Assembly: GCA_030524105.1 (NCBI GenBank)
Contig: JAUNHE010000007.1
Location: 62,001 to 126,000 of the forward strand
Length of the DNA stretch: 64,000 nt
Reading direction: 5' to 3'
Source of the DNA: Rothia sp. (in: high G+C Gram-positive bacteria)
Lineage (GTDB): Bacteria > Actinomycetota > Actinomycetes > Actinomycetales > Micrococcaceae
The position numbers and the translations under genes were made by a program. Below the pieces are notes generated by a model. It did no database searches. It was not told the DNA's origin and saw nothing but the letters and a program-made list of their open reading frames with translations. Below, one piece after another: positions 1-64,000 of this stretch. How positions within the stretch are numbered: position 1 is the stretch's first letter; each line of letters opens with the position of its first letter.

Positions 1-214
1 AGTCCGGTTGCTGGGAGGCAATCTTTTCAACAATGTGCCGGATATCTGCTTCGGCTTGATCTCGTAGAGCAAAAAGGCCGCCGTCTTTGGGCCGGTCGGC
101 TGGGATCTGGTGGTTGGCTAGCCAGGTGCCGTTAACATGGCGAAAGAAGTCGTCACCGGCAGCGATACTGGTATCCATAGAGTCAGTTGTGAGTCCAGAA
201 GATTTATGGGTCAT
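1..214 (-). CDS. M13 family metallopeptidase (neprilysin/PepO-like), N-terminal part only
   Basis: The reverse strand opens with ATG at 214 and stays open to the window edge, giving 71 residues. The early segment DDFFRHVNGTWL followed by IPADR and then a LRDQAEADIR stretch is the hallmark start of bacterial M13 zinc endopeptidases, which hydrolyse oligopeptides and are often cytoplasmic in actinobacteria. The catalytic HExxH lies in the C-terminal half, outside the window, so activity cannot be judged. A second in-frame Met at codon 13 (MDTSIAAGDD) could be the true start. It is divergent from the exporter at 407. Confidence 0.85.
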   Translation of the reverse strand, partial: MTHKSSGLTTDSMDTSIAAGDDFFRHVNGTWLANHQIPADRPKDGGLFALRDQAEADIRHIVEKIASQQPD

Positions 215-406
215 GCCCTAAGTCTAGAACTATGATCCCGCCCACTGCCAGATCAGTATGGCCTTTATGCCAGGGGAGAAGTCCTAAGGGCTAGAGCTGG
301 GCTTGGGGGATGCTGGTCTTCTAGCTGAGCGACCCTGGCCCGTGTGAGTAAAAACAGTTGCCAGCTGGCTGTCTCTTATATAAAAAGGGAGCTAGTCTAA
401 AAGATT

Positions 407-1912
407 ATGAACAATAGCGAGCAAGGGCCCTCGGCCTCCCCCCATAAAAACCGGCCGACACAGGGACAAGAGGCAGCCTCTGCCCTAGAGCGGTCAGACT
501 TTCTGCTGCTGGCTGTTATGGTGATTTCTGCCTTCATCCTTATTCTTAACGAGACCCTACTGGGCGTAGCCCTCCCCTCGCTGATTCAACATTTCCAGAT
601 CAGCCCCGCAACAGCTCAGTGGTCCAGCGCCGGCTTTATGCTCACCATGGCCGTGGTTACCCCCGCTTCGGGCTTTATCATCTCCCGCTTTAGCGTCCGC
701 ACCGTCTTTACCGCCGCCATGACAGTCTTCTCCCTAGGCTCTTTACTGGCCGGCTTAGCACCAGCCTTTGGGGTGTTAATGATAGGGCGGATTCTGCAGG
801 CTTCGGGCACCGGCGTTATCATGCCGCTACTCATGACCACCATGATGCGCCTGGTTCCACCAGCCAAAATTGGCCGGGCTATGGGCCTCATTGGCATGGT
901 TATCTCTGCCGCCCCAGCCCTAGGCCCAACAACCTCAGGGCTTATCCTAGGCATTGCCAGCTGGCACTGGCTCTTTCTATCCGTACTGCCCATTGGCCTT
1001 CTTGCCCTTATTATCGGCTCCTTTTTTGCCCCCACAACCCTCCCAGAAGGTGGCGCCAACCAAAAGCTGGACATCTACTCCGTCATTCTTTCCACCCTGG
1101 GCTTTGGCGGCCTGGTCATGGGCCTAAGCAGCTTAGGAGGCGGATCCGAGCACGGGGCAGGCTCCCTGCCCATCAGCCCCTGGCTAGTCATAGCACTGGC
1201 CGTGCTAGTTTTAGCGGTCTTCATGTGGCGGCAACTAAACCTGCAAAGACAAGACAGATCACCCTTCATGGACCTGCGCGTCTTTAAGTTCCGTCCCTTC
1301 ATTCTGACCGTGCTCATGAGCTCTGTTGCCATGGGGGTACTGCTAGGTTCCTCGGTGCTGCTACCCCTATACACTTCCAGGGTGCTAGGAATGGACGCCC
1401 TCCACACCGGCCTGATGCTCCTACCGGGCGGAATACTCTCTGCCCTGCTCAGCCCACTAGTAGGTAACCTTTCAGACCGGCTAGGCCCCCGAGCCCTAGT
1501 GATCCCAGGCGCCCTGGCTTTCTCTGGATCTATCTGGCTCATGACCTTCTTTGGCCAAGAAACCTCCCCAACCTACATCGTCCTCACCTACCTACTACTG
1601 AGCACCTCCGTGCCCTTCCTCAACACACCTATGATGGGGCTAGGCTTAGGGTCACTGCCCAAACACCTCTACTCCTACGGCTCCTCCGCCCTTACCACTA
1701 TCCAGCAGGTAGCCTCGGCCGCGGCAACGGCGGTTTTTGTTGCCCTCATGGCTATTGGCTCAGCAGCCTCTGGCCAGCAAGGCCCACCAGCCCAGGCCGC
1801 CGGTGTACACCTGGCTCTACTGCTAGCGGCCTTTCTTTCCTTAGGGGCAGTACTTCTAGCCTTCATTTTACCCAAAAGTAAAAAACTGCTAACAGAAGCT
1901 TCCAGCGGGTAA
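407..1912 (+). CDS. MFS multidrug exporter, DHA2 (14-TM, EmrB/QacA/LmrB-like) family
   Basis: This 501-residue protein has about 14 hydrophobic segments after a hydrophilic N-terminus of roughly 30 residues. The first helix carries LNETLLGVALPSL, the position of the DHA2 motif-D-like 'D/N-x-T-V-V-N-V-A-L-P' signature, followed by W-x-x-x-x-F-M-L and the motif-C-like GPTTSGLILG. Known relatives export drugs, dyes or bile salts using the proton gradient; the substrate here cannot be read from sequence. The start ATG has only a distant purine tract (AAGGGA, about 16 nt upstream) and a TATATAAAA promoter-like stretch before it. It appears monocistronic; no adjacent TetR or MarR regulator is present. 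Confidence 0.85.
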   Translation: MNNSEQGPSASPHKNRPTQGQEAASALERSDFLLLAVMVISAFILILNETLLGVALPSLIQHFQISPATAQWSSAGFMLTMAVVTPASGFIISRFSVRTVFTAAMTVFSLGSLLAGLAPAFGVLMIGRILQASGTGVIMPLLMTTMMRLVPPAKIGRAMGLIGMVISAAPALGPTTSGLILGIASWHWLFLSVLPIGLLALIIGSFFAPTTLPEGGANQKLDIYSVILSTLGFGGLVMGLSSLGGGSEHGAGSLPISPWLVIALAVLVLAVFMWRQLNLQRQDRSPFMDLRVFKFRPFILTVLMSSVAMGVLLGSSVLLPLYTSRVLGMDALHTGLMLLPGGILSALLSPLVGNLSDRLGPRALVIPGALAFSGSIWLMTFFGQETSPTYIVLTYLLLSTSVPFLNTPMMGLGLGSLPKHLYSYGSSALTTIQQVASAAATAVFVALMAIGSAASGQQGPPAQAAGVHLALLLAAFLSLGAVLLAFILPKSKKLLTEASSG

Positions 1913-2195
1913 CCTAGGAGGAACCCATCCTGACCTGGAGATTTGCTGAAAAGCTACTCTTATAGGTAAGGGGAGAATGGCTATTCTAAACTAATTGTTA
2001 AATTATTCTTACCTAAAAATGTGTTGTTACTTCAAAGTAAGTAGTTTAGTGTATAAACTGTGGGTATTGAAGGGGACAGAGCCCGAGGCTCCGGTCCGTT
2101 CATAATCACTCGCATCTTATAACTTAAAAGGTGTGCTCAGATTTCGCCCCTGGGCACGCTAAGGCTCTGCCGATCCTGAAGTAAGAGGTAATTTT
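1913..2195. other. Intergenic region with a stem-loop at 2074-2097
   Basis: No gene is seen. The middle is AT-rich with promoter-like TATAAA near 2052. At 2074-2097 GGAC-a-GAGCC, a 3-nt loop, and GGCTC-cg-GTCC form a compact stem-loop without a following T-run. It could be a processing or regulatory hairpin for the small gene at 2196, or part of a terminator for the exporter. Function is unknown. Confidence 0.3.
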
Positions 2196-2378
2196 ATGCC
2201 CCAAAATATTAAGGTGGCACGTGTATTTGCAGGTCTGGGCCTTGTATTTGCCATCATCGGCATCCTGCTTTACGCGGCTACGTCAGTATCAGAAGTAATA
2301 TTGCTGGCCCCCTTTGTTATTGCTATTCTGCTCAGCATCGCTGTGTTTGTGATGGTTAACGACAAAAGGTATCGTTAG
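2196..2378 (+). CDS. Small two-helix membrane protein of unknown function
   Basis: A 60-residue protein with two hydrophobic segments (about residues 10-28 and 34-52) separated by a short polar turn, ending in the basic tail NDKRYR. The ribosome-binding site AAGAGGT sits 7 nt before the ATG, and the amino-acid distribution is a convincing membrane hairpin, so the gene is likely real despite its size. It stands alone between the exporter and the aldo/keto reductase. I do not recognise the family; no toxin-like or antitoxin partner is visible next to it. Confidence 0.65.
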   Translation: MPQNIKVARVFAGLGLVFAIIGILLYAATSVSEVILLAPFVIAILLSIAVFVMVNDKRYR

Positions 2379-2449
2379 CTAACAGTAATCCTGGCTAATG
2401 TATTAAGACGTATTTAAAAGTCCTGCTAGAAAGCTGTAGGCTGGTTGGC

Positions 2450-3451
2450 ATGAGCACAAGAATGCACTACCGGCAACTGGGCAAGTCCGGCCTGAGGGTA
2501 TCCAGTGTTGGCCTGGGATGTAACAACCTGGGCCGCCCCGGTACCCCAACCTACGGCCAAGACGCGGTTAACCGGGTGGTCAGCGCTGCTTACGAGGCCG
2601 GTATCAACCTATTTGATATCGCCGACGTCTACGGCGAAAAACCCGGGAAAGCTGAAACCATGTTTGGCAAGGCCCTAACCTACCTGGGCCCGGCCGCTAG
2701 AGACAGCATGCTGCTAGTCTCTAAATTTGGCATGGACCTCCACGGCGGTAAAGATACAGATCGCAGTGCCCGAGGTAGCCGTAGCTATATTATGCGTGCG
2801 TTAGAAGCTTCCCTGCGCAGGCTGGGTAGCGAGCACATCGACCTTTATATCTACCACACCCCCGACGGCAAAACCCCGGCCGATGAAACCCTATCAGCCC
2901 TCAATACCTTGATTGACCAAGGAAAAGTACGCTATATCGGCCACTCTAACCACACCGGCTGGCAAATAGCCCAGGCGGAATATTTGGCTCAAAATCTGGG
3001 TAAGCAGCGGTATATAGCCGCAGAGAACCACTACAACCTGCTTGATAGGAGAGCGGAGTTAGAAGTTATCCCGGCGGCCCAACACTTTGGCCTGGGCCTG
3101 CTGCCCTACTTTCCTCTAGCCAACGGTCTGCTGACCGGCAAATACAAGCGTAACCAGCAAGCCCCAACCGGCTCCAGGCTTTCCCACTCCAAAACCGAGT
3201 ACCTGAAGGCAGCCAATTGGGAACAGCTAGAAGCTTTTGACCAATTTTGCCGGCAAAGCGGGATCAGCCAGGTGCAGGCAGCCTTCAGCTGGCTGGCCCA
3301 AAAAGAACCGGTAGCCTCTATTATTGCTGGGGCAACGACGGTGCAGCAGGTGGCAGAAAACGCTCAGGCAGCCAGCTATCGCTTTAGCCAGCAAGAGCTT
3401 GCCCGGCTTGATCAGATCTTTCCCGCGCCAGAAAAGATAGCTCCCTATTAG
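2450..3451 (+). CDS. Aldo/keto reductase
   Basis: A 333-residue cytoplasmic NAD(P)H-dependent oxidoreductase of the AKR superfamily. Visible signatures are GLGCNNLG near the N-terminus, INLFDIADVYG with catalytic Asp and Tyr, VSKFGMD containing the catalytic Lys, IDLYIYHTPD, the GHSNHTGWQ segment, and an SIIAGATTVQQVAENA C-terminal cofactor-phosphate loop. The pattern is close to YghZ/Gcy-like reductases acting on small aldehydes; the physiological substrate is unknown. ATG 2450 is used here; an in-frame ATG four codons later (2462) directly precedes the conserved YRQLGKSGLRVS and is an alternative. Confidence 0.9.
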   Translation: MSTRMHYRQLGKSGLRVSSVGLGCNNLGRPGTPTYGQDAVNRVVSAAYEAGINLFDIADVYGEKPGKAETMFGKALTYLGPAARDSMLLVSKFGMDLHGGKDTDRSARGSRSYIMRALEASLRRLGSEHIDLYIYHTPDGKTPADETLSALNTLIDQGKVRYIGHSNHTGWQIAQAEYLAQNLGKQRYIAAENHYNLLDRRAELEVIPAAQHFGLGLLPYFPLANGLLTGKYKRNQQAPTGSRLSHSKTEYLKAANWEQLEAFDQFCRQSGISQVQAAFSWLAQKEPVASIIAGATTVQQVAENAQAASYRFSQQELARLDQIFPAPEKIAPY

Positions 3452-3483
3452 AGAGGCAGCTGCCAGGCTTCCTTAAAATAGGC

Positions 3484-3532
3484 CTGCCCAGGAAGTGTGA
3501 ACCCGGTGGGTGGGCTTATACTTCCTGGGCAG
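3484..3532. terminator. Inverted repeat between convergent genes, probable bidirectional terminator
   Basis: CTGCCCAGGAAGT (3484-3496) and its perfect reverse complement (3520-3532) flank a 23-nt loop. It lies between the convergent reductase and dioxygenase genes. No strong T-run follows on either side, so it is not a textbook intrinsic terminator. Confidence 0.55.
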
Positions 3533-3576
3533 TCTATGCTGTGGATCGGCTCTAGACCAGACTCACTCAATGACTT

Positions 3577-4662
3577 TTAGCGACGGCGCTGCTTACCAGC
3601 CTTGCCTTCCCTAGTGCCCTTGTCTGCCGGTGGGGTTGGTGTAGCGCAGCCAGCCTTATCGCCACTGTCGTCGCTGCCATCACCGTTATCGGTGCTATCA
3701 CCGCTGTCAGTACCGCTACCGGTGCCAGGGCCTCCAGGCTGCTCCTCTTCGCCGCCCACAATGACCGTTGGTGAATTCTGGGAATCAACCGGAATATCAA
3801 TCTCAACGGTGTAACCATCCTTGACAGAACCGCTTAGCGTTGGCATCTGCTGCTGCCAGCTATCGGCAAAAACCATATCGGTCTCTAAGGTAATCTGGTC
3901 AAGGTTCTCCTGGGAGCCGGTGTAGGCATCCAAGGTGTAGGTTTCGCTAACTGCATCCTGTGGAATAACAATCTGGGAGGTCAGAATTGCATTCTGGGCA
4001 TCAACGATGTCGGACAAGGAGGGGAAAACCTCAAAGTGCAGGTGAGGCCAGCGGCCTGAGTAGCAGCCGGGAACAATTGACTTAAACTCAACCCGACCCT
4101 GGCTATCTGCAACCTGGACTCCACGCAGCCAGGTCTGATCCGTTACACCATCCGAGTACATGGAGTACTTACCGTCGGCGCTGCAGTGCCACAGGTAGAC
4201 GGCCACACCGGCAAAGGGCTGGTCGTTATTCAGTACATCCAAAATCCGCAGCTTGATGGTCAGCTCAACCCCATCAACTTTGACGTCGGAACCAAGGGAG
4301 TAGCGAAGATCTGCACGGTTAATGCCGGATTCCTCTAGCACATCGGGGCCATTAGAACCGTCACCCGGGTAGGGCCCAGCTGTCTCCGTAGGCATTTCGG
4401 CTGTGGTTTCTTCTTTCCCTGTAGAAGAGGCCTCAGCCCGACTGGTGGAAGCCAAGAAGATGCTACCGGCGCCTGCACCGGCCAGCCCAAGGGCCAGGCG
4501 GCGGTTCATGAGGGTGCCTAGGTCAAAGGCCAGGCCTTGATCTTCGAGGTCTTCACTCGGTTTAGCCAGAGGCCGGCCCTCAAAAAATTTTTCTTGAACC
4601 TGGCCGGTTTCCGGGGTTTCGTTACTGGGGTAGGACTTTCGGTTAGAAAAGATGGGAGTCAT
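3577..4662 (-). CDS. Exported intradiol ring-cleavage dioxygenase-like protein
   Basis: 361 residues. The intradiol dioxygenase core (about 90-260) keeps the expected Fe(III) ligands: a Tyr in ADGKY (166), then PGCYSGRWPHLHFEV giving Tyr201, His207 and His209. Family members split catechol-type rings between the hydroxyls. It is preceded by a 51-residue hydrophilic leader and a twin-arginine signal (MNRRLALGLAGAGAGS), suggesting Tat export with the iron already loaded. The C-terminus is a low-complexity Gly/Ser/Asp tail ending in a basic KQRRR. Start ATG 4662 has AGGAGGG 6 nt upstream; the Met at residue 52 is a plausible alternative start directly at the Tat signal. Secreted members are common in actinobacteria and poorly characterised; the substrate is unknown. 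Confidence 0.85.
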   Translation of the reverse strand: MTPIFSNRKSYPSNETPETGQVQEKFFEGRPLAKPSEDLEDQGLAFDLGTLMNRRLALGLAGAGAGSIFLASTSRAEASSTGKEETTAEMPTETAGPYPGDGSNGPDVLEESGINRADLRYSLGSDVKVDGVELTIKLRILDVLNNDQPFAGVAVYLWHCSADGKYSMYSDGVTDQTWLRGVQVADSQGRVEFKSIVPGCYSGRWPHLHFEVFPSLSDIVDAQNAILTSQIVIPQDAVSETYTLDAYTGSQENLDQITLETDMVFADSWQQQMPTLSGSVKDGYTVEIDIPVDSQNSPTVIVGGEEEQPGGPGTGSGTDSGDSTDNGDGSDDSGDKAGCATPTPPADKGTREGKAGKQRRR

Positions 4663-4785
4663 AAGCTCGCCCTCCTGCGTAGTGTTTGCCGTCAGGTATA
4701 TGTTGTGGGAGTACCTGACCTTGCCTTAACTACGCTAATGGGGGACTCTTTGCCTCTAATAAGATTTTTCTGAGAATAAAGTATG

Positions 4786-4799
4786 TGCATCTCATATGC
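4786..4799 (-). promoter_or_regulatory. Candidate operator TGCATnnCATATGC upstream of the dioxygenase gene
   Basis: TGCATCTCATATGC lies about 125 nt upstream of the dioxygenase start. The same arrangement, TGCATGACATATGC, occurs just upstream of the nitrite reductase gene at 17105-17118; 12 of 14 bases agree, differing only in the two-base spacer. Shared regulation is an inference. Confidence 0.35.
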
Positions 4800-4880
4800 T
4801 AATTAGCGGCTGAAGAGTGAGCTTCTTTTGGGCGGACTGTGCGGACAGATCCTTAGATAGCCAGCAGCTTGGCCCGGCAG

Positions 4881-6515
4881 TTAGCGTAGGGTCTGCCCAA
4901 TTTTTAGGTGAATGAGTGAAGGCCCCTTGATGGCCAGAGCCTGCTTAACGGTGTCAGCTAGGCTGTCCATCGTACAGCTGAGGCCGCTGGCCCCAAAGCC
5001 CTGAGCTAGCTTAACCCAGTCGGGCTGCTGAAGGTTGACCGCCACATCGGCAATGTTACGGTCACGCTCATTCTGCCGGATCTCACCGTAACCGCCGTTA
5101 TCCACACAAATAATAGGTAGGTCCAGTCCCTCCTCTACTGCGGTCATCAGTTCCTGGATAGCAAACATTAAGGCTCCGTCACCGAGCAGGCAGACAACCG
5201 GCCGATCCGGTGCTGCAATCTTGGCGCCCACAGCCGCCGGTAGGCCATAACCTAAGGTGGCGTAAGTGGCCATATAGAGTAAAGAGTGGGGTCGAGGAGC
5301 CCGGTAGAAAGTGGTGGTACCCATGTAGGTTACCTGGGAGGAGTCGCCGGCAATAATGGTTTCTTCCGGTAGTACCTCCATGATGAGTTCATTAAGCTGG
5401 GCTAGCTCTGGGGCAATAGCCCGGCCTTCATTGTCCAGCTCGTCAAAGACTTGCTGCAAGTCAGGTGCCGGACGCTGGCCCGGGCTGATCCCCGCTTCTT
5501 GTAAGGCAGCTAAGAGTTGGGGTACAACCGCGGCTGAGTTACCCGGTAGCTCAACATCGGGCACAATATTGGTCAGCATTTGTGAGCGTTCAATGTCGAT
5601 ACGAATAATAGGGCCTGCCGGGTGAATATCGCCGTCCCAGAGTTCTGCCTCACCAATCTTAGAGCCAATGATGAGCATGGCATCAGCCTGCCGGCAAAAA
5701 CGGTGGGCGGCGCTGAGGCGAAGATCTGCCCCCAGGGCTAAGCTGTGTTTTTCGGGGATGGCCCCCTTGCCGTTAACGGAAGTGATGACCGGTGCCTGCA
5801 GCAGTTCAGCAAGTTTAAGCAGGTTTTCTGCGGCTGGGAGGGAGCCGCCACCGGCAATGATCAGTGGTTTTTTGGCCTGGGCCAGGATAGCGGCCGCTGC
5901 TTGGACGTCTTCGCTAGGGGCCGGCTGAGGTTTACCGATGGGCCTGGCTGCCAGCAAGGCCGGCTCAAGCTTAACTTCTTTTTCGAGGATATCCAGGGGA
6001 ACTTCAAGGTGTATAGGGCGGGGACGTTCGTGGGCAAAGGAACGAAAGGCGTTGTGGATCAGGTCTACGGCTTCTTCGGCTGAGTTAACCCTGCGGGAGA
6101 AATGAACGATGGAGTTGACCGCTCCGGTAGGATTTTTAGTTTCGTGCAGGGCACCGATATCGCGGTACTCCTGGCCAACAGGGCGGCCGGGGGAGAGGAT
6201 GATCATGGGCCGAGACTCAGCGTAGGCGGTGGCAGCTCCCGAAAGAGAGTTGAGGAGCCCGGGCCCCGAAGTGGTGATGACTACTCCGGGTAGGCCGCGT
6301 ATCTGGGACCAACCGTCGGCGCCGTAGGAGGCACCCTGCTCATGGCGGGTTGTCACGGCCTTGATGCCTAGTTCTTGGAGGTGGCGGTAAAACTCAAGGT
6401 TATGGGTTCCGGGGATGCCAAAGATAGTGTCGATTCCGTAGTTTTTGAGAGTGGCAAGGATGGCATAGCCGGCATTGTGGCGGGGCTGGGTCACCTGGGG
6501 CTTTTCTTTTAGCAC
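4881..6515 (-). CDS. TPP-dependent 2-oxoacid decarboxylase/acetolactate synthase-like (possible 2-ketoarginine decarboxylase)
   Basis: 544 residues with the three-domain acetolactate-synthase fold. The N-terminal Pyr domain has FGIPGTHNLEFYRHL and TRHEQGASYGADG (catalytic Glu for TPP N1'). The C-terminal PP domain has LLGDGALMFAIQELMTAVEE and DNGGYGEIRQ, the GDG-N Mg-diphosphate motif. The segments GTHNLE and TRHEQGA resemble AruI, the 5-guanidino-2-oxopentanoate decarboxylase of the arginine transaminase route, more than biosynthetic IlvB, and no IlvN-like small subunit follows. The GTG start at 6515 is chosen for its AAGGAG site 6 nt upstream. The nearby ureohydrolase and aminotransferase support a guanidino-acid role, but the substrate is inference. 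Confidence 0.75.
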   Translation of the reverse strand: MLKEKPQVTQPRHNAGYAILATLKNYGIDTIFGIPGTHNLEFYRHLQELGIKAVTTRHEQGASYGADGWSQIRGLPGVVITTSGPGLLNSLSGAATAYAESRPMIILSPGRPVGQEYRDIGALHETKNPTGAVNSIVHFSRRVNSAEEAVDLIHNAFRSFAHERPRPIHLEVPLDILEKEVKLEPALLAARPIGKPQPAPSEDVQAAAAILAQAKKPLIIAGGGSLPAAENLLKLAELLQAPVITSVNGKGAIPEKHSLALGADLRLSAAHRFCRQADAMLIIGSKIGEAELWDGDIHPAGPIIRIDIERSQMLTNIVPDVELPGNSAAVVPQLLAALQEAGISPGQRPAPDLQQVFDELDNEGRAIAPELAQLNELIMEVLPEETIIAGDSSQVTYMGTTTFYRAPRPHSLLYMATYATLGYGLPAAVGAKIAAPDRPVVCLLGDGALMFAIQELMTAVEEGLDLPIICVDNGGYGEIRQNERDRNIADVAVNLQQPDWVKLAQGFGASGLSCTMDSLADTVKQALAIKGPSLIHLKIGQTLR

Positions 6516-6751
6516 GGGAGTCTCCTTGGCTGATAACAGCTGCTAGCTGGAAAGATCTTGCCGGCTAAGCCGGCTTGTATGCTCTTGCTGCTGGTTAGTT
6601 TAGCGCTAGCTGGTGGGTTTTTGTGGATCCCAGAACTTAAAAAGTTAGTCACGTCACCTGTCTTGCAGGGCTTGGGCCAGCCCTATTGGGCCACTTCCTA
6701 GCCTCTACGGGCGTGTCGAATGGCTATACAGCCGCACTACTGCCTATGATA

Positions 6752-6769
6752 GTCCACTGAACAGTGGAC
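6752..6769. promoter_or_regulatory. 18-bp palindrome, likely operator for the Tat-exported protein gene
   Basis: GTCCACTG-aa-CAGTGGAC is a perfect 8+2+8 inverted repeat. It starts two bases after a -10-like TATGAT (6745-6750) and 42 bp before the preferred start at 6812. This is where a repressor dimer would block transcription; the regulator is not visible nearby. Confidence 0.45.
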
Positions 6770-6811
6770 ATTTCTGTCTGTTTCCCCCAGTCCCCTACTA
6801 GGCAAGCTGCT

Positions 6812-7720
6812 ATGAATAGAATTTCCCGACGCCAGCTGACTCGAGGTGTTGCCTGGGCTGCCCCTGCAGTCCTTGCCAGCAGTCAGGTACCGGCCTTTGC
6901 TGCTAGCGTCTGTCCCTCGACAGCTCAAATTGATACTTTCTTTGCCACTAAAAGGCAGGAAGCGCTCACCTATAAAGGTTGTGCGGGTGTCAGCAACCCT
7001 ACCTTTACCATCTGGTACGACGGCCCCGGTGGTTTAAACGGTTACCTGCAAAACTCCTTTATTAATATTCGCAACGAAAACAGCTGCTCCGGTGATACTA
7101 GCCAGTATCCCTTGGCCTTCCGTATTGATGTCAGAAATCTGACCGGCCCAGATACCAACACCTACGGTGGCAATACGCTGCAGCGTTCCCTAACAGCCAC
7201 AGATTCCCGCGGTTACCTGGTTAAGCCCAGCGAGCTTTACACCGGTAGCTACACGGGAGGGGTTAAAAACGATACCAACTTTGAAGTCAATGGAACCGAT
7301 GGGGCTGGGCACACCGTCTACTCCACCTACTGGATGGTAGACCGCAACCGTATTGTCCGCTCCGGTGAAGATATAGACCTTCAATTTAGCTGGGGTGACG
7401 GCAACACAGTCCAGGGCCGCCTGACCAACTCCTACCGGGTGGTGCCGCTGGGTATGCTGGCCCCCACGTGGGCAGAATTAACCGACTACGACTTTGCCCA
7501 ATGCCCTGAGCGCTACGCCTATTTTAATGAAAAAGTAAACCAGTGGTACACCGAGAACCAAGGTTGTGCCCAAAACATTACCTGGCAGGTTGCAACCAAT
7601 GTTACCGTTACTTCTTTTAACCGCACTACTGGTTATACCAAAACGCCTATTGCGTGTGGCACGGGTATATGGTCTGACGAGTCCAAAGACTTCACCCCGG
7701 CTCACGACGGTATCTACTGA
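6812..7720 (+). CDS. Tat-exported hypothetical protein
   Basis: 302 residues from ATG 6812. The start is chosen because the frame then begins with a compact twin-arginine signal, MNRISRRQLTRG, a hydrophobic stretch and the cleavage site PAFAAS; a GTG upstream at 6764 falls inside a palindrome and would add a non-signal extension. The mature part is rich in Asn, Thr and Tyr, has several cysteines that could form disulfides after export, and looks like an extracellular beta-rich fold. Similar 'GAAW(S/A)xPAVLA' Tat proteins are common as surface proteins in Gram-positive actinobacteria. No enzyme motif is seen. A hairpin terminator follows. Confidence 0.75.
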   Translation: MNRISRRQLTRGVAWAAPAVLASSQVPAFAASVCPSTAQIDTFFATKRQEALTYKGCAGVSNPTFTIWYDGPGGLNGYLQNSFINIRNENSCSGDTSQYPLAFRIDVRNLTGPDTNTYGGNTLQRSLTATDSRGYLVKPSELYTGSYTGGVKNDTNFEVNGTDGAGHTVYSTYWMVDRNRIVRSGEDIDLQFSWGDGNTVQGRLTNSYRVVPLGMLAPTWAELTDYDFAQCPERYAYFNEKVNQWYTENQGCAQNITWQVATNVTVTSFNRTTGYTKTPIACGTGIWSDESKDFTPAHDGIY

Positions 7721-7733
7721 TTAAGCTGGGCCC

Positions 7734-7762
7734 GGCCGGCAGAGCAGGCTCTGCTGCCGGCC
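7734..7762. terminator. GC-rich hairpin between convergent genes
   Basis: GGCCGGCA-GAGC and GCTC-(TGC bulge)-TGCCGGCC pair around a 2-nt AG apex. It lies between the convergent Tat protein and symporter genes and could terminate both. Confidence 0.5.
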
Positions 7763-7792
7763 AGCCTGCCGGGCTAGACCGGGCCGATTATT

Positions 7793-9223
7793 CTAATCCA
7801 AGCTTTTAGTTTTAGTCTGTGAAGCTGCTAGCCAGCTTTCTAGCACTTTTTTGTCGGTGGCTGGAGAGAGCAGGGAAACAAGCACATAGACCAGCAGAGA
7901 AGCTGCCAGGCCAATATAAATAGGCTGATTGGCGCTAACCCCGTATTTAAAGATACCCAGTAGGACCGCGGCGCTACCGGCCACAATGGAAGCCGTTGCT
8001 CCCAGGCCGGTTCCCCGCCGCCAGATCAGGCCACCCAAAATAGCAACCAGCAGACCACCAATAAGAATGTTGTAGGCCAGGCGTAAGGCCGTAACGGTGT
8101 CGGTCATCACCAGAGCAAGTACGGTGGCCAGTGTGCCCAGGATTAGCAAGTAGATGCGGTCTGCCAGGACACTTTCCTGCCCCAGATCGGGGCTGGCCTT
8201 ACGGCGGAAGATAGGAACAATGTCCACTCGCATCAGGGTGGAAGCAGCAATCAAGGTGCCGGATGCGGTAGACATCATGGCGGCTACACCGGCTGCTAGC
8301 ACGATACCGCCCAAGCCGGCGGGCAGATAGTTTTGAGCCAGAATGGCAAAGGCGTCATCGGGTTTGGCAAGGTTGGGTTCAAGCACTCGGGCACTCATGC
8401 CGATGATGGCTCCAGCTAGGCCGTAAAGGGCTACGTAGATTCCGGCCACACTACCACCTATCCTGGCAACCCGGGCAGAGCGGGCAGTGAAGACCCGCTG
8501 CCAAATAACCTGGCCACTGAGCTGGCCTAGGGTGTAGAGCACAAACATGGTCAGCAAGGAAGGCATGCCCAGGGAGGTCGGATCAAAGAAGTGACTGTCT
8601 AAGCGGCTGGTTAAACCGGCCCAACCCCCCGCCTGGCTGAGGGAAAGCGGCAGGAGCAGACAGAAAATGCCCAGGGTCATGATGATGAACTGCAGCATGT
8701 CTGTCAGGGTGATAGCCCACATACCGCCCAGCATGGAATAGAGAATAACAACGCTGGCACCAAGCAGAATGGCCCAGCTGCTTTCTAGGCCAAAGAGCAC
8801 CCGAAAGATAGAAGCGTAGGCGGTGGTAGAGGTGACGGCAATCATCATGGTATAGGCCAGCATAACTACAGAAGCCAGCCGAGAGGTCAGTACAGAACCG
8901 TAGCGAGCACTCAGCACCTGAGATACGGTGTAGAGATTAAACCTGGTGATGATAGGGGCAAAGAAAAGGCTCAGCAGAATAACCCCCAGGGCTATAGAAA
9001 CAACCAGCCACATACCCGCCAGGCCCTGAGTATAGCCCAGGCTGACACCACCAATGGTAGAGGCACCACCAAGAACCAGGGCACAGAGGCTACCCGTATA
9101 GAGGACGGGCCCTAGTCTGCGGCCGGCAACCCGAAACTCCTCTTTTGTGTGCGAGCGCCGGCGCCCCAAAATGCCGATGCCCACTAAAGCCAGAATATAG
9201 GTGCTGATAATGAGAACGTTCAT
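7793..9223 (-). CDS. Sodium:solute symporter (SSS family)
   Basis: 476 residues with about 13 membrane helices. The N-terminal GRRRSHTKEEFRVAGRRLGP loop, GGASTIGGVSLGYTQGLAGMW, and the central GLGGIVLAAGVAAMMSTASG (containing the conserved Na+-binding Ser-rich AAxMSTASG) identify the SSS/SglT-PutP superfamily, which couples Na+ entry to uptake of sugars, amino acids or other small solutes. It faces away from the ureohydrolase gene across a 262-bp divergent intergenic region. SSS permeases next to agmatinase-type ureohydrolases and TPP enzymes would suit import of a guanidino or amino compound, but the substrate cannot be read directly. Confidence 0.85.
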   Translation of the reverse strand: MNVLIISTYILALVGIGILGRRRSHTKEEFRVAGRRLGPVLYTGSLCALVLGGASTIGGVSLGYTQGLAGMWLVVSIALGVILLSLFFAPIITRFNLYTVSQVLSARYGSVLTSRLASVVMLAYTMMIAVTSTTAYASIFRVLFGLESSWAILLGASVVILYSMLGGMWAITLTDMLQFIIMTLGIFCLLLPLSLSQAGGWAGLTSRLDSHFFDPTSLGMPSLLTMFVLYTLGQLSGQVIWQRVFTARSARVARIGGSVAGIYVALYGLAGAIIGMSARVLEPNLAKPDDAFAILAQNYLPAGLGGIVLAAGVAAMMSTASGTLIAASTLMRVDIVPIFRRKASPDLGQESVLADRIYLLILGTLATVLALVMTDTVTALRLAYNILIGGLLVAILGGLIWRRGTGLGATASIVAGSAAVLLGIFKYGVSANQPIYIGLAASLLVYVLVSLLSPATDKKVLESWLAASQTKTKSLD

Positions 9224-9485
9224 AGCCTTATTTTCTTGTGTGTAGACAGGTGCAACTAACCTTAGCTTATTTTGCCCTACGAGGTGGAAGATCTGTCTAG
9301 GACTGCCTGGGGTTGCTGCTGTTTAGCATAGATACAGGGGCTTTTGTAGGGAGCTTTGCTGGCCTTGTCTGCTCTTGCTGGGGTAGAGGGTTTGAAAATC
9401 TTTGGCAGCCTAGTACACAAAGAATAAGTTTTGTTGCATAGTAGGAAGCAGTTCTTATGAATTGAAACACAGCCCAGGAGTTGAG

Positions 9486-10577
9486 ATGCCAGCAGAAGAA
9501 CAAGCAGCCCAGCCTCAGCAGGAAGGCAGGAGTCCTTCTTTGTCGGAGCAGGCCCAGCGGGTTATGGGACAGGGTAGCGACGGCCAGCAAAGGGTGGGCC
9601 CTGTTGATGCAGCCCAGGTGCCCCGGTGGGCTGGTACCGCTACTTTTGCCCGCCTGCCTCGTCTGGATCAGGTAGAGCGGGCAGACATTGTGGTGGCGGG
9701 CATGCCCTGGGACTCTGGGGTTTCCTACCGGCCGGGTGCTCGATTTGCCAGTAATCAGGTGCGGGAGGCTTCCCGGCTACTGCGTCCCTTTAACCCGGCG
9801 GCTAATATTGCTCCTTTTAGTCAGGCTCAGGTGGCAGACGCCGGGGATATTATTGGCAACCCCTTTAAGATAGAGGATGCCCTGCTCATGTTGGAGGCGG
9901 GGGCTAGGGAACTTACTCAGACAGGTGCAAAGCTGATTAGCATCGGTGGTGATCACACTATTGCCCTGGCTAATCTACGCAATATGCATCGGCAGCACGG
10001 CAAAATTGCCCTGCTGCATTTTGATGCCCATTTGGATACCTGGGATACCTACTTTGGTGCAGAGTACACTCACGGTACTCCTTTCCGTCGTGCCTTTGAA
10101 GAGGACCTCCTGGATACCCAGGCACTGTGCCATGTTGGTACCCGCGGCCCGCTCTACGGTGCCCAAGATTTAGAGGATGACAAACGCTTTGGCTTTGGCA
10201 TTATTACCGCAGCAGATGTTTATTATCTTGGTGTTAGTCAGGTGATCCAGAAGCTGCGTCAGCGTATTGGCCGGCGGCCGCTCTATATCTCTATCGATAT
10301 TGATGTGCTGGACCCGGCCTTTGCCCCCGGAACCGGTACCCCAGAAGCGGGCGGGCTTAGCTCCCGGGAGCTTCTAGAGATTTTGCGGGGCCTGCGGGGG
10401 CTTAATCTGGTTGGCTCCGAGGTGGTAGAGGTTAGCCCAGCCTATGACCATGCGGATATTACCGCAATAGCAGCGGCCCACCTTATTTATGAACTGATCT
10501 GTCTTAAGGCAGCCGGGCAGCAGGCGGGACCAATCCAGCCTGCCAGCGGTATTGCCCCCATTCATTATGGCCAGTGA
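9486..10577 (+). CDS. Ureohydrolase: agmatinase/guanidinobutyrase-type
   Basis: 363 residues from ATG 9486, chosen because CAGGAG lies 5 nt upstream; a TTG at 9462 would add eight residues but overlaps that ribosome site. The arginase-fold dimanganese ligands are all present: GGDHT (His157), DAHLDTWD (Asp180, His182, Asp184) and SIDIDVLDP with two Asp. The family removes urea from a guanidino group. The [12 protein letters not shown] loop and [10 protein letters not shown] fit agmatinase or 4-guanidinobutyrase rather than arginase. The N-terminal roughly 45 residues are a low-complexity Gln/Glu-rich extension. It forms a two-gene operon with the aminotransferase (24-nt gap). Confidence 0.85.
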
Positions 10578-10601
10578 CCCCGGTTTAAGAGAGGAAAAAT
10601 T

Positions 10602-11852
10602 GTGGTAAAAATCCAAGAACTACTGGCAGGAGCTCATCCGGCTGAGGCCCGCATCATGGAGCATTTTGCTGAACGAGCTGCGGGCTTTCGTCCTTCTGCC
10701 GTCCGGGATGTTTTTGAAGTTGCTATGCGTCCGGGCATTATCTCCCTGGCCGGTGGTAACCCGGATTTGGACCTGCTGCCCTTACAAGAGCTGGGGCAGA
10801 TGTCAGCTGAGATCATTGCGGCAGAGGGCCTTGAGGTGCTTCAGTACGGTTCTGGTGCAGGTTTAGAGCCCTTGGCTGAGTTGGTGTGTCAGCTGATGAC
10901 AACAGAAGGTTCTGCCCCGCAGCTATCCCAGATTCAGATGACTGCCGGTTCTCAGATGGGCTTGGATCTGGCCTGCAAACTTTTTATCAATCCCGGCGAC
11001 GTTATTCTGGCTGAAGGCCCCACCTATACCGGTGCCTTAGGAACTTTTGAGGGTTACCAGGCCGATGTGCGGCAGGTGCAGCTAGATTCAGACGGGCTGG
11101 ACCCAGAAAAAGTGGCGAGCATGCTGGCTTCCTTGCGGGCAGCCGGTAAAACGGTTAAGTTCCTCTACACCATCCCCAATTTTCAAAATCCTACCGGGAT
11201 TAGCCTTTCACGCCGGCGCCGGGAAGAGCTGACAGCAGTCTGCCGGGACTTAAACCTGCTGATTGTTGAGGATAACCCTTACGGTCAGCTTTCCTTTACG
11301 GGTTCTTTGACGCCTTCGCTGCATTCTTTGGACCCGGATAACGTGATCTACCTGGGTAGTTTTTCTAAAATCTTTTCGCCAGGAGTTCGGGTTGGTTGGA
11401 TGGTTGCCCCGGAGAGGGTAAGAAAATTTTTACAGATAGCCGGTGAGGCCGTTACTATTTGCCCATCGGTTTTGTCCCAGCGGCTGGTCTTGGGTTTTAT
11501 GCAGGAAGGTTTATGGGAGGCTCATACTCAGGCTACGGCTAAACTGTATCAGCAGCGCTGCCAGGCTGTCTTGCAGGCCTGCCAGGATTATCTGCCGGCT
11601 GGAAGTAGCTGGACCAAACCTGAGGGTGGTTTCTTTACCTGGGTTAATCTGCCTGAGCAAAGCAGCTATGAGGACACGGCTCAGGTTTTAGGTCCGGCTA
11701 TTGAGAACGGAGTGGTTTTTGTGCCCGGCTCCGCCTTCTACGAGACCGCTGAGGGGGCCAACCCGGGTGCTAAGCAGCTGCGTATTGCCTTCTCTTCTGT
11801 TGAGCCGGATCAGCTCAGAGAAGGTGTAAGACGATTGGCGGAGGTGCTCTAA
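10602..11852 (+). CDS. PLP-dependent aminotransferase (fold type I, class I/II)
   Basis: 416 residues, GTG start with GAGAGG about 8 nt upstream. The fold-I signatures are TAGSQMGLDL, IPNFQNPTG, VEDNPYGQLSF with the pyridine-N Asp, and YLGSFSKIFSPGVRVGW, in which Lys256 should form the Schiff base. The N-terminal IISLAGGNPD matches the LysN/2-aminoadipate and MocR-catalytic-domain subgroup, which has broad 2-oxoacid specificity. It follows the ureohydrolase in one transcript. Given the TPP decarboxylase nearby it could transaminate arginine to 2-ketoarginine or recycle 4-aminobutyrate; that is inference. A GGGG/CCCC hairpin-like element with a TTTT run follows the stop. Confidence 0.85.
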   Translation: MVKIQELLAGAHPAEARIMEHFAERAAGFRPSAVRDVFEVAMRPGIISLAGGNPDLDLLPLQELGQMSAEIIAAEGLEVLQYGSGAGLEPLAELVCQLMTTEGSAPQLSQIQMTAGSQMGLDLACKLFINPGDVILAEGPTYTGALGTFEGYQADVRQVQLDSDGLDPEKVASMLASLRAAGKTVKFLYTIPNFQNPTGISLSRRRREELTAVCRDLNLLIVEDNPYGQLSFTGSLTPSLHSLDPDNVIYLGSFSKIFSPGVRVGWMVAPERVRKFLQIAGEAVTICPSVLSQRLVLGFMQEGLWEAHTQATAKLYQQRCQAVLQACQDYLPAGSSWTKPEGGFFTWVNLPEQSSYEDTAQVLGPAIENGVVFVPGSAFYETAEGANPGAKQLRIAFSSVEPDQLREGVRRLAEVL

Positions 11853-11876
11853 AACTGGGGTCTGAGCCGGCCCCTT

Positions 11877-12683
11877 TTAGAGCAGGCTCAGGTTGCGCTG
11901 GGCCCTGGCCTGTAGCAAAATTGCTGCCGCAACCGAGACGTTAAGAGAGTCAACGGCCGGGTTCATGGGAATGTGGGCGCTTTGCTGGCAGAGGGCCAGT
12001 CCTTCTGCCGAGAGCCCCTCTGTTTCGGACCCCATCAGTAGGGCCAGCGGTTCTTGATGCCGGCTCAGCTGGCTGATAGGCTGGTCGGCCCGGGCTGCTA
12101 AACCGACGGTTCTGAGGCCTTTCTCCTGTAAAAGATTGCTGACCTGCCCCCAGGTCATGAGGGCGTGAGGTAGGGAAAAGATGTAGCCGCGGCTGGCCCG
12201 GATCAGCCTGCGATCGGTAATGCTCTTGATGCCGCTTTCGACCAGGATCACACCACCGGCACCTAGGGCGTAGGCACTGCGGGCTATGGCACCAATATTG
12301 CCGGCAATACGCACACCGTCCAAGATGAGGAGGTCTCGCTGGAGGCCGGCAAAATCTTTAGCCCGCACCGGCGGGGGTGTTTTGGCGATACCAAAAATAT
12401 CGGGACGTTTATCGGAGCGGAAAAGCTCCTTAGTCAGCTCCGCACTAATAGGTTGTGGCTGGAGTCCAGCTTTCTGGCAGAGCTGCTGCAGCTCTGCCGG
12501 CAGGCTAAGGCCCTCGCTAAGATAGACACCCACAAAGTGTAGGCCAGCCTTCAGGGCCTGCAGCAGCGGGATGGGATCTTCAATCAGAGCTAGTTTTCCC
12601 GGAGACGAAGAGTGCTTAGCTAGATCCGAGATACGCTGGGCAGCGGGATGGGACTTTTGGCTGATAAGCATTTGATCGTTCAT
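11877..12683 (-). CDS. tsnR: TsnR/Tsr-type 23S rRNA (A1067-2'-O)-methyltransferase, SpoU/TrmH family
   Basis: 268 residues, essentially the length of thiostrepton-resistance methyltransferase Tsr (about 269). The N-terminal L30-like domain keeps the LIED...L and LF...K...FGIA pattern. The C-terminal SPOUT knot has LDGVRIAGNIGAIARSAYAL, SITDRRLIRASRGYIFSLP, GSETEGL and SLNVSVAAAILL, which match my recollection of the Tsr core nearly position by position and are more specific than general TrmH. Such enzymes methylate A1067 in the L11-binding GTPase centre and block thiostrepton, nosiheptide and other thiopeptides. No thiopeptide biosynthetic genes are nearby, so it would be self-protection against competitors or a housekeeping variant. 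A different 23S target cannot be excluded. Confidence 0.8.
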   Translation of the reverse strand: MNDQMLISQKSHPAAQRISDLAKHSSSPGKLALIEDPIPLLQALKAGLHFVGVYLSEGLSLPAELQQLCQKAGLQPQPISAELTKELFRSDKRPDIFGIAKTPPPVRAKDFAGLQRDLLILDGVRIAGNIGAIARSAYALGAGGVILVESGIKSITDRRLIRASRGYIFSLPHALMTWGQVSNLLQEKGLRTVGLAARADQPISQLSRHQEPLALLMGSETEGLSAEGLALCQQSAHIPMNPAVDSLNVSVAAAILLQARAQRNLSLL

Positions 12684-12844
12684 AGTGTCTCTCTTGGGGC
12701 CGGCGCCGCTGGCTTATGTTACAGAAAATACTACCCCAGGCCCGGCTAGCAGGAGTACACCGGGAATTAAGCAGTCTGGCCGGGTAGGGTTTACCTCAGG
12801 CAGCTATGCTGAGTAAAAGAAGACAGTAGAAGCAGGAGACAGGC

Positions 12845-13585
12845 GTGAACCGTCACATTATTGCCCATCGTGGGCTGAGCGCAATAGCACCAGAAAACAC
12901 CCTTGCCGCCTTAAAGCTCTGCCGTGACTACGGGGTCAGCTGGTTTGAGACCGATGTTGACATCATTGCCGACGGCACCCCGGTTGTCATCCACGACAGC
13001 CAACTTGACCGAACCACCAACAGCAGCGGATCCATCTACGAGTTAAGCAAAAAAGACCTGGCAGATATCGACGCCGGATCCTGGTTTTCTCCCGCCTATG
13101 CCGGCGAAAGGATTCCCACCTTAGCCCAGGTTATTGAGCTCATGAACACCCATAAGCTTAACGCCAACATCGAGATTAAATCGAATGAGCAGGGGGCAGA
13201 AAAAACCTACCAGCTTATTGACGCTGTTATTGCCCAATTGGATAAGCTCAACCCGGAACGACAGGTACTGGTGAGTTCCTTTAACCACCTGCTCCTTGCA
13301 GAGTTTAAGAGGAGAGCCCCACAGTATCAGCTTGCTGCCCTGATGAGCCAAGCCTGCCTCAGGCCAGACTGGCTTTCTGTGCTAGAACTCATCGGTGCAG
13401 CAGCTATCAATGTTGAAGACGGAGCCTTAACAGCAGAGCGCATTAAGCTGGCCAACCGGGCAGGCTACCCGGTCAACGCCTGGACGGTCAACAGCCGCCA
13501 GCGGGCCCAGCAGCTACTGGACTGGGGCGTCAACTCCGTGATTAGCGACCATGCCCACCAATTTATTGACTTAGAACAGCACTAA
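12845..13585 (+). CDS. ugpQ: Glycerophosphodiester phosphodiesterase
   Basis: 246 residues, GTG start with AGGAGA 6 nt upstream. IIAHRGLSAIAPENTLAAL gives the catalytic His and Glu-Asn, followed by ETDVDIIADGTPVVIHDSQL with the metal-binding Glu-Asp and the general-base His, and the C-terminal NAWTVNS segment. The length and lack of a signal peptide fit cytoplasmic UgpQ-type enzymes that release glycerol-3-phosphate and an alcohol from glycerophosphodiesters. A UgpAEBC-like importer lies about 30 kb downstream, so the two may act in the same phospholipid-headgroup salvage route. The symbol is by family resemblance. Confidence 0.85.
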   Translation: MNRHIIAHRGLSAIAPENTLAALKLCRDYGVSWFETDVDIIADGTPVVIHDSQLDRTTNSSGSIYELSKKDLADIDAGSWFSPAYAGERIPTLAQVIELMNTHKLNANIEIKSNEQGAEKTYQLIDAVIAQLDKLNPERQVLVSSFNHLLLAEFKRRAPQYQLAALMSQACLRPDWLSVLELIGAAAINVEDGALTAERIKLANRAGYPVNAWTVNSRQRAQQLLDWGVNSVISDHAHQFIDLEQH

Positions 13586-13722
13586 GGGCAGCAAAAACCC
13601 CTCAAAGAGCCAGGCTGGAGTAAACACCGCAAAAAAAATTAAGAAACAGCATGTCAGGCCGGTAAAATTTCCTATAGGCTGGTTGTCTGGGCTTTATTAG
13701 AGCAGACAAGAGTTAAGCCCTT

Positions 13723-13737
13723 GTGCTGCTGCAGCAC
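13723..13737. other. Short palindrome before the YceI gene
   Basis: GTGCTGC-t-GCAGCAC is a perfect 7+1+7 inverted repeat 27 bp upstream of the YceI start. It could be an operator; a 1-nt centre is too tight for an RNA hairpin without opening the inner pairs. Confidence 0.25.
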
Positions 13738-13764
13738 ATCAAACAACACACACGAGGGGGAAGA

Positions 13765-14310
13765 GTGAACCAAGAATTTGTTGGCGACTGGGAATTAGAC
13801 CCAACCCATTCCCGTATTGGCTTCTCAGCACGGCATGCAATGGTAACTAAAATCCGCGGCGCCTTTAACGAGGTTGCCGGGGAGGTCCATATTGACCAGG
13901 ATGGCTGGGAAAAATGCCTGGCAAAAATAGAGGTTGCCGTGGCCTCAATCGACACACGCCAGCCAGCTAGGGACGAGCATCTTAAAGGCGAAGAATTTTT
14001 TGACGCAGCCTCCTACCCCACGATCACCTTTATTTCTACGGACTTCCAAGAAGACGAAGAGGACCCCTCTCGCTTTACCGTCACCGGAGAACTAACCATG
14101 CGCGGCATTACCCGCTCCATAGAGATCCCTCTAGAACTACTGGGCATTTCCCAAGATCCAGCTGGCTTTTCCCGGGCCGGTTTTGAAGGTAGCCGCCGAA
14201 TCAACCGCAAAGATTGGGACGTAAGCTGGAACGCCAACCTAGACGCCGGCGGCGTCATGATCTCCGACAAGATCAGCCTAGAATTTGAGCTCTCCCTGAT
14301 CCGACACTAA
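13765..14310 (+). CDS. YceI family lipid/isoprenoid-binding lipocalin-like protein
   Basis: 181 residues from GTG 13765, set by the GAGGGGGAAGA ribosome site; an earlier GTG at 13723 lies inside a palindrome. The opening WELDPTHSRIGFSARHAMV, the DTRQPARDEHLKGEEFFD segment and the TVTGELTMRGITRSIEIP strand pair are classic YceI. The family forms an extended beta-barrel that binds polyisoprenoid-like lipids; there is no signal peptide, so this copy is cytoplasmic. It converges on the nitrite reductase gene with an 8-nt gap between stop codons, so the two transcripts probably overlap. Confidence 0.9.
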   Translation: MNQEFVGDWELDPTHSRIGFSARHAMVTKIRGAFNEVAGEVHIDQDGWEKCLAKIEVAVASIDTRQPARDEHLKGEEFFDAASYPTITFISTDFQEDEEDPSRFTVTGELTMRGITRSIEIPLELLGISQDPAGFSRAGFEGSRRINRKDWDVSWNANLDAGGVMISDKISLEFELSLIRH

Positions 14311-14318
14311 ACAGCGGG

Positions 14319-17078
14319 CTAGGCGCTAACTTTAATCAGGCCCCGGGCACCCCGTTCCATCTGGGCAAAGTCATGATTAACAAAGGTGTAGGTTCCCGCT
14401 TCTAAAAATTCCATCTCAACAAAACCACCCTGGGCAGCCTGTAAATCCAGGGCCTGGGCATGTCCGCCAGAGACCCCAAAGGCGTCTTGACCACCGCGTA
14501 AAAGGTAGGAGCCCTCCTTATAGACGGTGTCAAACTGGCTCCCGACAACGTGAAAACTGCATGCCTGGGAAGGCCCGGCAGCTAGAACCCAAATACGGAT
14601 GCGCTCGCCAACCTTGGCCTCAAGAGGCTGGGCAACATACTGGCTGGCATGCCCATTCCACATGGTCAAACTCGGTCTACCCGCGTCGACCGCCTCGGGG
14701 GAAACCTGGACTAGTTTATTGCCTGAGGCTGTCTTCTTACCGCTGTCGATGAGGTAGGTTTCGTTTTGGACCAGCAGGTACTGGCGAGCTACCGGCTCCA
14801 GGGAATCGGGGGCAATCAGCACTGCCCCAAACATGCCTGAAGCGATATGTGTGCTCATGGGTGCGGTGGAGCAATGGTAGAGCCAGAGGCCTGAGCCTTT
14901 GGCTTCAAAGCGGTAGGTTAGCTGCTGCCCGGGGGCAATGGTGCGCATAACCCGGTCGGGTGAGACCATGCCGGCGTGGAAATCTATGGAGTGGCCCATA
15001 CTGCCCTTGTTGATGAGGGTTATTTCAAACTGATCTCCCAGGTTTCCTTGGAGAGTGGGGCCCATGTACTTTCCGCCAAAGGTCCAGGAGCTTAGGCTGA
15101 TCCCGGGGGCGATCTCGTTTTCTACTTCACTTATTTCAAAGGTATGCCGGTGGGTGTGAACCTGGGTCTTGCTCGGAAAATCTTCCAGGCTAGCCCGACG
15201 TACCCGGTAGTCTGCCCCCATATCGGCCTTGAGGTCGATATCCTGGATGGTCACGGTGTCAGCGCTTGTAGTAGCGTGGTCTTGGTGTGAGTTTTCTAGC
15301 TCGCTGACAGTGATCTGGAGGGTCATGCCCATAGCCCGGTGGCCCAGGATGGTGCACCAGCCGTCAAGGTTGCCGGTAATGACGCCGGCGTCCAGGCTGC
15401 TACTAGCGCCTGGGTTAACTCGTCCTGTCTGAGCTCCAGAAGAGAGCGCCAGGTCGTGAACGTTGCTTGTATCCGTATTGTAGAGGTCGATAATGAGCTG
15501 CTGACCGTGTGCTACCTGAATCTGGTCTGGCTCAAAACGCATGTCAGCGGTGGCATTCACCCGAACCCTGCTAGCTGTTCCCTTATTGGCCTGGTCGCCT
15601 GGTTTGTTTTTGCCGGCGTTGAGTAGCCCGCTGGCCGAGGGGTCTAGGGTTAGTGCTCCTGCCAGGGTGGCTAGGGTGAGGCCGCTTCCCAACAAGAGTT
15701 CACGTCGCGCCTTGGGTTTTTCCTGCCGCACTGGCTCCTGGGCAGTGACCGGGGCTTTACCCCGGGCTCTGGCAGCAATAACCTTTTTACGGACGGCAAT
15801 AGACTTTTTGACGCCCCGCAGCATCAAGATAAGAAAACTGGCGTAGGCTGCTGACCCCAGCAAGGACACTCCGGCTCGCACCCAGGATCCGGTGAGGTCG
15901 GCTGGGAGGATAAAAATGAGCAGGCTAAGGTTAATAATGCTGACCCGGCCAAAAGAAAAGCGGTTAAATTCGGCGTTAGCTGCCCTGACGGCACTGGGGC
16001 CGCCGCCCATACGAACGGGCAGTAGGTAGCTCATGGCCCCCAGCAGAATTTGCAGCAGAAAACCTGCTACAAAGACGGGGGTGAGCGGCCGCAAATTTAA
16101 ACTGGAAAAAGGGGTGTTGGCAAGGAGAATAGCTGCCCAGATGCAGGAGATAAGTAACCAGCAGATGCCGGCAGCCACCGACAGGGTGGGGTAGTCGCTG
16201 GGTTTTTTCTTGCGGCAGCTGGCTAGCATGAGGGCGGCGGCGCAGCAGACTCCTAGGCTGTAGCAGATAAGGCCGGCAGCTGCCAGGTAGGGCAGGCCAA
16301 GCAGGCAGGCAGCGGTGATGACCAGCAAGGACGAGCTCATAATAATGAGGGCTATCCGTGAAAGGCGTAGTGACTGCGGGTGCATGCCAGTACGAAGCAT
16401 GGTGGGCCAGAGGGTTAGCAGGGTGCCCACCAGGGTTATTCCTACAAAACCTAGGATGTTAATACTTTGATGGGCTAAAAGCAGCTGATTGCGCCAGCTA
16501 CTGTCGGTTTGGGGGCTGGCCAAGAGGGCACCAAAGAGAGCTCCAAGGGGCAGGAGCCAGCAGGCTAGGATGTAGTAGCGAACGCTGATAGCAAAGCGGG
16601 CTGGTAGGGCGGCCCGCAACTGGCTGAGCAGGGCTAGGCCATGCCAGGTGAGCACAAGACCCAGGCCGGTTGAGCCCAAGTAGGTTAAGGGCAGCAGGTT
16701 GAAGAGGATGCCGACCATGATGCTGACAGTAGCTAGGTTGAGCAGGTAGATACGGCTGACCTGTTTTTTTCTGTCCTGTGGGCTGCACTTGTGTTTAAGA
16801 AGTGCTTCGGTAAAGTGCTGACTCCAGATCAGAATGGAGTTGGTAATGAGCCCTAGGGTAACCATATGGACCAGCAGCCAGATAGCTTGGGGAATCCAGG
16901 GGTGGGCAAAGACAGCTAGGACTAAGAGCAGCATCCAGGCACTGACGGGTTTAGAAGCACGCCGGTGCCAGCTGGCCCGCCCCGAGGCCTGGGCCGCAAT
17001 CTGCTGGTCAGTCAGCCTCCCTGCCGGGGCTTGCTCCTGCTCTGGGGAGGTGCTGCTACTTGGTTTTTGGTCTGACAC
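14319..17078 (-). CDS. nirK: Membrane-anchored copper nitrite reductase (NirK/AniA) with fused polytopic domain and extra cupredoxin
   Basis: 919 residues in three parts. Residues about 45-425 hold some 12 hydrophobic helices with several conserved-looking His (H71, H88, H146, H203), an NnrS-like or haem-copper-like membrane module. A central cupredoxin (about 500-595) has a type-1 set: His541, Cys575, His580, Met585. The C-terminal NirK domains (about 620-919) carry every catalytic residue: type-1 His696, Cys736, His744, Met749; type-2 His701, His735, His902; catalytic Asp699 and His843. It should reduce nitrite to NO outside the membrane, with electrons entering through the extra cupredoxin. 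KARRELLLG before the cupredoxin is Tat-like or a last-helix anchor. A TGCATnnCATATGC motif lies 27 nt upstream. Confidence 0.85.
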   Translation of the reverse strand: MSDQKPSSSTSPEQEQAPAGRLTDQQIAAQASGRASWHRRASKPVSAWMLLLVLAVFAHPWIPQAIWLLVHMVTLGLITNSILIWSQHFTEALLKHKCSPQDRKKQVSRIYLLNLATVSIMVGILFNLLPLTYLGSTGLGLVLTWHGLALLSQLRAALPARFAISVRYYILACWLLPLGALFGALLASPQTDSSWRNQLLLAHQSINILGFVGITLVGTLLTLWPTMLRTGMHPQSLRLSRIALIIMSSSLLVITAACLLGLPYLAAAGLICYSLGVCCAAALMLASCRKKKPSDYPTLSVAAGICWLLISCIWAAILLANTPFSSLNLRPLTPVFVAGFLLQILLGAMSYLLPVRMGGGPSAVRAANAEFNRFSFGRVSIINLSLLIFILPADLTGSWVRAGVSLLGSAAYASFLILMLRGVKKSIAVRKKVIAARARGKAPVTAQEPVRQEKPKARRELLLGSGLTLATLAGALTLDPSASGLLNAGKNKPGDQANKGTASRVRVNATADMRFEPDQIQVAHGQQLIIDLYNTDTSNVHDLALSSGAQTGRVNPGASSSLDAGVITGNLDGWCTILGHRAMGMTLQITVSELENSHQDHATTSADTVTIQDIDLKADMGADYRVRRASLEDFPSKTQVHTHRHTFEISEVENEIAPGISLSSWTFGGKYMGPTLQGNLGDQFEITLINKGSMGHSIDFHAGMVSPDRVMRTIAPGQQLTYRFEAKGSGLWLYHCSTAPMSTHIASGMFGAVLIAPDSLEPVARQYLLVQNETYLIDSGKKTASGNKLVQVSPEAVDAGRPSLTMWNGHASQYVAQPLEAKVGERIRIWVLAAGPSQACSFHVVGSQFDTVYKEGSYLLRGGQDAFGVSGGHAQALDLQAAQGGFVEMEFLEAGTYTFVNHDFAQMERGARGLIKVSA

Positions 17079-17423
17079 GATCTACTGCCTCCCTCATTTA
17101 AATATGCATGACATATGCAATTATAGATCTTTGTTAAGAAGGCTGTGCTGGCCGTTGTGGCAGGATTGCGGTTAGCTGCTGCCCGGTGGCCAACTTCTGG
17201 GTCTTGCCTGCTTGTTTTGCTATGCCTTCTGTTACAAAAATTTTTAAAATTTTTTTTTTGCACCGGAGCAGTCAGCGGACACCTGTAAAAATAACCTAAG
17301 TGGAATATTTACAGCCAAAAATGGCCTCAAGGCTTGGCTTGAACCCAAAAAACTTTCCTTTAAAACTGTGTAACTTTAGAGAAGCTTCATTTTGACCATA
17401 CACACTGTGAGGACTTCTAGACC
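17079..17423. other. AT-rich divergent intergenic region between nirK and the 17424 gene
   Basis: No gene is seen in 345 bp. The nirK-proximal side holds the TGCATnnCATATGC site. The centre has A/T runs (TTTTTAAAATTTTTTTTTT near 17236) and the region should contain the promoters for both divergent genes; I cannot place -35 and -10 boxes confidently. Confidence 0.5.
17105..17118 (-). promoter_or_regulatory. Candidate operator TGCATnnCATATGC at nirK
   Basis: TGCATGACATATGC is centred about 33 nt upstream of the nirK start, where it would overlap the promoter or leader. On the nirK strand it reads GCATATGTCATGCATATTT, which loosely resembles NO-sensing NsrR half-sites (ATGCAT-TTT). The same motif precedes the dioxygenase gene at 4786. 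NsrR control is a guess; the duplication is seen. Confidence 0.4.
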
Positions 17424-18398
17424 ATGACCCAACCGCCTAGGTCGGCCCAGGGGATGCCGCCTGAGCAAGGGGTAGCAGCCCCGGCTTTCTTTAAAACTAA
17501 GTGGGGAATTGTGACCCTCACCGCCTCGGGCCTGCTAGCCCTCCTGCTGATTGCCGCTATTGTTAGCGGGCTGGTCATGATCAAGGCTAAAGACCGGGCA
17601 GAAAGCCAGCCGCAGCAGGAGCAAGGCCAGCAGTTAAGCTCTGCTTCAGCTACTTTAAGCACTGCTGATCTTTTTGCTTCAGCGGATTCCGGGCAGAGCT
17701 CAGCTTCTCCTTCTGCTTCAGCTACAGCAGACCGGACCTTGAGCGCTGAGAGGCAAGGCGGCTCTAAGACAGGCCTGCCTCCCGTAACCCTGGCAGATAA
17801 CCCTACGGTCAAGGAGCCCGCGGGGCCTTCCAATCTTTATACCGGTCAAGGCAATAAAACCTTGGAGGTTCAGATACCCGGTGGCCTGGATACCGGCTAT
17901 CTGGTCTACAGCCTTGAAGGAGACGGCAAAAATTCCTTGGCTATTGATCAGCTTTCGGCAGCCGGTACAGAAGAAGCCGGCCAAGGAATCCTGAGCGTTA
18001 GTAAAAAGACCAGTGGCAGTATGCTGCTCTACGGCACAGATAAGATGACTAAAACCATCAAAATTACGGCCTCGGGAAACTGGCAGATCAAGGTCTACAG
18101 TATGTCGGATATCCCAAGGTACACTTCCGGAGAGGTTATTCGTAGCGAAGGCTCGGCTGTCTTTGTGTTGGACGGTTCTGGCCTAGGGGCTCAGGCCCGC
18201 TACAACGTAGCCGAGCAAGACCTTCAAAGTCAGGCACTTTTTGCCCTGGCAGCTACCTCCCTAGAGACAAAAGAACGTCAGGTGCTGGCACTTGCGCTAC
18301 AGAATTCATATACGACCGACTTTACTCTGCCCGAGGGCACCCTCTTTTTAGTTGATGTCACAAGTCTTTGTGGCGAGTGGAGCCTGTCCCTTAGCTAA
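17424..18398 (+). CDS. Single-pass envelope protein, tandem paralogue of the next gene
   Basis: 324 residues: a proline-rich cytoplasmic N-terminus, one helix (about 35-57, VTLTASGLLALLLIAAIVSG), a Ser/Ala/Gln-rich linker, and an extracellular beta-rich domain (about 145-324). The domain shares the pattern TASGNWQIKVYS...GEVI.....FVLDG with the downstream gene's ATGDWVIRLHS...GDTI.....FTLDG, so the two arose by tandem duplication. No enzymatic motif is seen. AGGA lies about 10 nt before the ATG. The two genes are 36 bp apart and likely co-transcribed. Confidence 0.7.
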   Translation: MTQPPRSAQGMPPEQGVAAPAFFKTKWGIVTLTASGLLALLLIAAIVSGLVMIKAKDRAESQPQQEQGQQLSSASATLSTADLFASADSGQSSASPSASATADRTLSAERQGGSKTGLPPVTLADNPTVKEPAGPSNLYTGQGNKTLEVQIPGGLDTGYLVYSLEGDGKNSLAIDQLSAAGTEEAGQGILSVSKKTSGSMLLYGTDKMTKTIKITASGNWQIKVYSMSDIPRYTSGEVIRSEGSAVFVLDGSGLGAQARYNVAEQDLQSQALFALAATSLETKERQVLALALQNSYTTDFTLPEGTLFLVDVTSLCGEWSLSLS

Positions 18399-18434
18399 TC
18401 AAGCCACTATCTAGTCCAGAAAGAAGGATCTTAC

Positions 18435-19526
18435 ATGGCTAAACGTTTTAATGTTCCCCCTAACTGGCCGACACCACCGCAGGGATGGACGCCCGAGCCG
18501 GGCTGGCAGCCGGATCCTGCCTGGGGCCCGGCTCCGGAAGGCTGGCAATTGTGGGTTGAGCAAGAGGAAACAGCAGCAACTCCAACAGAAGAAGCAGAAC
18601 CGGGGGCAGGCTCAGCGGAGCCGGCAGGATCCCCAGCAGAAGCAAACGGGGGCCAGTACAGGGCAAACTATGAGCAAGCCTATCAGCAGCAAGCTTCGGC
18701 CGCTCAGCCTGGGGCAGCTAAAAAATTTCTGAGCAGCACTGCCGGAATTCTTAGCATTATTGGTCTTGTGCTCCTGGCTCTTATTGTGGCGCTGGCGCTG
18801 GTGATTGGTGAATTTTTTAGGTCTTCTTTAGACTCAGACCAGCAGGGAACTGATTCTAGTGGGGGCAGCAGTCAAATATTTGGGCAGAGTGAACAGGCAG
18901 AAGGAGAAACACAGCAGACAGGAGGTGAAGTTAAGGAGTATAAGGGAAGCGGTGATCAAATAATTGAGATCAGCAAACCGGACGGGAAAGACTCATCTGC
19001 CTGGTTGGAGTATGAGTTTAAGGCAAAGCCGGATGAGAGCTTCCAAGTTTTTAGTGTAGCCGGCAAAAGTAGCTCGGATGAGTTAAGCTTTTACCTGCAT
19101 TACCTGCCTGAGGGGGATACGTCCGGTTCTACCTGGATAGATACAGAGAAAAGGGACAGGACAGAAAAAATCGAGGTTCGTGCAACGGGGGACTGGGTTA
19201 TTCGCCTACATTCGGTGGTTGATGCACCAGCCCATAAGGTTGGGGATACCATTAAGGGTGGTTATAAAGGCAGCAACTATATCGGTGATCAGGCTTTTAC
19301 CCTGGATGGTGGGGCTAGCAAGGTCAAAATAAAACATAAGACCACGGAGGAGGATGCAGGCCTGATGGTTACAGCCCTCAACCCCGAATCCGGCACCTGG
19401 AACACTATAGACCGAACTAGCGGCCAAGAGTATGAGGTTAGCATCAATATCAAGGACTTGCCCGATAAGACTGCAATAAAGGTGGATAGCCAGGATGGCC
19501 TAGAGTGGGAAATTACCTTCGAGTAG
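18435..19526 (+). CDS. Membrane protein with N-terminal W-x-P-D-P module and extracellular beta domain
   Basis: 363 residues. The first 35 carry FNVPPNWPTPPQGW followed by short repeats of the form GW-x-P-x-P-x-W-x-P-D-P, a DUF2510-like actinobacterial module facing the cytoplasm. A Gln/Ala/Glu-rich linker, one transmembrane helix (about 104-127) and an extracellular domain paralogous to the preceding gene follow. The same N-terminal module recurs in the gene at 22681. Its function is unknown; similar modules sit on actinobacterial envelope proteins. The ribosome site AGAAGGA lies about 8 nt before the ATG. Its 3' end overlaps the convergent transferase gene by 14 bp. Confidence 0.75.
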   Translation: MAKRFNVPPNWPTPPQGWTPEPGWQPDPAWGPAPEGWQLWVEQEETAATPTEEAEPGAGSAEPAGSPAEANGGQYRANYEQAYQQQASAAQPGAAKKFLSSTAGILSIIGLVLLALIVALALVIGEFFRSSLDSDQQGTDSSGGSSQIFGQSEQAEGETQQTGGEVKEYKGSGDQIIEISKPDGKDSSAWLEYEFKAKPDESFQVFSVAGKSSSDELSFYLHYLPEGDTSGSTWIDTEKRDRTEKIEVRATGDWVIRLHSVVDAPAHKVGDTIKGGYKGSNYIGDQAFTLDGGASKVKIKHKTTEEDAGLMVTALNPESGTWNTIDRTSGQEYEVSINIKDLPDKTAIKVDSQDGLEWEITFE

Positions 19527-20790
19527 ACCGGATTCCCACTATTATCCACAAGCACACTGTCATGAAGAGGGCAATAATTGGTATGGCTGAAATAAGCAGG
19601 GGGAGGCGGGCAATGTAATCCAGCTGGTCGGAGGAGCCGTGTAGCCAGCTGCCAATCCACATGGGCGAAATCCACAGGCCAAGGGAGCCTACCCAGGCGC
19701 AAATGGAAGCCAGGGTTTTAATACCGGCCGGGCCCTGGGCAAAAAAGGTGGGGAAGGCGTCTAACCACAGGGCGGCAACTAGGAGGGGAAGCCAGATATT
19801 GTGGTGAGACCAGCTGATAGGGCTCATGGACAGCATCAGAAAAGCATTCAGCGAGATCTGCGAGAGCAGCATGTGGCGATCTTCTAGAATGACGAGCAGT
19901 CTAGCAACCCCAAGCATGAGGGCAAGGATTAGGCCGTAGTGGACTATTTTGAGGCCTAATCCCGGCCCTAGGCCCAGGTGCATAAGCCAGCCCTGGATGG
20001 AGATATTGTCGAGATAGTTAATGTTGCCCACTCGGGAGGGGTCGGATACTGCAGAAGTCCAAAATTCAACCGATTCTCGGGGCAGGAGTAAAAAGCCGAT
20101 TGCTACGCTCGTAAAGAAGGAGGCGGCTAGGGTTAGAAGACCTTTGATGTCCTTACGCACCAGCAGTATTAAACCGAAGGCCAGTGGGGTCAGTTTAATT
20201 CCGCCGGCAATACCGATGAAGAAACCTCTAGGTAGTTTACGGGCAGGCCGTAGAAAGTCCCATAAAACTAGCAGCATAATAAGCGGGTTAATTTGCACCA
20301 AACCCATGCCGCGCAGCCAGGGGCCGGAGCACAAGATTAAGGTTAAGAGCAGGGCCAGTGTTGCCCGCTCCCCCAGGTAGTGCTGGAGAGGAAGTTGCCG
20401 GCCGCGTTCTTGGGTGTAGCGCATGATCAAAGTAGCTAGCCAGAAGGCAACCGCCCAGGCTAGAAGCATCATGACTACTATGCCCAGCCAGGGAGGGATA
20501 AAGGCTAGTGGCACAAAGATGAGGGCTGCAAAGGGTGGGTAGGTGAAGGGTAGGGAGAAGTCCTCATTAAGCCTGAGTAGGTCAATAACGTAGAGTTCTT
20601 TATCAAACCCTTCGTTGTTAAAAACCGTCATGGCTCCTAGGCGGTAAACCGAAAAGTCCAGGGCACCGACCGTTAGCGCATAGGTCATGGTGTAGCACAG
20701 CACGCCGGCTAGTAAAACAAAAGCGGCTATTTGGGCAAGGCGGCGGCCGCCCGAGAGGGGGACCGGCTGGGGTGCTGAACCTGAATTCAT
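19513..20790 (-). CDS. GT87 family polyprenol-phosphate-mannose-dependent mannosyltransferase-like protein
   Basis: 425 residues with about ten membrane helices. An Asp in the first loop (GALDFSVY), FTYPPFAALIFVPLAF, the QINPLIMLLVL helix and GIAGGIKLTPLAFGLILLVRKD are typical of the GT87/DUF2029 family (PimE, MptC and relatives), which transfer mannose from a polyprenyl carrier to cell-envelope glycans on the outer face of the membrane. Specific acceptor unknown. ATG 20790 is preceded by a GAGGAAAA tract. It is the distal gene of a minus-strand run with the membrane proteins at 20833 and 21359. Confidence 0.8.
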   Translation of the reverse strand: MNSGSAPQPVPLSGGRRLAQIAAFVLLAGVLCYTMTYALTVGALDFSVYRLGAMTVFNNEGFDKELYVIDLLRLNEDFSLPFTYPPFAALIFVPLAFIPPWLGIVVMMLLAWAVAFWLATLIMRYTQERGRQLPLQHYLGERATLALLLTLILCSGPWLRGMGLVQINPLIMLLVLWDFLRPARKLPRGFFIGIAGGIKLTPLAFGLILLVRKDIKGLLTLAASFFTSVAIGFLLLPRESVEFWTSAVSDPSRVGNINYLDNISIQGWLMHLGLGPGLGLKIVHYGLILALMLGVARLLVILEDRHMLLSQISLNAFLMLSMSPISWSHHNIWLPLLVAALWLDAFPTFFAQGPAGIKTLASICAWVGSLGLWISPMWIGSWLHGSSDQLDYIARLPLLISAIPIIALFMTVCLWIIVGIRSTRR

Positions 20791-20832
20791 GATTTTCCTC
20801 TAGGTATGTGGTGCAGGGGTGGTTTACTGCGC

Positions 20833-21276
20833 TTATTGGTCATCCGCTTTTTTGACGGTGGCTACAAGATTGTTTGCCCGGTTACGGCGCTGCTGCCTTT
20901 TAGATTCTTTACGTTTTTTCTTTTCTTTTTTGGGTAGGGCGGCGATGGTGAAGGCAAGTTCTAGCGCCAGGAGGAAAAAGGCCAGGTAGTAGATGATGAC
21001 CTGCGGATACAGCCAATAGACAGCGGCCACTACCCCAATAATACTGGCGATCAGGCTCAGGACGGCCAAACCCAGCAGGAGGGTTCTGGGCCCGGTAAAA
21101 CTTTCTATTGCCGTCCGATTACGCCAGTGCAGGTAGATGCTGGCAAAAAGAAAAAGGATGGGAAAGAAAACCTGGCCAGAGAGGACCATGCTGTTGGCTG
21201 TGTACTGGTAGATACCCAGGGCTTGGGTGAGGGCGGTCGCTAGGAGAAGCAGGGGCGCGGGCAAAGATTTGATCAC
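20833..21276 (-). CDS. Four-helix membrane protein of unknown function
   Basis: 147 residues with four hydrophobic segments (about 5-22, 32-49, 65-85, 91-112) and a strongly basic Lys/Arg-rich C-terminal tail (KKEKKKRKESKRQQRR) that should stay cytoplasmic and could touch nucleic acid or phospholipid. It lies 42 bp upstream of the GT87 gene on the same strand and may be its partner. I do not recognise the family. Confidence 0.65.
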   Translation of the reverse strand: MIKSLPAPLLLLATALTQALGIYQYTANSMVLSGQVFFPILFLFASIYLHWRNRTAIESFTGPRTLLLGLAVLSLIASIIGVVAAVYWLYPQVIIYYLAFFLLALELAFTIAALPKKEKKKRKESKRQQRRNRANNLVATVKKADDQ

Positions 21277-21358
21277 AGCATTATTCTACCGGCTTGAGCT
21301 GCCAGCTAGGGTGTGGATAGCGCTGCTAGGCTGAGCGGTCTAGAAATTGGCCGCTGAT

Positions 21359-21868
21359 TTAAGGGGTGGCGTAGTAGATAATAAGGGCTCCAGTAAAGAT
21401 GCTGGCAGCCAGGAGGGCGCAGCCTAGTTCAAGGAGCATGCCCAGGCCCATAGATTTAAGGGCTGACAGGGTTGAGGGCAGGGCTTTTGTCATACTTTTT
21501 TGCCGGTAGAGCTCGCTCAGCAGCAGGCCTAGGGCAAAGCCAATAAAGAGCCCTAGCACGGGGATTAAAAACATGCCGACCACGGCGGCCAGGGCTGCCA
21601 AAAGCGTTGATTTATTGGGTATTTTCTCCCGTTTGAGGGTTCTGCCCGTCAGGATGAACTGGGCAGACATGCCCACAAGCAGGATGGTTCCGCCTAAGCC
21701 TAGCGCCCACCAGGCTTCGGCAGACTGCAGGCAGAGCGACCAGAGTAGGAGGCCGGCAAGGATAGCAAAGGAACCGGGCAAGACGGGGTAGACAATGCCG
21801 ATAATCCCAACAGCGATCAGAAGAGCACTAAGAATAGTGATAATAAGCTCAAAAGACATGGCTTCCAT
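21359..21868 (-). CDS. DUF456 family membrane protein
   Basis: 169 residues, four to five hydrophobic segments. IGIVYPVLPGSFAILAG near the N-terminus and the glycine-rich FLIPVLGLFIGFALGLLLSELYR segment match the DUF456 family (glycine-zipper-like membrane proteins of unknown role). Either ATG 21868 or the ATG three codons in (21859, MSFELI) may be used; the ribosome site is weak for both. It is read in the same direction as the two following envelope genes. Confidence 0.7.
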   Translation of the reverse strand: MEAMSFELIITILSALLIAVGIIGIVYPVLPGSFAILAGLLLWSLCLQSAEAWWALGLGGTILLVGMSAQFILTGRTLKREKIPNKSTLLAALAAVVGMFLIPVLGLFIGFALGLLLSELYRQKSMTKALPSTLSALKSMGLGMLLELGCALLAASIFTGALIIYYATP

Positions 21869-22027
21869 TCTAGTAGGAGCCCGGCATCTGTAAAGTTACA
21901 TATAAGGGTACGAACAAAAATTTGCAATAAGGAACACAATTTGTACTTGACTGGAGGGTAATACAAAAGAATAAGTATAAAAATATGTATGATAAAAGGG
22001 ATTTATTAAAAACGCATAGAGGTAAAC

Positions 22028-22636
22028 ATGAAATCCCCCAAGATCCTTGCGCTACCCGCACTAGCACTACTGGCCCTGACCGGCTGCTCAAGCAGCAACC
22101 AAGCTGAAAACAAGCCGATGGAATCAGTTTCCCCAATTCAAAACCAAGCCACTCAAGCAGCCACAGAGAATTTAAATGAACGTGGAAACATTGAGGCTAG
22201 CATTGGTGAAGAAATTGTAATCAGTGGACTAGCAGATAACTCGGAAGTATATAAGTTTAAAGTAACCGGTATCGAGCTTGACGTTCAATGCACTGAACCT
22301 TATTCACAACCCGCTGAAAACGGCCATTTTATAAAAGTTAACCTTGAAGTTAACACGGGCTCAAAAGAAGCCTTTGACGAGAACTACTACCACAGCCTTT
22401 ATACTGATGGTTCTTCCTTTAAGTACATTGATAACAACGGGACAACCTTCGGTGGAAGCATCTATACAGGGCCTACTTATGGTTGTATAGCGGAGTCAGC
22501 AAAGTTTCCATATGAGCTAGGACCTGCAGAAAAAGCAGCCGGAAGTATAATCCTGGATGTGCCCAACCTAAACGGCGTCATCGTCTATGAAGACCCACAG
22601 TCTCAAGGCGGGGCTGAGTATCAGATCAGCGCGTAG
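22028..22636 (+). CDS. Lipoprotein of unknown function, DUF4352-like Ig domain
   Basis: 202 residues. The signal peptide ends in the lipobox LTGC (Cys20), followed by a Ser/Asn/Gln linker and a beta-sandwich-like domain (about 60-202) whose order of strands and paired cysteines resembles DUF4352/telokin-like extracellular modules. It would be anchored on the outer face of the membrane. GAGGT lies about 7 nt before the ATG. The upstream 159 bp are AT-rich with a TTGACT -35-like box at 21947. It has its own promoter region and terminator, so it is probably monocistronic. Confidence 0.75.
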   Translation: MKSPKILALPALALLALTGCSSSNQAENKPMESVSPIQNQATQAATENLNERGNIEASIGEEIVISGLADNSEVYKFKVTGIELDVQCTEPYSQPAENGHFIKVNLEVNTGSKEAFDENYYHSLYTDGSSFKYIDNNGTTFGGSIYTGPTYGCIAESAKFPYELGPAEKAAGSIILDVPNLNGVIVYEDPQSQGGAEYQISA

Positions 22637-22650
22637 CGGACAAGAAGGCG

Positions 22651-22676
22651 CCCCTCCAGCAAAGACGGTGGAGGGG
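22651..22676. terminator. Hairpin terminator
   Basis: CCCCTCCA, a 10-nt loop, and TGGAGGGG followed by TCTTCT. It sits between the lipoprotein gene and the convergent gene ending at 22681 and can serve both. Confidence 0.7.
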
Positions 22677-22680
22677 TCTT

Positions 22681-23085
22681 CTATGAGAAGACAAAGCCCC
22701 CAAGGAGACCGGCAGCGAGGAGAAGGCTGAGCAAGAGCAAGACTGCTAGCAGCACCGGAACACGGGGGCTCCTGGGCTTACGATGCCTGCCGCCCCTACT
22801 GCCTTGACGGGCCTTTTTGCCGCCCTGCCGGGGCTGCTCAGCCTGCTGGGAGCTGGCTTGGGCTGCTGGCCTTGTGGCGGGATCGGGGGCAACTGCCCTA
22901 GCCTGGGCAGTTGCAGCCGGGGCAGAATGCCCGCCTGCCTGCTGAATTCTTGGAGAATTATCCGTCCAAAACTCCCAGCCCTTTGGGGCAGGTCCCCAGG
23001 CAGGATCCGGACGCCAGGTGGGATCTGGTTTCCAGCCTTCCGGCATGGCTGGCCAGTTAGGAGGAACGTTAAAAGTAAGTGCCAT
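22681..23085 (-). CDS. Small tail-anchored protein with W-x-P-D-P module
   Basis: 134 residues from ATG 23085. The start is chosen because the conserved module FNVPPNWPAMPEGW begins right after it; an upstream TTG at 23112 would add nine unrelated residues. The module (about 4-38) is followed by an Ala/Gln-rich linker, a very basic segment (GKKARQGSRGGRHRKPRS) and one C-terminal helix (VLLAVLLLLSLLLAAGLLGG). The layout is a cytoplasmic module tethered to the membrane. Same module as the gene at 18435. No clear ribosome site; function unknown. Confidence 0.6.
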   Translation of the reverse strand: MALTFNVPPNWPAMPEGWKPDPTWRPDPAWGPAPKGWEFWTDNSPRIQQAGGHSAPAATAQARAVAPDPATRPAAQASSQQAEQPRQGGKKARQGSRGGRHRKPRSPRVPVLLAVLLLLSLLLAAGLLGGFVFS

Positions 23086-23339
23086 GAAAATTACAAGACT
23101 CTCTGGTTGCAACGGTTCTAAGTAGCGAGGGTGGGGAAGACCCTCCTAGAGTACCCGTGAAATAATGGGGAACCTGGGAAGCAGTCTGTAAATACATCTG
23201 CAGCATGGCCCTCCAACTAACCTCTGTTGCCGTAAGGTTAAGCGACAGAAGGTATAGATGAGCGGTCAAGCTAAAGCAGGCGTTAAGACTATGGGCCCAG
23301 CGCCTGACCTGCCACCTTTGGAACTGAGGAGGAGAGACC

Positions 23340-24458
23340 TTGGCAAACCTTAAGCCAGCAGAGCAGCGGGCAGAAGAAATTCCTTGGCAAAGCCCAAAAA
23401 CTGCTATCCAGGCTAAAGAAAAACCTGCGGATCAGGCCCCGCCACAGCAAGAACAAGCAGCAGCAGGCATAATCGGCGGCAGCTATGCACGGCCCCAAAC
23501 CAGAACCCCGGCCACCGAGCAGCGTCAACTGGAATACCAGCGCCTCTCCTACGCAGACCCGCATTCACGCTGGTGGAAACCTCTTCTTGAAGCGGTAATA
23601 AGCGGATCACTCTTCTTTTTACTTTCTTTTGCAACCTCCCTCACCTGGGTTTTTTACCAGGCCTTTCGGCAGGAAGGCAATATGGGCTCCGTCGTGGGCA
23701 GACTGGATATCGCCAGCCTACAAAAAGGGGCCCTGCAATCCCCCTCCGTCTTTCTACTACTGTTTGGGTCAGTTATACTCATGTGGCCCTGTCTATGGTT
23801 AGCTCGATTACTCCTTGGGCCTAAACCCTGGGGGCTCATTCACTCAGTAGCCGGTAAAATTCGCTGGAGCTGGCTGCTACTCTGCATCGCTATCTCCTTA
23901 GTTTTGTACGTTATTATTCCGGTGGTCTTAACAATTCTTTCCGGTGTCCCCTTAACCATGAGCTCTGAACTGCCGGTTAACCTCTTAGTCACCCTGCTCC
24001 TTTTGATTGTCTTCCTTGTGCCGCTACAGTGCTATGCAGAGGAGATTGTCTTTCGCGGCTACCTGATGCAAACCGTTGGCCGCTGGCTTAAACACCCTGT
24101 CTGGGCTATTGTGCTACCAGCCCCCCTCTTTATGATGGGCCATACCTACGATTTCTGGGGCCAGGCCTCCATCCTCACTATGGGCATTGCCGCCGGTTTT
24201 ATGGTTTGGTACACCGGGGGTTTAGAAGCAGGCATTGCCATGCACGTGGTCAACAATGTTTATCTCATGATCATGGGTGTGCTGGGGCTGACGGATCCTT
24301 TTGCTCAAGAGGGATCAAACTGGGTGGACTATCTCATGGCAAGTGGTCTAGAACTGGTTTTGGTTATTTTAGTAATGTATGCAGCTAAGAAGGTAGGTAT
24401 AGAGCGCAAGGGAAGCTACCGGGTGCTCACCAGTTTTCCCAAAGAAGAGATCTACTAA
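23340..24458 (+). CDS. CPBP family intramembrane metalloprotease (CAAX/Abi-like)
   Basis: 372 residues, TTG start with GAGGAGAG 5-6 nt upstream. After a soluble Gln/Ala-rich N-terminus (about 85 residues) there are roughly seven helices. The CPBP signature is clear: EEIVFRGYLMQ (the Glu-Glu-x3-Arg motif), LFMMGHTYDFWG and IAMHVVNNVYL, giving the two catalytic His. Relatives cleave membrane peptides, for example in bacteriocin self-immunity or prenyl-protein processing; the substrate is unknown. The next gene starts 16 bp later, so the two form an operon. Confidence 0.85.
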   Translation: MANLKPAEQRAEEIPWQSPKTAIQAKEKPADQAPPQQEQAAAGIIGGSYARPQTRTPATEQRQLEYQRLSYADPHSRWWKPLLEAVISGSLFFLLSFATSLTWVFYQAFRQEGNMGSVVGRLDIASLQKGALQSPSVFLLLFGSVILMWPCLWLARLLLGPKPWGLIHSVAGKIRWSWLLLCIAISLVLYVIIPVVLTILSGVPLTMSSELPVNLLVTLLLLIVFLVPLQCYAEEIVFRGYLMQTVGRWLKHPVWAIVLPAPLFMMGHTYDFWGQASILTMGIAAGFMVWYTGGLEAGIAMHVVNNVYLMIMGVLGLTDPFAQEGSNWVDYLMASGLELVLVILVMYAAKKVGIERKGSYRVLTSFPKEEIY

Positions 24459-24473
24459 GAAGAAGGTAAGGCT

Positions 24474-25790
24474 GTGGCAAAAACTCTTAACCCACGCAAA
24501 CAGGCTGAGGATCTAGCGGATTTTATCTCTGCCTCACCAACCAGCTACCAGGCTGTAGCCAGCCTGGCAACTCGATTAAGGGCAGCCGGCTTCAGCCAGC
24601 TGGATGAGGCTGACCCCTGGGAGGCTAGCACCTTACCGGCTGCCTGTTTTGTGATTCGTGACGGCGCCCTCCTAGCCTGGGTTCGCGGGGACCGGGAAGA
24701 ACCGGGCAGCCCCTACCGGATTCTGGGGGCCCATACGGATTCACCGGCCTTTAAGGTTAAACCCCAGCCCTCTATCTCCTCCCTGGGCTGGCAGCAGGTG
24801 GGCGTCGAAATCTACGGGGGGCCTCTCTTAAGTTCCTGGCTAGACCGGGAACTTAAGCTTGCCGGTCGGGTAAGTCTGGCCCGAGATGGCGGGACGGTTA
24901 GCCAGCTAGTCCATACCGGCCCCCTAGCCCGTATTCCGCATCTGGCTATCCACCTGGACCGTTCTCAGCAGGAGCAGCTCACCTTAGACAAACAAAAGCA
25001 TCTTTACCCTATCTGGGCCGGAGCCGAGCGAGGCCAGCAGAATCTCCTGGATTACCTGGGACAAATAGACCAGAACCAGCCCTTTAGTGCCCAGGAGGTA
25101 GTGGGCTTCGACCTCTTTTTTGCCGATGCCCAAGCGCCCGGATTTTTTGGGGCCCAAGGGGAGTTTCTTGCCGCCAGCCGCCTGGACAACCTTTCCTCTG
25201 TACATGCCGGCTTGACGGCCCTAGAGCGTTATTGGGCTGCACAGGCGCAGCAGCAAAGCCAAGCTAGCGTAGTTTTAGCCGCCTTTGACCACGAAGAAAT
25301 TGGTTCTGGCAGCCGCTCGGGTGCTGCCGGGTCCTTCCTCGAAGATATTTTGGTTCGTCTTTCCTGTGCCCGGGGTGAGGATTCGGCCCAGTACCGGCAG
25401 TCTTTGGCGAGGTCGGTTTGCCTCTCCTCCGATGCCGGACACCTGGTGCACCCTAACTATGCCGGCCATCATGACCCGGTTAATCAGCCCCGGGCAGGAG
25501 CCGGCCCACTTCTTAAAATAAACGCTAACCAGCGTTATGCCACAGACTCGGTGGGGGCAGGAATTTTTGCCCTAGCCTGTACGCAGGTGGGCGCTCCCTA
25601 CCAGGAGTTTGTTTCCCACAATAGTATTCCCTGCGGCTCAACCATCGGGCCCATCACGGCAACCCGCCTGGGGATTCGTACCGTGGATGTGGGCTTAGGT
25701 TTGCTGTCTATGCATTCAGCGCGTGAAATGTGCCATATTGCCGATCAAGCCTGGTTGAGTCAGGTCATAGAAGGCTTTTTTCTAGCTTAA
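24474..25790 (+). CDS. M18 family aminopeptidase (aspartyl aminopeptidase-like)
   Basis: 438 residues, GTG start after GAAGGTAAGG. Zinc-ligand segments are LGAHTDSPAFKVKPQ, ASRLDNLSSVHAGL and FDHEEIGSGSRSGAAGSF with the catalytic Glu pair, then FVSHNSIPCGSTIGPITATRLGI and MHSAREM with the last His. The length matches M18 cytosolic dodecameric aminopeptidases, which trim N-terminal acidic or neutral residues from peptides. It follows the CPBP protease gene closely. Confidence 0.9.
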   Translation: MAKTLNPRKQAEDLADFISASPTSYQAVASLATRLRAAGFSQLDEADPWEASTLPAACFVIRDGALLAWVRGDREEPGSPYRILGAHTDSPAFKVKPQPSISSLGWQQVGVEIYGGPLLSSWLDRELKLAGRVSLARDGGTVSQLVHTGPLARIPHLAIHLDRSQQEQLTLDKQKHLYPIWAGAERGQQNLLDYLGQIDQNQPFSAQEVVGFDLFFADAQAPGFFGAQGEFLAASRLDNLSSVHAGLTALERYWAAQAQQQSQASVVLAAFDHEEIGSGSRSGAAGSFLEDILVRLSCARGEDSAQYRQSLARSVCLSSDAGHLVHPNYAGHHDPVNQPRAGAGPLLKINANQRYATDSVGAGIFALACTQVGAPYQEFVSHNSIPCGSTIGPITATRLGIRTVDVGLGLLSMHSAREMCHIADQAWLSQVIEGFFLA

Positions 25791-25854
25791 ACTTTTGTGT
25801 TTTACCTAGCCAGAACTAGCCTACACCCTGTATATATAAATATATGGGCAGTAA

Positions 25855-27162
25855 ATGGGGCAAAAAGTGGCTTGGTTTTTAAAGCGATTAGTGGTTCTTC
25901 TGTGCTGTAGCCTGCTGACTGTGACCTCCTGCGCTAGCAATATGACTAATGTGGATCCGCGGCAGGCTCTAGCACAGAGTGCCTTTGTTCTGCCCCTCTA
26001 TACGGGCAATACCTCCGCCGGTATGCTGGCCCAGGCCCCGCTACGGCTGCTCTTTTACGATCCCGTGACCAAGGATTGGAAGGTCTACCAGGGTGGGGAT
26101 GTGCAGGGTGTCTCCCTGGCCTACGCTAACGACACCCTCTATTGGGGGGACTCCCAGAAGAGTATGGCCTTAAATCGGCAGCAGCTTACCGCCGTAGAGC
26201 ATGCGGAGGACCTCAACAAACTTTTGCATATCTCTCCAACCCAGACCGGTTCTGTTTCGCTTTATGGCAGCGTCAAAAGATCCATGGATGAGCAAGAAGA
26301 GGCTTCTTCTTATAGTGTGCTAGAAGTGAAGGCTGGCCAGACCAGTTTAACGCCGGTGCATGAGCATTTTGGTGGAGAAGTAACCCAATGCGCAGACGGT
26401 AGCGTCTGGGCCAGCATCACAGAAATTGAATCGGAGCATGCTGTAACAGACTGGGGCAGTCCCAACGCTGCCGGGTATATGAAGATTTTTCCTGACGCTG
26501 ACCAGCAGTACATTAAGGCCTATGGCCTGGGTAACCAGGCTGCTTTTTCTTACACCCTCACCTGCCAGGATCATATGCTCTATACACTCCTTGTTGAGGT
26601 GCCGGATCAGGTGCTGCTCAGCGAGGACGCTTCTGAACCTGGGCAAGAAGATCGTAAGTTTGAGTTGCTGAGTTTTGATACTCGAACCGGCACCTTTAGC
26701 TTCCACGCCATTGAGGGCCTGGGCCAGCAGGCCCTGGCTGAAGGCAAGGTTCCTGCCTGGGGCAGCAATCAATCCCTGATTGTCAAGGACGAACTTTTAT
26801 GGATCAGTGAGAGTGCCGAGGTGATTGCAACTAACCTTAAAACGGGTAGCAGCAAGGTTAAATTTGATCTGGTTCGTTCTGCGGAGCTGGTTGATTCACC
26901 GACCCTTAAGCTGGCTATGGGCCAGGACAACTACCGTAAAAACCAGTATTTTTACCAGGGTTTGCGTTCTTCCCGGTTTGCCTTTGGCCAGAATCAGCTC
27001 ATGGAGATTTCTTTTGCTCAGAGTCAGCCGCTAGTGCGGGTCTACTCTTTAGAGACAGGTAAGGTGCTGATGGAGCGGACCCTGCCCAAAATAGAGGAGT
27101 ACTTAAGCGCTAACTACGCTATCGGGGACCCTATCCAAACCCACAGCAACCAGCTTTACTAG
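25855..27162 (+). CDS. Lipoprotein of unknown function, possible beta-propeller
   Basis: 435 residues. A basic N-region, hydrophobic stretch and lipobox TVTSC place lipid-modified Cys at about residue 26. The mature part is a long run of short strand-like repeats with aromatic and Gly-Asp turns (DPVTKDWKVYQGGD, YANDTLYWGDSQ, SFDTRTGTFSFHA), suggesting a WD/YVTN-like propeller. No catalytic motif is seen. The start has no recognisable ribosome site; the preceding TATATATAAATATAT is promoter-like, so a short or leaderless transcript is possible. It converges on corA with a 6-nt gap. Confidence 0.7.
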   Translation: MGQKVAWFLKRLVVLLCCSLLTVTSCASNMTNVDPRQALAQSAFVLPLYTGNTSAGMLAQAPLRLLFYDPVTKDWKVYQGGDVQGVSLAYANDTLYWGDSQKSMALNRQQLTAVEHAEDLNKLLHISPTQTGSVSLYGSVKRSMDEQEEASSYSVLEVKAGQTSLTPVHEHFGGEVTQCADGSVWASITEIESEHAVTDWGSPNAAGYMKIFPDADQQYIKAYGLGNQAAFSYTLTCQDHMLYTLLVEVPDQVLLSEDASEPGQEDRKFELLSFDTRTGTFSFHAIEGLGQQALAEGKVPAWGSNQSLIVKDELLWISESAEVIATNLKTGSSKVKFDLVRSAELVDSPTLKLAMGQDNYRKNQYFYQGLRSSRFAFGQNQLMEISFAQSQPLVRVYSLETGKVLMERTLPKIEEYLSANYAIGDPIQTHSNQLY

Positions 27163-27168
27163 GGTGCC

Positions 27169-28185
27169 TTAGACCCAGTCTTTTTTCTTAAAGACACGGT
27201 AGAGTGTGCCGGAGGTGAGCAGCATCAGCAGTAGGGAGGCTGGGTAACCAAAAGTCCAGTGCAGCTCGGGCATACGTTCAAAGTTCATGCCGTAAATGGA
27301 TCCAATGATGGTGGGGGCCACCATGATTGCCGCCCAAGCCGAGACTTTTTTCATCTGGTCGTTCTGCTGTTCTGCCACAATAATACTGTTGACCTCAAGG
27401 GCGCTGTGTAAAGAAGCCTGAAGATCATCTAGCCGCTCTACCAGGTGTAAGGTTTGGCCGTGTAGGTCTCGAAATTTTCCCGGGGCGTTTGTTTCTGGCA
27501 AGTCTTGGGAGGATTGCTGGTCCTGGCTGGAGCTTATAGTGCTAATCACAAGCTCGATAATGGCCAGCAAGGGCTTGCAGGCTCGTCGGAAGTCTGAAAC
27601 TTCCTTAAGCAGCCGGTAGGTACGTTCAGAGACACCGGTTGAATCTAAGTTTGTGGAGTCAAAGAGGCTATCTTCGATCTGATCAGCGTCGTTTTCTAGT
27701 CCCTCAACCACAGGGAAGTAGTCTTCTAGGAGGGTTTGAAGGGCCTGGTGCAGCATAGACCACACCGAGGTGCACCGGTCCATGGCCCTAAAAATATTGT
27801 TTAACAGCACTCTGAGCTGGTCGGGCTGCTGGGGCTTATCTTGGCTTATAGCCAGCACACATTGGGGTTTAATCAAAAGGTGCAGTTGGCTAAAGCAGAC
27901 TTTTTCTGGGCCGTCCAGGTAGACAGCTGGGCGCAGCAGCACAAGATAGGTGGAGCCGTAGCGGTTAATTTTGGAGCGCTGCTGGTCCTTAAAGCAGTCT
28001 GCAACCGCTGCCTGACTAAAGTCAAAATTTTGGGTGAGGGACTGCAGGCTTGCCCGCTCTGGGTTGCTGAGAGCCAGCAGGGCGCTGGCTTGCTGATCTT
28101 GCTGGAGTAGTCGGTTTGTCTATGTCAGGTCCCGGGGGCCGAGCCTGCCTTCTCTTGTGTGGACGCTGTTAATCTGGACAATCAT
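27169..28185 (-). pseudogene. corA: CorA-family Mg2+/divalent-cation transporter, interrupted by in-frame TAG
   Basis: The frame from ATG 28185 (AGGAG just upstream) begins MIVQINSVHTREGRLGPRDLT, then meets TAG at 28120-28122 (codon 22), and continues without another stop as CorA: LALSNPERASLQ, QQRSKINRYGSTYLVLL, a long helical stalk, IIGSIYGMNFERMPE with the YGMNF selectivity motif, and a final helix with KKKDWV. Total length (339 codons) is normal for CorA. No usable start codon lies between the TAG and a GTG at 27942, which would remove about 80 residues of the cytoplasmic domain. So it is a recent nonsense mutation, a base-call error, or an amber read-through case. Confidence 0.7.
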
Positions 28186-28243
28186 AGCTCCTATTTTATG
28201 CTGCTGGCCTGGCCAAAATTGGCCGCTCTTTTTGTATGTGTTT

Positions 28244-28263
28244 TAGCCGGATCAAGCCGGCTA
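28244..28263. other. Stem-loop in the corA upstream region
   Basis: TAGCCGG, a 6-nt loop, CCGGCTA. It lies in the divergent region between corA and the next gene, 36 bp after a second palindrome GGCCAA-aa-TTGGCC (28211-28224). No T-run follows; role unknown. Confidence 0.3.
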
Positions 28264-28421
28264 TAGGGCCGGAAGATTAACCACAAACTAGCGGACGTTA
28301 CCGGAAAAATTAGCCACGCGGATGCTACTGGCAGGAAGACTTAAAAATCGGTGAATTTTGGGGTGTTCCCGTAAAATTTTTTAGAGACGCAACAGCCGTA
28401 CGAGAAGCGAAGTCTAGCCCT

Positions 28422-29945
28422 GTGAAGATCCTTGTTTATTCCGAACTATCTAACTCTGTTTACCGCGTTGGGCACGAAGCCCAGCTTCTGGCTCTAGCAG
28501 AAAAACTTGCAGACCGGCAGCACCAGATTGTTTTAGTAGCCTCTCCGGGGGAGAACCTGGCCAAGACAGATGCTCCGGTTTCAGAGACCATCGAGATTTT
28601 TAAATTCCCCTCTAACCGGGTGGAATGCCTGTCTTTACTGGAAAATATTGAGAAATATTTAGCGGGGGAGCAACTGGCCCTTGTCCCCAAAGTGGAAGGC
28701 GACTTTGCCTACTTTGTTGAGGACATTCGTACGGTTGATTCGCTGCTGATTATTGAAAATGAGGCCCTGAGCTCCAGGGATAGTGCGGCCATTTACGAGC
28801 GGGCCGCCCTGGTGGCCGTCGCCAAGCACTTGGGCAAACCGGTCGTTTTTTCCAGTCAGGTTGTGGGCTCTCCCCTCAGCCAGGCCGATGAGATGGTTCT
28901 TGCCCGCACCTACTCTAGGGCGGATCGGGTGGGAGTGGCCGACGAACGGTCCAGGGATTGGTGCGCCGAGCACGGTATTCGTGCCAGCGCCAGCTTGGAT
29001 CTTGCCACACTCTTTAACCCGGGCCAGCGTCTTTTAGACGGCAGCGAATACTTTGACTTTATTGGTGGCATTGGGGAACTGCCGGATACCTATGTTAGCG
29101 TCAGTCTTTCCGATCTTAGCGAGCAGCAGATTGCTCTAGCAGCTACGGCCTTGGATCGGCTGCATGCTCAAACCAGGCTCTGTATTGTTTTTGTGCCCCA
29201 CCAGTCTAACCCGCTGACCCAGGACGGTGACGTTGCCCTGCACCGTAAGGTCGCTGCCCGCATGTGGTCGCCCACGGTGGTGGCTCCGGCTATCCATGCG
29301 GATCAGGCAGCTATGCTGCACCACGGTGCCGCTTTTACACTGACAACTAGCTTTAGGGCTGCAGCCCTAAGCCTGGGCCAGGGGGTACCGGCCTATGGCC
29401 TCTACACGGGACCAGATAGCTACCATAGTTTTTATGGCATGCTCAGCAATTTTGGCCTGCAAGATTTTATTGCTCCGCTTAATCTGCTGGGTTCTGAGAC
29501 GGTACACGCCTCTTTGCGGGAAATGGCCGAGCATTTTTACCGCGGCCTTTACCCGGCCCTGCGAGAACAGAGCCAAAAGCTGCGTGATTTTGCCCAATCC
29601 TGGTGGAACGCTGTGGACGACACCCTCAGTGGGGAGCGGGTAGCCCGCATGCCCCTACCGGCCATTCCCGCTGCTGAACCTCTCAAGGCTGGGGAAGGAT
29701 CTAGCTGGCGCTCCGATTTAGCCATGTTTAATAGCATGACCTTAGAGCTCATGAACCGGGCTGCCTTAGCTGAGGTGGAGACCGAAGTTACCCTGGGTTG
29801 GAGCGCTATCTACGAGCGGGAACGAGACTTTGCCCTGCAGCGGGCTAGGGAAGCTGAACGGGCCCTGAGCGAGCGCGAAAGCAGCAATTTGGCAGAGGCT
29901 GAGCCTAGCAAGGCTGGCTTTGGTAGGCTCTTTGGTCGTTCCTGA
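28422..29945 (+). CDS. Polysaccharide pyruvyl transferase-like protein
   Basis: 507 residues, GTG start. The N-terminal domain begins KILVYSELSNSVYRVGHEAQLLALAEKLA, a Rossmann-like glycosyltransferase-B opening. Later parts (SVSLSDLSEQQIALAA, VFVPHQSNPLTQDGD, TTSFRAAALSLGQGVPAYGL and a G/Y-rich C-lobe) match the polysaccharide pyruvyl transferase family, whose members put ketal pyruvate on cell-wall or exopolysaccharide sugars. The last 100 residues are helical and charged, possibly a partner-binding tail. No signal peptide is seen. Family assignment is moderate; a general GT-B enzyme is the alternative. Confidence 0.65.
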   Translation: MKILVYSELSNSVYRVGHEAQLLALAEKLADRQHQIVLVASPGENLAKTDAPVSETIEIFKFPSNRVECLSLLENIEKYLAGEQLALVPKVEGDFAYFVEDIRTVDSLLIIENEALSSRDSAAIYERAALVAVAKHLGKPVVFSSQVVGSPLSQADEMVLARTYSRADRVGVADERSRDWCAEHGIRASASLDLATLFNPGQRLLDGSEYFDFIGGIGELPDTYVSVSLSDLSEQQIALAATALDRLHAQTRLCIVFVPHQSNPLTQDGDVALHRKVAARMWSPTVVAPAIHADQAAMLHHGAAFTLTTSFRAAALSLGQGVPAYGLYTGPDSYHSFYGMLSNFGLQDFIAPLNLLGSETVHASLREMAEHFYRGLYPALREQSQKLRDFAQSWWNAVDDTLSGERVARMPLPAIPAAEPLKAGEGSSWRSDLAMFNSMTLELMNRAALAEVETEVTLGWSAIYERERDFALQRAREAERALSERESSNLAEAEPSKAGFGRLFGRS

Positions 29946-29983
29946 GGTGCTGCAGCCTGCCAGTTTTTAGCCCGTCAACCGGT

Positions 29984-31273
29984 TTAATCTTGGATGAGGT
30001 CCCGGACAACAATGGTATTGTCCCGGTCTGGGCCAACTCCGATAGCTGAGATACGGCAGCCCGAGATTTCTTCTAGCTTGCCAATATAGTTGCGGGCTGC
30101 CTGGGGTAGATCTTGGAGGCTGCGGGCCTGGCTAATGTCTTCATCCCAGCCGGGGAAGTAGTCGTAGATGGGTTTGGCGTGGTGGAAGTCTGTCTGGGTG
30201 AGGGGCATTTCTTCGTGGCGGACCCCGTCAACCTCGTAGGCAACGCAGACGGGGATTTTTTTGAGACCGGTGAGGACATCAAGTTTGGTGATGAAGAGGT
30301 CTGTAAAACCGTTGATGCGCACTGCCTGCCGTGCCAGGACGGCGTCGTACCAGCCGCAGCGGCGGGGCCTGCCGGTGTTGACCCCGTATTCTCCACCGGT
30401 GTCCCTCAGGTGGTCTCCCATCTGATCAAAGAGTTCTGTGGGGAAGGGCCCGGCTCCCACCCTGGTGGTGTAGGCCTTTTGAATGCCGATGACCCGTTGG
30501 ATGCGGGTGGGCCCGATTCCGGAACCTACGCAGGCGCCGCCGGCCGTGGGATTGGAGGAGGTCACAAAGGGGTAGGTGCCGTGGTCTACGTCAAGGAAGG
30601 TGGCCTGTCCGCCTTCCATGAGCAGGGTTTTGCCCTGGTCCAGGGCCTGATTGAGGAGCTGGGTTGCGTCAACGATCATGGGTTTGAGCCGGTCGGCGTA
30701 GCTCATAAAATAGGCTAGTACCTCGTCGACCTCAACGTGCCGGCGGTTGTAGACCTTCACCAGGAGCTCATTTTTCTGTTTAAGAGCGCCTTCTATCTTT
30801 TGCCGGAGGATAGATTCGTCCAGGACGTCCTGGACCCGTATTCCTAGGCGGGCGACTTTATCCATATAGGTGGGGCCGATACCGCGTCCGGTGGTGCCGA
30901 TGGCCCGTTTACCTAAGAAGCGTTCACTGACCTTATCCATGGTTTGGTGGTAGGGGGCAACCAGATGGGCGTTGGCAGAGATTTTGAGTTTGGAGGTATC
31001 CGCACCGCGGGCTTCTAGGCCGTCGATTTCTTGGAAGAGGGCCTCGGGGTTGACGACCACTCCGTTGCCAATAACCGGTGTGGCCTGTGGGGAGAGGATA
31101 CCGGCCGGCAGCAGTTTCAGTTCAAATTTTTGTGAGTTAACAACAACAGTGTGGCCGGCATTGTTACCGCCGTTGGGTTTGACGACGTAGTCAACTCGGT
31201 TGGCCAATAGGTCGGTGGCCTTACCTTTTCCCTCGTCGCCCCACTGGGCACCGACAATGACGATTGCTGGCAT
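29984..31273 (-). CDS. purA: Adenylosuccinate synthetase
   Basis: 429 residues from ATG 31273, chosen for AAGGAG upstream and because the conserved [18 protein letters not shown] begins there; the open frame extends 24 codons upstream without family similarity. Catalytic Asp and His ([15 protein letters not shown]), [11 protein letters not shown] for IMP binding, [12 protein letters not shown], and [10 protein letters not shown] are all present. It joins IMP and aspartate using GTP in AMP biosynthesis. The length is standard. It converges on the pyruvyl-transferase-like gene. Confidence 0.97.
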
Positions 31274-31675
31274 AAAAAGTAACTCCTTAGAGGCGTCTGG
31301 CCGGCTCTTTAAGTACGGTGTGCTGGCCTTTGCTGTGTGCACCAACCTCTAGGATACCGTGCTTGGGGGCACAGGGGGAGATGGCTTGGCTAGAGCTTGC
31401 TAACTCCCGGTTTGACTTGAATAGATATCTAAATATCTAGGCTGCGCAAAACTCCCGGGCCGGTAGAGGAAAAAGAAAAATTTTAAAGACTTATGGCCTG
31501 CTACACAAACAAAAGGGGCAAGGAGGGGCACCCGTTAGAAATGTACATACTGGTTAATGGGGTTGCTGTTGGGTTATCTTAGATAGTGGCGCATTGGCCA
31601 AGTATTTTTACGATGCGATCATCACTCTCACGATATTTTGAGGGATCTGTGCAATAACACCTATGGTGAGGACCC
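31274..31675. promoter_or_regulatory. Divergent intergenic region between purA and the subtilase gene
   Basis: 402 bp without a convincing gene. A -35-like TTGACT (31412-31417) is followed by the palindrome AGATAT-ctaa-ATATCT (31423-31438), which overlaps where the -10 would be. A 13-codon ORF (31541-31582) has AGGAGGGG 12 nt upstream and could be a leader peptide, but the support is slight. Confidence 0.35.
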
Positions 31676-34600
31676 ATGAAAAAATCAGTATTTAGCCGGG
31701 GAGGTAGGAAGTCGTGTGCCGCTGGCTTCCTGGGGCTTACCCTGGCCTTAACGATGTCTGTACCAGCAACGGCAACGGTGGACCCTGACCAGGTCGGGGC
31801 CGCAAGCTCTGATAAGGCCGTCATTACTCCGACTATGCGGGCAGCGCAGGGTAGCGTTGCCGCCTATGTGCAGTTTGCCGGAGAGGGCGCCTTTGAGGCT
31901 TCTGGCCAGGACAGTGAACAGCGGCTTAAAGAAAGTGAATCCAGCTCAACGGGTCAGTCAAACTCTACGGGCCAGGCTGACCAGGAGGCTGATGCCCAGC
32001 AGATTAAGGCCGATGTTGAGCAGAAAGCTGAAGAAGTTGCCTCTCAGTCTGAGGCTGAAGTTTTGTATACCACCCACAATGCCCTGCGTGGGGCCGCCAT
32101 TGAAGGGGACGCCCAGCAGATTCGCCAGCTGGCTGAGCGGGACGACGTTGTAAAAATCTCTAAGATCATCCCTAAGACGGCCTCTAACGCCGGTAGCACT
32201 ATTGATACACAGTCGCTGGCTAGCTGGACTAACACTGGCCATACCGGCCAAGGGGTTCGTATTGCCATTATAGATACCGGTATTGATTACACTCACGCCG
32301 ATTTTGCTGGTCCCGGCACTGCCGAAGCGTATCAGAAGGCTCAGGAGTCTCAGGAGATGCCGGCAGCGGATTCGGGTCTTTACGATCCCAATAAGTTTGT
32401 GGGTGGTTACGACCTAGCTGGCGATGACTACGATGCTATGAATCCGGAGGCGTCTACTCCAAAGCCTGATTCTAACCCCTTGGACTGCCAGGTTAACGGT
32501 CACGGTACCCATGTTGCCGGAACCGCAGCGGGTTATGGGGTGGGCTCGGACGGTAAAACTTACCGTGGAGACTATAAGCAGTTAAGCGATAAAGAGCTGC
32601 GTAGCATGAAAATTGGCCCCGGCTCTGCCCCGCAGGCCCAGCTTATTGGTCTGCGCATTTTTGGTTGTTCGGGCAGCACTAACCTGACCGGGCAGGGCCT
32701 AGACCGGGCTATGGACCCTAATGGGGACGGTGACTTTTCGGACCGGGCAGATATCATTAACCTGTCTTTGGGCGCCGACTTTGGGGTTCCTGATGACCCA
32801 GAGAATGACATTATTAACGAGCTCACCCGTAAAGGTGTCTTGAGTGTTGTTGCTGCCGGTAATGCCAACAGCAATCTCGGAGTGGGGGACACCTACTCTA
32901 TTCTAGGCGTTCCTCCTAACGCCGTGAGCGCCCTGACGGTGGCGAATTCTCGCGGTTCCACCTACCTGGCTGATGGGGCAAAGATTTCTGCCTCCATGTT
33001 TAAGGATGTGGAGGTCTCTGGGGATTACACGGTTCAATTTGACTACACTAAGGCTAAGCCGGAACAGCTAACCGGCACCGTTGTTGCGGCTCCAGCAGAG
33101 AACAAGTACGGCTGCGAAGCCTTCTCTCAAAGCAGCAACTCTGCCGGTAAATTTGCCGGTAAATGGGTGCTGATCGACTGGACCGACCCAGATGATAATC
33201 TGCCCTGCGGTTCAAAAGTACGGGCAGATAATATTAAGGATGCCGGCGGCGCCGGCATGGTGCTGACCTCTCGGGGGGCTTACCCCACCACTAACGCAAT
33301 CGCCGGTAATGACAGCATTCCGGGGGTCAGGCTTAACCCCGATGCTTCTGAAGCGGTTCGGGATGCAACCATGACCGGTGGCTCTTTTACGATTACTCTG
33401 GATCCTCAGTGGCGCGGGGCCGTCCTGGCCGATAGCGGTGCCCTGGACCAGATTAATCCTTCGTCTGCCCGCGGCCAGCACGGCTCTGAGGGCTTTACTA
33501 AGCCAGATGTTGCTGCTCCCGGAACCGGCATTGTTTCTGCCGGGGTCTCTTTGGGTAGCGAGAAGGCAACCATGACCGGAACCTCCATGTCTGCCCCTCT
33601 TGTTTCCGGTATTGCTGCCCTGGTTTATGAAGCCCACCGGGATTACACTGCTCAGGACCTTAAAGCGGCCATTATGAATAGCGCTAAACACGATGTTACT
33701 GATGCAGAGGGCAATGTGCTGGCTGTAGACAGGGTGGGGTCAGGCAGGGTGGATGCTCTCGCCGCTATTGAAACAGACCTGCTAGCTTACAATGCTGACA
33801 GCAAGGAGCAGGTTTCTACTAGCTTTGGTGTCGTAGAAGCCCCTGTTGCTGGCCAGAAAATTGAGCTTGAGCGTAAGATCCTGCTGGAGAACAAGAGTGA
33901 GGAAGACAGGGACTACCAGCTTGCCTTGGACCAGTCTGTCACCATGCCCGGGGTCTCCTTGGAGGTTGACCCGCAGGTGAGTGTTCCGGCTAAAGGCCAG
34001 GCTCAGGTGACTGTTAAGGCAGTGGTTGACCCAGCTAAATTGGAGAAGACTGCTGATCCCGGCCTGGAAAAGACCCAGCTTGACTTTGCCCGCCAGTATA
34101 TTGCGCAGGCCTCGGGTCGGCTTAAAGTCACCCGGGAGGGCCAGGAGTTGCGGGTGCCGGTTCAGATTGCGCCTAAGCCGGTTGCCCAGATGGAGGCCTC
34201 TCTTGCTACACCAGCTTTGGCTAAGGCCGGTAGCTCGGCAGAGATTTCTTTCTCTGGGGATGAGCTGAGCCAACCCGGTTACCAGGGCCTGGTGGGTGCT
34301 TTTGAATTGGGCGCTCGCAGTGAGCGTATGAAAGCTGAAGATTTGGCCATGCCTTCTCAGCGACGGGTGGATTTACAGTATGTTGGTGCCACAACTAATG
34401 CCGATCAGACTGAGTTGGCTTTTGGGATTTCCACCTGGGGTAATTGGGATACTTTGAATCTCAATAACCTGGCTGAGATTCTGATCGATACCAATAGTGA
34501 CGGCAACGCCGACTATATGCTAGATATTGATCGCACCTCTGGTGTGGACTATCCGATGGCTACTCTTTATGGCTATGAGGGGGAGGACTTACTTGCCCTG

Positions 34601-35038
34601 GATACTCTGCCGGTTAACGGCGCCTGGGGTGATGTGGATACTAACACCATGGACACTAATACCCTGGTGGCACCGGTTTCCCTTGCTGCCTTGGGCTTGT
34701 CTAAGGATGAGGCTAAGTCCATTAAGTATAAGGTGGACACCTATTCGGTTTACACTCCTCAGGATCCACAAGCGGATGATCCGGTGAAGGTGGATTCCAC
34801 CGATTGGATTGACTACAAGCCTTTTAAGGCTGATCTTGCCTTCTCTGGTGCTGAACCTCATGCCGGTGTGCTTTATAAGGACTCCGCAGAGACTAAGCTG
34901 ACGGTAGAACGTCGCAGTGGTGAGGCCAAGAGCATCTTGTTCTTGCATATGCACAACGCTACCGGCGATCTTTCCGGCGCTGAGGGCCAGGACGGTGGCC
35001 GGGCGCAGGTTATTGATTTAGCGGCAGCTCAAAGTTAG
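31676..35038 (+). CDS. Large secreted subtilase (S8) with protease-associated insert
   Basis: 1120 residues. A Sec signal ends near ATATV (about residue 35). A propeptide-like region with a Ser/Gln/Glu-rich stretch (80-125) precedes the S8 core: Asp200 (IIDTGID), His276 (NGHGTHVAGTAAG) and Ser637 (MTGTSMSAPLVSG). About 180 extra residues between His and Ser include a PA-like domain. The 400-residue C-terminal part is Ig/Fn3-like and has no LPxTG or other anchor, so the enzyme is probably released or held non-covalently. GGTGAGGA precedes the ATG. The last 11 codons lie inside a 62-bp sequence that is repeated at 39421, marking an insertion at this gene's 3' end. Confidence 0.9.
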   Translation: MKKSVFSRGGRKSCAAGFLGLTLALTMSVPATATVDPDQVGAASSDKAVITPTMRAAQGSVAAYVQFAGEGAFEASGQDSEQRLKESESSSTGQSNSTGQADQEADAQQIKADVEQKAEEVASQSEAEVLYTTHNALRGAAIEGDAQQIRQLAERDDVVKISKIIPKTASNAGSTIDTQSLASWTNTGHTGQGVRIAIIDTGIDYTHADFAGPGTAEAYQKAQESQEMPAADSGLYDPNKFVGGYDLAGDDYDAMNPEASTPKPDSNPLDCQVNGHGTHVAGTAAGYGVGSDGKTYRGDYKQLSDKELRSMKIGPGSAPQAQLIGLRIFGCSGSTNLTGQGLDRAMDPNGDGDFSDRADIINLSLGADFGVPDDPENDIINELTRKGVLSVVAAGNANSNLGVGDTYSILGVPPNAVSALTVANSRGSTYLADGAKISASMFKDVEVSGDYTVQFDYTKAKPEQLTGTVVAAPAENKYGCEAFSQSSNSAGKFAGKWVLIDWTDPDDNLPCGSKVRADNIKDAGGAGMVLTSRGAYPTTNAIAGNDSIPGVRLNPDASEAVRDATMTGGSFTITLDPQWRGAVLADSGALDQINPSSARGQHGSEGFTKPDVAAPGTGIVSAGVSLGSEKATMTGTSMSAPLVSGIAALVYEAHRDYTAQDLKAAIMNSAKHDVTDAEGNVLAVDRVGSGRVDALAAIETDLLAYNADSKEQVSTSFGVVEAPVAGQKIELERKILLENKSEEDRDYQLALDQSVTMPGVSLEVDPQVSVPAKGQAQVTVKAVVDPAKLEKTADPGLEKTQLDFARQYIAQASGRLKVTREGQELRVPVQIAPKPVAQMEASLATPALAKAGSSAEISFSGDELSQPGYQGLVGAFELGARSERMKAEDLAMPSQRRVDLQYVGATTNADQTELAFGISTWGNWDTLNLNNLAEILIDTNSDGNADYMLDIDRTSGVDYPMATLYGYEGEDLLALDTLPVNGAWGDVDTNTMDTNTLVAPVSLAALGLSKDEAKSIKYKVDTYSVYTPQDPQADDPVKVDSTDWIDYKPFKADLAFSGAEPHAGVLYKDSAETKLTVERRSGEAKSILFLHMHNATGDLSGAEGQDGGRAQVIDLAAAQS

Positions 35039-35068
35039 TAGCTAGGCGGATAAGGCCAAGGGGCCGCT
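35007..35068. repeat. 62-bp direct repeat, left copy (3' end of subtilase gene)
   Basis: Matches 39421-39482 at 58 of 62 positions. This copy contains the subtilase's real stop. It diverges from the other copy immediately after GGGGCCGCT, where the other copy runs on into a terminator hairpin. The pair brackets the AT-rich island and looks like an attachment-site or recombination duplication. Confidence 0.85.
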
Positions 35069-35136
35069 AGCTGGAAGCTCACCCTGTCCAGGATGGCCCA
35101 GTGCATTTACACGGGGAAACTGCTAAATTAATAAAA

Positions 35137-35178
35137 AGTGGGGCAGCTGTCTGTATTGATTATGGAAGCTGCCCCGCT
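35137..35178. promoter_or_regulatory. 12-bp stem hairpin just before the ABC gene
   Basis: AGTGGGGCAGCT and AGCTGCCCCGCT pair over 12 bp (one G-T) around an 18-nt loop. It ends 13 nt before the ABC ATPase start. On the minus strand it is followed by a T-run (ACTTTTTATT), so it could terminate transcription entering from the right; on the plus strand it would be an attenuator. Confidence 0.5.
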
Positions 35179-35191
35179 TCTGTAAAAGGAA

Positions 35192-35854
35192 ATGATGAAG
35201 CCGCCTTCTGTTGTATGTAAAAACTTACACAAAGTAGCCGAAGCTAATGGAAGTAATATACTAAAGGAATGTAATTTAAACTTTTCCGGTAGTGGACTTG
35301 CTGCTATTGTAGGACCAAGCGGGGCAGGAAAAACTTCTTTGTTATACTGCTTAAGTGGTCTGGATATGCCAACCTCAGGAGAGGTTTATATAAATGAAAA
35401 AAATATTTATACTTACAATGAAAATCAGCGATCTAAATACCTTCGCGAAAATGTAAGTTTTATATTTCAAAATTACAATCTCTTGGACTATTTGACCGTA
35501 AAAGAAAACATACTTTTATCGCAAAAATTAGCACGACGCAACGTTTCAGAAAGAAAGCTAATTAGTTTCTTAAATAAATTTGGTATTTTTGAACTGTCAA
35601 ATAAAAAAGTTTCTCAGCTGTCTGGGGGAGAGCAGCAACGAGTTGCAATCTGTAGGGCAGTATTGCTTGAGCCCAGTGTTATATTTGCCGATGAGCCAAC
35701 CAGCGCTTTAGACAGTAAAAATTCTTCTATCGTTTTAAAGTATCTTAAAGATATTTCATTTAAAAATACTTTAGTATTTATGGTTACGCACGATATTCCG
35801 TCCGCATCTATTGCAGATAATTTAATCTTTATGAAGGATGGAAAAATTGTATAA
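35192..35854 (+). CDS. ABC transporter ATP-binding protein (LolD/MacB/BceA-like)
   Basis: 220 residues. Walker A GPSGAGKTS, Q-loop FIFQNYNLLDYLTV, signature LSGGEQQRVAICRA, Walker B VIFADEPTSALD and the switch His in MVTHD are all present. The subfamily partners FtsX-like permeases and typically exports or detoxifies peptides or lipoproteins. AAAAGGAA lies directly before the start (ATG 35192, or 35195). Its end overlaps the permease start by 17 bp. Strongly AT-rich, unlike the chromosome around it. Confidence 0.9.
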   Translation: MMKPPSVVCKNLHKVAEANGSNILKECNLNFSGSGLAAIVGPSGAGKTSLLYCLSGLDMPTSGEVYINEKNIYTYNENQRSKYLRENVSFIFQNYNLLDYLTVKENILLSQKLARRNVSERKLISFLNKFGIFELSNKKVSQLSGGEQQRVAICRAVLLEPSVIFADEPTSALDSKNSSIVLKYLKDISFKNTLVFMVTHDIPSASIADNLIFMKDGKIV

Positions 35855-37236
35855 GTATTCTTTACGAGTAGTGAATACTGACCTGTTGAATTGGACTCCG
35901 TTAATTGGGGTTGTATCGTTTATTTCTTTTCTTGTTGGAAATTGTGCTTATCAAATGATCTGGAGTCATTCTGCTGCCTTTGTAGAGGGGGTGGAAAGAC
36001 AGGGTTTAAACTCGAATGAATTTCATATAGTATCACAAACGATTTATTTTGTTGTTCTTTGTCTTGCTTTTTTCTCTCTGACTGTCGTTGGGAACTCTAC
36101 CGTTAAGAAAACGCAGTTTATTTTTGCCCAGTGGAAACTTTTAGGAGCTTCCCGTAAAGATGTAAGAAACTGTCTTCTTCTTATCATATTGTATATTTCT
36201 TTTTTGGGGTCTTTTTTTGGGAGGGGCTGCTTCTTTACTGTCTAGCTACTACGCTATTCCGATATTTAATAGGATGGCCGCCCAGGGCTTCGACCCGGGT
36301 ACCCATATAACCTTTCCTGCTTACTCACCCCAGTGGCTTGGATTTTTTCTAACCGTAGCACTGAGCGTTATTACCTGTTGTGTAAGTACTATTATTCCAA
36401 TTTATAGGTCAGGTAAAGTTCCCTCCTTGTTAGTATTAAAAAATATTTTGGAGGGAGGAGATAGTAGGATAGTAAAGATATCTAAATTAATATCGATAAT
36501 TTTTATAGTTTTTATATTGATAATTTTTCTTGTAAAAATTTCCTCGTCTTCAGCGGAAGAATTAAATGTTGAGGTGCTTTTTAATGCTTCCTTGCAGTCT
36601 GGAATTTTAACAGTTCTTGCAGTTCACTTTTCCACTACATTGATTTTATTTCCTCTGCTGGATTTTGCATCCAGGATTTTGTTCCGCCTAGGGAGAGTTA
36701 AGCTTGGGCTATCTATCCGATCGGTCAAACATAAGTTAGATATAAATTATTTTTCTTTAAATTGTTTATTTATTGGAATCTCAGGGTTCTGCATTATTTC
36801 TATAGTACTTAGCACTTCTCTGGAAGTTTTAAAAACATACGGTGTCTCCAGAATCAATTCTGTGGATACGGTATTACTGACTGCTCTGGTGTCAGTAACA
36901 TGTTTGGCCGTTAGTCTTGCTATCCTTGTTTTAAATACTTCTCTTATCAGAAGAGAGCAAGGATTACTGCGAGTATCTGGTTACACACCTGCTGAGGTTG
37001 TGCACTGGCATGCATTAAATAGTCTTATTTACTCGGGTCTTGCAACAGTCTTAGCCTTGCTGCCTATGGGGGTTACTTCATTTGTATCTAGTCTCATTGC
37101 GCAGAGGATAATTGGTAAAGTTTATATCTATTTTCCAATAAAGGAAATGTTGATTTCCTTTATGATTTGTTGGCTGGCGGTTTTTGCAACTAGTTTTATA
37201 TTTAACTTTAAGCATGTCAAAAACGGACCATGGTAG
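35838..37236 (+). pseudogene. FtsX-like ABC permease, frameshifted at a T7 run
   Basis: Two frames together make one permease of about 465 residues. Frame 1 (35838-36245) gives helices 1-3 and ends a few codons after the run; frame 2 (open through 36217-37236) carries on with GGAASLLSSYYAIP, about six more helices, and ends KNGPW. The join is at 36212-36218, seven T: with six T the reading becomes GSFLGGAASLL without interruption. The duplicated FtsX layout (two sets of helices with REQGLLRVSGYTPAEVV in the second) fits MacB/BceB-type exporters working with the preceding ATPase. Explanations: sequencing indel, slippage-based phase variation, transcriptional slippage, or decay. Confidence 0.7.
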
Positions 37237-37247
37237 ATGGGGAGGTA

Positions 37248-38014
37248 ATGAAGGTATGCAGAGAAGTTGAAATTGTGACTGGGATGAGATGTACGGCCAC
37301 TGCTTATTTTACAGGACCTGGTGAGAAAGGACTGTTGCCACACATTGATGAAGAAGAAGTCGTAATGGTTCAAGTAGCAGGTGCTAAAAAATGGGTCTAC
37401 TCACATACAGTGTACGATCATTTAGCAATACCCAGAACTATTGACGTAAAAGAATTATCTTCAGTTAAAGTTAATGAATACAATTTGGAAAGTGAAAATT
37501 TCCTTGCATTTCCTTCAGGGACTATACATGCAGGGAAACCGAGGATAATTATTCTATTCATATCACCTTTTCAGTTGAAAAAGACAGAAATGCAGAAAAA
37601 ATTAGTAAATTAATAAATTCCTCAAATAAATTAATTTTTAAAGATGTAAAATTCTTGAATCGAGATGAAATATCAACTAAAAAACTGCTAGAAGAATATA
37701 TCTCGTCTTTGCAAGAAGTTGACTTTTCTTCAATAGTAAACTGCGCAGAAAATCATATCCCAAGTGTTAGGGGCTGGTTTTTGATATCTAATAAAAAGGC
37801 AGCTATTAAATTTTCTAACACCTGTGAAATAAAGAAGGGTTCAGATGAGATTATCTTCCTTGGAAACGGAGGTTCTATAAAATTAGGAACAGATTTAGGT
37901 TATGAAATAGAAAATTTTATTCGCTCTGGTAGAGTTCAGATTGAAGATAAAAAAATACTTTACATTCTAATGAAAATGTTAAGCATCAATATTTTAGAGG
38001 TAAAAGATGCATAA
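37248..38014 (+). pseudogene. JmjC/cupin-4 family Fe(II)/2-oxoglutarate oxygenase, frameshifted
   Basis: Start ATG 37248 follows GGGGAGG; an ATG at 37230 overlapping the permease stop is an alternative. The first part has LLPHIDEEEVVMVQVAGAKKW with His-x-Asp iron ligands, and FLAFPSGTIHAG with the third His. The frame then goes wrong: adding one G to GGG at 37533-37535 restores HAGETEDNYSIHITFSVEKD and runs on through KLGTDLGYEIENFIRSGR, the winged-helix-like C-terminus of RoxA/MINA-type enzymes. Repaired length is about 255. It lacks roughly 80-90 N-terminal residues usual in the family. Relatives hydroxylate Arg or His in ribosomal proteins or peptides; the target here is unknown. Confidence 0.6.
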
Positions 38015-39239
38015 AAGTTTTCGTTTTCTATGGTCCGGAGAACTGCTCAGTTTTACATCAACTCAGTTTATTTTATTCTTATTGCCTGTAATAGCAATTT
38101 CATCTCTCAATCTTGAAAATTCAAGAATCGCTGCTATTAACGTTTTCACAGGTCTCGGAACCCTTGTTTTCCTTCTCCTGTTACAAAATCTAGGTGATTC
38201 TAAGAAGAAGATACTGATTCTCTCAACTTGTTCTTTGATCCGGGCACTTCTTTGTTTCTTGGCAAGCTATTTACTGTTTCAAGGAAACTTCAATATCTTC
38301 TTACTACTATCATTTTCTTTTATAATATCAGGAACTACTGTTTTTTATGACAGTTTATTCTCATCACTGATTCCTAGCGTGGTAGATAAAAGCCAGATTT
38401 CTCGAGCAAATAGGTGGTTTGCTAGTCTTCACTCGGTAGCAGACATAGCAGTTGGAGCCGCTGCTGGAGTTGCTTTTGAGTTTTTGGGTGAGCATACTCT
38501 GTTCATCATTTTTGCCTTGCTCTATATATTTTCTCTAATTGGCCCTATATCTGCTGTTAAAAACTACAAACTCACGGTATATACCAAAGAATCAGATTCG
38601 GAGGATAAATATTTAGGGTACTGGGCTGGTTTTAAGTACTTATTTAAGGATGGAATTCAACTTCCTCTTACTAAGAGCATTGTTTATTTCAATATTATTA
38701 CATCTGGAATTCAGGCAGTTTATATTATTTATTTACTCCGAAGTGCAAATATTTCAGTGCTTAACTTAGGCATTGCCAGCTCTTTGGGTGGTGTTTTGGG
38801 AATAATGTTTGCTTCTGTATTCGGGAGGAAAATAGATAATCTCAGGCCGTATTTTATATTGATACTAACTTTTTTGGTTCCAGGAATATCAGGTTTAGGT
38901 ATTTTTGTCTCGTATTACTTTAACGATACATTTTCAATTATTATTGTAGGAATTTCGCTTGCTCTATGGGCTAGTTCTATGATGATAAATATTTCAACTT
39001 CTGAGACTATAAAGCACCACTTCGTGCCAAATCATATATTGGGCAGGTTTTCTATGTCCCAGAGATTGTTAACTTGGGGCGCTGATCCTCTGGGGGCTAT
39101 CCTTGCGTCAATCCTTTTGATGTATCTGAATGTCAGTACAGTTTTTATTATATTTTTGTTTCTGACTTTCCTATCTCCTCTTTGGGTAATAGCATCAAAT
39201 GATATTAAAAAATTGCCAGTTTTATCCGAAATTTCTTGA
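38007..39239 (+). CDS. MFS transporter, macrolide-efflux (MefA/MFS_3)-like
   Basis: 410 residues with about 12 helices. The opening FRFLWSGELLSFTSTQF, the GTTVFYDSLFSSLIPSVVDKSQISRANRW loop and ASLHSVADIAVGAAAG match the MFS_3/Mef group, which includes drug and natural-product exporters in biosynthetic clusters. The ATG overlaps the end of the oxygenase gene by 8 bp, and GAGGTAAA lies upstream, so it is translationally coupled. AT-rich like the rest of the island. Substrate unknown; self-resistance or product export is a reasonable guess. Confidence 0.85.
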   Translation: MHKSFRFLWSGELLSFTSTQFILFLLPVIAISSLNLENSRIAAINVFTGLGTLVFLLLLQNLGDSKKKILILSTCSLIRALLCFLASYLLFQGNFNIFLLLSFSFIISGTTVFYDSLFSSLIPSVVDKSQISRANRWFASLHSVADIAVGAAAGVAFEFLGEHTLFIIFALLYIFSLIGPISAVKNYKLTVYTKESDSEDKYLGYWAGFKYLFKDGIQLPLTKSIVYFNIITSGIQAVYIIYLLRSANISVLNLGIASSLGGVLGIMFASVFGRKIDNLRPYFILILTFLVPGISGLGIFVSYYFNDTFSIIIVGISLALWASSMMINISTSETIKHHFVPNHILGRFSMSQRLLTWGADPLGAILASILLMYLNVSTVFIIFLFLTFLSPLWVIASNDIKKLPVLSEIS

Positions 39240-39420
39240 GTGAAGAATTTTCTTAACTTTAATTTTTTAGACTGTTTTGTCAATTCATGCGGGTTCAGTC
39301 TAATATTTATTATTTACCGGTTTCTACGCGGAAATAGAGGTTTAGTCATAGCGATGAAATCCATACACTGAGGCTTATTCAAAAGTCCCTCCAGCTGCCA
39401 AAAACGGATTATGATGAGTA

Positions 39421-39482
39421 AGGTCATTGATTTAGCGCCAGCTCAAAGTGAGTAGCTAGGCGGATGAGGCCAAGGGGCCGCT
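39421..39482. repeat. 62-bp direct repeat, right copy
   Basis: 58/62 identical to 35007-35068. It encodes VIDLAPAQSE-stop where the left copy has VIDLAAAQS-stop, so it is a remnant of a subtilase 3' end. It runs straight into a strong terminator, which suggests that this is the original downstream sequence of the subtilase gene. Confidence 0.85.
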
Positions 39483-39504
39483 CCCTGTAGAGGGGCGGCC
39501 CCTT
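39472..39504. terminator. Strong bidirectional terminator
   Basis: AAGGGGCCGC, a 13-nt loop that can pair further (CCC/GGG), and GCGGCCCCTT. A-run before and T-run after let it work in both directions: for plus-strand transcription from the island and for the convergent DUF4870 gene. Confidence 0.75.
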
Positions 39505-39529
39505 GTACTGGTCTATATTCTGCCGACGG

Positions 39530-40036
39530 TTAGTTGCCGAGGAGCTTAATCTGTAAGGGGTAGTTGTACACTTCTCCTTGGCCGGATTTGACGCTGGCAA
39601 TGATGTGGAAGATAAAGAGCAGGACTGTTGTGCAGCCGATAATAATGATGGTGATAAAGAACCCCAGTCCTAGGGTGATGATGGTGAAAATCCAGGCTAG
39701 CAGGTTGATCAGCCAGATGGTGAAGTTAAAGTTAAAGGCCTTGGCGGAGTTGACGGTAACAAACTGATAACCGGGTTTGTTGCGGTAAATAAGCCAGAAG
39801 ATGAGTGGCCCTATAAAACTGAGTGTACTGGCGGTGATGACATAGAGCAGCAGAGAGGAGAGGTGGGAGAAGACCGCCATGCTTTTGGCATCGGCCGGGA
39901 TGGGGTTACCGTAGGCGTCAAAGGTTTGTGGCTGCTGTGTTGGATCGGTGGGGTAGTGGCTGTACTGCTGGTTGCTACTGCTGTTAGCGGTGTACTCTTG
40001 CCGGGCTTGGGCTGCTTCGTCTGCATGCTCAGACAC
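39530..40036 (-). CDS. DUF4870 domain-containing membrane protein
   Basis: 168 residues, GTG start with AGGAGA 6 nt upstream. A hydrophilic Gln/Tyr/Pro-rich N-terminus (about 48 residues) precedes a Tic20/DUF4870-like core: KSMAVFSHLSSLLLYV, FIGPLIFWLIYRNKPGYQFV, NSAKAFNFNFTIWLI and a final pair of helices, ending YNYPLQIKLLGN. The domain is very common in Gram-positives; its role is unknown. It converges on the island terminator. Confidence 0.9.
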   Translation of the reverse strand: MSEHADEAAQARQEYTANSSSNQQYSHYPTDPTQQPQTFDAYGNPIPADAKSMAVFSHLSSLLLYVITASTLSFIGPLIFWLIYRNKPGYQFVTVNSAKAFNFNFTIWLINLLAWIFTIITLGLGFFITIIIIGCTTVLLFIFHIIASVKSGQGEVYNYPLQIKLLGN

Positions 40037-40220
40037 GGTGTATCTCCTAGTCTACTAGATAAATTGTGCTTCTCTACTACTTTAGCTGCTTTACCTAGGA
40101 GTTATAGCTAGTAGGCGTCCGGTGACGCTAATCTTTCTTTGGTGTGCTTATGAGGGCTTGTTTAAAATGCCCTGCCGGGCAGTAGCAGTATTTTCCCTAC
40201 TGGACCGGTAGAATTGGGGC

Positions 40221-41045
40221 ATGCGTGAATTACAGGAACAGATCATTAAAGACCTCAACGTCAAAGCCGTTATTGATCCGGCAGGGCAGATCCGCAAACG
40301 CGTACAATTCCTGTGCCAGTACTATAAGGCCAGTGCTGCTAAGGGGTTTGTGCTAGGAGTAAGCGGCGGGGTGGATTCCACCCTAGCTGGTCGCCTCTGC
40401 CAGCTGGCTGTTGAGCAGCTAGAACTTGAAGGGATCAAGGCAGAATTTATTGCCCTTAGGCTGCCTTACAGGGTACAAGCCGACGAAGCTGCTGCCCAGG
40501 CGGCCCTAGCCTTTATTCAGCCACAGCAGAGCCTTACCCTCAACATTGCCGATACGGTGGATAGCTTTGCCGGCTCCTTTGCAGAGGCCGGCGCCGGCCA
40601 ACTCACTGACTTTAGTAAAGGAAATGTTAAAGCCCGGGCCCGCATGCTAGCCCAGTACGCCCTGGCGGGGCAGAAGAAGCTGCTGGTAGTGGGCACAGAC
40701 CACGCCGCTGAATCCGTCACCGGGTTCTTTACTAAGTTTGGTGACGGCGCCGCCGATCTGCTACCCCTAGCAGGCCTCACCAAACGGCAGAACCGTAGCC
40801 TGCTTAAAGTCCTGGGTGCTCAACCTGAGCTCTGGCAGAAAACCCCCACCGCAGACCTGCTGGACCAGCAGCCCGGCCGCAGTGATGAGGAAGAACTGGG
40901 CTTAAGCTACGACCAAATTGATGACTATTTGGAAGGGAAGCAGATAGAGCAGCAGGCTGCCGATCTGATCGAACAAAAATACCTGCAAAGCCGCCACAAG
41001 CGTAAACTGCCGGCTACCCTTTTTGACCCCTGGTGGCAGGGTTAG
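40221..41045 (+). CDS. nadE: Ammonia-dependent NAD+ synthetase
   Basis: 274 residues. The PP-loop [14 protein letters not shown] binds [43 protein letters not shown] and the [17 protein letters not shown] segment are standard NadE. It makes NAD+ from deamido-NAD+ with ammonia; no glutaminase domain is present. Length equals the E. coli-type enzyme. The next gene begins at or just after its stop, so they are co-expressed. Confidence 0.96.
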
Positions 41046-41046
41046 C

Positions 41047-41841
41047 TTGGCGGTCCCCAGCCAGCCTGGCCAGGCCTCTGCCCAGGAGTTTCAGCAAAGA
41101 ATTGTGCCCGCCCTGGCCTCTATGCGGGATTTTAACCATGAGTTTTCACGCATGCTCATGGAATACCAGTTTGCTATCGATGAGATTATGACCAAGGTAG
41201 AAATTCTGCGCCAGGAATTTACCCACCTTTACCGGTATAACCCTATTGAGCATATTTCCTCCCGGGTTAAGGCTCCGGAATCCCTGGCCCACAAGCTGGT
41301 GCGTAAAGGATTTCCCCTCACCGTTGACGCTGTGGCCAACAATATTTTTGATGTTGCCGGGGTGAGGGTAACCTGTAGCTTTATTGGTGACACCTACCGG
41401 GTGATGCAAGCTTTAACCAGCCAGGACGACATTGAGGTGCTGGAAGTTAAAGATTATATTGCCAACCCCAAGGCTAACGGCTATAAAAGCCTGCACGTGA
41501 TTGTGGAGATTCCAGTTTTTCTTTCCACAGGGCCCAAGAAGATCCCCGTTGAGGTGCAGTTCCGTACAATCGCTATGGATTTTTGGGCAGCCTTAGAGCA
41601 CAAAATCTTCTACAAATACGACCGGGATGTTCCAGAGCATCTTGAAGAGGAACTGACCGAAACCGCGGTCATTGCCGACCAGCTAGACCGGCGGATGGAA
41701 CGCCTACACGCCTCCGTTCACGGGGACAACAGCATTCGATCCAGCGGAGACCAGGCAGATAAGGAGTCTAGCGCTGTGCTGCTGCAACAGCTACTAGAGC
41801 TCTCCCAAAAAACACGGCAGGAACCATCCCAGGAGCAGTAA
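41047..41841 (+). CDS. Small alarmone synthetase (RelA/SpoT synthetase-domain protein, RelQ/RelP-like)
   Basis: 264 residues from TTG 41047 (AGGG about 6 nt upstream), 1 nt after the nadE stop; TTG 41023 overlapping nadE is an alternative. The single (p)ppGpp synthetase domain shows the ISSRVKAPESLAHKL substrate-binding loop, FDVAGVRVTC, YIANPKANGYKSLHVIVEI and VEVQFRTIAMDFWAALEHKIFYK. There is no HD hydrolase, TGS or ACT domain, so it is a stand-alone synthetase. Such enzymes transfer pyrophosphate from ATP to GDP or GTP under envelope or antibiotic stress. Pairing with nadE is unusual and could be chance. Confidence 0.9.
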   Translation: MAVPSQPGQASAQEFQQRIVPALASMRDFNHEFSRMLMEYQFAIDEIMTKVEILRQEFTHLYRYNPIEHISSRVKAPESLAHKLVRKGFPLTVDAVANNIFDVAGVRVTCSFIGDTYRVMQALTSQDDIEVLEVKDYIANPKANGYKSLHVIVEIPVFLSTGPKKIPVEVQFRTIAMDFWAALEHKIFYKYDRDVPEHLEEELTETAVIADQLDRRMERLHASVHGDNSIRSSGDQADKESSAVLLQQLLELSQKTRQEPSQEQ

Positions 41842-41875
41842 CCAGCTGCCCCGGCTGAAGCACTGAGGAGTTAGC

Positions 41876-42277
41876 ATGATCGCCCTTCAGGATGATACAG
41901 CCCCTCGGGCTGAGCCGGGGCCTAGGCGCGCTTTATTTGTGCTGCGCTGGACAGCTTTTGCTCTGGCTCTTGCTGCCGGGGCACTGCTGCCCTTTCTCAT
42001 CCAGGAGCGTATCCATACCCTAGTCACTAGCAAGGGCCTACAAACTCAAGAAGAAGTTGAACTTGCCGCCATGACCGCACAATGGTTTGCCGCCCTGGCT
42101 AACATAATCAGCCTGTGTTTTCTTAGCCTCCTGCTAGCCGGCATCCTAAAGCTTGTTACAGCCCGTCTAAGTAGCCAAGGCCGCCTGCGGCGACTTTCCG
42201 GCTTGGGTGCAGGCGGGGGCAACACTGCTGGCTGCTACTGCCGGTTGCAGGCTACCTATCCCCAGGGTAATCGCTAG
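41876..42277 (+). CDS. Small membrane protein, possibly frameshifted near its end
   Basis: 133 residues, ATG with GAGGAGTT upstream. Two clear helices (about 21-45 and 72-94). The C-terminal tail (GLGAGGGNTAGCYCRLQATYPQGNR) looks unlike a protein of this type. Removing one G from the run GGGGG at 42215-42219 would open a longer frame to 42431 with a further hydrophobic stretch (GATLLAATAG...). That could be the original third helix, or chance. I do not recognise the family. It follows the alarmone synthetase by 34 bp. Confidence 0.55.
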   Translation: MIALQDDTAPRAEPGPRRALFVLRWTAFALALAAGALLPFLIQERIHTLVTSKGLQTQEEVELAAMTAQWFAALANIISLCFLSLLLAGILKLVTARLSSQGRLRRLSGLGAGGGNTAGCYCRLQATYPQGNR

Positions 42278-42785
42278 CGGAATAAACAGGGCTGTTTTTA
42301 TTCTTAGGGATGTTTTTATTCTTAATGCCATGATGTCCTCATCGGTTGGCTTGAATAAGGGAGGATGTACATTACCTTATAGTAAAAAATACTTTTTGAA
42401 AACGCGCCTACTTAAAGTAAAGGCACTCTAAAAAACCTGGGCTGACCTGCACAGGTTTCCATTAACGAGACGGTTTAAAAGTACTAAATTAATAGCTTGT
42501 TGAGAAGGTCGCCTATAAATATTACGGTCTATTTCTTTTAGGGGATAGAAATTATTACTGGCGGGTACAAATAGAAACTTCGATTATTTTATATACATCT
42601 ATGCAGGGAGATACCGTTAAGAAACAAGATTTGTTTCATAGGCTAGAAGAAGACTCCTGCAGCAGAAAAGTCAGCTGACTGGGCCCAACCTAAAAACTAG
42701 CTGCAAAGATCCCAAAAGTTGCTGTCGTGTCCAGAAAAAATATAGACCAGCATAACCAGAATTTTACCTACACTGGGCATACTCA
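42278..42785. promoter_or_regulatory. Long AT-rich upstream region of the ugp-type operon
   Basis: 508 bp with no convincing gene. It contains two copies of TGTTTTTATTCTTA (42293-42306, 42311-42324, 4 nt apart) and a perfect palindrome GAAACAA-gat-TTGTTTC (42621-42637). It should hold the promoter and operators of the transporter operon at 42786. No riboswitch fold was recognised. Confidence 0.4.
42621..42637. promoter_or_regulatory. 17-bp palindromic operator candidate upstream of ugpA
   Basis: GAAACAA-gat-TTGTTTC, perfect 7+3+7, about 150 bp before ugpA. Size and symmetry suit a dimeric repressor. No regulator gene is adjacent. Confidence 0.4.
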
Positions 42786-43733
42786 ATGCCTATGAGCGCA
42801 CCAAGCATACCGGGGCTAGAAGACAGCAAACCCAGCCAAGAGCCCCCGCAACGACGGCAAAAATGGAGCCTATCGCAGAGCCTATTGGCTGCAGCCCTCC
42901 TGCTGCCCAATATCCTTCTGCTCCTAATCTTCACCTACCGGCCCTTACTAGATAACATCCGCCTCTCCTTTTACAACTGGAACATTTCCTCCCGTAGAAG
43001 TGCAGAATTTATAGGACTGCAAAACTACATAGAATGGGCAAGCAACCCCGTCAGCTGGCAGATAGTGGGTCAGACTATTATCTTTACCTCCTGCGCCGTT
43101 CTAGGATCTATGGCCCTAGGACTAGCCCTGGCCCTGCTGCTTGACCAAAAACTTAAAGGTAGAAACCTGGTACGCTCCCTTGTTTTTGCCCCCTACGTTA
43201 TTTCCGGGGCAGCCATCGGAGTTGCCTTTCAATTTGTTTTTGACCCCGGCTACGGACTAATCCAAGACCTCCTAGCCAGAATAGGGATAGCCGCTCCCGA
43301 CTTCTACACCGACCCAGGCTGGGCCATGGTCATGATTACCAGCACCTACATTTGGAAAAACCTAGGCTACACCTTTGTTATCTATCTAGCGGCCCTCCAG
43401 GGACTTCGCAAAGACCTAGACGAAGCCGCCGAGATTGACTGCACCCCGCGGGGCAGAAAATTTTGGCGGGTCATCCTACCCCAGCTACGGCCCACCAGCT
43501 TTTTTCTTTCCATCACCGTACTGCTGAACTCCTTTCAAGTCTTTGACATCATCAACGTCATGACCAGCGGTGGCCCCCTCGGCACGGCCACCACCACCCT
43601 GGTTTACCAGGTCTACCAAGAAACCTTTGTCAACTCCCGGGCAGGTTACGGTGCCGCCGTTGCCACCATTATGTTCCTGGCAGTTCTGCTGGTCACCGTC
43701 GTGCAGGTACGCATGCAAGAGAGGCAAAAATAA
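42786..43733 (+). CDS. ugpA: ABC transporter permease, UgpA/MalF type
   Basis: 315 residues, six helices. The EAA loop is DEAAEIDCTPRGRKFWRVILPQLRP, which docks the ATPase. LLLPNILLLLIFTYRPLLDNIRLSFYNW and FVFDPGYGLIQDLL resemble UgpA closely. It works with the next three gene products to import sn-glycerol-3-phosphate or glycerophosphodiesters. ATG 42786 lacks a clear ribosome site; ATG 42792 is also possible. The stop and the ugpE start share one base (TAATG). Confidence 0.85.
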   Translation: MPMSAPSIPGLEDSKPSQEPPQRRQKWSLSQSLLAAALLLPNILLLLIFTYRPLLDNIRLSFYNWNISSRRSAEFIGLQNYIEWASNPVSWQIVGQTIIFTSCAVLGSMALGLALALLLDQKLKGRNLVRSLVFAPYVISGAAIGVAFQFVFDPGYGLIQDLLARIGIAAPDFYTDPGWAMVMITSTYIWKNLGYTFVIYLAALQGLRKDLDEAAEIDCTPRGRKFWRVILPQLRPTSFFLSITVLLNSFQVFDIINVMTSGGPLGTATTTLVYQVYQETFVNSRAGYGAAVATIMFLAVLLVTVVQVRMQERQK

Positions 43734-44665
43734 TGGCATACCAAACAGAAATACCGGCCGTGCCTAAGGACGCGGGCCCTAGCTGCCCACCCCAGCACCT
43801 GCTGGACCTGCAGGTTCAGCAAAGATCGGGTGCCGTACCCGGAAGCAGCAAACCGGCTAAACTCCTAGGCTATCTAGCAATAATCGCCACAGCACTCTTG
43901 CTGGCCCTACCCCTCTACTTTGTGCTTATCACCAGCTTCAAAACCCACCCAGATATCTATTCGTCACCGGTGAGCTGGATACCTTCCCCCTGGGAACCGG
44001 AAAACTACTCCTACGTCTGGAACACCCTTAACTTTGACCGCTACCTCATCAACTCCATTATTATTACCGCTACCTTGCTGGTTGTTGAAGTGAGCTTTGG
44101 GGTTCTTTGCGCCTACGCTTTTGCCTTTTTACGCTTCCCGGGCTCAAACCTGCTCTTTCTTCTAGTTATTGCCAGCCTCATGGTTCCCAACGAGATCACA
44201 ATCATCTCTAACTACACCCTGGTGGCCCAGCTAGGCTGGCGGGATACCTTTGCCGGAATCATCGTTCCCCTAGCCGGCGTTGCCTTTGGCACCTTCTTAA
44301 TGCGCAACCATTTTAGGTCCCTACCGGCAGAAGTACTAGAAGCAGCCAGTATGGATGGGGCCGGCTTCTTTAAAACACTCTTTAGGGTGGTGCTGCCCAT
44401 GAGCTGGCCCACCCTGCTGGCCTTTGTGTTAATTACCGCAGTGACAGAGTGGAATCAATACCTCTGGCCCTTCCTGGTTTCTGACACCGGTAAAGTTGCC
44501 CCCCTACAGGTTGGACTAACCCAGCTGCAGGACGTTGAAGGCTTAACCAACTGGGGCCCCGTCATGGCCGGCACCGTCCTAGCTACCTTACCCATGATCC
44601 TCATCTTCCTCTTCCTTCAAAAATCTATGATCAAAGGGCTTACCGCAGGGGCAGTTAAATCATGA
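43733..44665 (+). CDS. ugpE: ABC transporter permease, UgpE/MalG type
   Basis: 310 residues with a roughly 45-residue cytoplasmic extension before six helices. LITSFKTHPDIYSSPVSWIP, the EAA loop LEAASMDGAGFFKTLFRVVLP, and TEWNQYLWPFLV are characteristic of UgpE. Translation is coupled to ugpA (one-base overlap) and to the binding protein gene (ATGA overlap). Confidence 0.85.
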   Translation: MAYQTEIPAVPKDAGPSCPPQHLLDLQVQQRSGAVPGSSKPAKLLGYLAIIATALLLALPLYFVLITSFKTHPDIYSSPVSWIPSPWEPENYSYVWNTLNFDRYLINSIIITATLLVVEVSFGVLCAYAFAFLRFPGSNLLFLLVIASLMVPNEITIISNYTLVAQLGWRDTFAGIIVPLAGVAFGTFLMRNHFRSLPAEVLEAASMDGAGFFKTLFRVVLPMSWPTLLAFVLITAVTEWNQYLWPFLVSDTGKVAPLQVGLTQLQDVEGLTNWGPVMAGTVLATLPMILIFLFLQKSMIKGLTAGAVKS

Positions 44666-45972
44666 CCACCACAAACAACTTCTATAGCAGACGAAGAATC
44701 TTATCCTTAGCAGCCGCCGCCTCAGCGGCAGCCCTGAGCTCGGCCTGCGCCGGAACACAACCCATTGTCGCCCAGGACCAAGAAGGCAGCGGAGTGCTCC
44801 AGTTCTGGTCCAACCACCCCGGCTCTTCCCGAGAAATTGAACAGCAGCTGGTGGCAGCCTGGAACCAGGAGAACCCCCGGCACCCGGCAGAACTCATCGA
44901 TGCTGGCTCCAACTACGCAGAACTGGCCCAAAAATTTAATGCCGCCCTGGCAGGCGGCCAGCTGCCTGACGTCATCGTAGCAGCAGATACCACCTGGTTT
45001 AACTTTGCCTTTACCGAAGCCATTACTGCACTGGATGAGCTCTGGAAAGAAGAAAAAATAGCCAGCTCCAGCTACGTGGACACCTTTCTAGCCGACTACC
45101 GCTACCAGGACCGCCACTACGGAGTGCCCTACTCCCGTTCCACCCCGCTGATGTACTGGTACACCCAGGACCTAGAAAAGGCAGGTTTACCCACTGGGCG
45201 TGGCCCCAAAACCTGGCAAGAATTTGCGCAAAGCTGGGGACCTAAGCTAAGAGAAGCCACCGGTAAACCGGCCCTAGTGGTAGCGGACGGCTCTAATTAT
45301 CTAGACTGGTACTTCCAAGGGGCCTTCTGGACCTTCGGCGGCGCCTACTCCGACGGGTGGAAACTGCGCTTCACGGATCCAGCCACCATCAAGGCCGGCC
45401 AGTTCTTACAGCAGATGGTAGACCAAGAGCTAATCTCCGTTGTGAAAGACTCCGCCAACGACTTTGGCATTGGTAACGCCTGCGGCCTGCTCGAATCAAC
45501 CGGCTCCCTGGGCGGACTCAATAAATCCGCTCAAGGAGACTTCACCACCACCTTTTTACCCGGCCCCCGGCCCGGTACCACCACCGGTGGAGCAGGCCTG
45601 GCTATCCCAGCCGGTATATCACAAGAACGTAAAAAAGTAGCAGCACGTTTTATTGACTTTATGACCAGCACCCAAAACACGATCACCTTTACCCAGCAGA
45701 CCGGCTACATGCCGGTGCGTAAAGACGCCGCCCAAGAACCCCAGCAGATAGAGTTTCTAGCCAAAAACCCTAAGGCCAAAACCGCCATCCGGCAGGTGAG
45801 CGAAAACACCAAACCGCAAGACTACGTCCGGGTTTTTGTCAACGGCGCCAACCTGGCTATTGGGGCGGCCCTGGATAAGGTAGTGGCTGGCCAAGACGTT
45901 GCCAAAGTTTTCCAAACACTAGAACAAGATTTACAGAAAACCATCGACCGGGATATCACCCCTTACCGTTGA
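44662..45972 (+). CDS. ugpB: Extracellular solute-binding lipoprotein, UgpB type
   Basis: 436 residues. A Tat-like SRRRILSLAAAASAA signal ends in the lipobox SSAC (Cys29), so the protein is tethered outside. The mature part is a cluster-1 binding protein: LQFWSNHPG, YGVPYSRSTPLMYWY, SLGGLNKSAQGDF, GGAGLAIPAG and FTQQTGYMPVR, the last two being strongly UgpB-like. It would capture glycerol-3-phosphate or glycerophosphodiesters such as glycerophosphocholine. ATG overlaps the ugpE stop (ATGA). Confidence 0.85.
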   Translation: MTTTNNFYSRRRILSLAAAASAAALSSACAGTQPIVAQDQEGSGVLQFWSNHPGSSREIEQQLVAAWNQENPRHPAELIDAGSNYAELAQKFNAALAGGQLPDVIVAADTTWFNFAFTEAITALDELWKEEKIASSSYVDTFLADYRYQDRHYGVPYSRSTPLMYWYTQDLEKAGLPTGRGPKTWQEFAQSWGPKLREATGKPALVVADGSNYLDWYFQGAFWTFGGAYSDGWKLRFTDPATIKAGQFLQQMVDQELISVVKDSANDFGIGNACGLLESTGSLGGLNKSAQGDFTTTFLPGPRPGTTTGGAGLAIPAGISQERKKVAARFIDFMTSTQNTITFTQQTGYMPVRKDAAQEPQQIEFLAKNPKAKTAIRQVSENTKPQDYVRVFVNGANLAIGAALDKVVAGQDVAKVFQTLEQDLQKTIDRDITPYR

Positions 45973-46020
45973 GACGATCCCCGGCTCTAGCAGCCAGAGA
46001 CAAGTAAGAGAGAAAAAATA

Positions 46021-47160
46021 ATGGTAGAGCTTGCGCTCAAATACATTTCCCGAAGCTACGAGGCAGGGCAGCGTCCGGCCGTTAACCGGGTTAATATTAA
46101 TGTACGTGACGGGGAATTTATTACCCTGGTGGGGCCCTCCGGATCTGGAAAATCAACCTGCCTACGCATGATCGCCGGCCTAGAACCGGTTAACGAAGGC
46201 AGCATAGAAATTGACGGTCGCGACGTAACCGACCTGCGCCCCAGAGACAGAGACGTTGCCATGGTCTTCCAGTCCTACGCCCTCTACCCCAACATGACAG
46301 CCCGGCAAAACATGGCCTTTGCCTTAGAAAACGCTGGCCAGAGCAAGGAAGAAGTTAAGCAGAGGGTAGAAGAAGTTGCCCAGATGCTGGAACTGACCGA
46401 TGTGCTGGACAAAAAACCCGCCCACCTTTCCGGCGGCCAGAGACAGCGGGTCTCCATGGGGCGGGCCATCGTGCGCAAACCCAAAGTTTTTTTGATGGAC
46501 GAGCCCCTCTCTAACCTGGACGCCAGGCTGCGAGTCTCTACCAGGGCCCAGATTGCTGCCCTACAACGCGAACTAGGCGTCACAACCGTCTACGTTACCC
46601 ACGACCAAACCGAAGCTATGACCATGGGAGACAGGGTAGCCGTTCTAAAAGACGGAGTTCTACAGCAGGTTGATGAGCCTATGCACCTCTACCGCTACCC
46701 GGGAAACACCTTTGTGGCCGGCTTTATTGGTTCACCCGCCATGACCATCTTTGAAGGTATCAGCCTGCGCTCTGATGAAGTCTGGCTGGCAGAAAACTGC
46801 TCGGTGCCCATCAAAGAGCAACTTGTCAACCGGCTGGTGCCCCACCGGGGTCTGCTGCTGGGAGTCCGCCCCGAAGACTGGCAGATCAGCACAAACCCCC
46901 AAGCCGAACAGGGCCTAGCCGTAGAAGTTCTTCATATTGAGCAACTCGGAGCAGAAGCCTTTGCCTACGCCAGCCTGGTCCAACCAGCCGGCATCACCGC
47001 CCGCACCGGCCGTATTGCTATCCGGCTTGATCGACTAGAAGAAATCAGAAACATTAAGGTGGGTGCAACCATCTGCATCCAGCCCACCCGGTGCAGTTTC
47101 TTTGACGGAGAAAGCGAAATCAACCTGGAATACCTGCCAGAGCAAGGCAGTATAAGCTAA
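46021..47160 (+). CDS. ugpC: ABC transporter ATPase, UgpC/MsmK type
   Basis: 379 residues. Walker A GPSGSGKST, LSGGQRQRVSMGRAIV signature, MDEPLSNLDARLR Walker B, YVTHDQTEAMTMGDR switch region, and a C-terminal TOBE/OB domain (GVRPEDWQIS...). It energises the UgpAE permease. It lies 48 bp after ugpB, and GAGAGAAA precedes the ATG. MsmK-like members can serve several sugar importers, so it may not be exclusive to this one. Confidence 0.88.
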   Translation: MVELALKYISRSYEAGQRPAVNRVNINVRDGEFITLVGPSGSGKSTCLRMIAGLEPVNEGSIEIDGRDVTDLRPRDRDVAMVFQSYALYPNMTARQNMAFALENAGQSKEEVKQRVEEVAQMLELTDVLDKKPAHLSGGQRQRVSMGRAIVRKPKVFLMDEPLSNLDARLRVSTRAQIAALQRELGVTTVYVTHDQTEAMTMGDRVAVLKDGVLQQVDEPMHLYRYPGNTFVAGFIGSPAMTIFEGISLRSDEVWLAENCSVPIKEQLVNRLVPHRGLLLGVRPEDWQISTNPQAEQGLAVEVLHIEQLGAEAFAYASLVQPAGITARTGRIAIRLDRLEEIRNIKVGATICIQPTRCSFFDGESEINLEYLPEQGSIS

Positions 47161-47218
47161 CTAACCCAAGCGGCAAGAAGAACACAGGCCGGCGCAGCCC
47201 AGCATGAAGTTTTATGTA

Positions 47219-47243
47219 CTTTTGTGATGCACTATGACAAAAG
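47219..47243. promoter_or_regulatory. Dyad at the promoter of the histidine-betaine-type operon
   Basis: CTTTTGT-(11 nt)-ACAAAAG is a perfect 7-bp dyad. A -10-like TATGAC (47233-47238) lies inside it and a weak TTTATG -35 is 17 bp upstream, so a bound regulator would occlude the promoter of the urocanase-like gene at 47322. Confidence 0.4.
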
Positions 47244-47321
47244 GGCAAGTCAGAGCCGCAAGGAACCGGGGGTGGGCAGAATAATAGGCTAGAAGAAAAT
47301 AACCGGTCAGAAAGCTAGCCA

Positions 47322-48992
47322 ATGCCCACCATCACCGCAGCCCGCGGCAAGACACTGCGCTGCGCCTCCTGGCGCACCGAAGCCCTCCTACGCCTGCTCG
47401 AAAACGTCCTGGAAATTGGTGAAAACCCCCAAGACCTGGTGGTGTATGCTTCCCTGGGCAAGGCCGCCAAAAACTGGCAAGCCTACCAGCAGATAGTGCA
47501 AGCCCTCACCAACCTCCAAGAAGACCAAACCCTGATCCTGCAAACAGGCCGGCCCGTAGCCGTCCTGCAAACCCACCCAGAAGCGCCCAAGGTTCTATCT
47601 GCCGTCAACAACACCGTAGGAAACTGGGCCACAGAAGAAAAATTTTATGAACGATACCGGCAGGGCAAAACCATCTGGGGTGGGCTCACCGCCGCCGCCT
47701 GGCAGTATATTGGCCGGCAAGGCGTCCTAGGCGGAACCTACGAACTGCTGCGGGCAGCCCTCAAGAAACACTTCCAGGAAGAGCAAGCCCCCCACCGCTG
47801 GCTACTGACAGCAGGACTAGGCGGTATGGGCTCAGCCCAGCCCATTAGCGCAAAAATGCTGGGCCTATCCTCTCTAACGGTAGAGGCCAACCCAGAAAAA
47901 ATCAGCAAACTCCGGCAAGCCGGCGGCCTGGATATCCTTGCAGACAACCTGGACCAGGCCCTCACCCTCATCCGGCAGGCCCAGGAAAAGAAAAGACCGC
48001 AGGCCATAGCCCTACAAGGCAACGCGGCAGACATCTTTGATCGGATTGCCGCAACAGAGACCGTTCCCGATCTGGTCACAGACCAAACCGCCGCCCACGA
48101 CGCCCGCTACGGCTACCTACCCCTGGGCTACACCATGCAGCGCTGGCAGCAAGAACAAGAAACCAACCCCCACAAGGTAGAAAAAGACGCCCGGGCAGCT
48201 ATGGCCCAACAGGTTGAAGCCATGATCCGCCTAACCCGCAAGGGAGCTATCGCCTTTGAAAACGGGAACAACCTGAGAGTACAAGCTTGCCAAGCCCTCA
48301 GCCCAGCAAGCAGCCAAGAAGCCTACCGGCGCATCCCCGGCTTCATGGAAGCCTACCTGCGTCCCCTCTTCAGCCGCGGTATTGGCCCCTTCCGCTGGAT
48401 TCTGCTTTCCGGAAGCACAGAAGACCAGAAAAAAGTAGACCAACTAGCCAGCAGCCTCTTTCCCCAGCGGCCAGAAATAGCGCACTGGATTCAACTTGCC
48501 CAGCAAAAAATCCCCAACCAAGGACTACCCGCTAGAACATGCTGGCTGGGGCACCGAGAACGCAGCACACTAGCCCTAGCCGTCAACCAGGCTGTTAGCC
48601 AGGGCAGCATCAGCGCCCCGGTAGCCTTCAGCCGCGACCACCTAGACTCAGCGGGCATGACCCATCCGCGCATTGGCACCGAAGGCATGTTAGACGACTC
48701 CGACGGCGTTAGCGACTGGCCTCTCCTCGATGCCATGCTCCTATCCAGTGCAGGGGCAGACCTGGTAGCCATCCACTCCGGTGGCGGCGGCTACAGCGGC
48801 TGGATGCAGTCAGCCGGGCTCACCGTCGTAGCAGACGGCAGCCAAGAAGCCGCCCGACGCATCAAACGGGCCCTAGACTACGACACCAGCCTAGGAATCA
48901 TCCGCCACGCAACGGCAGGGTACAGCGAGGCAGAACAGGCCCTGACAGAAGACCGGCAAAACCCGGCAGCTATTCATCACATCCGTAACTAA
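47322..48992 (+). CDS. Urocanase (HutU)-family hydratase, candidate (S-methyl-)thiourocanate hydratase
   Basis: 556 residues, the normal urocanase length. The NAD+-binding loop GLGGMGSAQP (165-174), DQTAAHD, GPFRWILLSG, the active-site Cys407 in GLPARTCWLG, SRDHLDSAGM and SDGVSDWPLLDAML are all recognisable. Several positions near the active site differ from canonical HutU as I know it: GGMGG becomes GGMGS, the DQTSAHDPLNGYLP loop becomes DQTAAHDARYGYLP, and the Gly-rich HHGGGVGMG...QHSG becomes HSGGGGYSG...QSAG. These changes and the neighbours (DUF917, MIO-less HAL homologue, OpuC importer) point to a thiourocanate-type substrate. Canonical urocanate hydratase is the alternative. First gene of the operon. 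Confidence 0.8.
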   Translation: MPTITAARGKTLRCASWRTEALLRLLENVLEIGENPQDLVVYASLGKAAKNWQAYQQIVQALTNLQEDQTLILQTGRPVAVLQTHPEAPKVLSAVNNTVGNWATEEKFYERYRQGKTIWGGLTAAAWQYIGRQGVLGGTYELLRAALKKHFQEEQAPHRWLLTAGLGGMGSAQPISAKMLGLSSLTVEANPEKISKLRQAGGLDILADNLDQALTLIRQAQEKKRPQAIALQGNAADIFDRIAATETVPDLVTDQTAAHDARYGYLPLGYTMQRWQQEQETNPHKVEKDARAAMAQQVEAMIRLTRKGAIAFENGNNLRVQACQALSPASSQEAYRRIPGFMEAYLRPLFSRGIGPFRWILLSGSTEDQKKVDQLASSLFPQRPEIAHWIQLAQQKIPNQGLPARTCWLGHRERSTLALAVNQAVSQGSISAPVAFSRDHLDSAGMTHPRIGTEGMLDDSDGVSDWPLLDAMLLSSAGADLVAIHSGGGGYSGWMQSAGLTVVADGSQEAARRIKRALDYDTSLGIIRHATAGYSEAEQALTEDRQNPAAIHHIRN

Positions 48993-49017
48993 ATCAAACA
49001 CAGAAAGGGCACACCTC

Positions 49018-50145
49018 ATGCGCCAACTTACCCCTGACGATGCCCGCTACGCCGTTCTAGGCGGAGGAGTCTTTGCCTGCGGTGGAGGAGGCTGGCAGCA
49101 TCACGGCCAGCTCATGGGCAGCCTTGCCACCCAACTAGAGACCCCGGTTTTGGTTAGCCCCGAAGAACTAGACCCCCAGACCTGGGTGGCAACAGTGACC
49201 GCCATCGGGGCACCGGCAGCCAAAGACTGGGAGATCCGGCCCAAGGATTACATCAGTGCCCTCAGCAAACTGATGGAAGTCTCAGACCATCCCATCGGAG
49301 CCGTCATGACCGGCCAAAACGGCTACTCCACCACCCTCAACGGTTGGATACAATCAGCAGCCCTGGGAGTTAAAGTACTCGATGCTGCCGGAGACGTCCG
49401 AGCCCACCCCACCGGAAAACTAGGCTCCTTAGGCTTAACCACCCGCCCCAACTATCAAACGATCCAGGTAGTTGCCGGCGGTAACCGAGAACAACACGGC
49501 CACCTCCTGTCGGTCAACTACGGCAGGGTTGATACCACCGACGACGTCCTGCGTGACATCTCTGTACGCGCCGGCGGTTTTATTGCAGCAGCACGTAACC
49601 CCGTAGAACTGGACTGGGTCAAAAACCACGCCGCACTAGGGGCAATCAGCCTTGCCCTGGACCTGGGCCAGGCCATGGAAGAAGCCGGGGCCGCACGCCT
49701 GGATCAAGGTCCGGCCGTCATCCAGGCCGTCCTAGACTTCCTAGAGGCAGAAGTGATAACCCAGGGCCCACTCCAGCACCGGGTCGCCCTAGAAACCCGG
49801 GGCGGCTGGGACCACGGCACCTTTGCTATTGGCGACTACAGCGTGCCCTACCTCAACGAATACATGGCCATTACCGGTCCCCAGGGACGGATAGCCACCT
49901 ACCCGGATACCATCTTTATCCTCGACCAAAAGAGCGGCCTACCCCTAGCCGTCAAAGACGCCAAACCCGGCATGGAGGTGCTGCTGGCTAAGGTAGCCGC
50001 CCACAAACTTCCGCTCTCATCCTCGGCCCTGGACCCAGTGGCACTGGCAGAATGCCAGGACATCATGGGAATAGACTTCCTCAGCTACCTGCCGCATCGT
50101 CAAAAATCCGCAGAAACAGCAGCAAACAATGGCCGCCCTCAATAA
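49018..50145 (+). CDS. DUF917 / S-methyl-thiohydantoin desulfurase-family protein
   Basis: 375 residues. The glycine-rich opening YAVLGGGVFACGGGGWQHHG, the long N-terminal alpha/beta domain and the C-terminal SVPYLNEYMAITGPQGRIATYPDTIFILDQKSG region match DUF917, now associated with S-methyl-thiohydantoin desulfurase. In that chemistry the thiohydantoin formed after a urocanase-type hydration is hydrolysed to hydantoin-propionate. Its position between the urocanase-like gene (25-nt gap) and the HAL-like gene (17-bp overlap) is where hutI would be expected in a histidine pathway, yet it is unrelated to imidazolonepropionase. Start ATG follows GAAAGGG. Function is inferred from family and context. 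Confidence 0.75.
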   Translation: MRQLTPDDARYAVLGGGVFACGGGGWQHHGQLMGSLATQLETPVLVSPEELDPQTWVATVTAIGAPAAKDWEIRPKDYISALSKLMEVSDHPIGAVMTGQNGYSTTLNGWIQSAALGVKVLDAAGDVRAHPTGKLGSLGLTTRPNYQTIQVVAGGNREQHGHLLSVNYGRVDTTDDVLRDISVRAGGFIAAARNPVELDWVKNHAALGAISLALDLGQAMEEAGAARLDQGPAVIQAVLDFLEAEVITQGPLQHRVALETRGGWDHGTFAIGDYSVPYLNEYMAITGPQGRIATYPDTIFILDQKSGLPLAVKDAKPGMEVLLAKVAAHKLPLSSSALDPVALAECQDIMGIDFLSYLPHRQKSAETAANNGRPQ

Positions 50146-51832
50146 CCAAGCTTGGGAGAACCCGCCCGGTGGGCAGAACCCCCTTAAACTGCCCGGAGTA
50201 AGCTCCATAGCACCTATACCCTTAGTCTTGGACGGCACCAGCCTCAGCTGGGCAGAACTAGAGCTAGTGCTCAGCCAAAAACCTATCCGGGTGAGCCTTT
50301 CCCAAGTAGCCAGCGCCCACATGCGCCGGGTGAGGCAGTGTGCGCTCAAGCAGCTAGAGCAGCAGCCGCTGCTGCGAGTATACGGCTGGAACCAAGGGCT
50401 GGGCCCGCTTAAAAACCATGAACTTAATCCAGCTGATCAAAAGCTCTTTCAGCTTAACGTTTTGCGCTCGCACCATGCCGGTGTAGGAAATTTTTTGCCG
50501 CCCCAGGTGGCCAGGCTGGCCTTGATCATACGGGCTAATAGCCTGGCGCGGGGCACAGCCGGGGTTAGGCCGGAGCTGGTGGAGAGGATGCTGGACTTTG
50601 TTAATGCGGGCATCCTCCCTTTGATGCCCGACACCGGATCTATGGGAACGGGAGATTTGCAGCCCATGGCCGCTGCAGGACTCTGCCTGGTTGGTGATGA
50701 TCAGGCCGATGTTTTGCATCCGGTGCAGGGTAGGCAGAGCGCCGGGCAGCTGTGTCGGATGCTTGGTCTTGGCGCCCGTTTTGAGCTGGAGGCCGGAGAA
50801 GCTGTTGGTTTGATTTCTGGGTCCGCGGTTCTTGCTGCCTCCCTGGCGGCTGCGGTCTATCGAATTGGCCGGCAGGCTAAGACCTTCTTGGGTGCCTTTG
50901 CCCTTTTTTGTGAGGCTTCAAGGGCTGAGAAGCAGGCCTTTGACTTACGCATGCATCGGGAACGGCATATTCCGGCTGAGGACGAGGCTGCCCGGTCAAT
51001 TCTGGCTTTGATTGGGGATTCGTACTGGAGTACAGCCCGGGGTAGGCGTCGGGCCGGGGAGAGCCAGCCACGGATTCAGGATGCTACGTCGGTTCGTTCG
51101 GTGCCGCACCAGTTGGCCACCTTGGAGCAGGAATTGGAGCGGGCCCGCCTGGAACTGGTGCGTGATGTCAATTCCTCAACCTGTAACCCTATTTTGCTGG
51201 CAGACGCCGACGGTGGCTTTGAATTTTTATCCGGGGGCAACTGGGATGGAACCATGCTGGGGCACGCGGCCCACTCTTTAAATGTTTGTATTACCCGCCT
51301 GGCCGTTCTCACCAAGGATTTGGGGGGCCGGCTTACCTACCAGGCCTGGAGTTATGGCTTGCCTCCCAGCCTTTCTGGCGGTCAGCTGGGCCTTAACTCC
51401 GGTTTGACCTTGTTGCACACTACCGGTGCTGCCCTAATCCCGGAGATGCAGGTGCGGGCTAACCCGGTGGGGACCTTGTCTTTTCCTATTAAAGGGGGCC
51501 AGGAGGACCATAACACCATGGCTATGGCGGCGGTGCATAACCTCCAATCTAACCTTGGGCGCCTTGACACCCTGCTTGCTATTTTGCTGCTGATGGCTGC
51601 CCAGGGCATTTATTTGCTGGAGGGGCAGATGGCCGGTTTAGCTATGGGAACCGGGTCCAGCCGGGTCTATGACTGTGTTCGTCAGCTTGTTCCACCAGTG
51701 GAGCAGGATCGGGCTCTGGTTGCTGATTTGGAGGTAGCTACGGAACTGGTGGCCTCGGGTAGGGTGGCTGCCACGGTGGTTGAGGCGCAGGAGGCCGGGA
51801 TGAGTGCCGGGGCGGGCATGTATTTTATTTAG
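50129..51832 (+). CDS. HAL-family lyase lacking the MIO triad, candidate ergothionase-type betaine lyase
   Basis: 567 residues with the full aromatic ammonia-lyase architecture: VYGWNQGLGPL (Tyr85), SHHAGVGNFLP, NSLARGTAGVRPELV, QDATSVRSVPHQ, RDVNSSTCNPILL and GGQEDHNTMAMAA. At the cofactor site HAL has GSVG-Ala-Ser-Gly-DLAPL; here residues 170-180 read GSMG-Thr-Gly-DLQPM, one residue shorter and without the Ser. The MIO group therefore cannot form. The HAL GGNFH substrate motif is GGNWD here. Ergothionases are known MIO-independent members that eliminate trimethylamine from ergothioneine, because the quaternary ammonium is already a good leaving group. Substrate could also be hercynine or S-methyl-ergothioneine. 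The start overlaps DUF917 by 17 bp. Confidence 0.75.
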   Translation: MAALNNQAWENPPGGQNPLKLPGVSSIAPIPLVLDGTSLSWAELELVLSQKPIRVSLSQVASAHMRRVRQCALKQLEQQPLLRVYGWNQGLGPLKNHELNPADQKLFQLNVLRSHHAGVGNFLPPQVARLALIIRANSLARGTAGVRPELVERMLDFVNAGILPLMPDTGSMGTGDLQPMAAAGLCLVGDDQADVLHPVQGRQSAGQLCRMLGLGARFELEAGEAVGLISGSAVLAASLAAAVYRIGRQAKTFLGAFALFCEASRAEKQAFDLRMHRERHIPAEDEAARSILALIGDSYWSTARGRRRAGESQPRIQDATSVRSVPHQLATLEQELERARLELVRDVNSSTCNPILLADADGGFEFLSGGNWDGTMLGHAAHSLNVCITRLAVLTKDLGGRLTYQAWSYGLPPSLSGGQLGLNSGLTLLHTTGAALIPEMQVRANPVGTLSFPIKGGQEDHNTMAMAAVHNLQSNLGRLDTLLAILLLMAAQGIYLLEGQMAGLAMGTGSSRVYDCVRQLVPPVEQDRALVADLEVATELVASGRVAATVVEAQEAGMSAGAGMYFI

Positions 51833-51934
51833 CCGGGTTGGCCCATCCCATGCTGTGGGCGACACGGCTTTTGTTCTTTATTAGTTTTAGCGACTAATCT
51901 TTCTATAAACAGACCGACGGTAAAGGAATCCCTA

Positions 51935-52999
51935 GTGGTAGACGGAAAACCGGCGATTGAGTTTTGCTCAGTCACCAAAAAATACGGCCAGCAGACCGTG
52001 GTTGCTGACCTTAACCTGGCCATTCCGCAGGGAAAGATTACGGTTTTTGTGGGGCCTTCTGGCTGCGGTAAGACAACGTCTTTACGCATGATTAACCGTA
52101 TGGTTGAGCCCAGCGGGGGGCAGATTTTTGTTAATGGCCGAGCTAATACGGATCTGCCAGCCTACGAGTTGCGCCGGCAGATGGGTTATGTTTTGCAGCA
52201 GGCTGGCCTGCTGCCCCATAAGACGATTGTGGATAACATTGCCACGGTACCGCTCTTACAGGGGGAGTCTAGGCGGCGTGCCCGGACCAGGGCTCTGGAG
52301 CTGATGGAGACCGTTGGTTTGGAGCAGTCTTTAGCTAAACGCTACCCGGCCCAGCTATCCGGTGGGCAGGCGCAGCGGGTAGGGGTGGCCAGGGCTTTAG
52401 CCTCTCATCCCAGCATTATTTTGATGGACGAGCCCTTCTCTGCGGTTGATCCACTGGTAAGGGTGGATCTGCAGCAGGAGATTTTGCGTTTGCAAAGCCA
52501 GCTTAATCGCAGCATTATTTTTGTTACCCACGATATGGATGAGGCTATTAAGCTGGGTGACCTTATTGCGGTTTTTGCCAGGGGCGGCAGAGTTGCCCAG
52601 TTTGCCAGCCCTGAGGAGATCTTGCGCCAGCCCGCTGACGATTTTGTGGCTGCTTTTGCCGGTAAGGACCGGGGTATGCGCCGTCTTTCCTTTGCAAGGG
52701 CGGATCAGCTGAAGATTTATCCACTGGATATGCAGCAGCCTCCTTGGCAGAAGTGGCGTTTGCAGGTGCAGGACGGCAAGCCCCTTGGCTGGTTGGTTGA
52801 TGGCAGGAGCATTCCCGGCGGTACCCTCTTTAGGCAGGGGTCTAGTTTGCGCGATGCCTTAGATTCGGTCCTGTCTTCCCCCTCGGGCTGGGGTGTGGCT
52901 GTTGACCGGGAGGGCAAGGTTTTGGGTTTGCTTAATTCGGATGATGTTTTGGATGCCACAGAGCGTGAGCGGTTAAACCGTTATGGGGTGAACACATGA
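51935..52999 (+). CDS. opuCA: OpuCA-type betaine/osmoprotectant ABC ATPase
   Basis: 354 residues, GTG start after AAAGGAA. Walker A GPSGCGKTT, LSGGQAQRVGVARAL, ILMDEPFSAVDPLVR, FVTHDMDEAIKLGD, and a C-terminal CBS-like region (about 265-354, GWGVAVDREGKVLGLLNSDDVL). The family imports glycine betaine, choline, carnitine and related trimethylammonium compounds; ergothioneine importers (EgtUV type) belong to it. It begins 102 bp after the HAL-like gene; a TATAAA and a TTAGT/ACTAA dyad in that gap could give a second promoter. It overlaps the next gene by 4 bp. Confidence 0.85.
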   Translation: MVDGKPAIEFCSVTKKYGQQTVVADLNLAIPQGKITVFVGPSGCGKTTSLRMINRMVEPSGGQIFVNGRANTDLPAYELRRQMGYVLQQAGLLPHKTIVDNIATVPLLQGESRRRARTRALELMETVGLEQSLAKRYPAQLSGGQAQRVGVARALASHPSIILMDEPFSAVDPLVRVDLQQEILRLQSQLNRSIIFVTHDMDEAIKLGDLIAVFARGGRVAQFASPEEILRQPADDFVAAFAGKDRGMRRLSFARADQLKIYPLDMQQPPWQKWRLQVQDGKPLGWLVDGRSIPGGTLFRQGSSLRDALDSVLSSPSGWGVAVDREGKVLGLLNSDDVLDATERERLNRYGVNT

Positions 53000-53670
53000 C
53001 CTGGTTTTTTGCTAACTGGCAGTATGTGGGCCAGCTGGCTGGCCTGCACCTGCTCCAGGCGCTTCTTCCGGTTCTTGCCGGTTTTTTGCTGGCCATACCC
53101 CTGGCCCGGCTGGCTTTGGGCAGACGGCGTGACGGTCTTGCCAGGCAGAAACAGAGCTTTGGGGGTGGGCTGCGCCGCAATGCGGTAGTTAATGCGGCAG
53201 CCTTGCTTTATACAGTTCCGTCTTTAGCCCTGTTTGTGCTGATGCCGCTGCTTTTGGGTACTTCTATCACTTCTGTTTTTAATGTCTATGTTGCTTTGAC
53301 CCTCTACGTGGTTGCCATGATGGTGCGCTCGGCGGTGGATGCTTTTGATTCGGTCTCTGCGGTGACTTTGGAGGCTGCTACGGCTATAGGCTACCGTCCG
53401 GTGCGGCGTTTTTGGGCCGTGGAGTTTCCGCTAGCTTTGCCGGTGATGCTGGCGGGCTTACGGGTGGCTTTGGTTTCTAATATTTCTATGGTTTCGGTGG
53501 GGGCTGTGATTGGTATCCAGTCTTTGGGCACCTTGTTTACCGATGGGCTGCGCCGGAACCTGCCGGCTGAAATTTTGGTGGGTATTACTGCAACGGTGCT
53601 TTTAGCCCTGGTTTTGGACCGGTTCCTGGGTGCCCTAGCCACCTTTGCCGGCCGCTGGAGGGCAGTGTAA
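52996..53670 (+). CDS. opuCB: OpuC-type permease 1
   Basis: 224 residues, about six helices. The LLYTVPSLALFVLMPLLLG segment and the ATPase-contact loop TLEAATAIGYRPVRRFWAVEFPLALP are typical of OpuCB/OpuCD. There is an unusual basic loop (RLALGRRRDGLARQKQ) after the first helix. It should pair with the permease at 53671. ATG overlaps the opuCA stop (ATGA). Confidence 0.85.
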   Translation: MTWFFANWQYVGQLAGLHLLQALLPVLAGFLLAIPLARLALGRRRDGLARQKQSFGGGLRRNAVVNAAALLYTVPSLALFVLMPLLLGTSITSVFNVYVALTLYVVAMMVRSAVDAFDSVSAVTLEAATAIGYRPVRRFWAVEFPLALPVMLAGLRVALVSNISMVSVGAVIGIQSLGTLFTDGLRRNLPAEILVGITATVLLALVLDRFLGALATFAGRWRAV

Positions 53671-54339
53671 ATGAATATTTTTGAGAAATTAACTGCCTGG
53701 TTTAGTGCCGGCAGCAGCTGGCTTGGCCCCGCTGGAATATGGCAGCGGCTGGCTGAGCATGTGGGCTATTCAGCCCTGATCTTGCTGCTGGCGGCTGCCC
53801 TTGCCCTGCCCCTAGGCTTATGGGTTGGCCATACTGGCCGCGGCCAGAATCTAGTACCGGCTTTGACGGGGGCGCTACGGTCTTTGCCCACCTTGGGTTT
53901 GCTGACTCTCTTTGCCCTGTGGCTGGGGCTGGGGCTCACGGCCCCGGTATTGGCCTTGGTGATCCTGGCTGTCGCTCCAATACTGGCTGCCACATACTCT
54001 GGGGTTGCTGCGGTGGATCCGGTAACGGTTGATGCTGCCCGGGCCCAGGGGATGACCGAATGGCAGGTGCTTTTTCGAGTGGAGCTTCCTCTGGCTGCTG
54101 CCCTTATTTTTGGTGGAATCCGTAATGCTACCTTGCAGGTTGTTGCTACGGTGACGGTGATGGCCTACATCAACCTGGGTGGTTTGGGCCGGTTTTTAAT
54201 TGATGGTTTGGCGGTGCGCGACTATGTTCGTATGGTTGCTGCCGTCATCTTGGTTGGTGGCTTGGCTCTGCTGCTGGACCTTTTTCTAGCTTTGCTCCAG
54301 CGTATTTTTGTTGTTTCTGCTCTTCGGGGGGATGGTTAA
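53671..54339 (+). CDS. opuCD: OpuC-type permease 2
   Basis: 222 residues, six helices. ALTGALRSLPTLGLLTLFALWLGLG and the loop TVDAARAQGMTEWQVLFRVELPLA are conserved in this family. It starts immediately after the first permease's stop codon. In EgtU of Streptococcus the permease and binding domain are fused; here the binding protein is a separate gene. Confidence 0.85.
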   Translation: MNIFEKLTAWFSAGSSWLGPAGIWQRLAEHVGYSALILLLAAALALPLGLWVGHTGRGQNLVPALTGALRSLPTLGLLTLFALWLGLGLTAPVLALVILAVAPILAATYSGVAAVDPVTVDAARAQGMTEWQVLFRVELPLAAALIFGGIRNATLQVVATVTVMAYINLGGLGRFLIDGLAVRDYVRMVAAVILVGGLALLLDLFLALLQRIFVVSALRGDG

Positions 54340-54341
54340 GG

Positions 54342-55262
54342 ATGCTACTGAGTCGTCGTCGAGTTTTGGCTGCCGCCGCTGCGGGGGCTGCTGCTAGCGG
54401 TTTATCCGCTTGTGGGCTTTCGGGTGAGACTGCTTTTGGTTCTGCTACTGCCTCTGACACGGTGCTGGTGGGTTCTGCCGATTTTACGGAGTCGCAGATT
54501 ATTGCTGAGGTCTATGTTGCGGCTTTAAAACAGCGGGGCTTTGCTGCCCAGAGCCAGCCTGCTATTGGTGCTCGGGAGGCTTTTATGGGGGCCCTGCGTG
54601 AGGGTAGTGTGGGGGTTGTCCCGGATTACACGGGTAATCTTTTGCTCTACTGCGATGGGCAGACGGATGCGGTAACCGACCAGCAGATTGTGGCTGCTTT
54701 AAAGAAGGCTTTGCCGCAGGAGCTTGCTTTACTGACTCCTGCTGCCGCTGAGAATAAGGATTCTATGGTGGTGACGGCTGAAACGGCGGAACGGTTTGGC
54801 CTGGTTTCTTTGGCTGACTGCTCTAAACATCAGGATCAGTTGGTTGTGGGTGCCCCTCCGGAGTTTGCTGAGCGTTCTTACGGATTGGCCGGCTTACGCC
54901 AGAAGTATGGTTTTGTTCCAGCCGGTTTTAGCCCTATTAATGATGGTGGGGGTCCTTTGACTTTGCAGGCCTTGTTGGATGGGGATATTCAGCTGGCTAA
55001 TTTGTTTTCGACGGATCCTGAGATTGATCGGCACGGCTTAGTGGTTTTGGAGGATCCGCGGCATAATTTTTTGGCGCAGCAGGTGGTGCCGGTGGTTAAT
55101 GCTCGGGGTGTTTCTTTGGGTGTTGCCCGGGTTTTGGATGAAGTTTCTGCTGTGCTGACTACTCAGGATTTGATTGCTTTTAATGGCAGGGTTTCCGGTG
55201 ATGAGAAGGCTAATGCGGCTACCGTGGCCCAGGAGTGGGTGCAGCAGAAGCTGGCTGCTTGA
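54342..55262 (+). CDS. opuCC: OpuCC-type substrate-binding lipoprotein
   Basis: 306 residues. A Tat-like SRRRVLAAAAAGAAA signal ends in lipobox LSAC (Cys24). The mature domain is OpuAC-like: VGSADFTESQIIAEVY, VPDYTGNLLLYC, GAPPEFAERSYGLAGL and LEDPRHNFLAQQVVPVV. OpuAC proteins hold quaternary ammonium groups in an aromatic cage. The betaine bound cannot be read from sequence; the neighbours suggest a histidine betaine. It starts 2 bp after the permease stop and is followed by a strong terminator, so it closes the operon. Confidence 0.85.
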   Translation: MLLSRRRVLAAAAAGAAASGLSACGLSGETAFGSATASDTVLVGSADFTESQIIAEVYVAALKQRGFAAQSQPAIGAREAFMGALREGSVGVVPDYTGNLLLYCDGQTDAVTDQQIVAALKKALPQELALLTPAAAENKDSMVVTAETAERFGLVSLADCSKHQDQLVVGAPPEFAERSYGLAGLRQKYGFVPAGFSPINDGGGPLTLQALLDGDIQLANLFSTDPEIDRHGLVVLEDPRHNFLAQQVVPVVNARGVSLGVARVLDEVSAVLTTQDLIAFNGRVSGDEKANAATVAQEWVQQKLAA

Positions 55263-55279
55263 TTGCTGCTTGCTAGAGC

Positions 55280-55322
55280 AGAGGCCGTGCGCTGGGACAA
55301 AGTCCGAAAGCGCACGGCCTCT
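55280..55322. terminator. Strong bidirectional terminator hairpin
   Basis: AGAGGCCGTGCGCT and AGCGCACGGCCTCT form a perfect 14-bp stem with a 15-nt loop that can pair further (GGAC/GTCC). It separates the convergent opuC and treB genes. Confidence 0.75.
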
Positions 55323-55345
55323 GGATAGGGTAAGGGACTAGGCGG

Positions 55346-57376
55346 CTAAGAAGAGAGAGGCTCGCGTCGTCCCAGCCGTCTCTTCTCTACGGTGCGTTCC
55401 TGCTCTAGGTCCGCATCCTTAAAACCAAAGAGGTAGACCAGGGTAAAGGAAACCAGGACGGTTGCCCCGGACGCTATCCAGAAACCGTACCAGGAATTGT
55501 CAAAGCCCCCGTCCGGGTTAACAAAGCTAAAGAAACCAATGAGCGACCCGGTAAAGCCCCACATGTTAACCTGGAGCAGCCCGGTGAGCAGGCCGCCAAG
55601 AGCGGCCCCAACCGAAGAGAGCAAAAAAACCCTGCCGTATTTGAGGTTGATACCGTACATAGCCGGTTCGGTAATACCGCAGAAACCGGCAATGGCTGCA
55701 GAACCGGACAAGCCGCGCATCTGTGTGTTTCGAGTTTTAGCAAAAACAGCCAGGGCGCCGGCCCCCTGAGCCACCATGGTGGCAGAAATAATGGCGTTGA
55801 GGGAAGAACTACCGCTGCTGGCAATGTCGCTGGCGATCAGCGGAATCACGGCCCAGTGTAAACCAAAGATCACCAGGCATTGGTAGAAGGCGCCAATAAC
55901 GAGACCAGAAACTGCTGGGGAAAGATCGTAAACCCACTGAATGCCGTTTGCTAGACCGCTGGAAACCCACATAATAATTGGTCCGAGCACTACCAGAATA
56001 AGCGTTGCAACCACAAAGACTTCTAGTAGAGGCACAAAAATCATGCGTAGAACAGCAGGAATCCATTTTTTGAGGACAGGCTCAAGAGTGGCGCACAACC
56101 AGGCGGCCACGATCATAGGAAAAATGGAGTAGGTGTAGGAGACAGCCGGAAAGGGAAGACCAAAAAAGTTGGCATTCGTTTCCACCCCGGCAAAACTCCC
56201 TGTGGCAGGGGCCTGCGCCAGCTCAACTATGCTGGGGTAGGCCAGAACTCCACCAATGATGCTGACAATAACCGGATCCGCTCCCAGCCGTTTAGCCGCT
56301 GTAAAGCCAACAAAAATAGGCAGGAAGTAGAAGACGGCGTCTCCCATGGCAGAGATAATAATAAAAGTTTGTGAGTTCTGGTCGATCAGGCCGTAGTAGG
56401 TCAAAATAGTGAGCAGACCCTTAAGCACACCGGAGGCTGCTAACAGACCAATCACCGGCATCATTGAACCGGTAATGACGCCAATCAGAGAGGAAAAACC
56501 GTACTTAAGCCAGCCGAGAATATCCTGGGGTTTCTCAGCAGAACCGGTGCTTTTCTGTTCTGTGTCCCCTCCGGCAAAGTCGGGGCCAAGCTGGCGCAGA
56601 ACCGCAGCGTAGACGTCCTCAACGGCCGGGCCAATCACCACCTGATATTGGCCGCCAGCCCGGGCCACATCAATAACACCATCCAGGTTTTTAATGATTT
56701 GATCTGCTGCTTTGCTGTCATCTTTGAGGTAAAACCGAACCCGGGTGATGCAGTGGATAACACTTTTAACATTGTCCGCACCACCAATATGCTGGATTAG
56801 GCTCCAAGCCAGCCGATCGTAACCGGATAAACTCTGAGGTATTCCCGATTGATCCTGGGCCGACTGCCGGGCTGCCGCTTTTTCTTGCGGATTCTCCTGG
56901 GTGGCGCTGAGTAGCTGGGCTGAGGCCGCAGCCTGCCCTGCCTGACTTGGGCCATGATTGACCTCTAGGGCGGCCAGAGCCTTGGGGGAGTTGGTGATAG
57001 CCACAATAATAGTGGTGTCCTTGCCTTCCCGTTCGACCAGGGCACGGTTCATGCTAGCAAGCTCCTGACCGGCCTCAACCCGATCGCCCGGAGCCAGGTC
57101 CATGATAAAGGGTTTACCCTCTAGCTCTACGGTATCTACCCCCAAGTGCAGGAGGATTTCTAAACCGGAATCGCTGACAATACCCAGGGCATGTTTGGTT
57201 TGGGCGGCCATGCTCACCCTGCCGGAGACCGGGCTAAGCACCCTATCCTGGCTGGGAATGATGCCAAAGCCCTTGCCCAGCTTGCCACTAGAAAAAACTG
57301 GGTCGGGGATTTTATCGAGAGGGATAATCTCACCCGAGGCTGGGCTAAGGATAGTAACAGTCCCTGGGGAAGTCAC
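55346..57376 (-). CDS. treB: PTS trehalose/beta-glucoside-family EIIABC permease
   Basis: 676 residues in the order EIIA-EIIB-EIIC. EIIA (1-150) has His62 and phospho-acceptor His77 in ILLHLGVDTVEL. EIIB (about 183-270) has Cys209 in IHCITRVRFYLKD. EIIC (about 285-655) has some ten helices with GITEPAMYGINLKYG. Sugar is taken up and phosphorylated in one step. Trehalose is inferred from the adjacent phosphotrehalase and TreR-like genes; sucrose or beta-glucosides are the alternatives for this family. The N-terminal placement of EIIA is less common than a C-terminal one. It overlaps treC by 4 bp and is the last gene of the operon. Confidence 0.85.
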   Translation of the reverse strand: MTSPGTVTILSPASGEIIPLDKIPDPVFSSGKLGKGFGIIPSQDRVLSPVSGRVSMAAQTKHALGIVSDSGLEILLHLGVDTVELEGKPFIMDLAPGDRVEAGQELASMNRALVEREGKDTTIIVAITNSPKALAALEVNHGPSQAGQAAASAQLLSATQENPQEKAAARQSAQDQSGIPQSLSGYDRLAWSLIQHIGGADNVKSVIHCITRVRFYLKDDSKAADQIIKNLDGVIDVARAGGQYQVVIGPAVEDVYAAVLRQLGPDFAGGDTEQKSTGSAEKPQDILGWLKYGFSSLIGVITGSMMPVIGLLAASGVLKGLLTILTYYGLIDQNSQTFIIISAMGDAVFYFLPIFVGFTAAKRLGADPVIVSIIGGVLAYPSIVELAQAPATGSFAGVETNANFFGLPFPAVSYTYSIFPMIVAAWLCATLEPVLKKWIPAVLRMIFVPLLEVFVVATLILVVLGPIIMWVSSGLANGIQWVYDLSPAVSGLVIGAFYQCLVIFGLHWAVIPLIASDIASSGSSSLNAIISATMVAQGAGALAVFAKTRNTQMRGLSGSAAIAGFCGITEPAMYGINLKYGRVFLLSSVGAALGGLLTGLLQVNMWGFTGSLIGFFSFVNPDGGFDNSWYGFWIASGATVLVSFTLVYLFGFKDADLEQERTVEKRRLGRREPLSS

Positions 57377-59031
57377 GACTGTACCTCTTTTCTCTTAAAG
57401 ATAGCTAGGGTTTGGTAAGGGGCAAGCTTCATATTCTGGTTGAGCTCAACCCCGTCATAGTTAGAGATCAGAACCTGCCCGTCAACAAATTCTTGCGGAA
57501 CGCTCAGCTCGGTTTCTACACCAAAGAAGTTGTTGATCACCAGCAGGTTCTCATTCTTGTATTCACGAGTGTAAGCGTAGACCGCAGGATCTTCTAGCAG
57601 GTAGGGCCGGTATGTTCCTTCCGAGATGACCTGCAGCTGCTTGCGCAGTTGGATCAGCCGCCGGTAGAAGGGCAGGATTTTTCCGGATGCTTCTTCGGCA
57701 GCCAGGTTAATGCCCTGATAAGGGGCTAGGCCAAGCCAGGGCTGGCCGCTGGTAAAACCTGCCTGGGGGGATTGGTCCCACTGCATGGGGGTGCGGGAGT
57801 TGTCTCGGGCTTTTGAGCGCACAATTTTAAAGGCTGCATCCGGGCTGTAGCCCTGCTGGGTAAGTTCCCGGTAGGCGTTGCGGGCCTCTACATCACGGTA
57901 GTCAGCAATGGACTGGTAGTCCGGATCTATCATGCCCAGTTCTTCACCCATGTAGATGAAGGGGGTACCCCGATGCAGATGGATCATTGCTGCTAGCATG
58001 GTGGCCGATTCCACCCGATAGCGGTGCGGATCTGCAAAACGGTTGATAGCCCGGGGCTGGTCGTGGTTATTCAGAAAGAGGGCATTCCAGCCCCCGCCTT
58101 CCTGCATGCCCAGGGCCCAGTCATTAAGGATTTTCTTAAATTCCATAAAGTCAAAGGGGACGTCAGACCATTTTTGGCCCTGATCGTAGTCAACCTTAAG
58201 GTGGTGAAAATTAAAGACCATATCCAGCTCTTTTTGCTCTGGATTGGTGTATTTGATGGCCTCCGCAATAGTGGTTGAAGACATCTCTCCTACCGTGATG
58301 GTTCCTTGGCGGGGCCCAAAACTTGCCCGATTCAACTCCTTAACCCAGGTGTGCACCTGCGGGGTGTCGGTATAGAGTGTTTTATCAATCACCCCGTCGG
58401 GGGCGTCGACAAGAAGCTCATCCTTGCCAATAACGTTAAGCACATCAAAGCGTAGGCCGCGCACCCCCCGATCTAACCAAAAGTTGGCAACTCGATAAAG
58501 TTCTTGGCGTAGCTGCTTGTTATGCCAGTTAAGGTCGGCCTGGCTAGTGTCGTAGAGGCAGAGGTAGTAGGAGTCGCTCTGGCCAAAAGGGGCCCAGGCT
58601 GGTCCACCAAATTTGGACTGCCAGTTGGTGGGTAGGGAGCCGTCTGCCTGGGCTGGCCGGATATAAAAATAATCCTGATAGTGCTGATCGCCAGCTAGGG
58701 CCCGTTGAAACCAGTCATGTTCGGTAGAAACATGGTTAAAGACCATGTCGAACATGAGGCTAATTCCTTGGGCTTTAAGGCCGGCGATCAGCTCATCAAC
58801 ATCGTCCATGCTTCCCATTGCGGGGTTGATGCAGTAGTAATCGGAGATGTCGTAACCGTTATCTCGCTCCGGTGAGGCAAAAAAAGGGTTAAGCCAGACC
58901 ATATCGACTCCTAGGGAGGCGATATAGGGTATTTTCTGGATAATTCCGCGGATATCGCCGAGGCCGTCTCCGTCAGAATCGTAAAAGGATTTGGGGTAGA
59001 TCTGATAGATGACCTGGTCGTGAAAAGTCAT
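57373..59031 (-). CDS. treC: Alpha,alpha-phosphotrehalase (trehalose-6-phosphate hydrolase)
   Basis: 552 residues of the GH13 family. Catalytic residues are visible: nucleophile Asp196 (RGLRFDVLN), acid/base Glu249 (VGEMSS) and Asp324 (NNHDQPR). IYQIYPKSFYDSDGDGLGDI and YRDVEARNAYREL, plus SRTPMQWD, are close to TreC. It splits trehalose-6-phosphate into glucose and glucose-6-phosphate, fed by the PTS permease whose gene it overlaps by 4 bp. Oligo-1,6-glucosidase is the main alternative, but the PTS and GntR context favours TreC. Confidence 0.9.
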   Translation of the reverse strand: MTFHDQVIYQIYPKSFYDSDGDGLGDIRGIIQKIPYIASLGVDMVWLNPFFASPERDNGYDISDYYCINPAMGSMDDVDELIAGLKAQGISLMFDMVFNHVSTEHDWFQRALAGDQHYQDYFYIRPAQADGSLPTNWQSKFGGPAWAPFGQSDSYYLCLYDTSQADLNWHNKQLRQELYRVANFWLDRGVRGLRFDVLNVIGKDELLVDAPDGVIDKTLYTDTPQVHTWVKELNRASFGPRQGTITVGEMSSTTIAEAIKYTNPEQKELDMVFNFHHLKVDYDQGQKWSDVPFDFMEFKKILNDWALGMQEGGGWNALFLNNHDQPRAINRFADPHRYRVESATMLAAMIHLHRGTPFIYMGEELGMIDPDYQSIADYRDVEARNAYRELTQQGYSPDAAFKIVRSKARDNSRTPMQWDQSPQAGFTSGQPWLGLAPYQGINLAAEEASGKILPFYRRLIQLRKQLQVISEGTYRPYLLEDPAVYAYTREYKNENLLVINNFFGVETELSVPQEFVDGQVLISNYDGVELNQNMKLAPYQTLAIFKRKEVQS

Positions 59032-59101
59032 GAAATTATCCTTGGTGCTAAGGCTTAGGGACCTTGTCCTCTAGGCAGCTGGCATGGGGGGACTTGCCCC
59101 A

Positions 59102-59812
59102 CTAGCGTCTGCGGGCAAAGTCCTGATAAACAAATTTATCTGCTCGATGCCTGGATTCGGTGAACTGAAAGGCCGTGGTGTCTTCCAAACTTGTTACGGA
59201 GGCAGTAACGGCCACGTATTCGCCTTTGGCTAGCCTCATGAGGTTCCGGTCTAGCTCGGTTGCCGGCTCAACCCTAATAAGTTTAGAGGAGTAGGCAATA
59301 TTGAGGCCAAGGTCCTGTTCAAAGTACTCGAACAGGGAGTTCTCTGCGGCTTCACGGGGGATGGAAGGAACCACCGAGGTAAGAATGTAGTCGCGGTCCA
59401 CGATAGCTGGGTCGTTATCAACGTAGCGGAGGCGGCCAATGTAGGTTACTTGAGCCGGTTCGGGGTGGTCCAGTAAGTCCTTAAAGGGAGCTAGGGGAAG
59501 GCTCACCTTGTCAAAGGCAAAGAGCTCGCTTCTGGCGCCAAAACCATTCCGGGCAGTTAGTTCCTTGTAGCTAACAAGGTCAGACACGGGCAGGGAGTAT
59601 TGGGTGTGGCTGATAACGATAGAACCCTTACCCATAATTTTTTGGATGTAGCCGCGGTCGGTAAGCAGAGCTAGTGCTTTCCGGGCTGTTTCACGAGAAA
59701 CAGAGTAATTCTCGGTGAGTTGTTTTTCACTGGGGAGCAGAGCGCCAACGGGATAGGTGCCGTCGTCGATTTTTGAAGAGAGATCTTGATAGACCTGTTC
59801 GTACTTACCCAC
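59102..59812 (-). CDS. treR: GntR/HutC-family regulator (TreR-like)
   Basis: 236 residues, GTG start after AAGGAAAA. The N-terminal winged helix has LLPSEKQLTENYSVSRETARKALALLTDRGYIQKIMGKGSIV; the C-terminal UTRA domain (about 85-230) should bind the inducer, probably trehalose-6-phosphate. It is the first gene of the treR-treC-treB run (70-bp gap to treC) and likely represses its own operon. Confidence 0.88.
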   Translation of the reverse strand: MGKYEQVYQDLSSKIDDGTYPVGALLPSEKQLTENYSVSRETARKALALLTDRGYIQKIMGKGSIVISHTQYSLPVSDLVSYKELTARNGFGARSELFAFDKVSLPLAPFKDLLDHPEPAQVTYIGRLRYVDNDPAIVDRDYILTSVVPSIPREAAENSLFEYFEQDLGLNIAYSSKLIRVEPATELDRNLMRLAKGEYVAVTASVTSLEDTTAFQFTESRHRADKFVYQDFARRR

Positions 59813-60319
59813 TGTGGTTTTTCCTTTTCTTATACGTGCCGCATTGGCAGCAAAAGTGGTTCTTGACTAGGTCGAATAAAATTGACCTGGGCCTGACTGT
59901 ACAGCATTAAGTGTACGGGTGTCGGCCAGGGGGTGTCTATATGTTTTTTGATAATTCGCCTAACATATTTACCAGTATTTGCACTGGTCAGTACAGGAAA
60001 ACTGCCCGATAAGGCCGCTCTGAGGCCCGAGTAAGCAGACTTAGTTGGCTGTCCACTAGATGCCCGGCATTGCCGGAAAAATTGAGGTTTATTGATCAGT
60101 CTGACCTTAGCTAGCTGGCAGAGGGCTGGGTTAATGCTGCTTTAAGGGGCCAAAGGTTAGCCCAAATGTATATGTGATTTTGCACCCTAGATTTAAATTT
60201 TTGGGAGTATAAATCAAAAAATAGGCTAGAAAAGGCTAGCTTTAAAAAACTCTTTTAAATATCAATCCCCCAACCTCACTGAGGTTTCTGCAGGGCAGAA
60301 ATCCCTTAGAAAGGACGAT
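59813..60319. promoter_or_regulatory. Divergent intergenic region between treR and the LGFP subtilase gene
   Basis: 507 bp with no convincing gene. Near treR there is AGGTC-(10 nt)-GACCT (59869-59888) and a TGTACA/GTGTAC pair (59898-59915), either of which could be the TreR operator. Near the subtilase the sequence is A/T-rich with an AGGAAA-like ribosome site (AAAGGA) before 60320. Confidence 0.4.
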
Positions 60320-62578
60320 ATGAGACAGGGTTCCCCCACCGTCTATCGTGTTCTAACCGTGGCACTTTCTTGTGCTCTCCTGCTACCTTTGCTGTTATCT
60401 ACACCGGTCCAAGCCAGTGAAAGCACTAGTCAAAACCTGGAGATGCTGCTAGAAACTAACACTGAGCCAGCCTCGGTTGCTGCAGAGACAGACCGATTTA
60501 TTGTTACCTTTAAGCAGGCAGACCAGCAGGTAAAACAAAGTGTCATCCAAGAAACTGAACAAGAAACTGCTGAGTTAGAAAACGTTGAGCTGGCCAAAGA
60601 TTCCCTGGCCGAGGACCCTAAAACGACTGTTATTAAAAATGACAAACTGCTAGATAAACAGGGGCAAGAAAAGGTTATTAAAGCCCTGGAAGCAGACTCC
60701 CGGGTAGCGGTAGTAGAACCCGATTATATTGTTAACGCTATTAGCGCGACTCCAACGTCGGAGCCTTCCTACCCACGGCTTTGGGCACTTGCCGCTGCCT
60801 ATGTTAACGCGCCGGGCGCCTGGAGTAGGGGAGTGAACGGTAGCGGGCAGACTATTGGGCTGGTTGATACCGGCTACTCCCTACACCCAGACCTCAATAA
60901 CCCGGTGAGTCAATACGATTTTGTCTCTGAGGCTGCCCTGGCCCGGGACGGTGACGGCCGCGACAGCTGGGCCTTAGATCCGGGTACAGAGAACACAAAC
61001 AGCAACTGGCACGGAACCTTTATTCACGGGCAGCTAGCTGCAAAAGTTAACGATATTGGGATCACGGGTTTAGCCTACGGGGCTAACGTTACCCATGCCC
61101 GAGCCCTGGGCCGCTACGGTAACGGCTACGTCTCCGATATTACCGATGCAATAATTTGGTCTGCTGGCGGTAGTGTAGCCGGAGTGCCGGCCAACCCTAA
61201 GCCGGCGACGGTTATTAATGCTTCCTTGGCTTATCCCTCGGTCAGCTGTTCTTATGCCATGTCGCAGGCTATTAATTTTGCGCATCAACGCAAGATCCCG
61301 GTGGTTGTTGCCGCCGGGAATAGCGGCATGGATGCCGCTGGTTTTGAGCCAGCAAACTGCTCCGGCGCCCTGGTTGTTGGGGCGGCTACGGCCTGGAACT
61401 CCTTAGCCTCTTACTCTAATTTTGGTAGCCACCTGGATCTGCTCGCTCCCGGAGGAACCGTAGGCAACGACATCTATTCCAGCACCAATACCGGCTTTGC
61501 CGCGGTGGGCTTAGCCAGCTACGGCACCAAGAACGGCACCTCCATGGCCGCACCCTACGTAAGCGCAACGGTTGCTTTAATGCGTCAGGCTAACCCAGCT
61601 TTGACGGTAGAGCAGATACGGCAAATTCTTACCTCTACCGCCAAAAATACTAATGGTCAACGGCATCTTGACGCTGCAGCGGCTGTCAAGGGAGCCCAAA
61701 CCTACCTGCTTAAACCCGGATCCGCTATTGCTAAGGCCTACGAAGCTAGCGGGTCAGCCAGCCGTTATGGTACTGCCATCACCGGGGAATTCTCCCTCAA
61801 AGATTCCGGCGTGGGCCAGCAGTTTTCCAAACAATATACCTTCTACTGGCAGCCACGCTACGGCGCCTATCCGGTCATGTTTACTGGCAGTATTGGCAGC
61901 AAATACCGGGACGGTGGCTACGAGTGGGGCTACGGCTACCCCTGGATGTTTGAGACGGCAATCACCGGTGGGGCCATGCAGAAATTTGCTCATGCTAGCG
62001 GGGGTACAACAGCCTTCTACTGGAGCAGGAGCTTAAACCGTACCCATACGGTGGGTGAACGCGGTGCTATCGGTAGCCGCTTTACCCAGCAGGGGGGCAC
62101 CGCAACCTTTGGTTTTCCTATAGAAGACCGGCAAAGCACCGGTGTTGACGGAGGTTACCGCCAGATTTTTAGTCTGGGGGGCCGCCAGTCCCAGTTCTAC
62201 TGGTCAGCAGCAACCGGAGCTAAAATTGTCAAAGGCAACAGCGCTATTTTTCATGCCTGGCAGCGCTCTGGGGCCCTGCAGACAGTGGGCTACCCTGCAA
62301 GTGACGAGCAGGACGCCGGCGCCGGGGGTGTTGTGCAGTTTTTCCAGAAGAGCAGGGGCGCCAAAACCGTCTACTCCTGGCATCCTAGCACCGGTGCCGT
62401 TAGCTTAAACGCGGGCGGAGGCATCTACCATTTTTGGCGCAATAACGGCTACACCCAGCAGCTGGGCTACCCCCTCACCGGTGAAATTCAGCAGGCTGAC
62501 GGGTCACGCACGGTCAAATTTACCGGTGGCAGCACCCTACGTTGGAAACCAAACGGTAGCGTGACCAAGGAAGGGTAA
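60320..62578 (+). CDS. Secreted subtilase (S8) with C-terminal LGFP repeats
   Basis: 752 residues. Sec signal ending near VQASES (about 34), an inhibitor-I9-like propeptide (55-140), then the catalytic domain with Asp183 (GLVDTGYSLHPDL), His231 (NWHGTFIHGQLA) and Ser408 (NGTSMAAPYVSA). The usual HGTHVAG is HGTFIHG here. Residues about 470-750 contain several LGFP-type repeats (ATFGFPIEDRQ, QTVGYPASDEQ, QQLGYPLTGEI), which bind cell-wall polymers in actinobacteria and probably hold the protease at the surface. AAAGGA precedes the ATG. A second S8 protease lies at 31676 but has unrelated C-terminal domains. Confidence 0.9.
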   Translation: MRQGSPTVYRVLTVALSCALLLPLLLSTPVQASESTSQNLEMLLETNTEPASVAAETDRFIVTFKQADQQVKQSVIQETEQETAELENVELAKDSLAEDPKTTVIKNDKLLDKQGQEKVIKALEADSRVAVVEPDYIVNAISATPTSEPSYPRLWALAAAYVNAPGAWSRGVNGSGQTIGLVDTGYSLHPDLNNPVSQYDFVSEAALARDGDGRDSWALDPGTENTNSNWHGTFIHGQLAAKVNDIGITGLAYGANVTHARALGRYGNGYVSDITDAIIWSAGGSVAGVPANPKPATVINASLAYPSVSCSYAMSQAINFAHQRKIPVVVAAGNSGMDAAGFEPANCSGALVVGAATAWNSLASYSNFGSHLDLLAPGGTVGNDIYSSTNTGFAAVGLASYGTKNGTSMAAPYVSATVALMRQANPALTVEQIRQILTSTAKNTNGQRHLDAAAAVKGAQTYLLKPGSAIAKAYEASGSASRYGTAITGEFSLKDSGVGQQFSKQYTFYWQPRYGAYPVMFTGSIGSKYRDGGYEWGYGYPWMFETAITGGAMQKFAHASGGTTAFYWSRSLNRTHTVGERGAIGSRFTQQGGTATFGFPIEDRQSTGVDGGYRQIFSLGGRQSQFYWSAATGAKIVKGNSAIFHAWQRSGALQTVGYPASDEQDAGAGGVVQFFQKSRGAKTVYSWHPSTGAVSLNAGGGIYHFWRNNGYTQQLGYPLTGEIQQADGSRTVKFTGGSTLRWKPNGSVTKEG

Positions 62579-62703
62579 GCAGCGTCTCCATATAGTGATA
62601 CTGGTTTGGCCTTTCTAGCAGTAGGTCTGCTGGCAGCGTAGACTAAGGGGCAGGCTCTACTGCAGCCAGATCAGCCGGAGGGCAAAGATAAGGGAGAAGG
62701 ACT

Positions 62704-64000
62704 ATGCCTGAGCTAAGGTCACGCACGTCAACACACGGACGAAATATGGCCGGTGCCCGTGCCCTTTGGCGGGCAACCGGGATGGGAGATGAGGATTTTG
62801 GCAAACCCATTATTGCAGTCGCCAACTCCTTTACCCAGTTTGTGCCCGGGCACGTCCACCTCAAAGACATGGGCCAGCTCGTTGCTCAGTCTATTAGCCA
62901 GGCCGGCGGTGTAGCCAAAGAGTTTAATACCATCGCGGTTGATGACGGCATTGCCATGGGCCACGACGGTATGCTCTACTCCCTGCCCTCCCGGGACCTC
63001 ATTGCCGACTCGGTAGAGTACATGGTTAACGCCCACCGCGCTGACGCCCTGGTCTGCATTTCTAACTGCGATAAAATCACTCCCGGCATGCTACTGGCTG
63101 CTATGCGGCTGAACATACCCACCATCTTTGTTTCCGGAGGCCCCATGGAATCCGGAGAAGGCATCGAGGGCATCGTAGAGCACCGGCTTGACCTGGTGGA
63201 CGCTATGGTCATGGCTGTTGATGACTCCGTCTCTGACCAAACCCTGGCCCAGATAGAAAAAAATGCTTGCCCCACCTGCGGGTCTTGCGCCGGCATGTTT
63301 ACCGCCAACTCCATGAACTGCCTTAACGAAGCTATTGGTTTGGCCCTGCCCGGCAACGGAACAACCTTAGCAACCCAGCTGGCCCGCAAAAGCCTCTTTG
63401 AGCAGGCCGGTAAAACCATTGTGGAACTCGCCAACCGCTACTACGGCCAGGACGACCAGTCGGTACTGCCGCGCTCTATCGCCAGCAAAGAAGCCTTTGA
63501 AAATGCCATGGCCCTTGACGTAGCCATGGGAGGATCCACCAATACGGTGCTGCACATCCTAGCTATTGCCCACGAGGCTCAGGTAGATTTCACCCTGGCC
63601 GACATCGATAGCATCTCCCGGCGAGTACCCTGCCTAGCTAAGGTAGCACCCAACTCCACCACCTACCATATTGAGCACGTTCACCGGGCCGGGGGTATCC
63701 CGGCCCTGCTGGGGGAGCTAGACCGGGCCGGCCTGCTCAATAGGGGGGTGCACTCAGTGCACTCGCCCTCCCTAGAACAGTGGCTAAGAACCTGGGATGT
63801 CCGCTCCGGCTACGCCAGCCAGCAAGCCATCGAACTTTTTAAAGCTGCCCCGGGCGGGGTGCGCACCACCCAGGCTTTCTCAACAGCCAACACCTACGAA
63901 TCCCTAGAGACCGACGCAGAAAAAGGCTGTATCCGCTCAGTAGCCCACGCCTACACTGCCGATGGGGGACTGGCCGTGCTACGGGGTAACCTGGCCCCCG
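62704..64000 (+). CDS. ilvD: Dihydroxy-acid dehydratase, N-terminal two thirds
   Basis: The frame from ATG 62704 (GGAGAAGGA upstream) is open to the window edge, 432 residues of about 610. [32 protein letters not shown], the Fe-S and substrate segments [12 protein letters not shown] and [19 protein letters not shown], and LALPGNGT are standard IlvD/Edd. It dehydrates dihydroxy-isovalerate and dihydroxy-methylvalerate in valine and isoleucine synthesis. The C-terminus is outside the window. No attenuator or T-box was recognised in the 125 bp upstream. Confidence 0.95.

Follow-up and report, generated by a model that had tools for sequence, protein, structure and literature searches.

A run of seven genes in the window, the 64,000-nucleotide stretch of a Rothia sp. 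contig (JAUNHE010000007.1) analysed here, raises the question of whether genes resembling those for histidine utilisation take up and degrade a histidine betaine, and what the cell would gain from this. The initial annotation proposed a dedicated betaine importer joined to enzymes that lead towards glutamate. An open reading frame check found all seven genes on the plus strand exactly where it had placed them (Table 1), and its spacings hold as well: 25 nt between the urocanase-like and DUF917 genes, an overlap of 17 bp between the latter and the HAL-like gene, and 102 nt from there to the ABC ATPase gene. The Pfam domains are Urocanase (N, Rossmann and C), S-Me-THD (N and C) and Lyase_aromatic, spanning nearly the full length of the three enzyme genes, then ABC_tran, two copies of BPD_transp_1 and OpuAC; together with NCBIfam matches they bear out the description of a complete OpuC-type importer, with a ProV-like ATPase, two permeases and an OpuAC binding protein. 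The single terminator at the end stood only in part: the terminal hairpin is strong, with fold z values of -5.92 and -6.25 for its two strands and no equally stable fold among 200 shuffles, but no T-run was found after it, and a second, weak terminator-like site at 51852-51868 (fold z -0.86, equalled in stability by 36 of 200 shuffles) lies between the lyase and ATPase genes. Because this site separates them, a single transcript of seven genes is not demonstrated. A plasmid search gave no match.

Table 1. Features of the locus in window coordinates.
Feature	Position	Strand	Length	Basis or remark
Urocanase homologue, thiourocanate-hydratase-type	47322..48992	+	556 aa	Pfam, NCBIfam, diagnostic columns, structure match 7ned
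DUF917/S-Me-THD protein, probable thiohydantoin desulfurase	49018..50145	+	375 aa	Pfam, NCBIfam
MIO-less aromatic-lyase-family protein, probable ergothioneine trimethylamine-lyase	50129..51832	+	567 aa	Pfam, motif, trees
OpuC/ProV-type ABC importer ATPase	51935..52999	+		GTG start; ABC_tran
ABC importer permease 1	52996..53670	+		BPD_transp_1
ABC importer permease 2	53671..54339	+		BPD_transp_1
OpuAC-family lipoprotein-like binding protein without EgtU-type quaternary-ammonium cage	54342..55262	+		Pfam, residue alignment
Strong hairpin without T-run	55279..55323	.		Between convergent importer and PTS genes; fold z

Bacterial ergothioneine catabolism proceeds in five steps, catalysed in order by ergothionase, thiourocanate hydratase, thiohydantoin desulfurase, the hydantoinase ErtD and the carbamoylase ErtE, and is reportedly the subject of papers by the Seebeck group. 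The window resembles this pathway in that the first three enzyme types are adjacent, and differs from it in that the last two were not found in the genome, the lyase belongs to another clade and the profile scores fall below curated cut-offs. We consider it likely that the three enzyme genes form a truncated operon for ergothioneine utilisation, of the ert type, ending after desulfurisation and probably serving the acquisition of reduced sulfur. In the predicted route the MIO-less lyase would split ergothioneine into thiourocanate and trimethylamine, the urocanase homologue would add water to thiourocanate to give thiohydantoin propionate, and the DUF917 protein would swap sulfur for oxygen, so that the products left at the end would be hydantoin-5-propionate, trimethylamine and sulfide.

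The urocanase homologue is, judged by its sequence, of the thiourocanate-hydratase type. Its best NCBIfam model is thiourocanate hydratase (712.6 bits, below the curated cut-off of 930, against 595 bits for hutU, where it lies above the curated cut-off), and its best match among solved structures is 7ned. At diagnostic alignment columns, set without the HutU rows of L149 and L151 (14-residue stubs) and tolerating a single exception in each group, the window protein is thio-type in 25 of 28 and the held-out 7ned in all 28. The HutU of a congener scores the opposite way. The DUF917 protein is a probable thiohydantoin desulfurase, that model giving 358 bits, below its curated cut-off of 440.

The lyase carries the motif GSMG-TGDLQP where G-x-x-G-[AC]SG-D is expected. 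Its MIO triad is thus one residue short, at the same place as in the characterised ergothionase of T. denticola (6s7j), which agrees with the proposed MIO-independent HAL homologue. The triad is short by one residue in all 20 cluster lyases examined, the window lyase included (those of L122, L123, L126, L127 and L128 by motif reading only, outside the trees), and whole in all nine HutH-type loci read. Since a MIO-less homologue, L166, stands outside such clusters, absence of MIO alone is no proof of ergothionase activity. The window lyase matches PF00221 with 337.5 bits; it differs from the T. denticola enzyme in sharing only 23% identity and no supported clade with it, matches no NCBIfam ergothionase model, and in structure searches is nearer to a HutH structure (190 bits) than to ergothionase (89 bits). 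In all three lyase trees its clade groups with MIO-bearing HutH lyases, standing beside a MIO-bearing lyase with supports of 98/98, 88/88 and 89/88. All three trees omit L125, because its frame is over-long, and L119, in which two frames share the lyase; the long-branched L166, on the HutH side in the first, was left out of the second and third, and the third gained five of 13 further HutH loci, the eight on the minus strand being skipped. Despite these supports we do not claim an independent loss of MIO, as AU tests did not reject a single clade of MIO-less lyases in the second and third trees (p 0.28 and 0.34). What appears new is a lyase clade far from the known ergothionase group (21-29% identity) and placed with MIO-bearing HutH lyases; the window member is probably an ergothioneine trimethylamine-lyase of this divergent clade. 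On balance, the initial annotation's assignment of the enzymes to the thio branch and not to hut is upheld by the urocanase columns and best profile, the nearest desulfurase type and the MIO-less lyase. In the profile comparison the urocanase and DUF917 protein score best with thio models, but both stay below curated cut-offs, and the lyase scores better against a HutH structure than against ergothionase.

Could the divergent lyase then act on some other N-substituted thiohistidine, or be inactive in a decaying block? The low identity to the ergothionase group would fit this, as would the degraded state of the block in four congeners and the missing last two steps. We nevertheless think it unlikely, since in the window the three genes are open, overlapping or close-set, with domains over nearly their whole length, the loss of MIO would suit a trimethylamine leaving group, and the same lyase clade occurs in a complete cluster in Nocardia albiluteola. 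There all five genes lie together, with a hydantoinase and an M20 carbamoylase, and the proteins are 57% (lyase), 70% (urocanase) and 69% (DUF917) identical to those of the window. A Cohnella cluster contains a urocanase, a desulfurase and a carbamoylase that exceed the curated ert cut-offs, and a hydantoinase whose best model is ErtD, though below its cut-off.

Where would the truncated route lead? For ErtD, the hydantoin-5-propionate hydrolase, the window's own genome offered only a dihydroorotase, which was also its sole match to the Nocardia hydantoinase; that query matched nothing in the congener G399, a genome only 87% complete, and one unannotated protein (27%) in Pseudopropionibacterium massiliense. 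No hydantoinase, carbamoylase or PF02538 member was found in any of these three genomes by homology searches, which would miss a ring-opening enzyme of another family. The M20 family has four members in the window's own genome, namely ArgE, DapE, a dipeptidase-like protein and a general amidohydrolase, and none was accepted as ErtE. A congener without the three enzymes, G412, has yet a hydantoinase-carbamoylase pair (33% and 36%). Because neither a hydantoinase nor a carbamoylase was found in the genome, the route is taken to end at hydantoin-5-propionate, the proposed continuation to glutamate finds no counterpart there, and the likely gain would be reduced sulfur and not carbon or glutamate. 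The only NIR_SIR match in the genome is the nitrite reductase NirB, and this search found no sulfite reductase. The sulfur benefit rests on a sulfite reductase missing from one genome. A more specific scenario, which we put forward only tentatively, is that an ergothionase with its own separate loss of MIO displaced the known one in an actinobacterial cluster ending at desulfurisation, a system that would scavenge sulfur from ergothioneine and release trimethylamine and sulfide.

Judged from its occurrence and binding pocket, the importer next to these genes is probably not dedicated to ergothioneine. Its binding protein is present in 31 of 35 congeners, among which the three enzymes are intact in two and left as remnants in four, and its ATPase is 63-75% identical across 13 aligned congener loci. 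It shares a binding-protein superfamily with the EgtU ergothioneine importer, but has a separate binding protein and two permeases, and its ligand residues are substituted: EgtUC F293, Y341, Y419, Y443, G244 and K242 correspond to Y, D, F, Q, F and A, so that the EgtU-type aromatic cage and the G244/K242 determinants are missing, with the cage residues Y341 and Y443 substituted in all 13 aligned orthologues. The full original reading, in which a dedicated importer supplies a histidine betaine and the enzymes lead towards glutamate, seems unlikely to us, given also the missing hydantoinase and carbamoylase. In its favour, the enzymes adjoin the importer in the window and in G399, with remnants directly upstream of it in four further congeners; EgtUC E375 and R379 are retained; and EgtUC gave the best matches in a single-sequence structure search. 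By family profile Lmo1422 and EgtUC come first (115 and 113 bits), but other quaternary-amine binders follow closely (109 and 108). The pairing of importer and degradation genes, which the initial annotation expected to be notable, also occurs elsewhere: among 23 loci from other bacteria, an OpuC-type binding protein is encoded in the examined flanks of 4, two of them (L114 and L115) nearly identical. An MHS-family transporter was rejected as the importer of the window, its genome having only two relatives of 30-31%, while G399 has one inside the cluster. We suggest instead that the OpuC-type importer is a transporter common to most of the genus and that the enzymes are simply located next to it; ergothioneine may be a possible cargo.

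Of the three betaines proposed as substrate, ergothioneine is favoured by the profiles. A truncated pathway for S-methyl-ergothioneine appears improbable: curated models of the S-methyl branch match too, but the thio models are clearly ahead for both the urocanase (713 against 632 bits) and the DUF917 protein (358 against 241 for S-methyl thiohydantoin desulfurase). Hercynine was rejected because it leaves the presence of a thiohydantoin-type desulfurase unexplained. Ordinary histidine utilisation, with which the cluster shares a homologous lyase and urocanase, is very improbable, for although the curated cut-off would label the urocanase HutU and the trees place the lyase on the HutH side, the MIO triad is broken, the urocanase columns are thio-type, a DUF917 gene lies between and no HutI was found. 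Indeed, at E 0.001 the genome's sole lyase and urocanase homologues are the two cluster genes, leaving no HutH or HutU, and none of its four PF01979 matches is a HutI or HutF, whose absence had been noted at the outset.

These results bear on how widely ergothioneine degradation is counted. From BLAST with a single known enzyme, ergothionase has been described as confined to a limited set of genera (PMC13405746), in a paper whose authors themselves caution about divergent homologues; such a search would miss a lyase clade less than 30% identical, just as the curated cut-offs would hide the window urocanase under the name HutU. If our reading is correct, more bacteria than counted would degrade the dietary antioxidant ergothioneine to trimethylamine and sulfide, some of them perhaps solely as a source of sulfur.

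The urocanase homologue, DUF917 protein, lyase and four importer genes are arranged as the initial annotation stated, with the expected Pfam domains present. A strong hairpin closes the block but lacks a T-run, and a weak terminator-like site also lies in the 102-nt gap upstream of the importer. Features of the window and of related loci are collected in the table; the AT-rich island resembles one devoted to the modification or export of a peptide.

Coordinates of the features discussed
Feature	Source	Position	Details
Seven-gene block	window	47322-55262	+ strand
Sugar ABC transporter genes	window	upstream of block	ATPase by NCBIfam profile, others named by eye
PTS and glucosidase-like genes	window	downstream of block	opposite strand; named by eye
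AT-rich island	window	35192-39239	GC 35-40% in two 2-kb windows vs about 55%; ABC ATPase, FtsX-like permease (just under cut-off), short JmjC_2 protein, MFS gene
MHS-type transporter	L067 (congener G399)	4836-6152	between DUF917 and lyase genes
Hydantoinase and carbamoylase	congener G412, contig 4	about 67954-71783	33% and 36% to Nocardia pair; near each other
MIO-less aromatic-lyase homologue	L166 (congener G418)	5485-6999	motif GGIG-TADLAAL; 23% identity to window lyase; neighbours GntP permease and FAD_binding_2 (fumarate-reductase-like) protein
HutH-like lyase locus	L072 (G449)	6943-13234	MIO-bearing lyase, then ErtD-like hydantoinase, UbiD decarboxylase, M20 hydantase and UbiX-like protein (last two by eye)

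Profile comparison supports the assignment of the urocanase homologue and DUF917 protein to ergothioneine catabolism. Against NCBIfam, the urocanase homologue scores 712.6 bits with the thiourocanate hydratase model (under its cut-off of 930), 632 with the S-methyl thiourocanate hydratase model and 595 with hutU (over its cut-off of 375); a Cohnella cluster urocanase reaches 1039 bits with the thiourocanate model, and the HutU of a congener 914 with hutU and 674 with the thiourocanate model. The nearest solved structure (596 bits; runner-up 533) is 7ned, which we take to be a thiourocanate hydratase, its database entry being titled urocanate hydratase. Alignment of 10 HutU rows (8 different genes, 5 from congeners) with 11 urocanases of ergothioneine-type clusters, one exception per group tolerated, gave 28 discriminating columns, at which the window protein agrees with the thiourocanate type in 25 and with HutU in 2, having another residue in 1; the held-out 7ned has the thiourocanate-type residue in all 28. 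The window, G399, Pseudopropionibacterium massiliense and Nocardia albiluteola urocanases form one clade (100/100), which joins two Acidimicrobial cluster urocanases (100/99) separately from HutU (100/100). HutU branches between two groups of cluster urocanases in this unrooted tree, so the thiourocanate type is not demonstrably of single origin. The DUF917 protein likewise matches thiohydantoin desulfurase (358 bits, under the cut-off of 440) better than the S-methyl enzyme (241); that model was matched in 18 of 396 genomes of the phylum sample and its cut-off reached in none. In the DUF917 tree the window protein sits in a four-member clade (100/99), with Acidimicrobial proteins nearest outside by path.

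All nine HutH-type loci read carry an ASG or CSG MIO triad, while the triad is one residue short in all 20 cluster lyases compared (window, G399 and 18 loci among the matches listed), reading -TG in the window clade and -EG in the Treponema denticola ergothionase. It is likewise short in L166, outside any such cluster, and thus the short triad is not confined to the ergothioneine pathway. Genomes G398, G401 and G085 give matches of similar size and score. Members of the window clade share 51-68% identity with one another; against the lyases of T. denticola, Cohnella, Pseudomonas and Raoultella the figure is 21-29%, and against the MIO-bearing L072 lyase 32%. In three trees the window clade falls with HutH, apart from the other MIO-less cluster lyases (95/92, 100/100, 100/100), and lies beside L072 (98/98, 88/88, 89/88), although AU tests on two trees did not reject a single MIO-less clade (p 0.28, 0.34). 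Since the nearest outside kin of the urocanase and DUF917 protein are Acidimicrobial and the lyase does not group with Acidimicrobial cluster lyases, the original lyase of the block may have been displaced by the window type. The L072 gene combination is itself unfamiliar. No description of the window lyase clade or the truncated cluster was found in titles and abstract openings on ergothionase, thiourocanate and thiohydantoin desulfurase, or in the portions covered of PMC13405746 and PMC9732360, the subscription literature lying mostly outside this coverage.

Scanning with a DUF917 alignment, a survey rather than a census, found at least 23 comparable loci. Among the 23 matches listed, the flanks examined contain a urocanase (whole or cut) in 21 and a lyase, a hydantoinase and an M20 carbamoylase in 18 each; 11 loci include an MHS-type transporter, and four an OpuC-type binding protein (L114 and L116, Cohnella; L115, a Carbobacillus MAG; L118, Bacillus FJAT-26390). 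The L114 and L115 lyases and urocanases are 99% identical; the taxonomic label of the MAG may therefore be wrong, and these two loci are best counted as one, leaving three. In N. albiluteola hydantoinase, urocanase, DUF917, carbamoylase and lyase genes are consecutive; the P. massiliense cluster is limited to urocanase, DUF917 and lyase. The G399 transporter, 36-47% identical to MHS-type proteins from clusters in Pseudomonas, Raoultella and acetic acid bacteria, is likely an alternative ergothioneine transporter. DUF917 proteins at L129 and L130 (Streptomyces) and L005 (G257), with neither urocanase nor lyase within the flanks examined, perhaps serve a different use of the family.

The proposed route towards glutamate is not supported, as the search of the own genome gave neither hydantoinase nor carbamoylase. 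With the Nocardia hydantoinase as query, which detected the Nocardia and Cohnella positive controls, the sole own-genome match was dihydroorotase (29%), G399 gave none and P. massiliense one at 27%; the Nocardia carbamoylase and PF02538 found nothing in these three genomes. The four own-genome PF01979 matches are urease alpha (by eye), dihydroorotase, a NagA-like protein (under its cut-off) and a 360-aa protein, and the genome's four M20 proteins are other enzymes. Hydantoin-5-propionate is therefore the predicted end product here. The G412 pair counts against a genus-wide lack of the last two steps; that genome lacks intact copies of the three ergothioneine-type enzymes. No sulfite reductase was found in the own genome, where the sole NIR_SIR protein is NirB, so sulfide released from ergothioneine could be of value to the cell.

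Nor does the evidence favour a dedicated EgtU-type importer. EgtUC contacts ergothioneine through F293, N339, Y341, Y419 and Y443, with K242 and G244 among further determinants (PMC9732360). The window binding protein aligns with Y, N, D, F and Q at the five contacts: the aromatic Y341 and Y443 are replaced by Asp and Gln, as they are in every one of the 13 orthologues from the genus (31 being known) that were aligned, while N339 is common to both proteins, as are E375 and R379; K242 becomes A and G244 F (these last four read by eye). EgtUC is its best solved relative by single-sequence search (83 bits), but a 12-orthologue profile gives Lmo1422 115 and EgtUC 113 bits, narrowly ahead of engineered choline-type sensors and ProX (109, 108). 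Given the replaced pocket residues and close scores, EgtU-type specificity is not supported, although the protein may still bind ergothioneine. L168, a third OpuAC protein of the own genome, keeps Y, N, Y, F and Y at the five positions and fits a quaternary-amine importer better than the window protein does.

Distribution also separates importer from enzymes. A near full-length binding-protein orthologue (at least 48% identity) is present in 31 of 35 genomes of the genus, counting G427, whose match has one reported internal stop, and is broken in G402; two genomes, the own one and G399, carry intact genes for the thiourocanate-type urocanase and the window-type lyase. In G424, G425, G427 and G428 pieces of the lyase gene remain upstream of the ATPase gene, and G402 has a weak lyase match (24%, 45 bits) that lies on the opposite strand. 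G424 also retains a urocanase remnant, and the MFS-like piece between its urocanase and lyase pieces (by eye) agrees in position with the G399 order of urocanase, DUF917, MFS and lyase. Across the genus, the enzymes are gained and lost and the importer is mostly kept.
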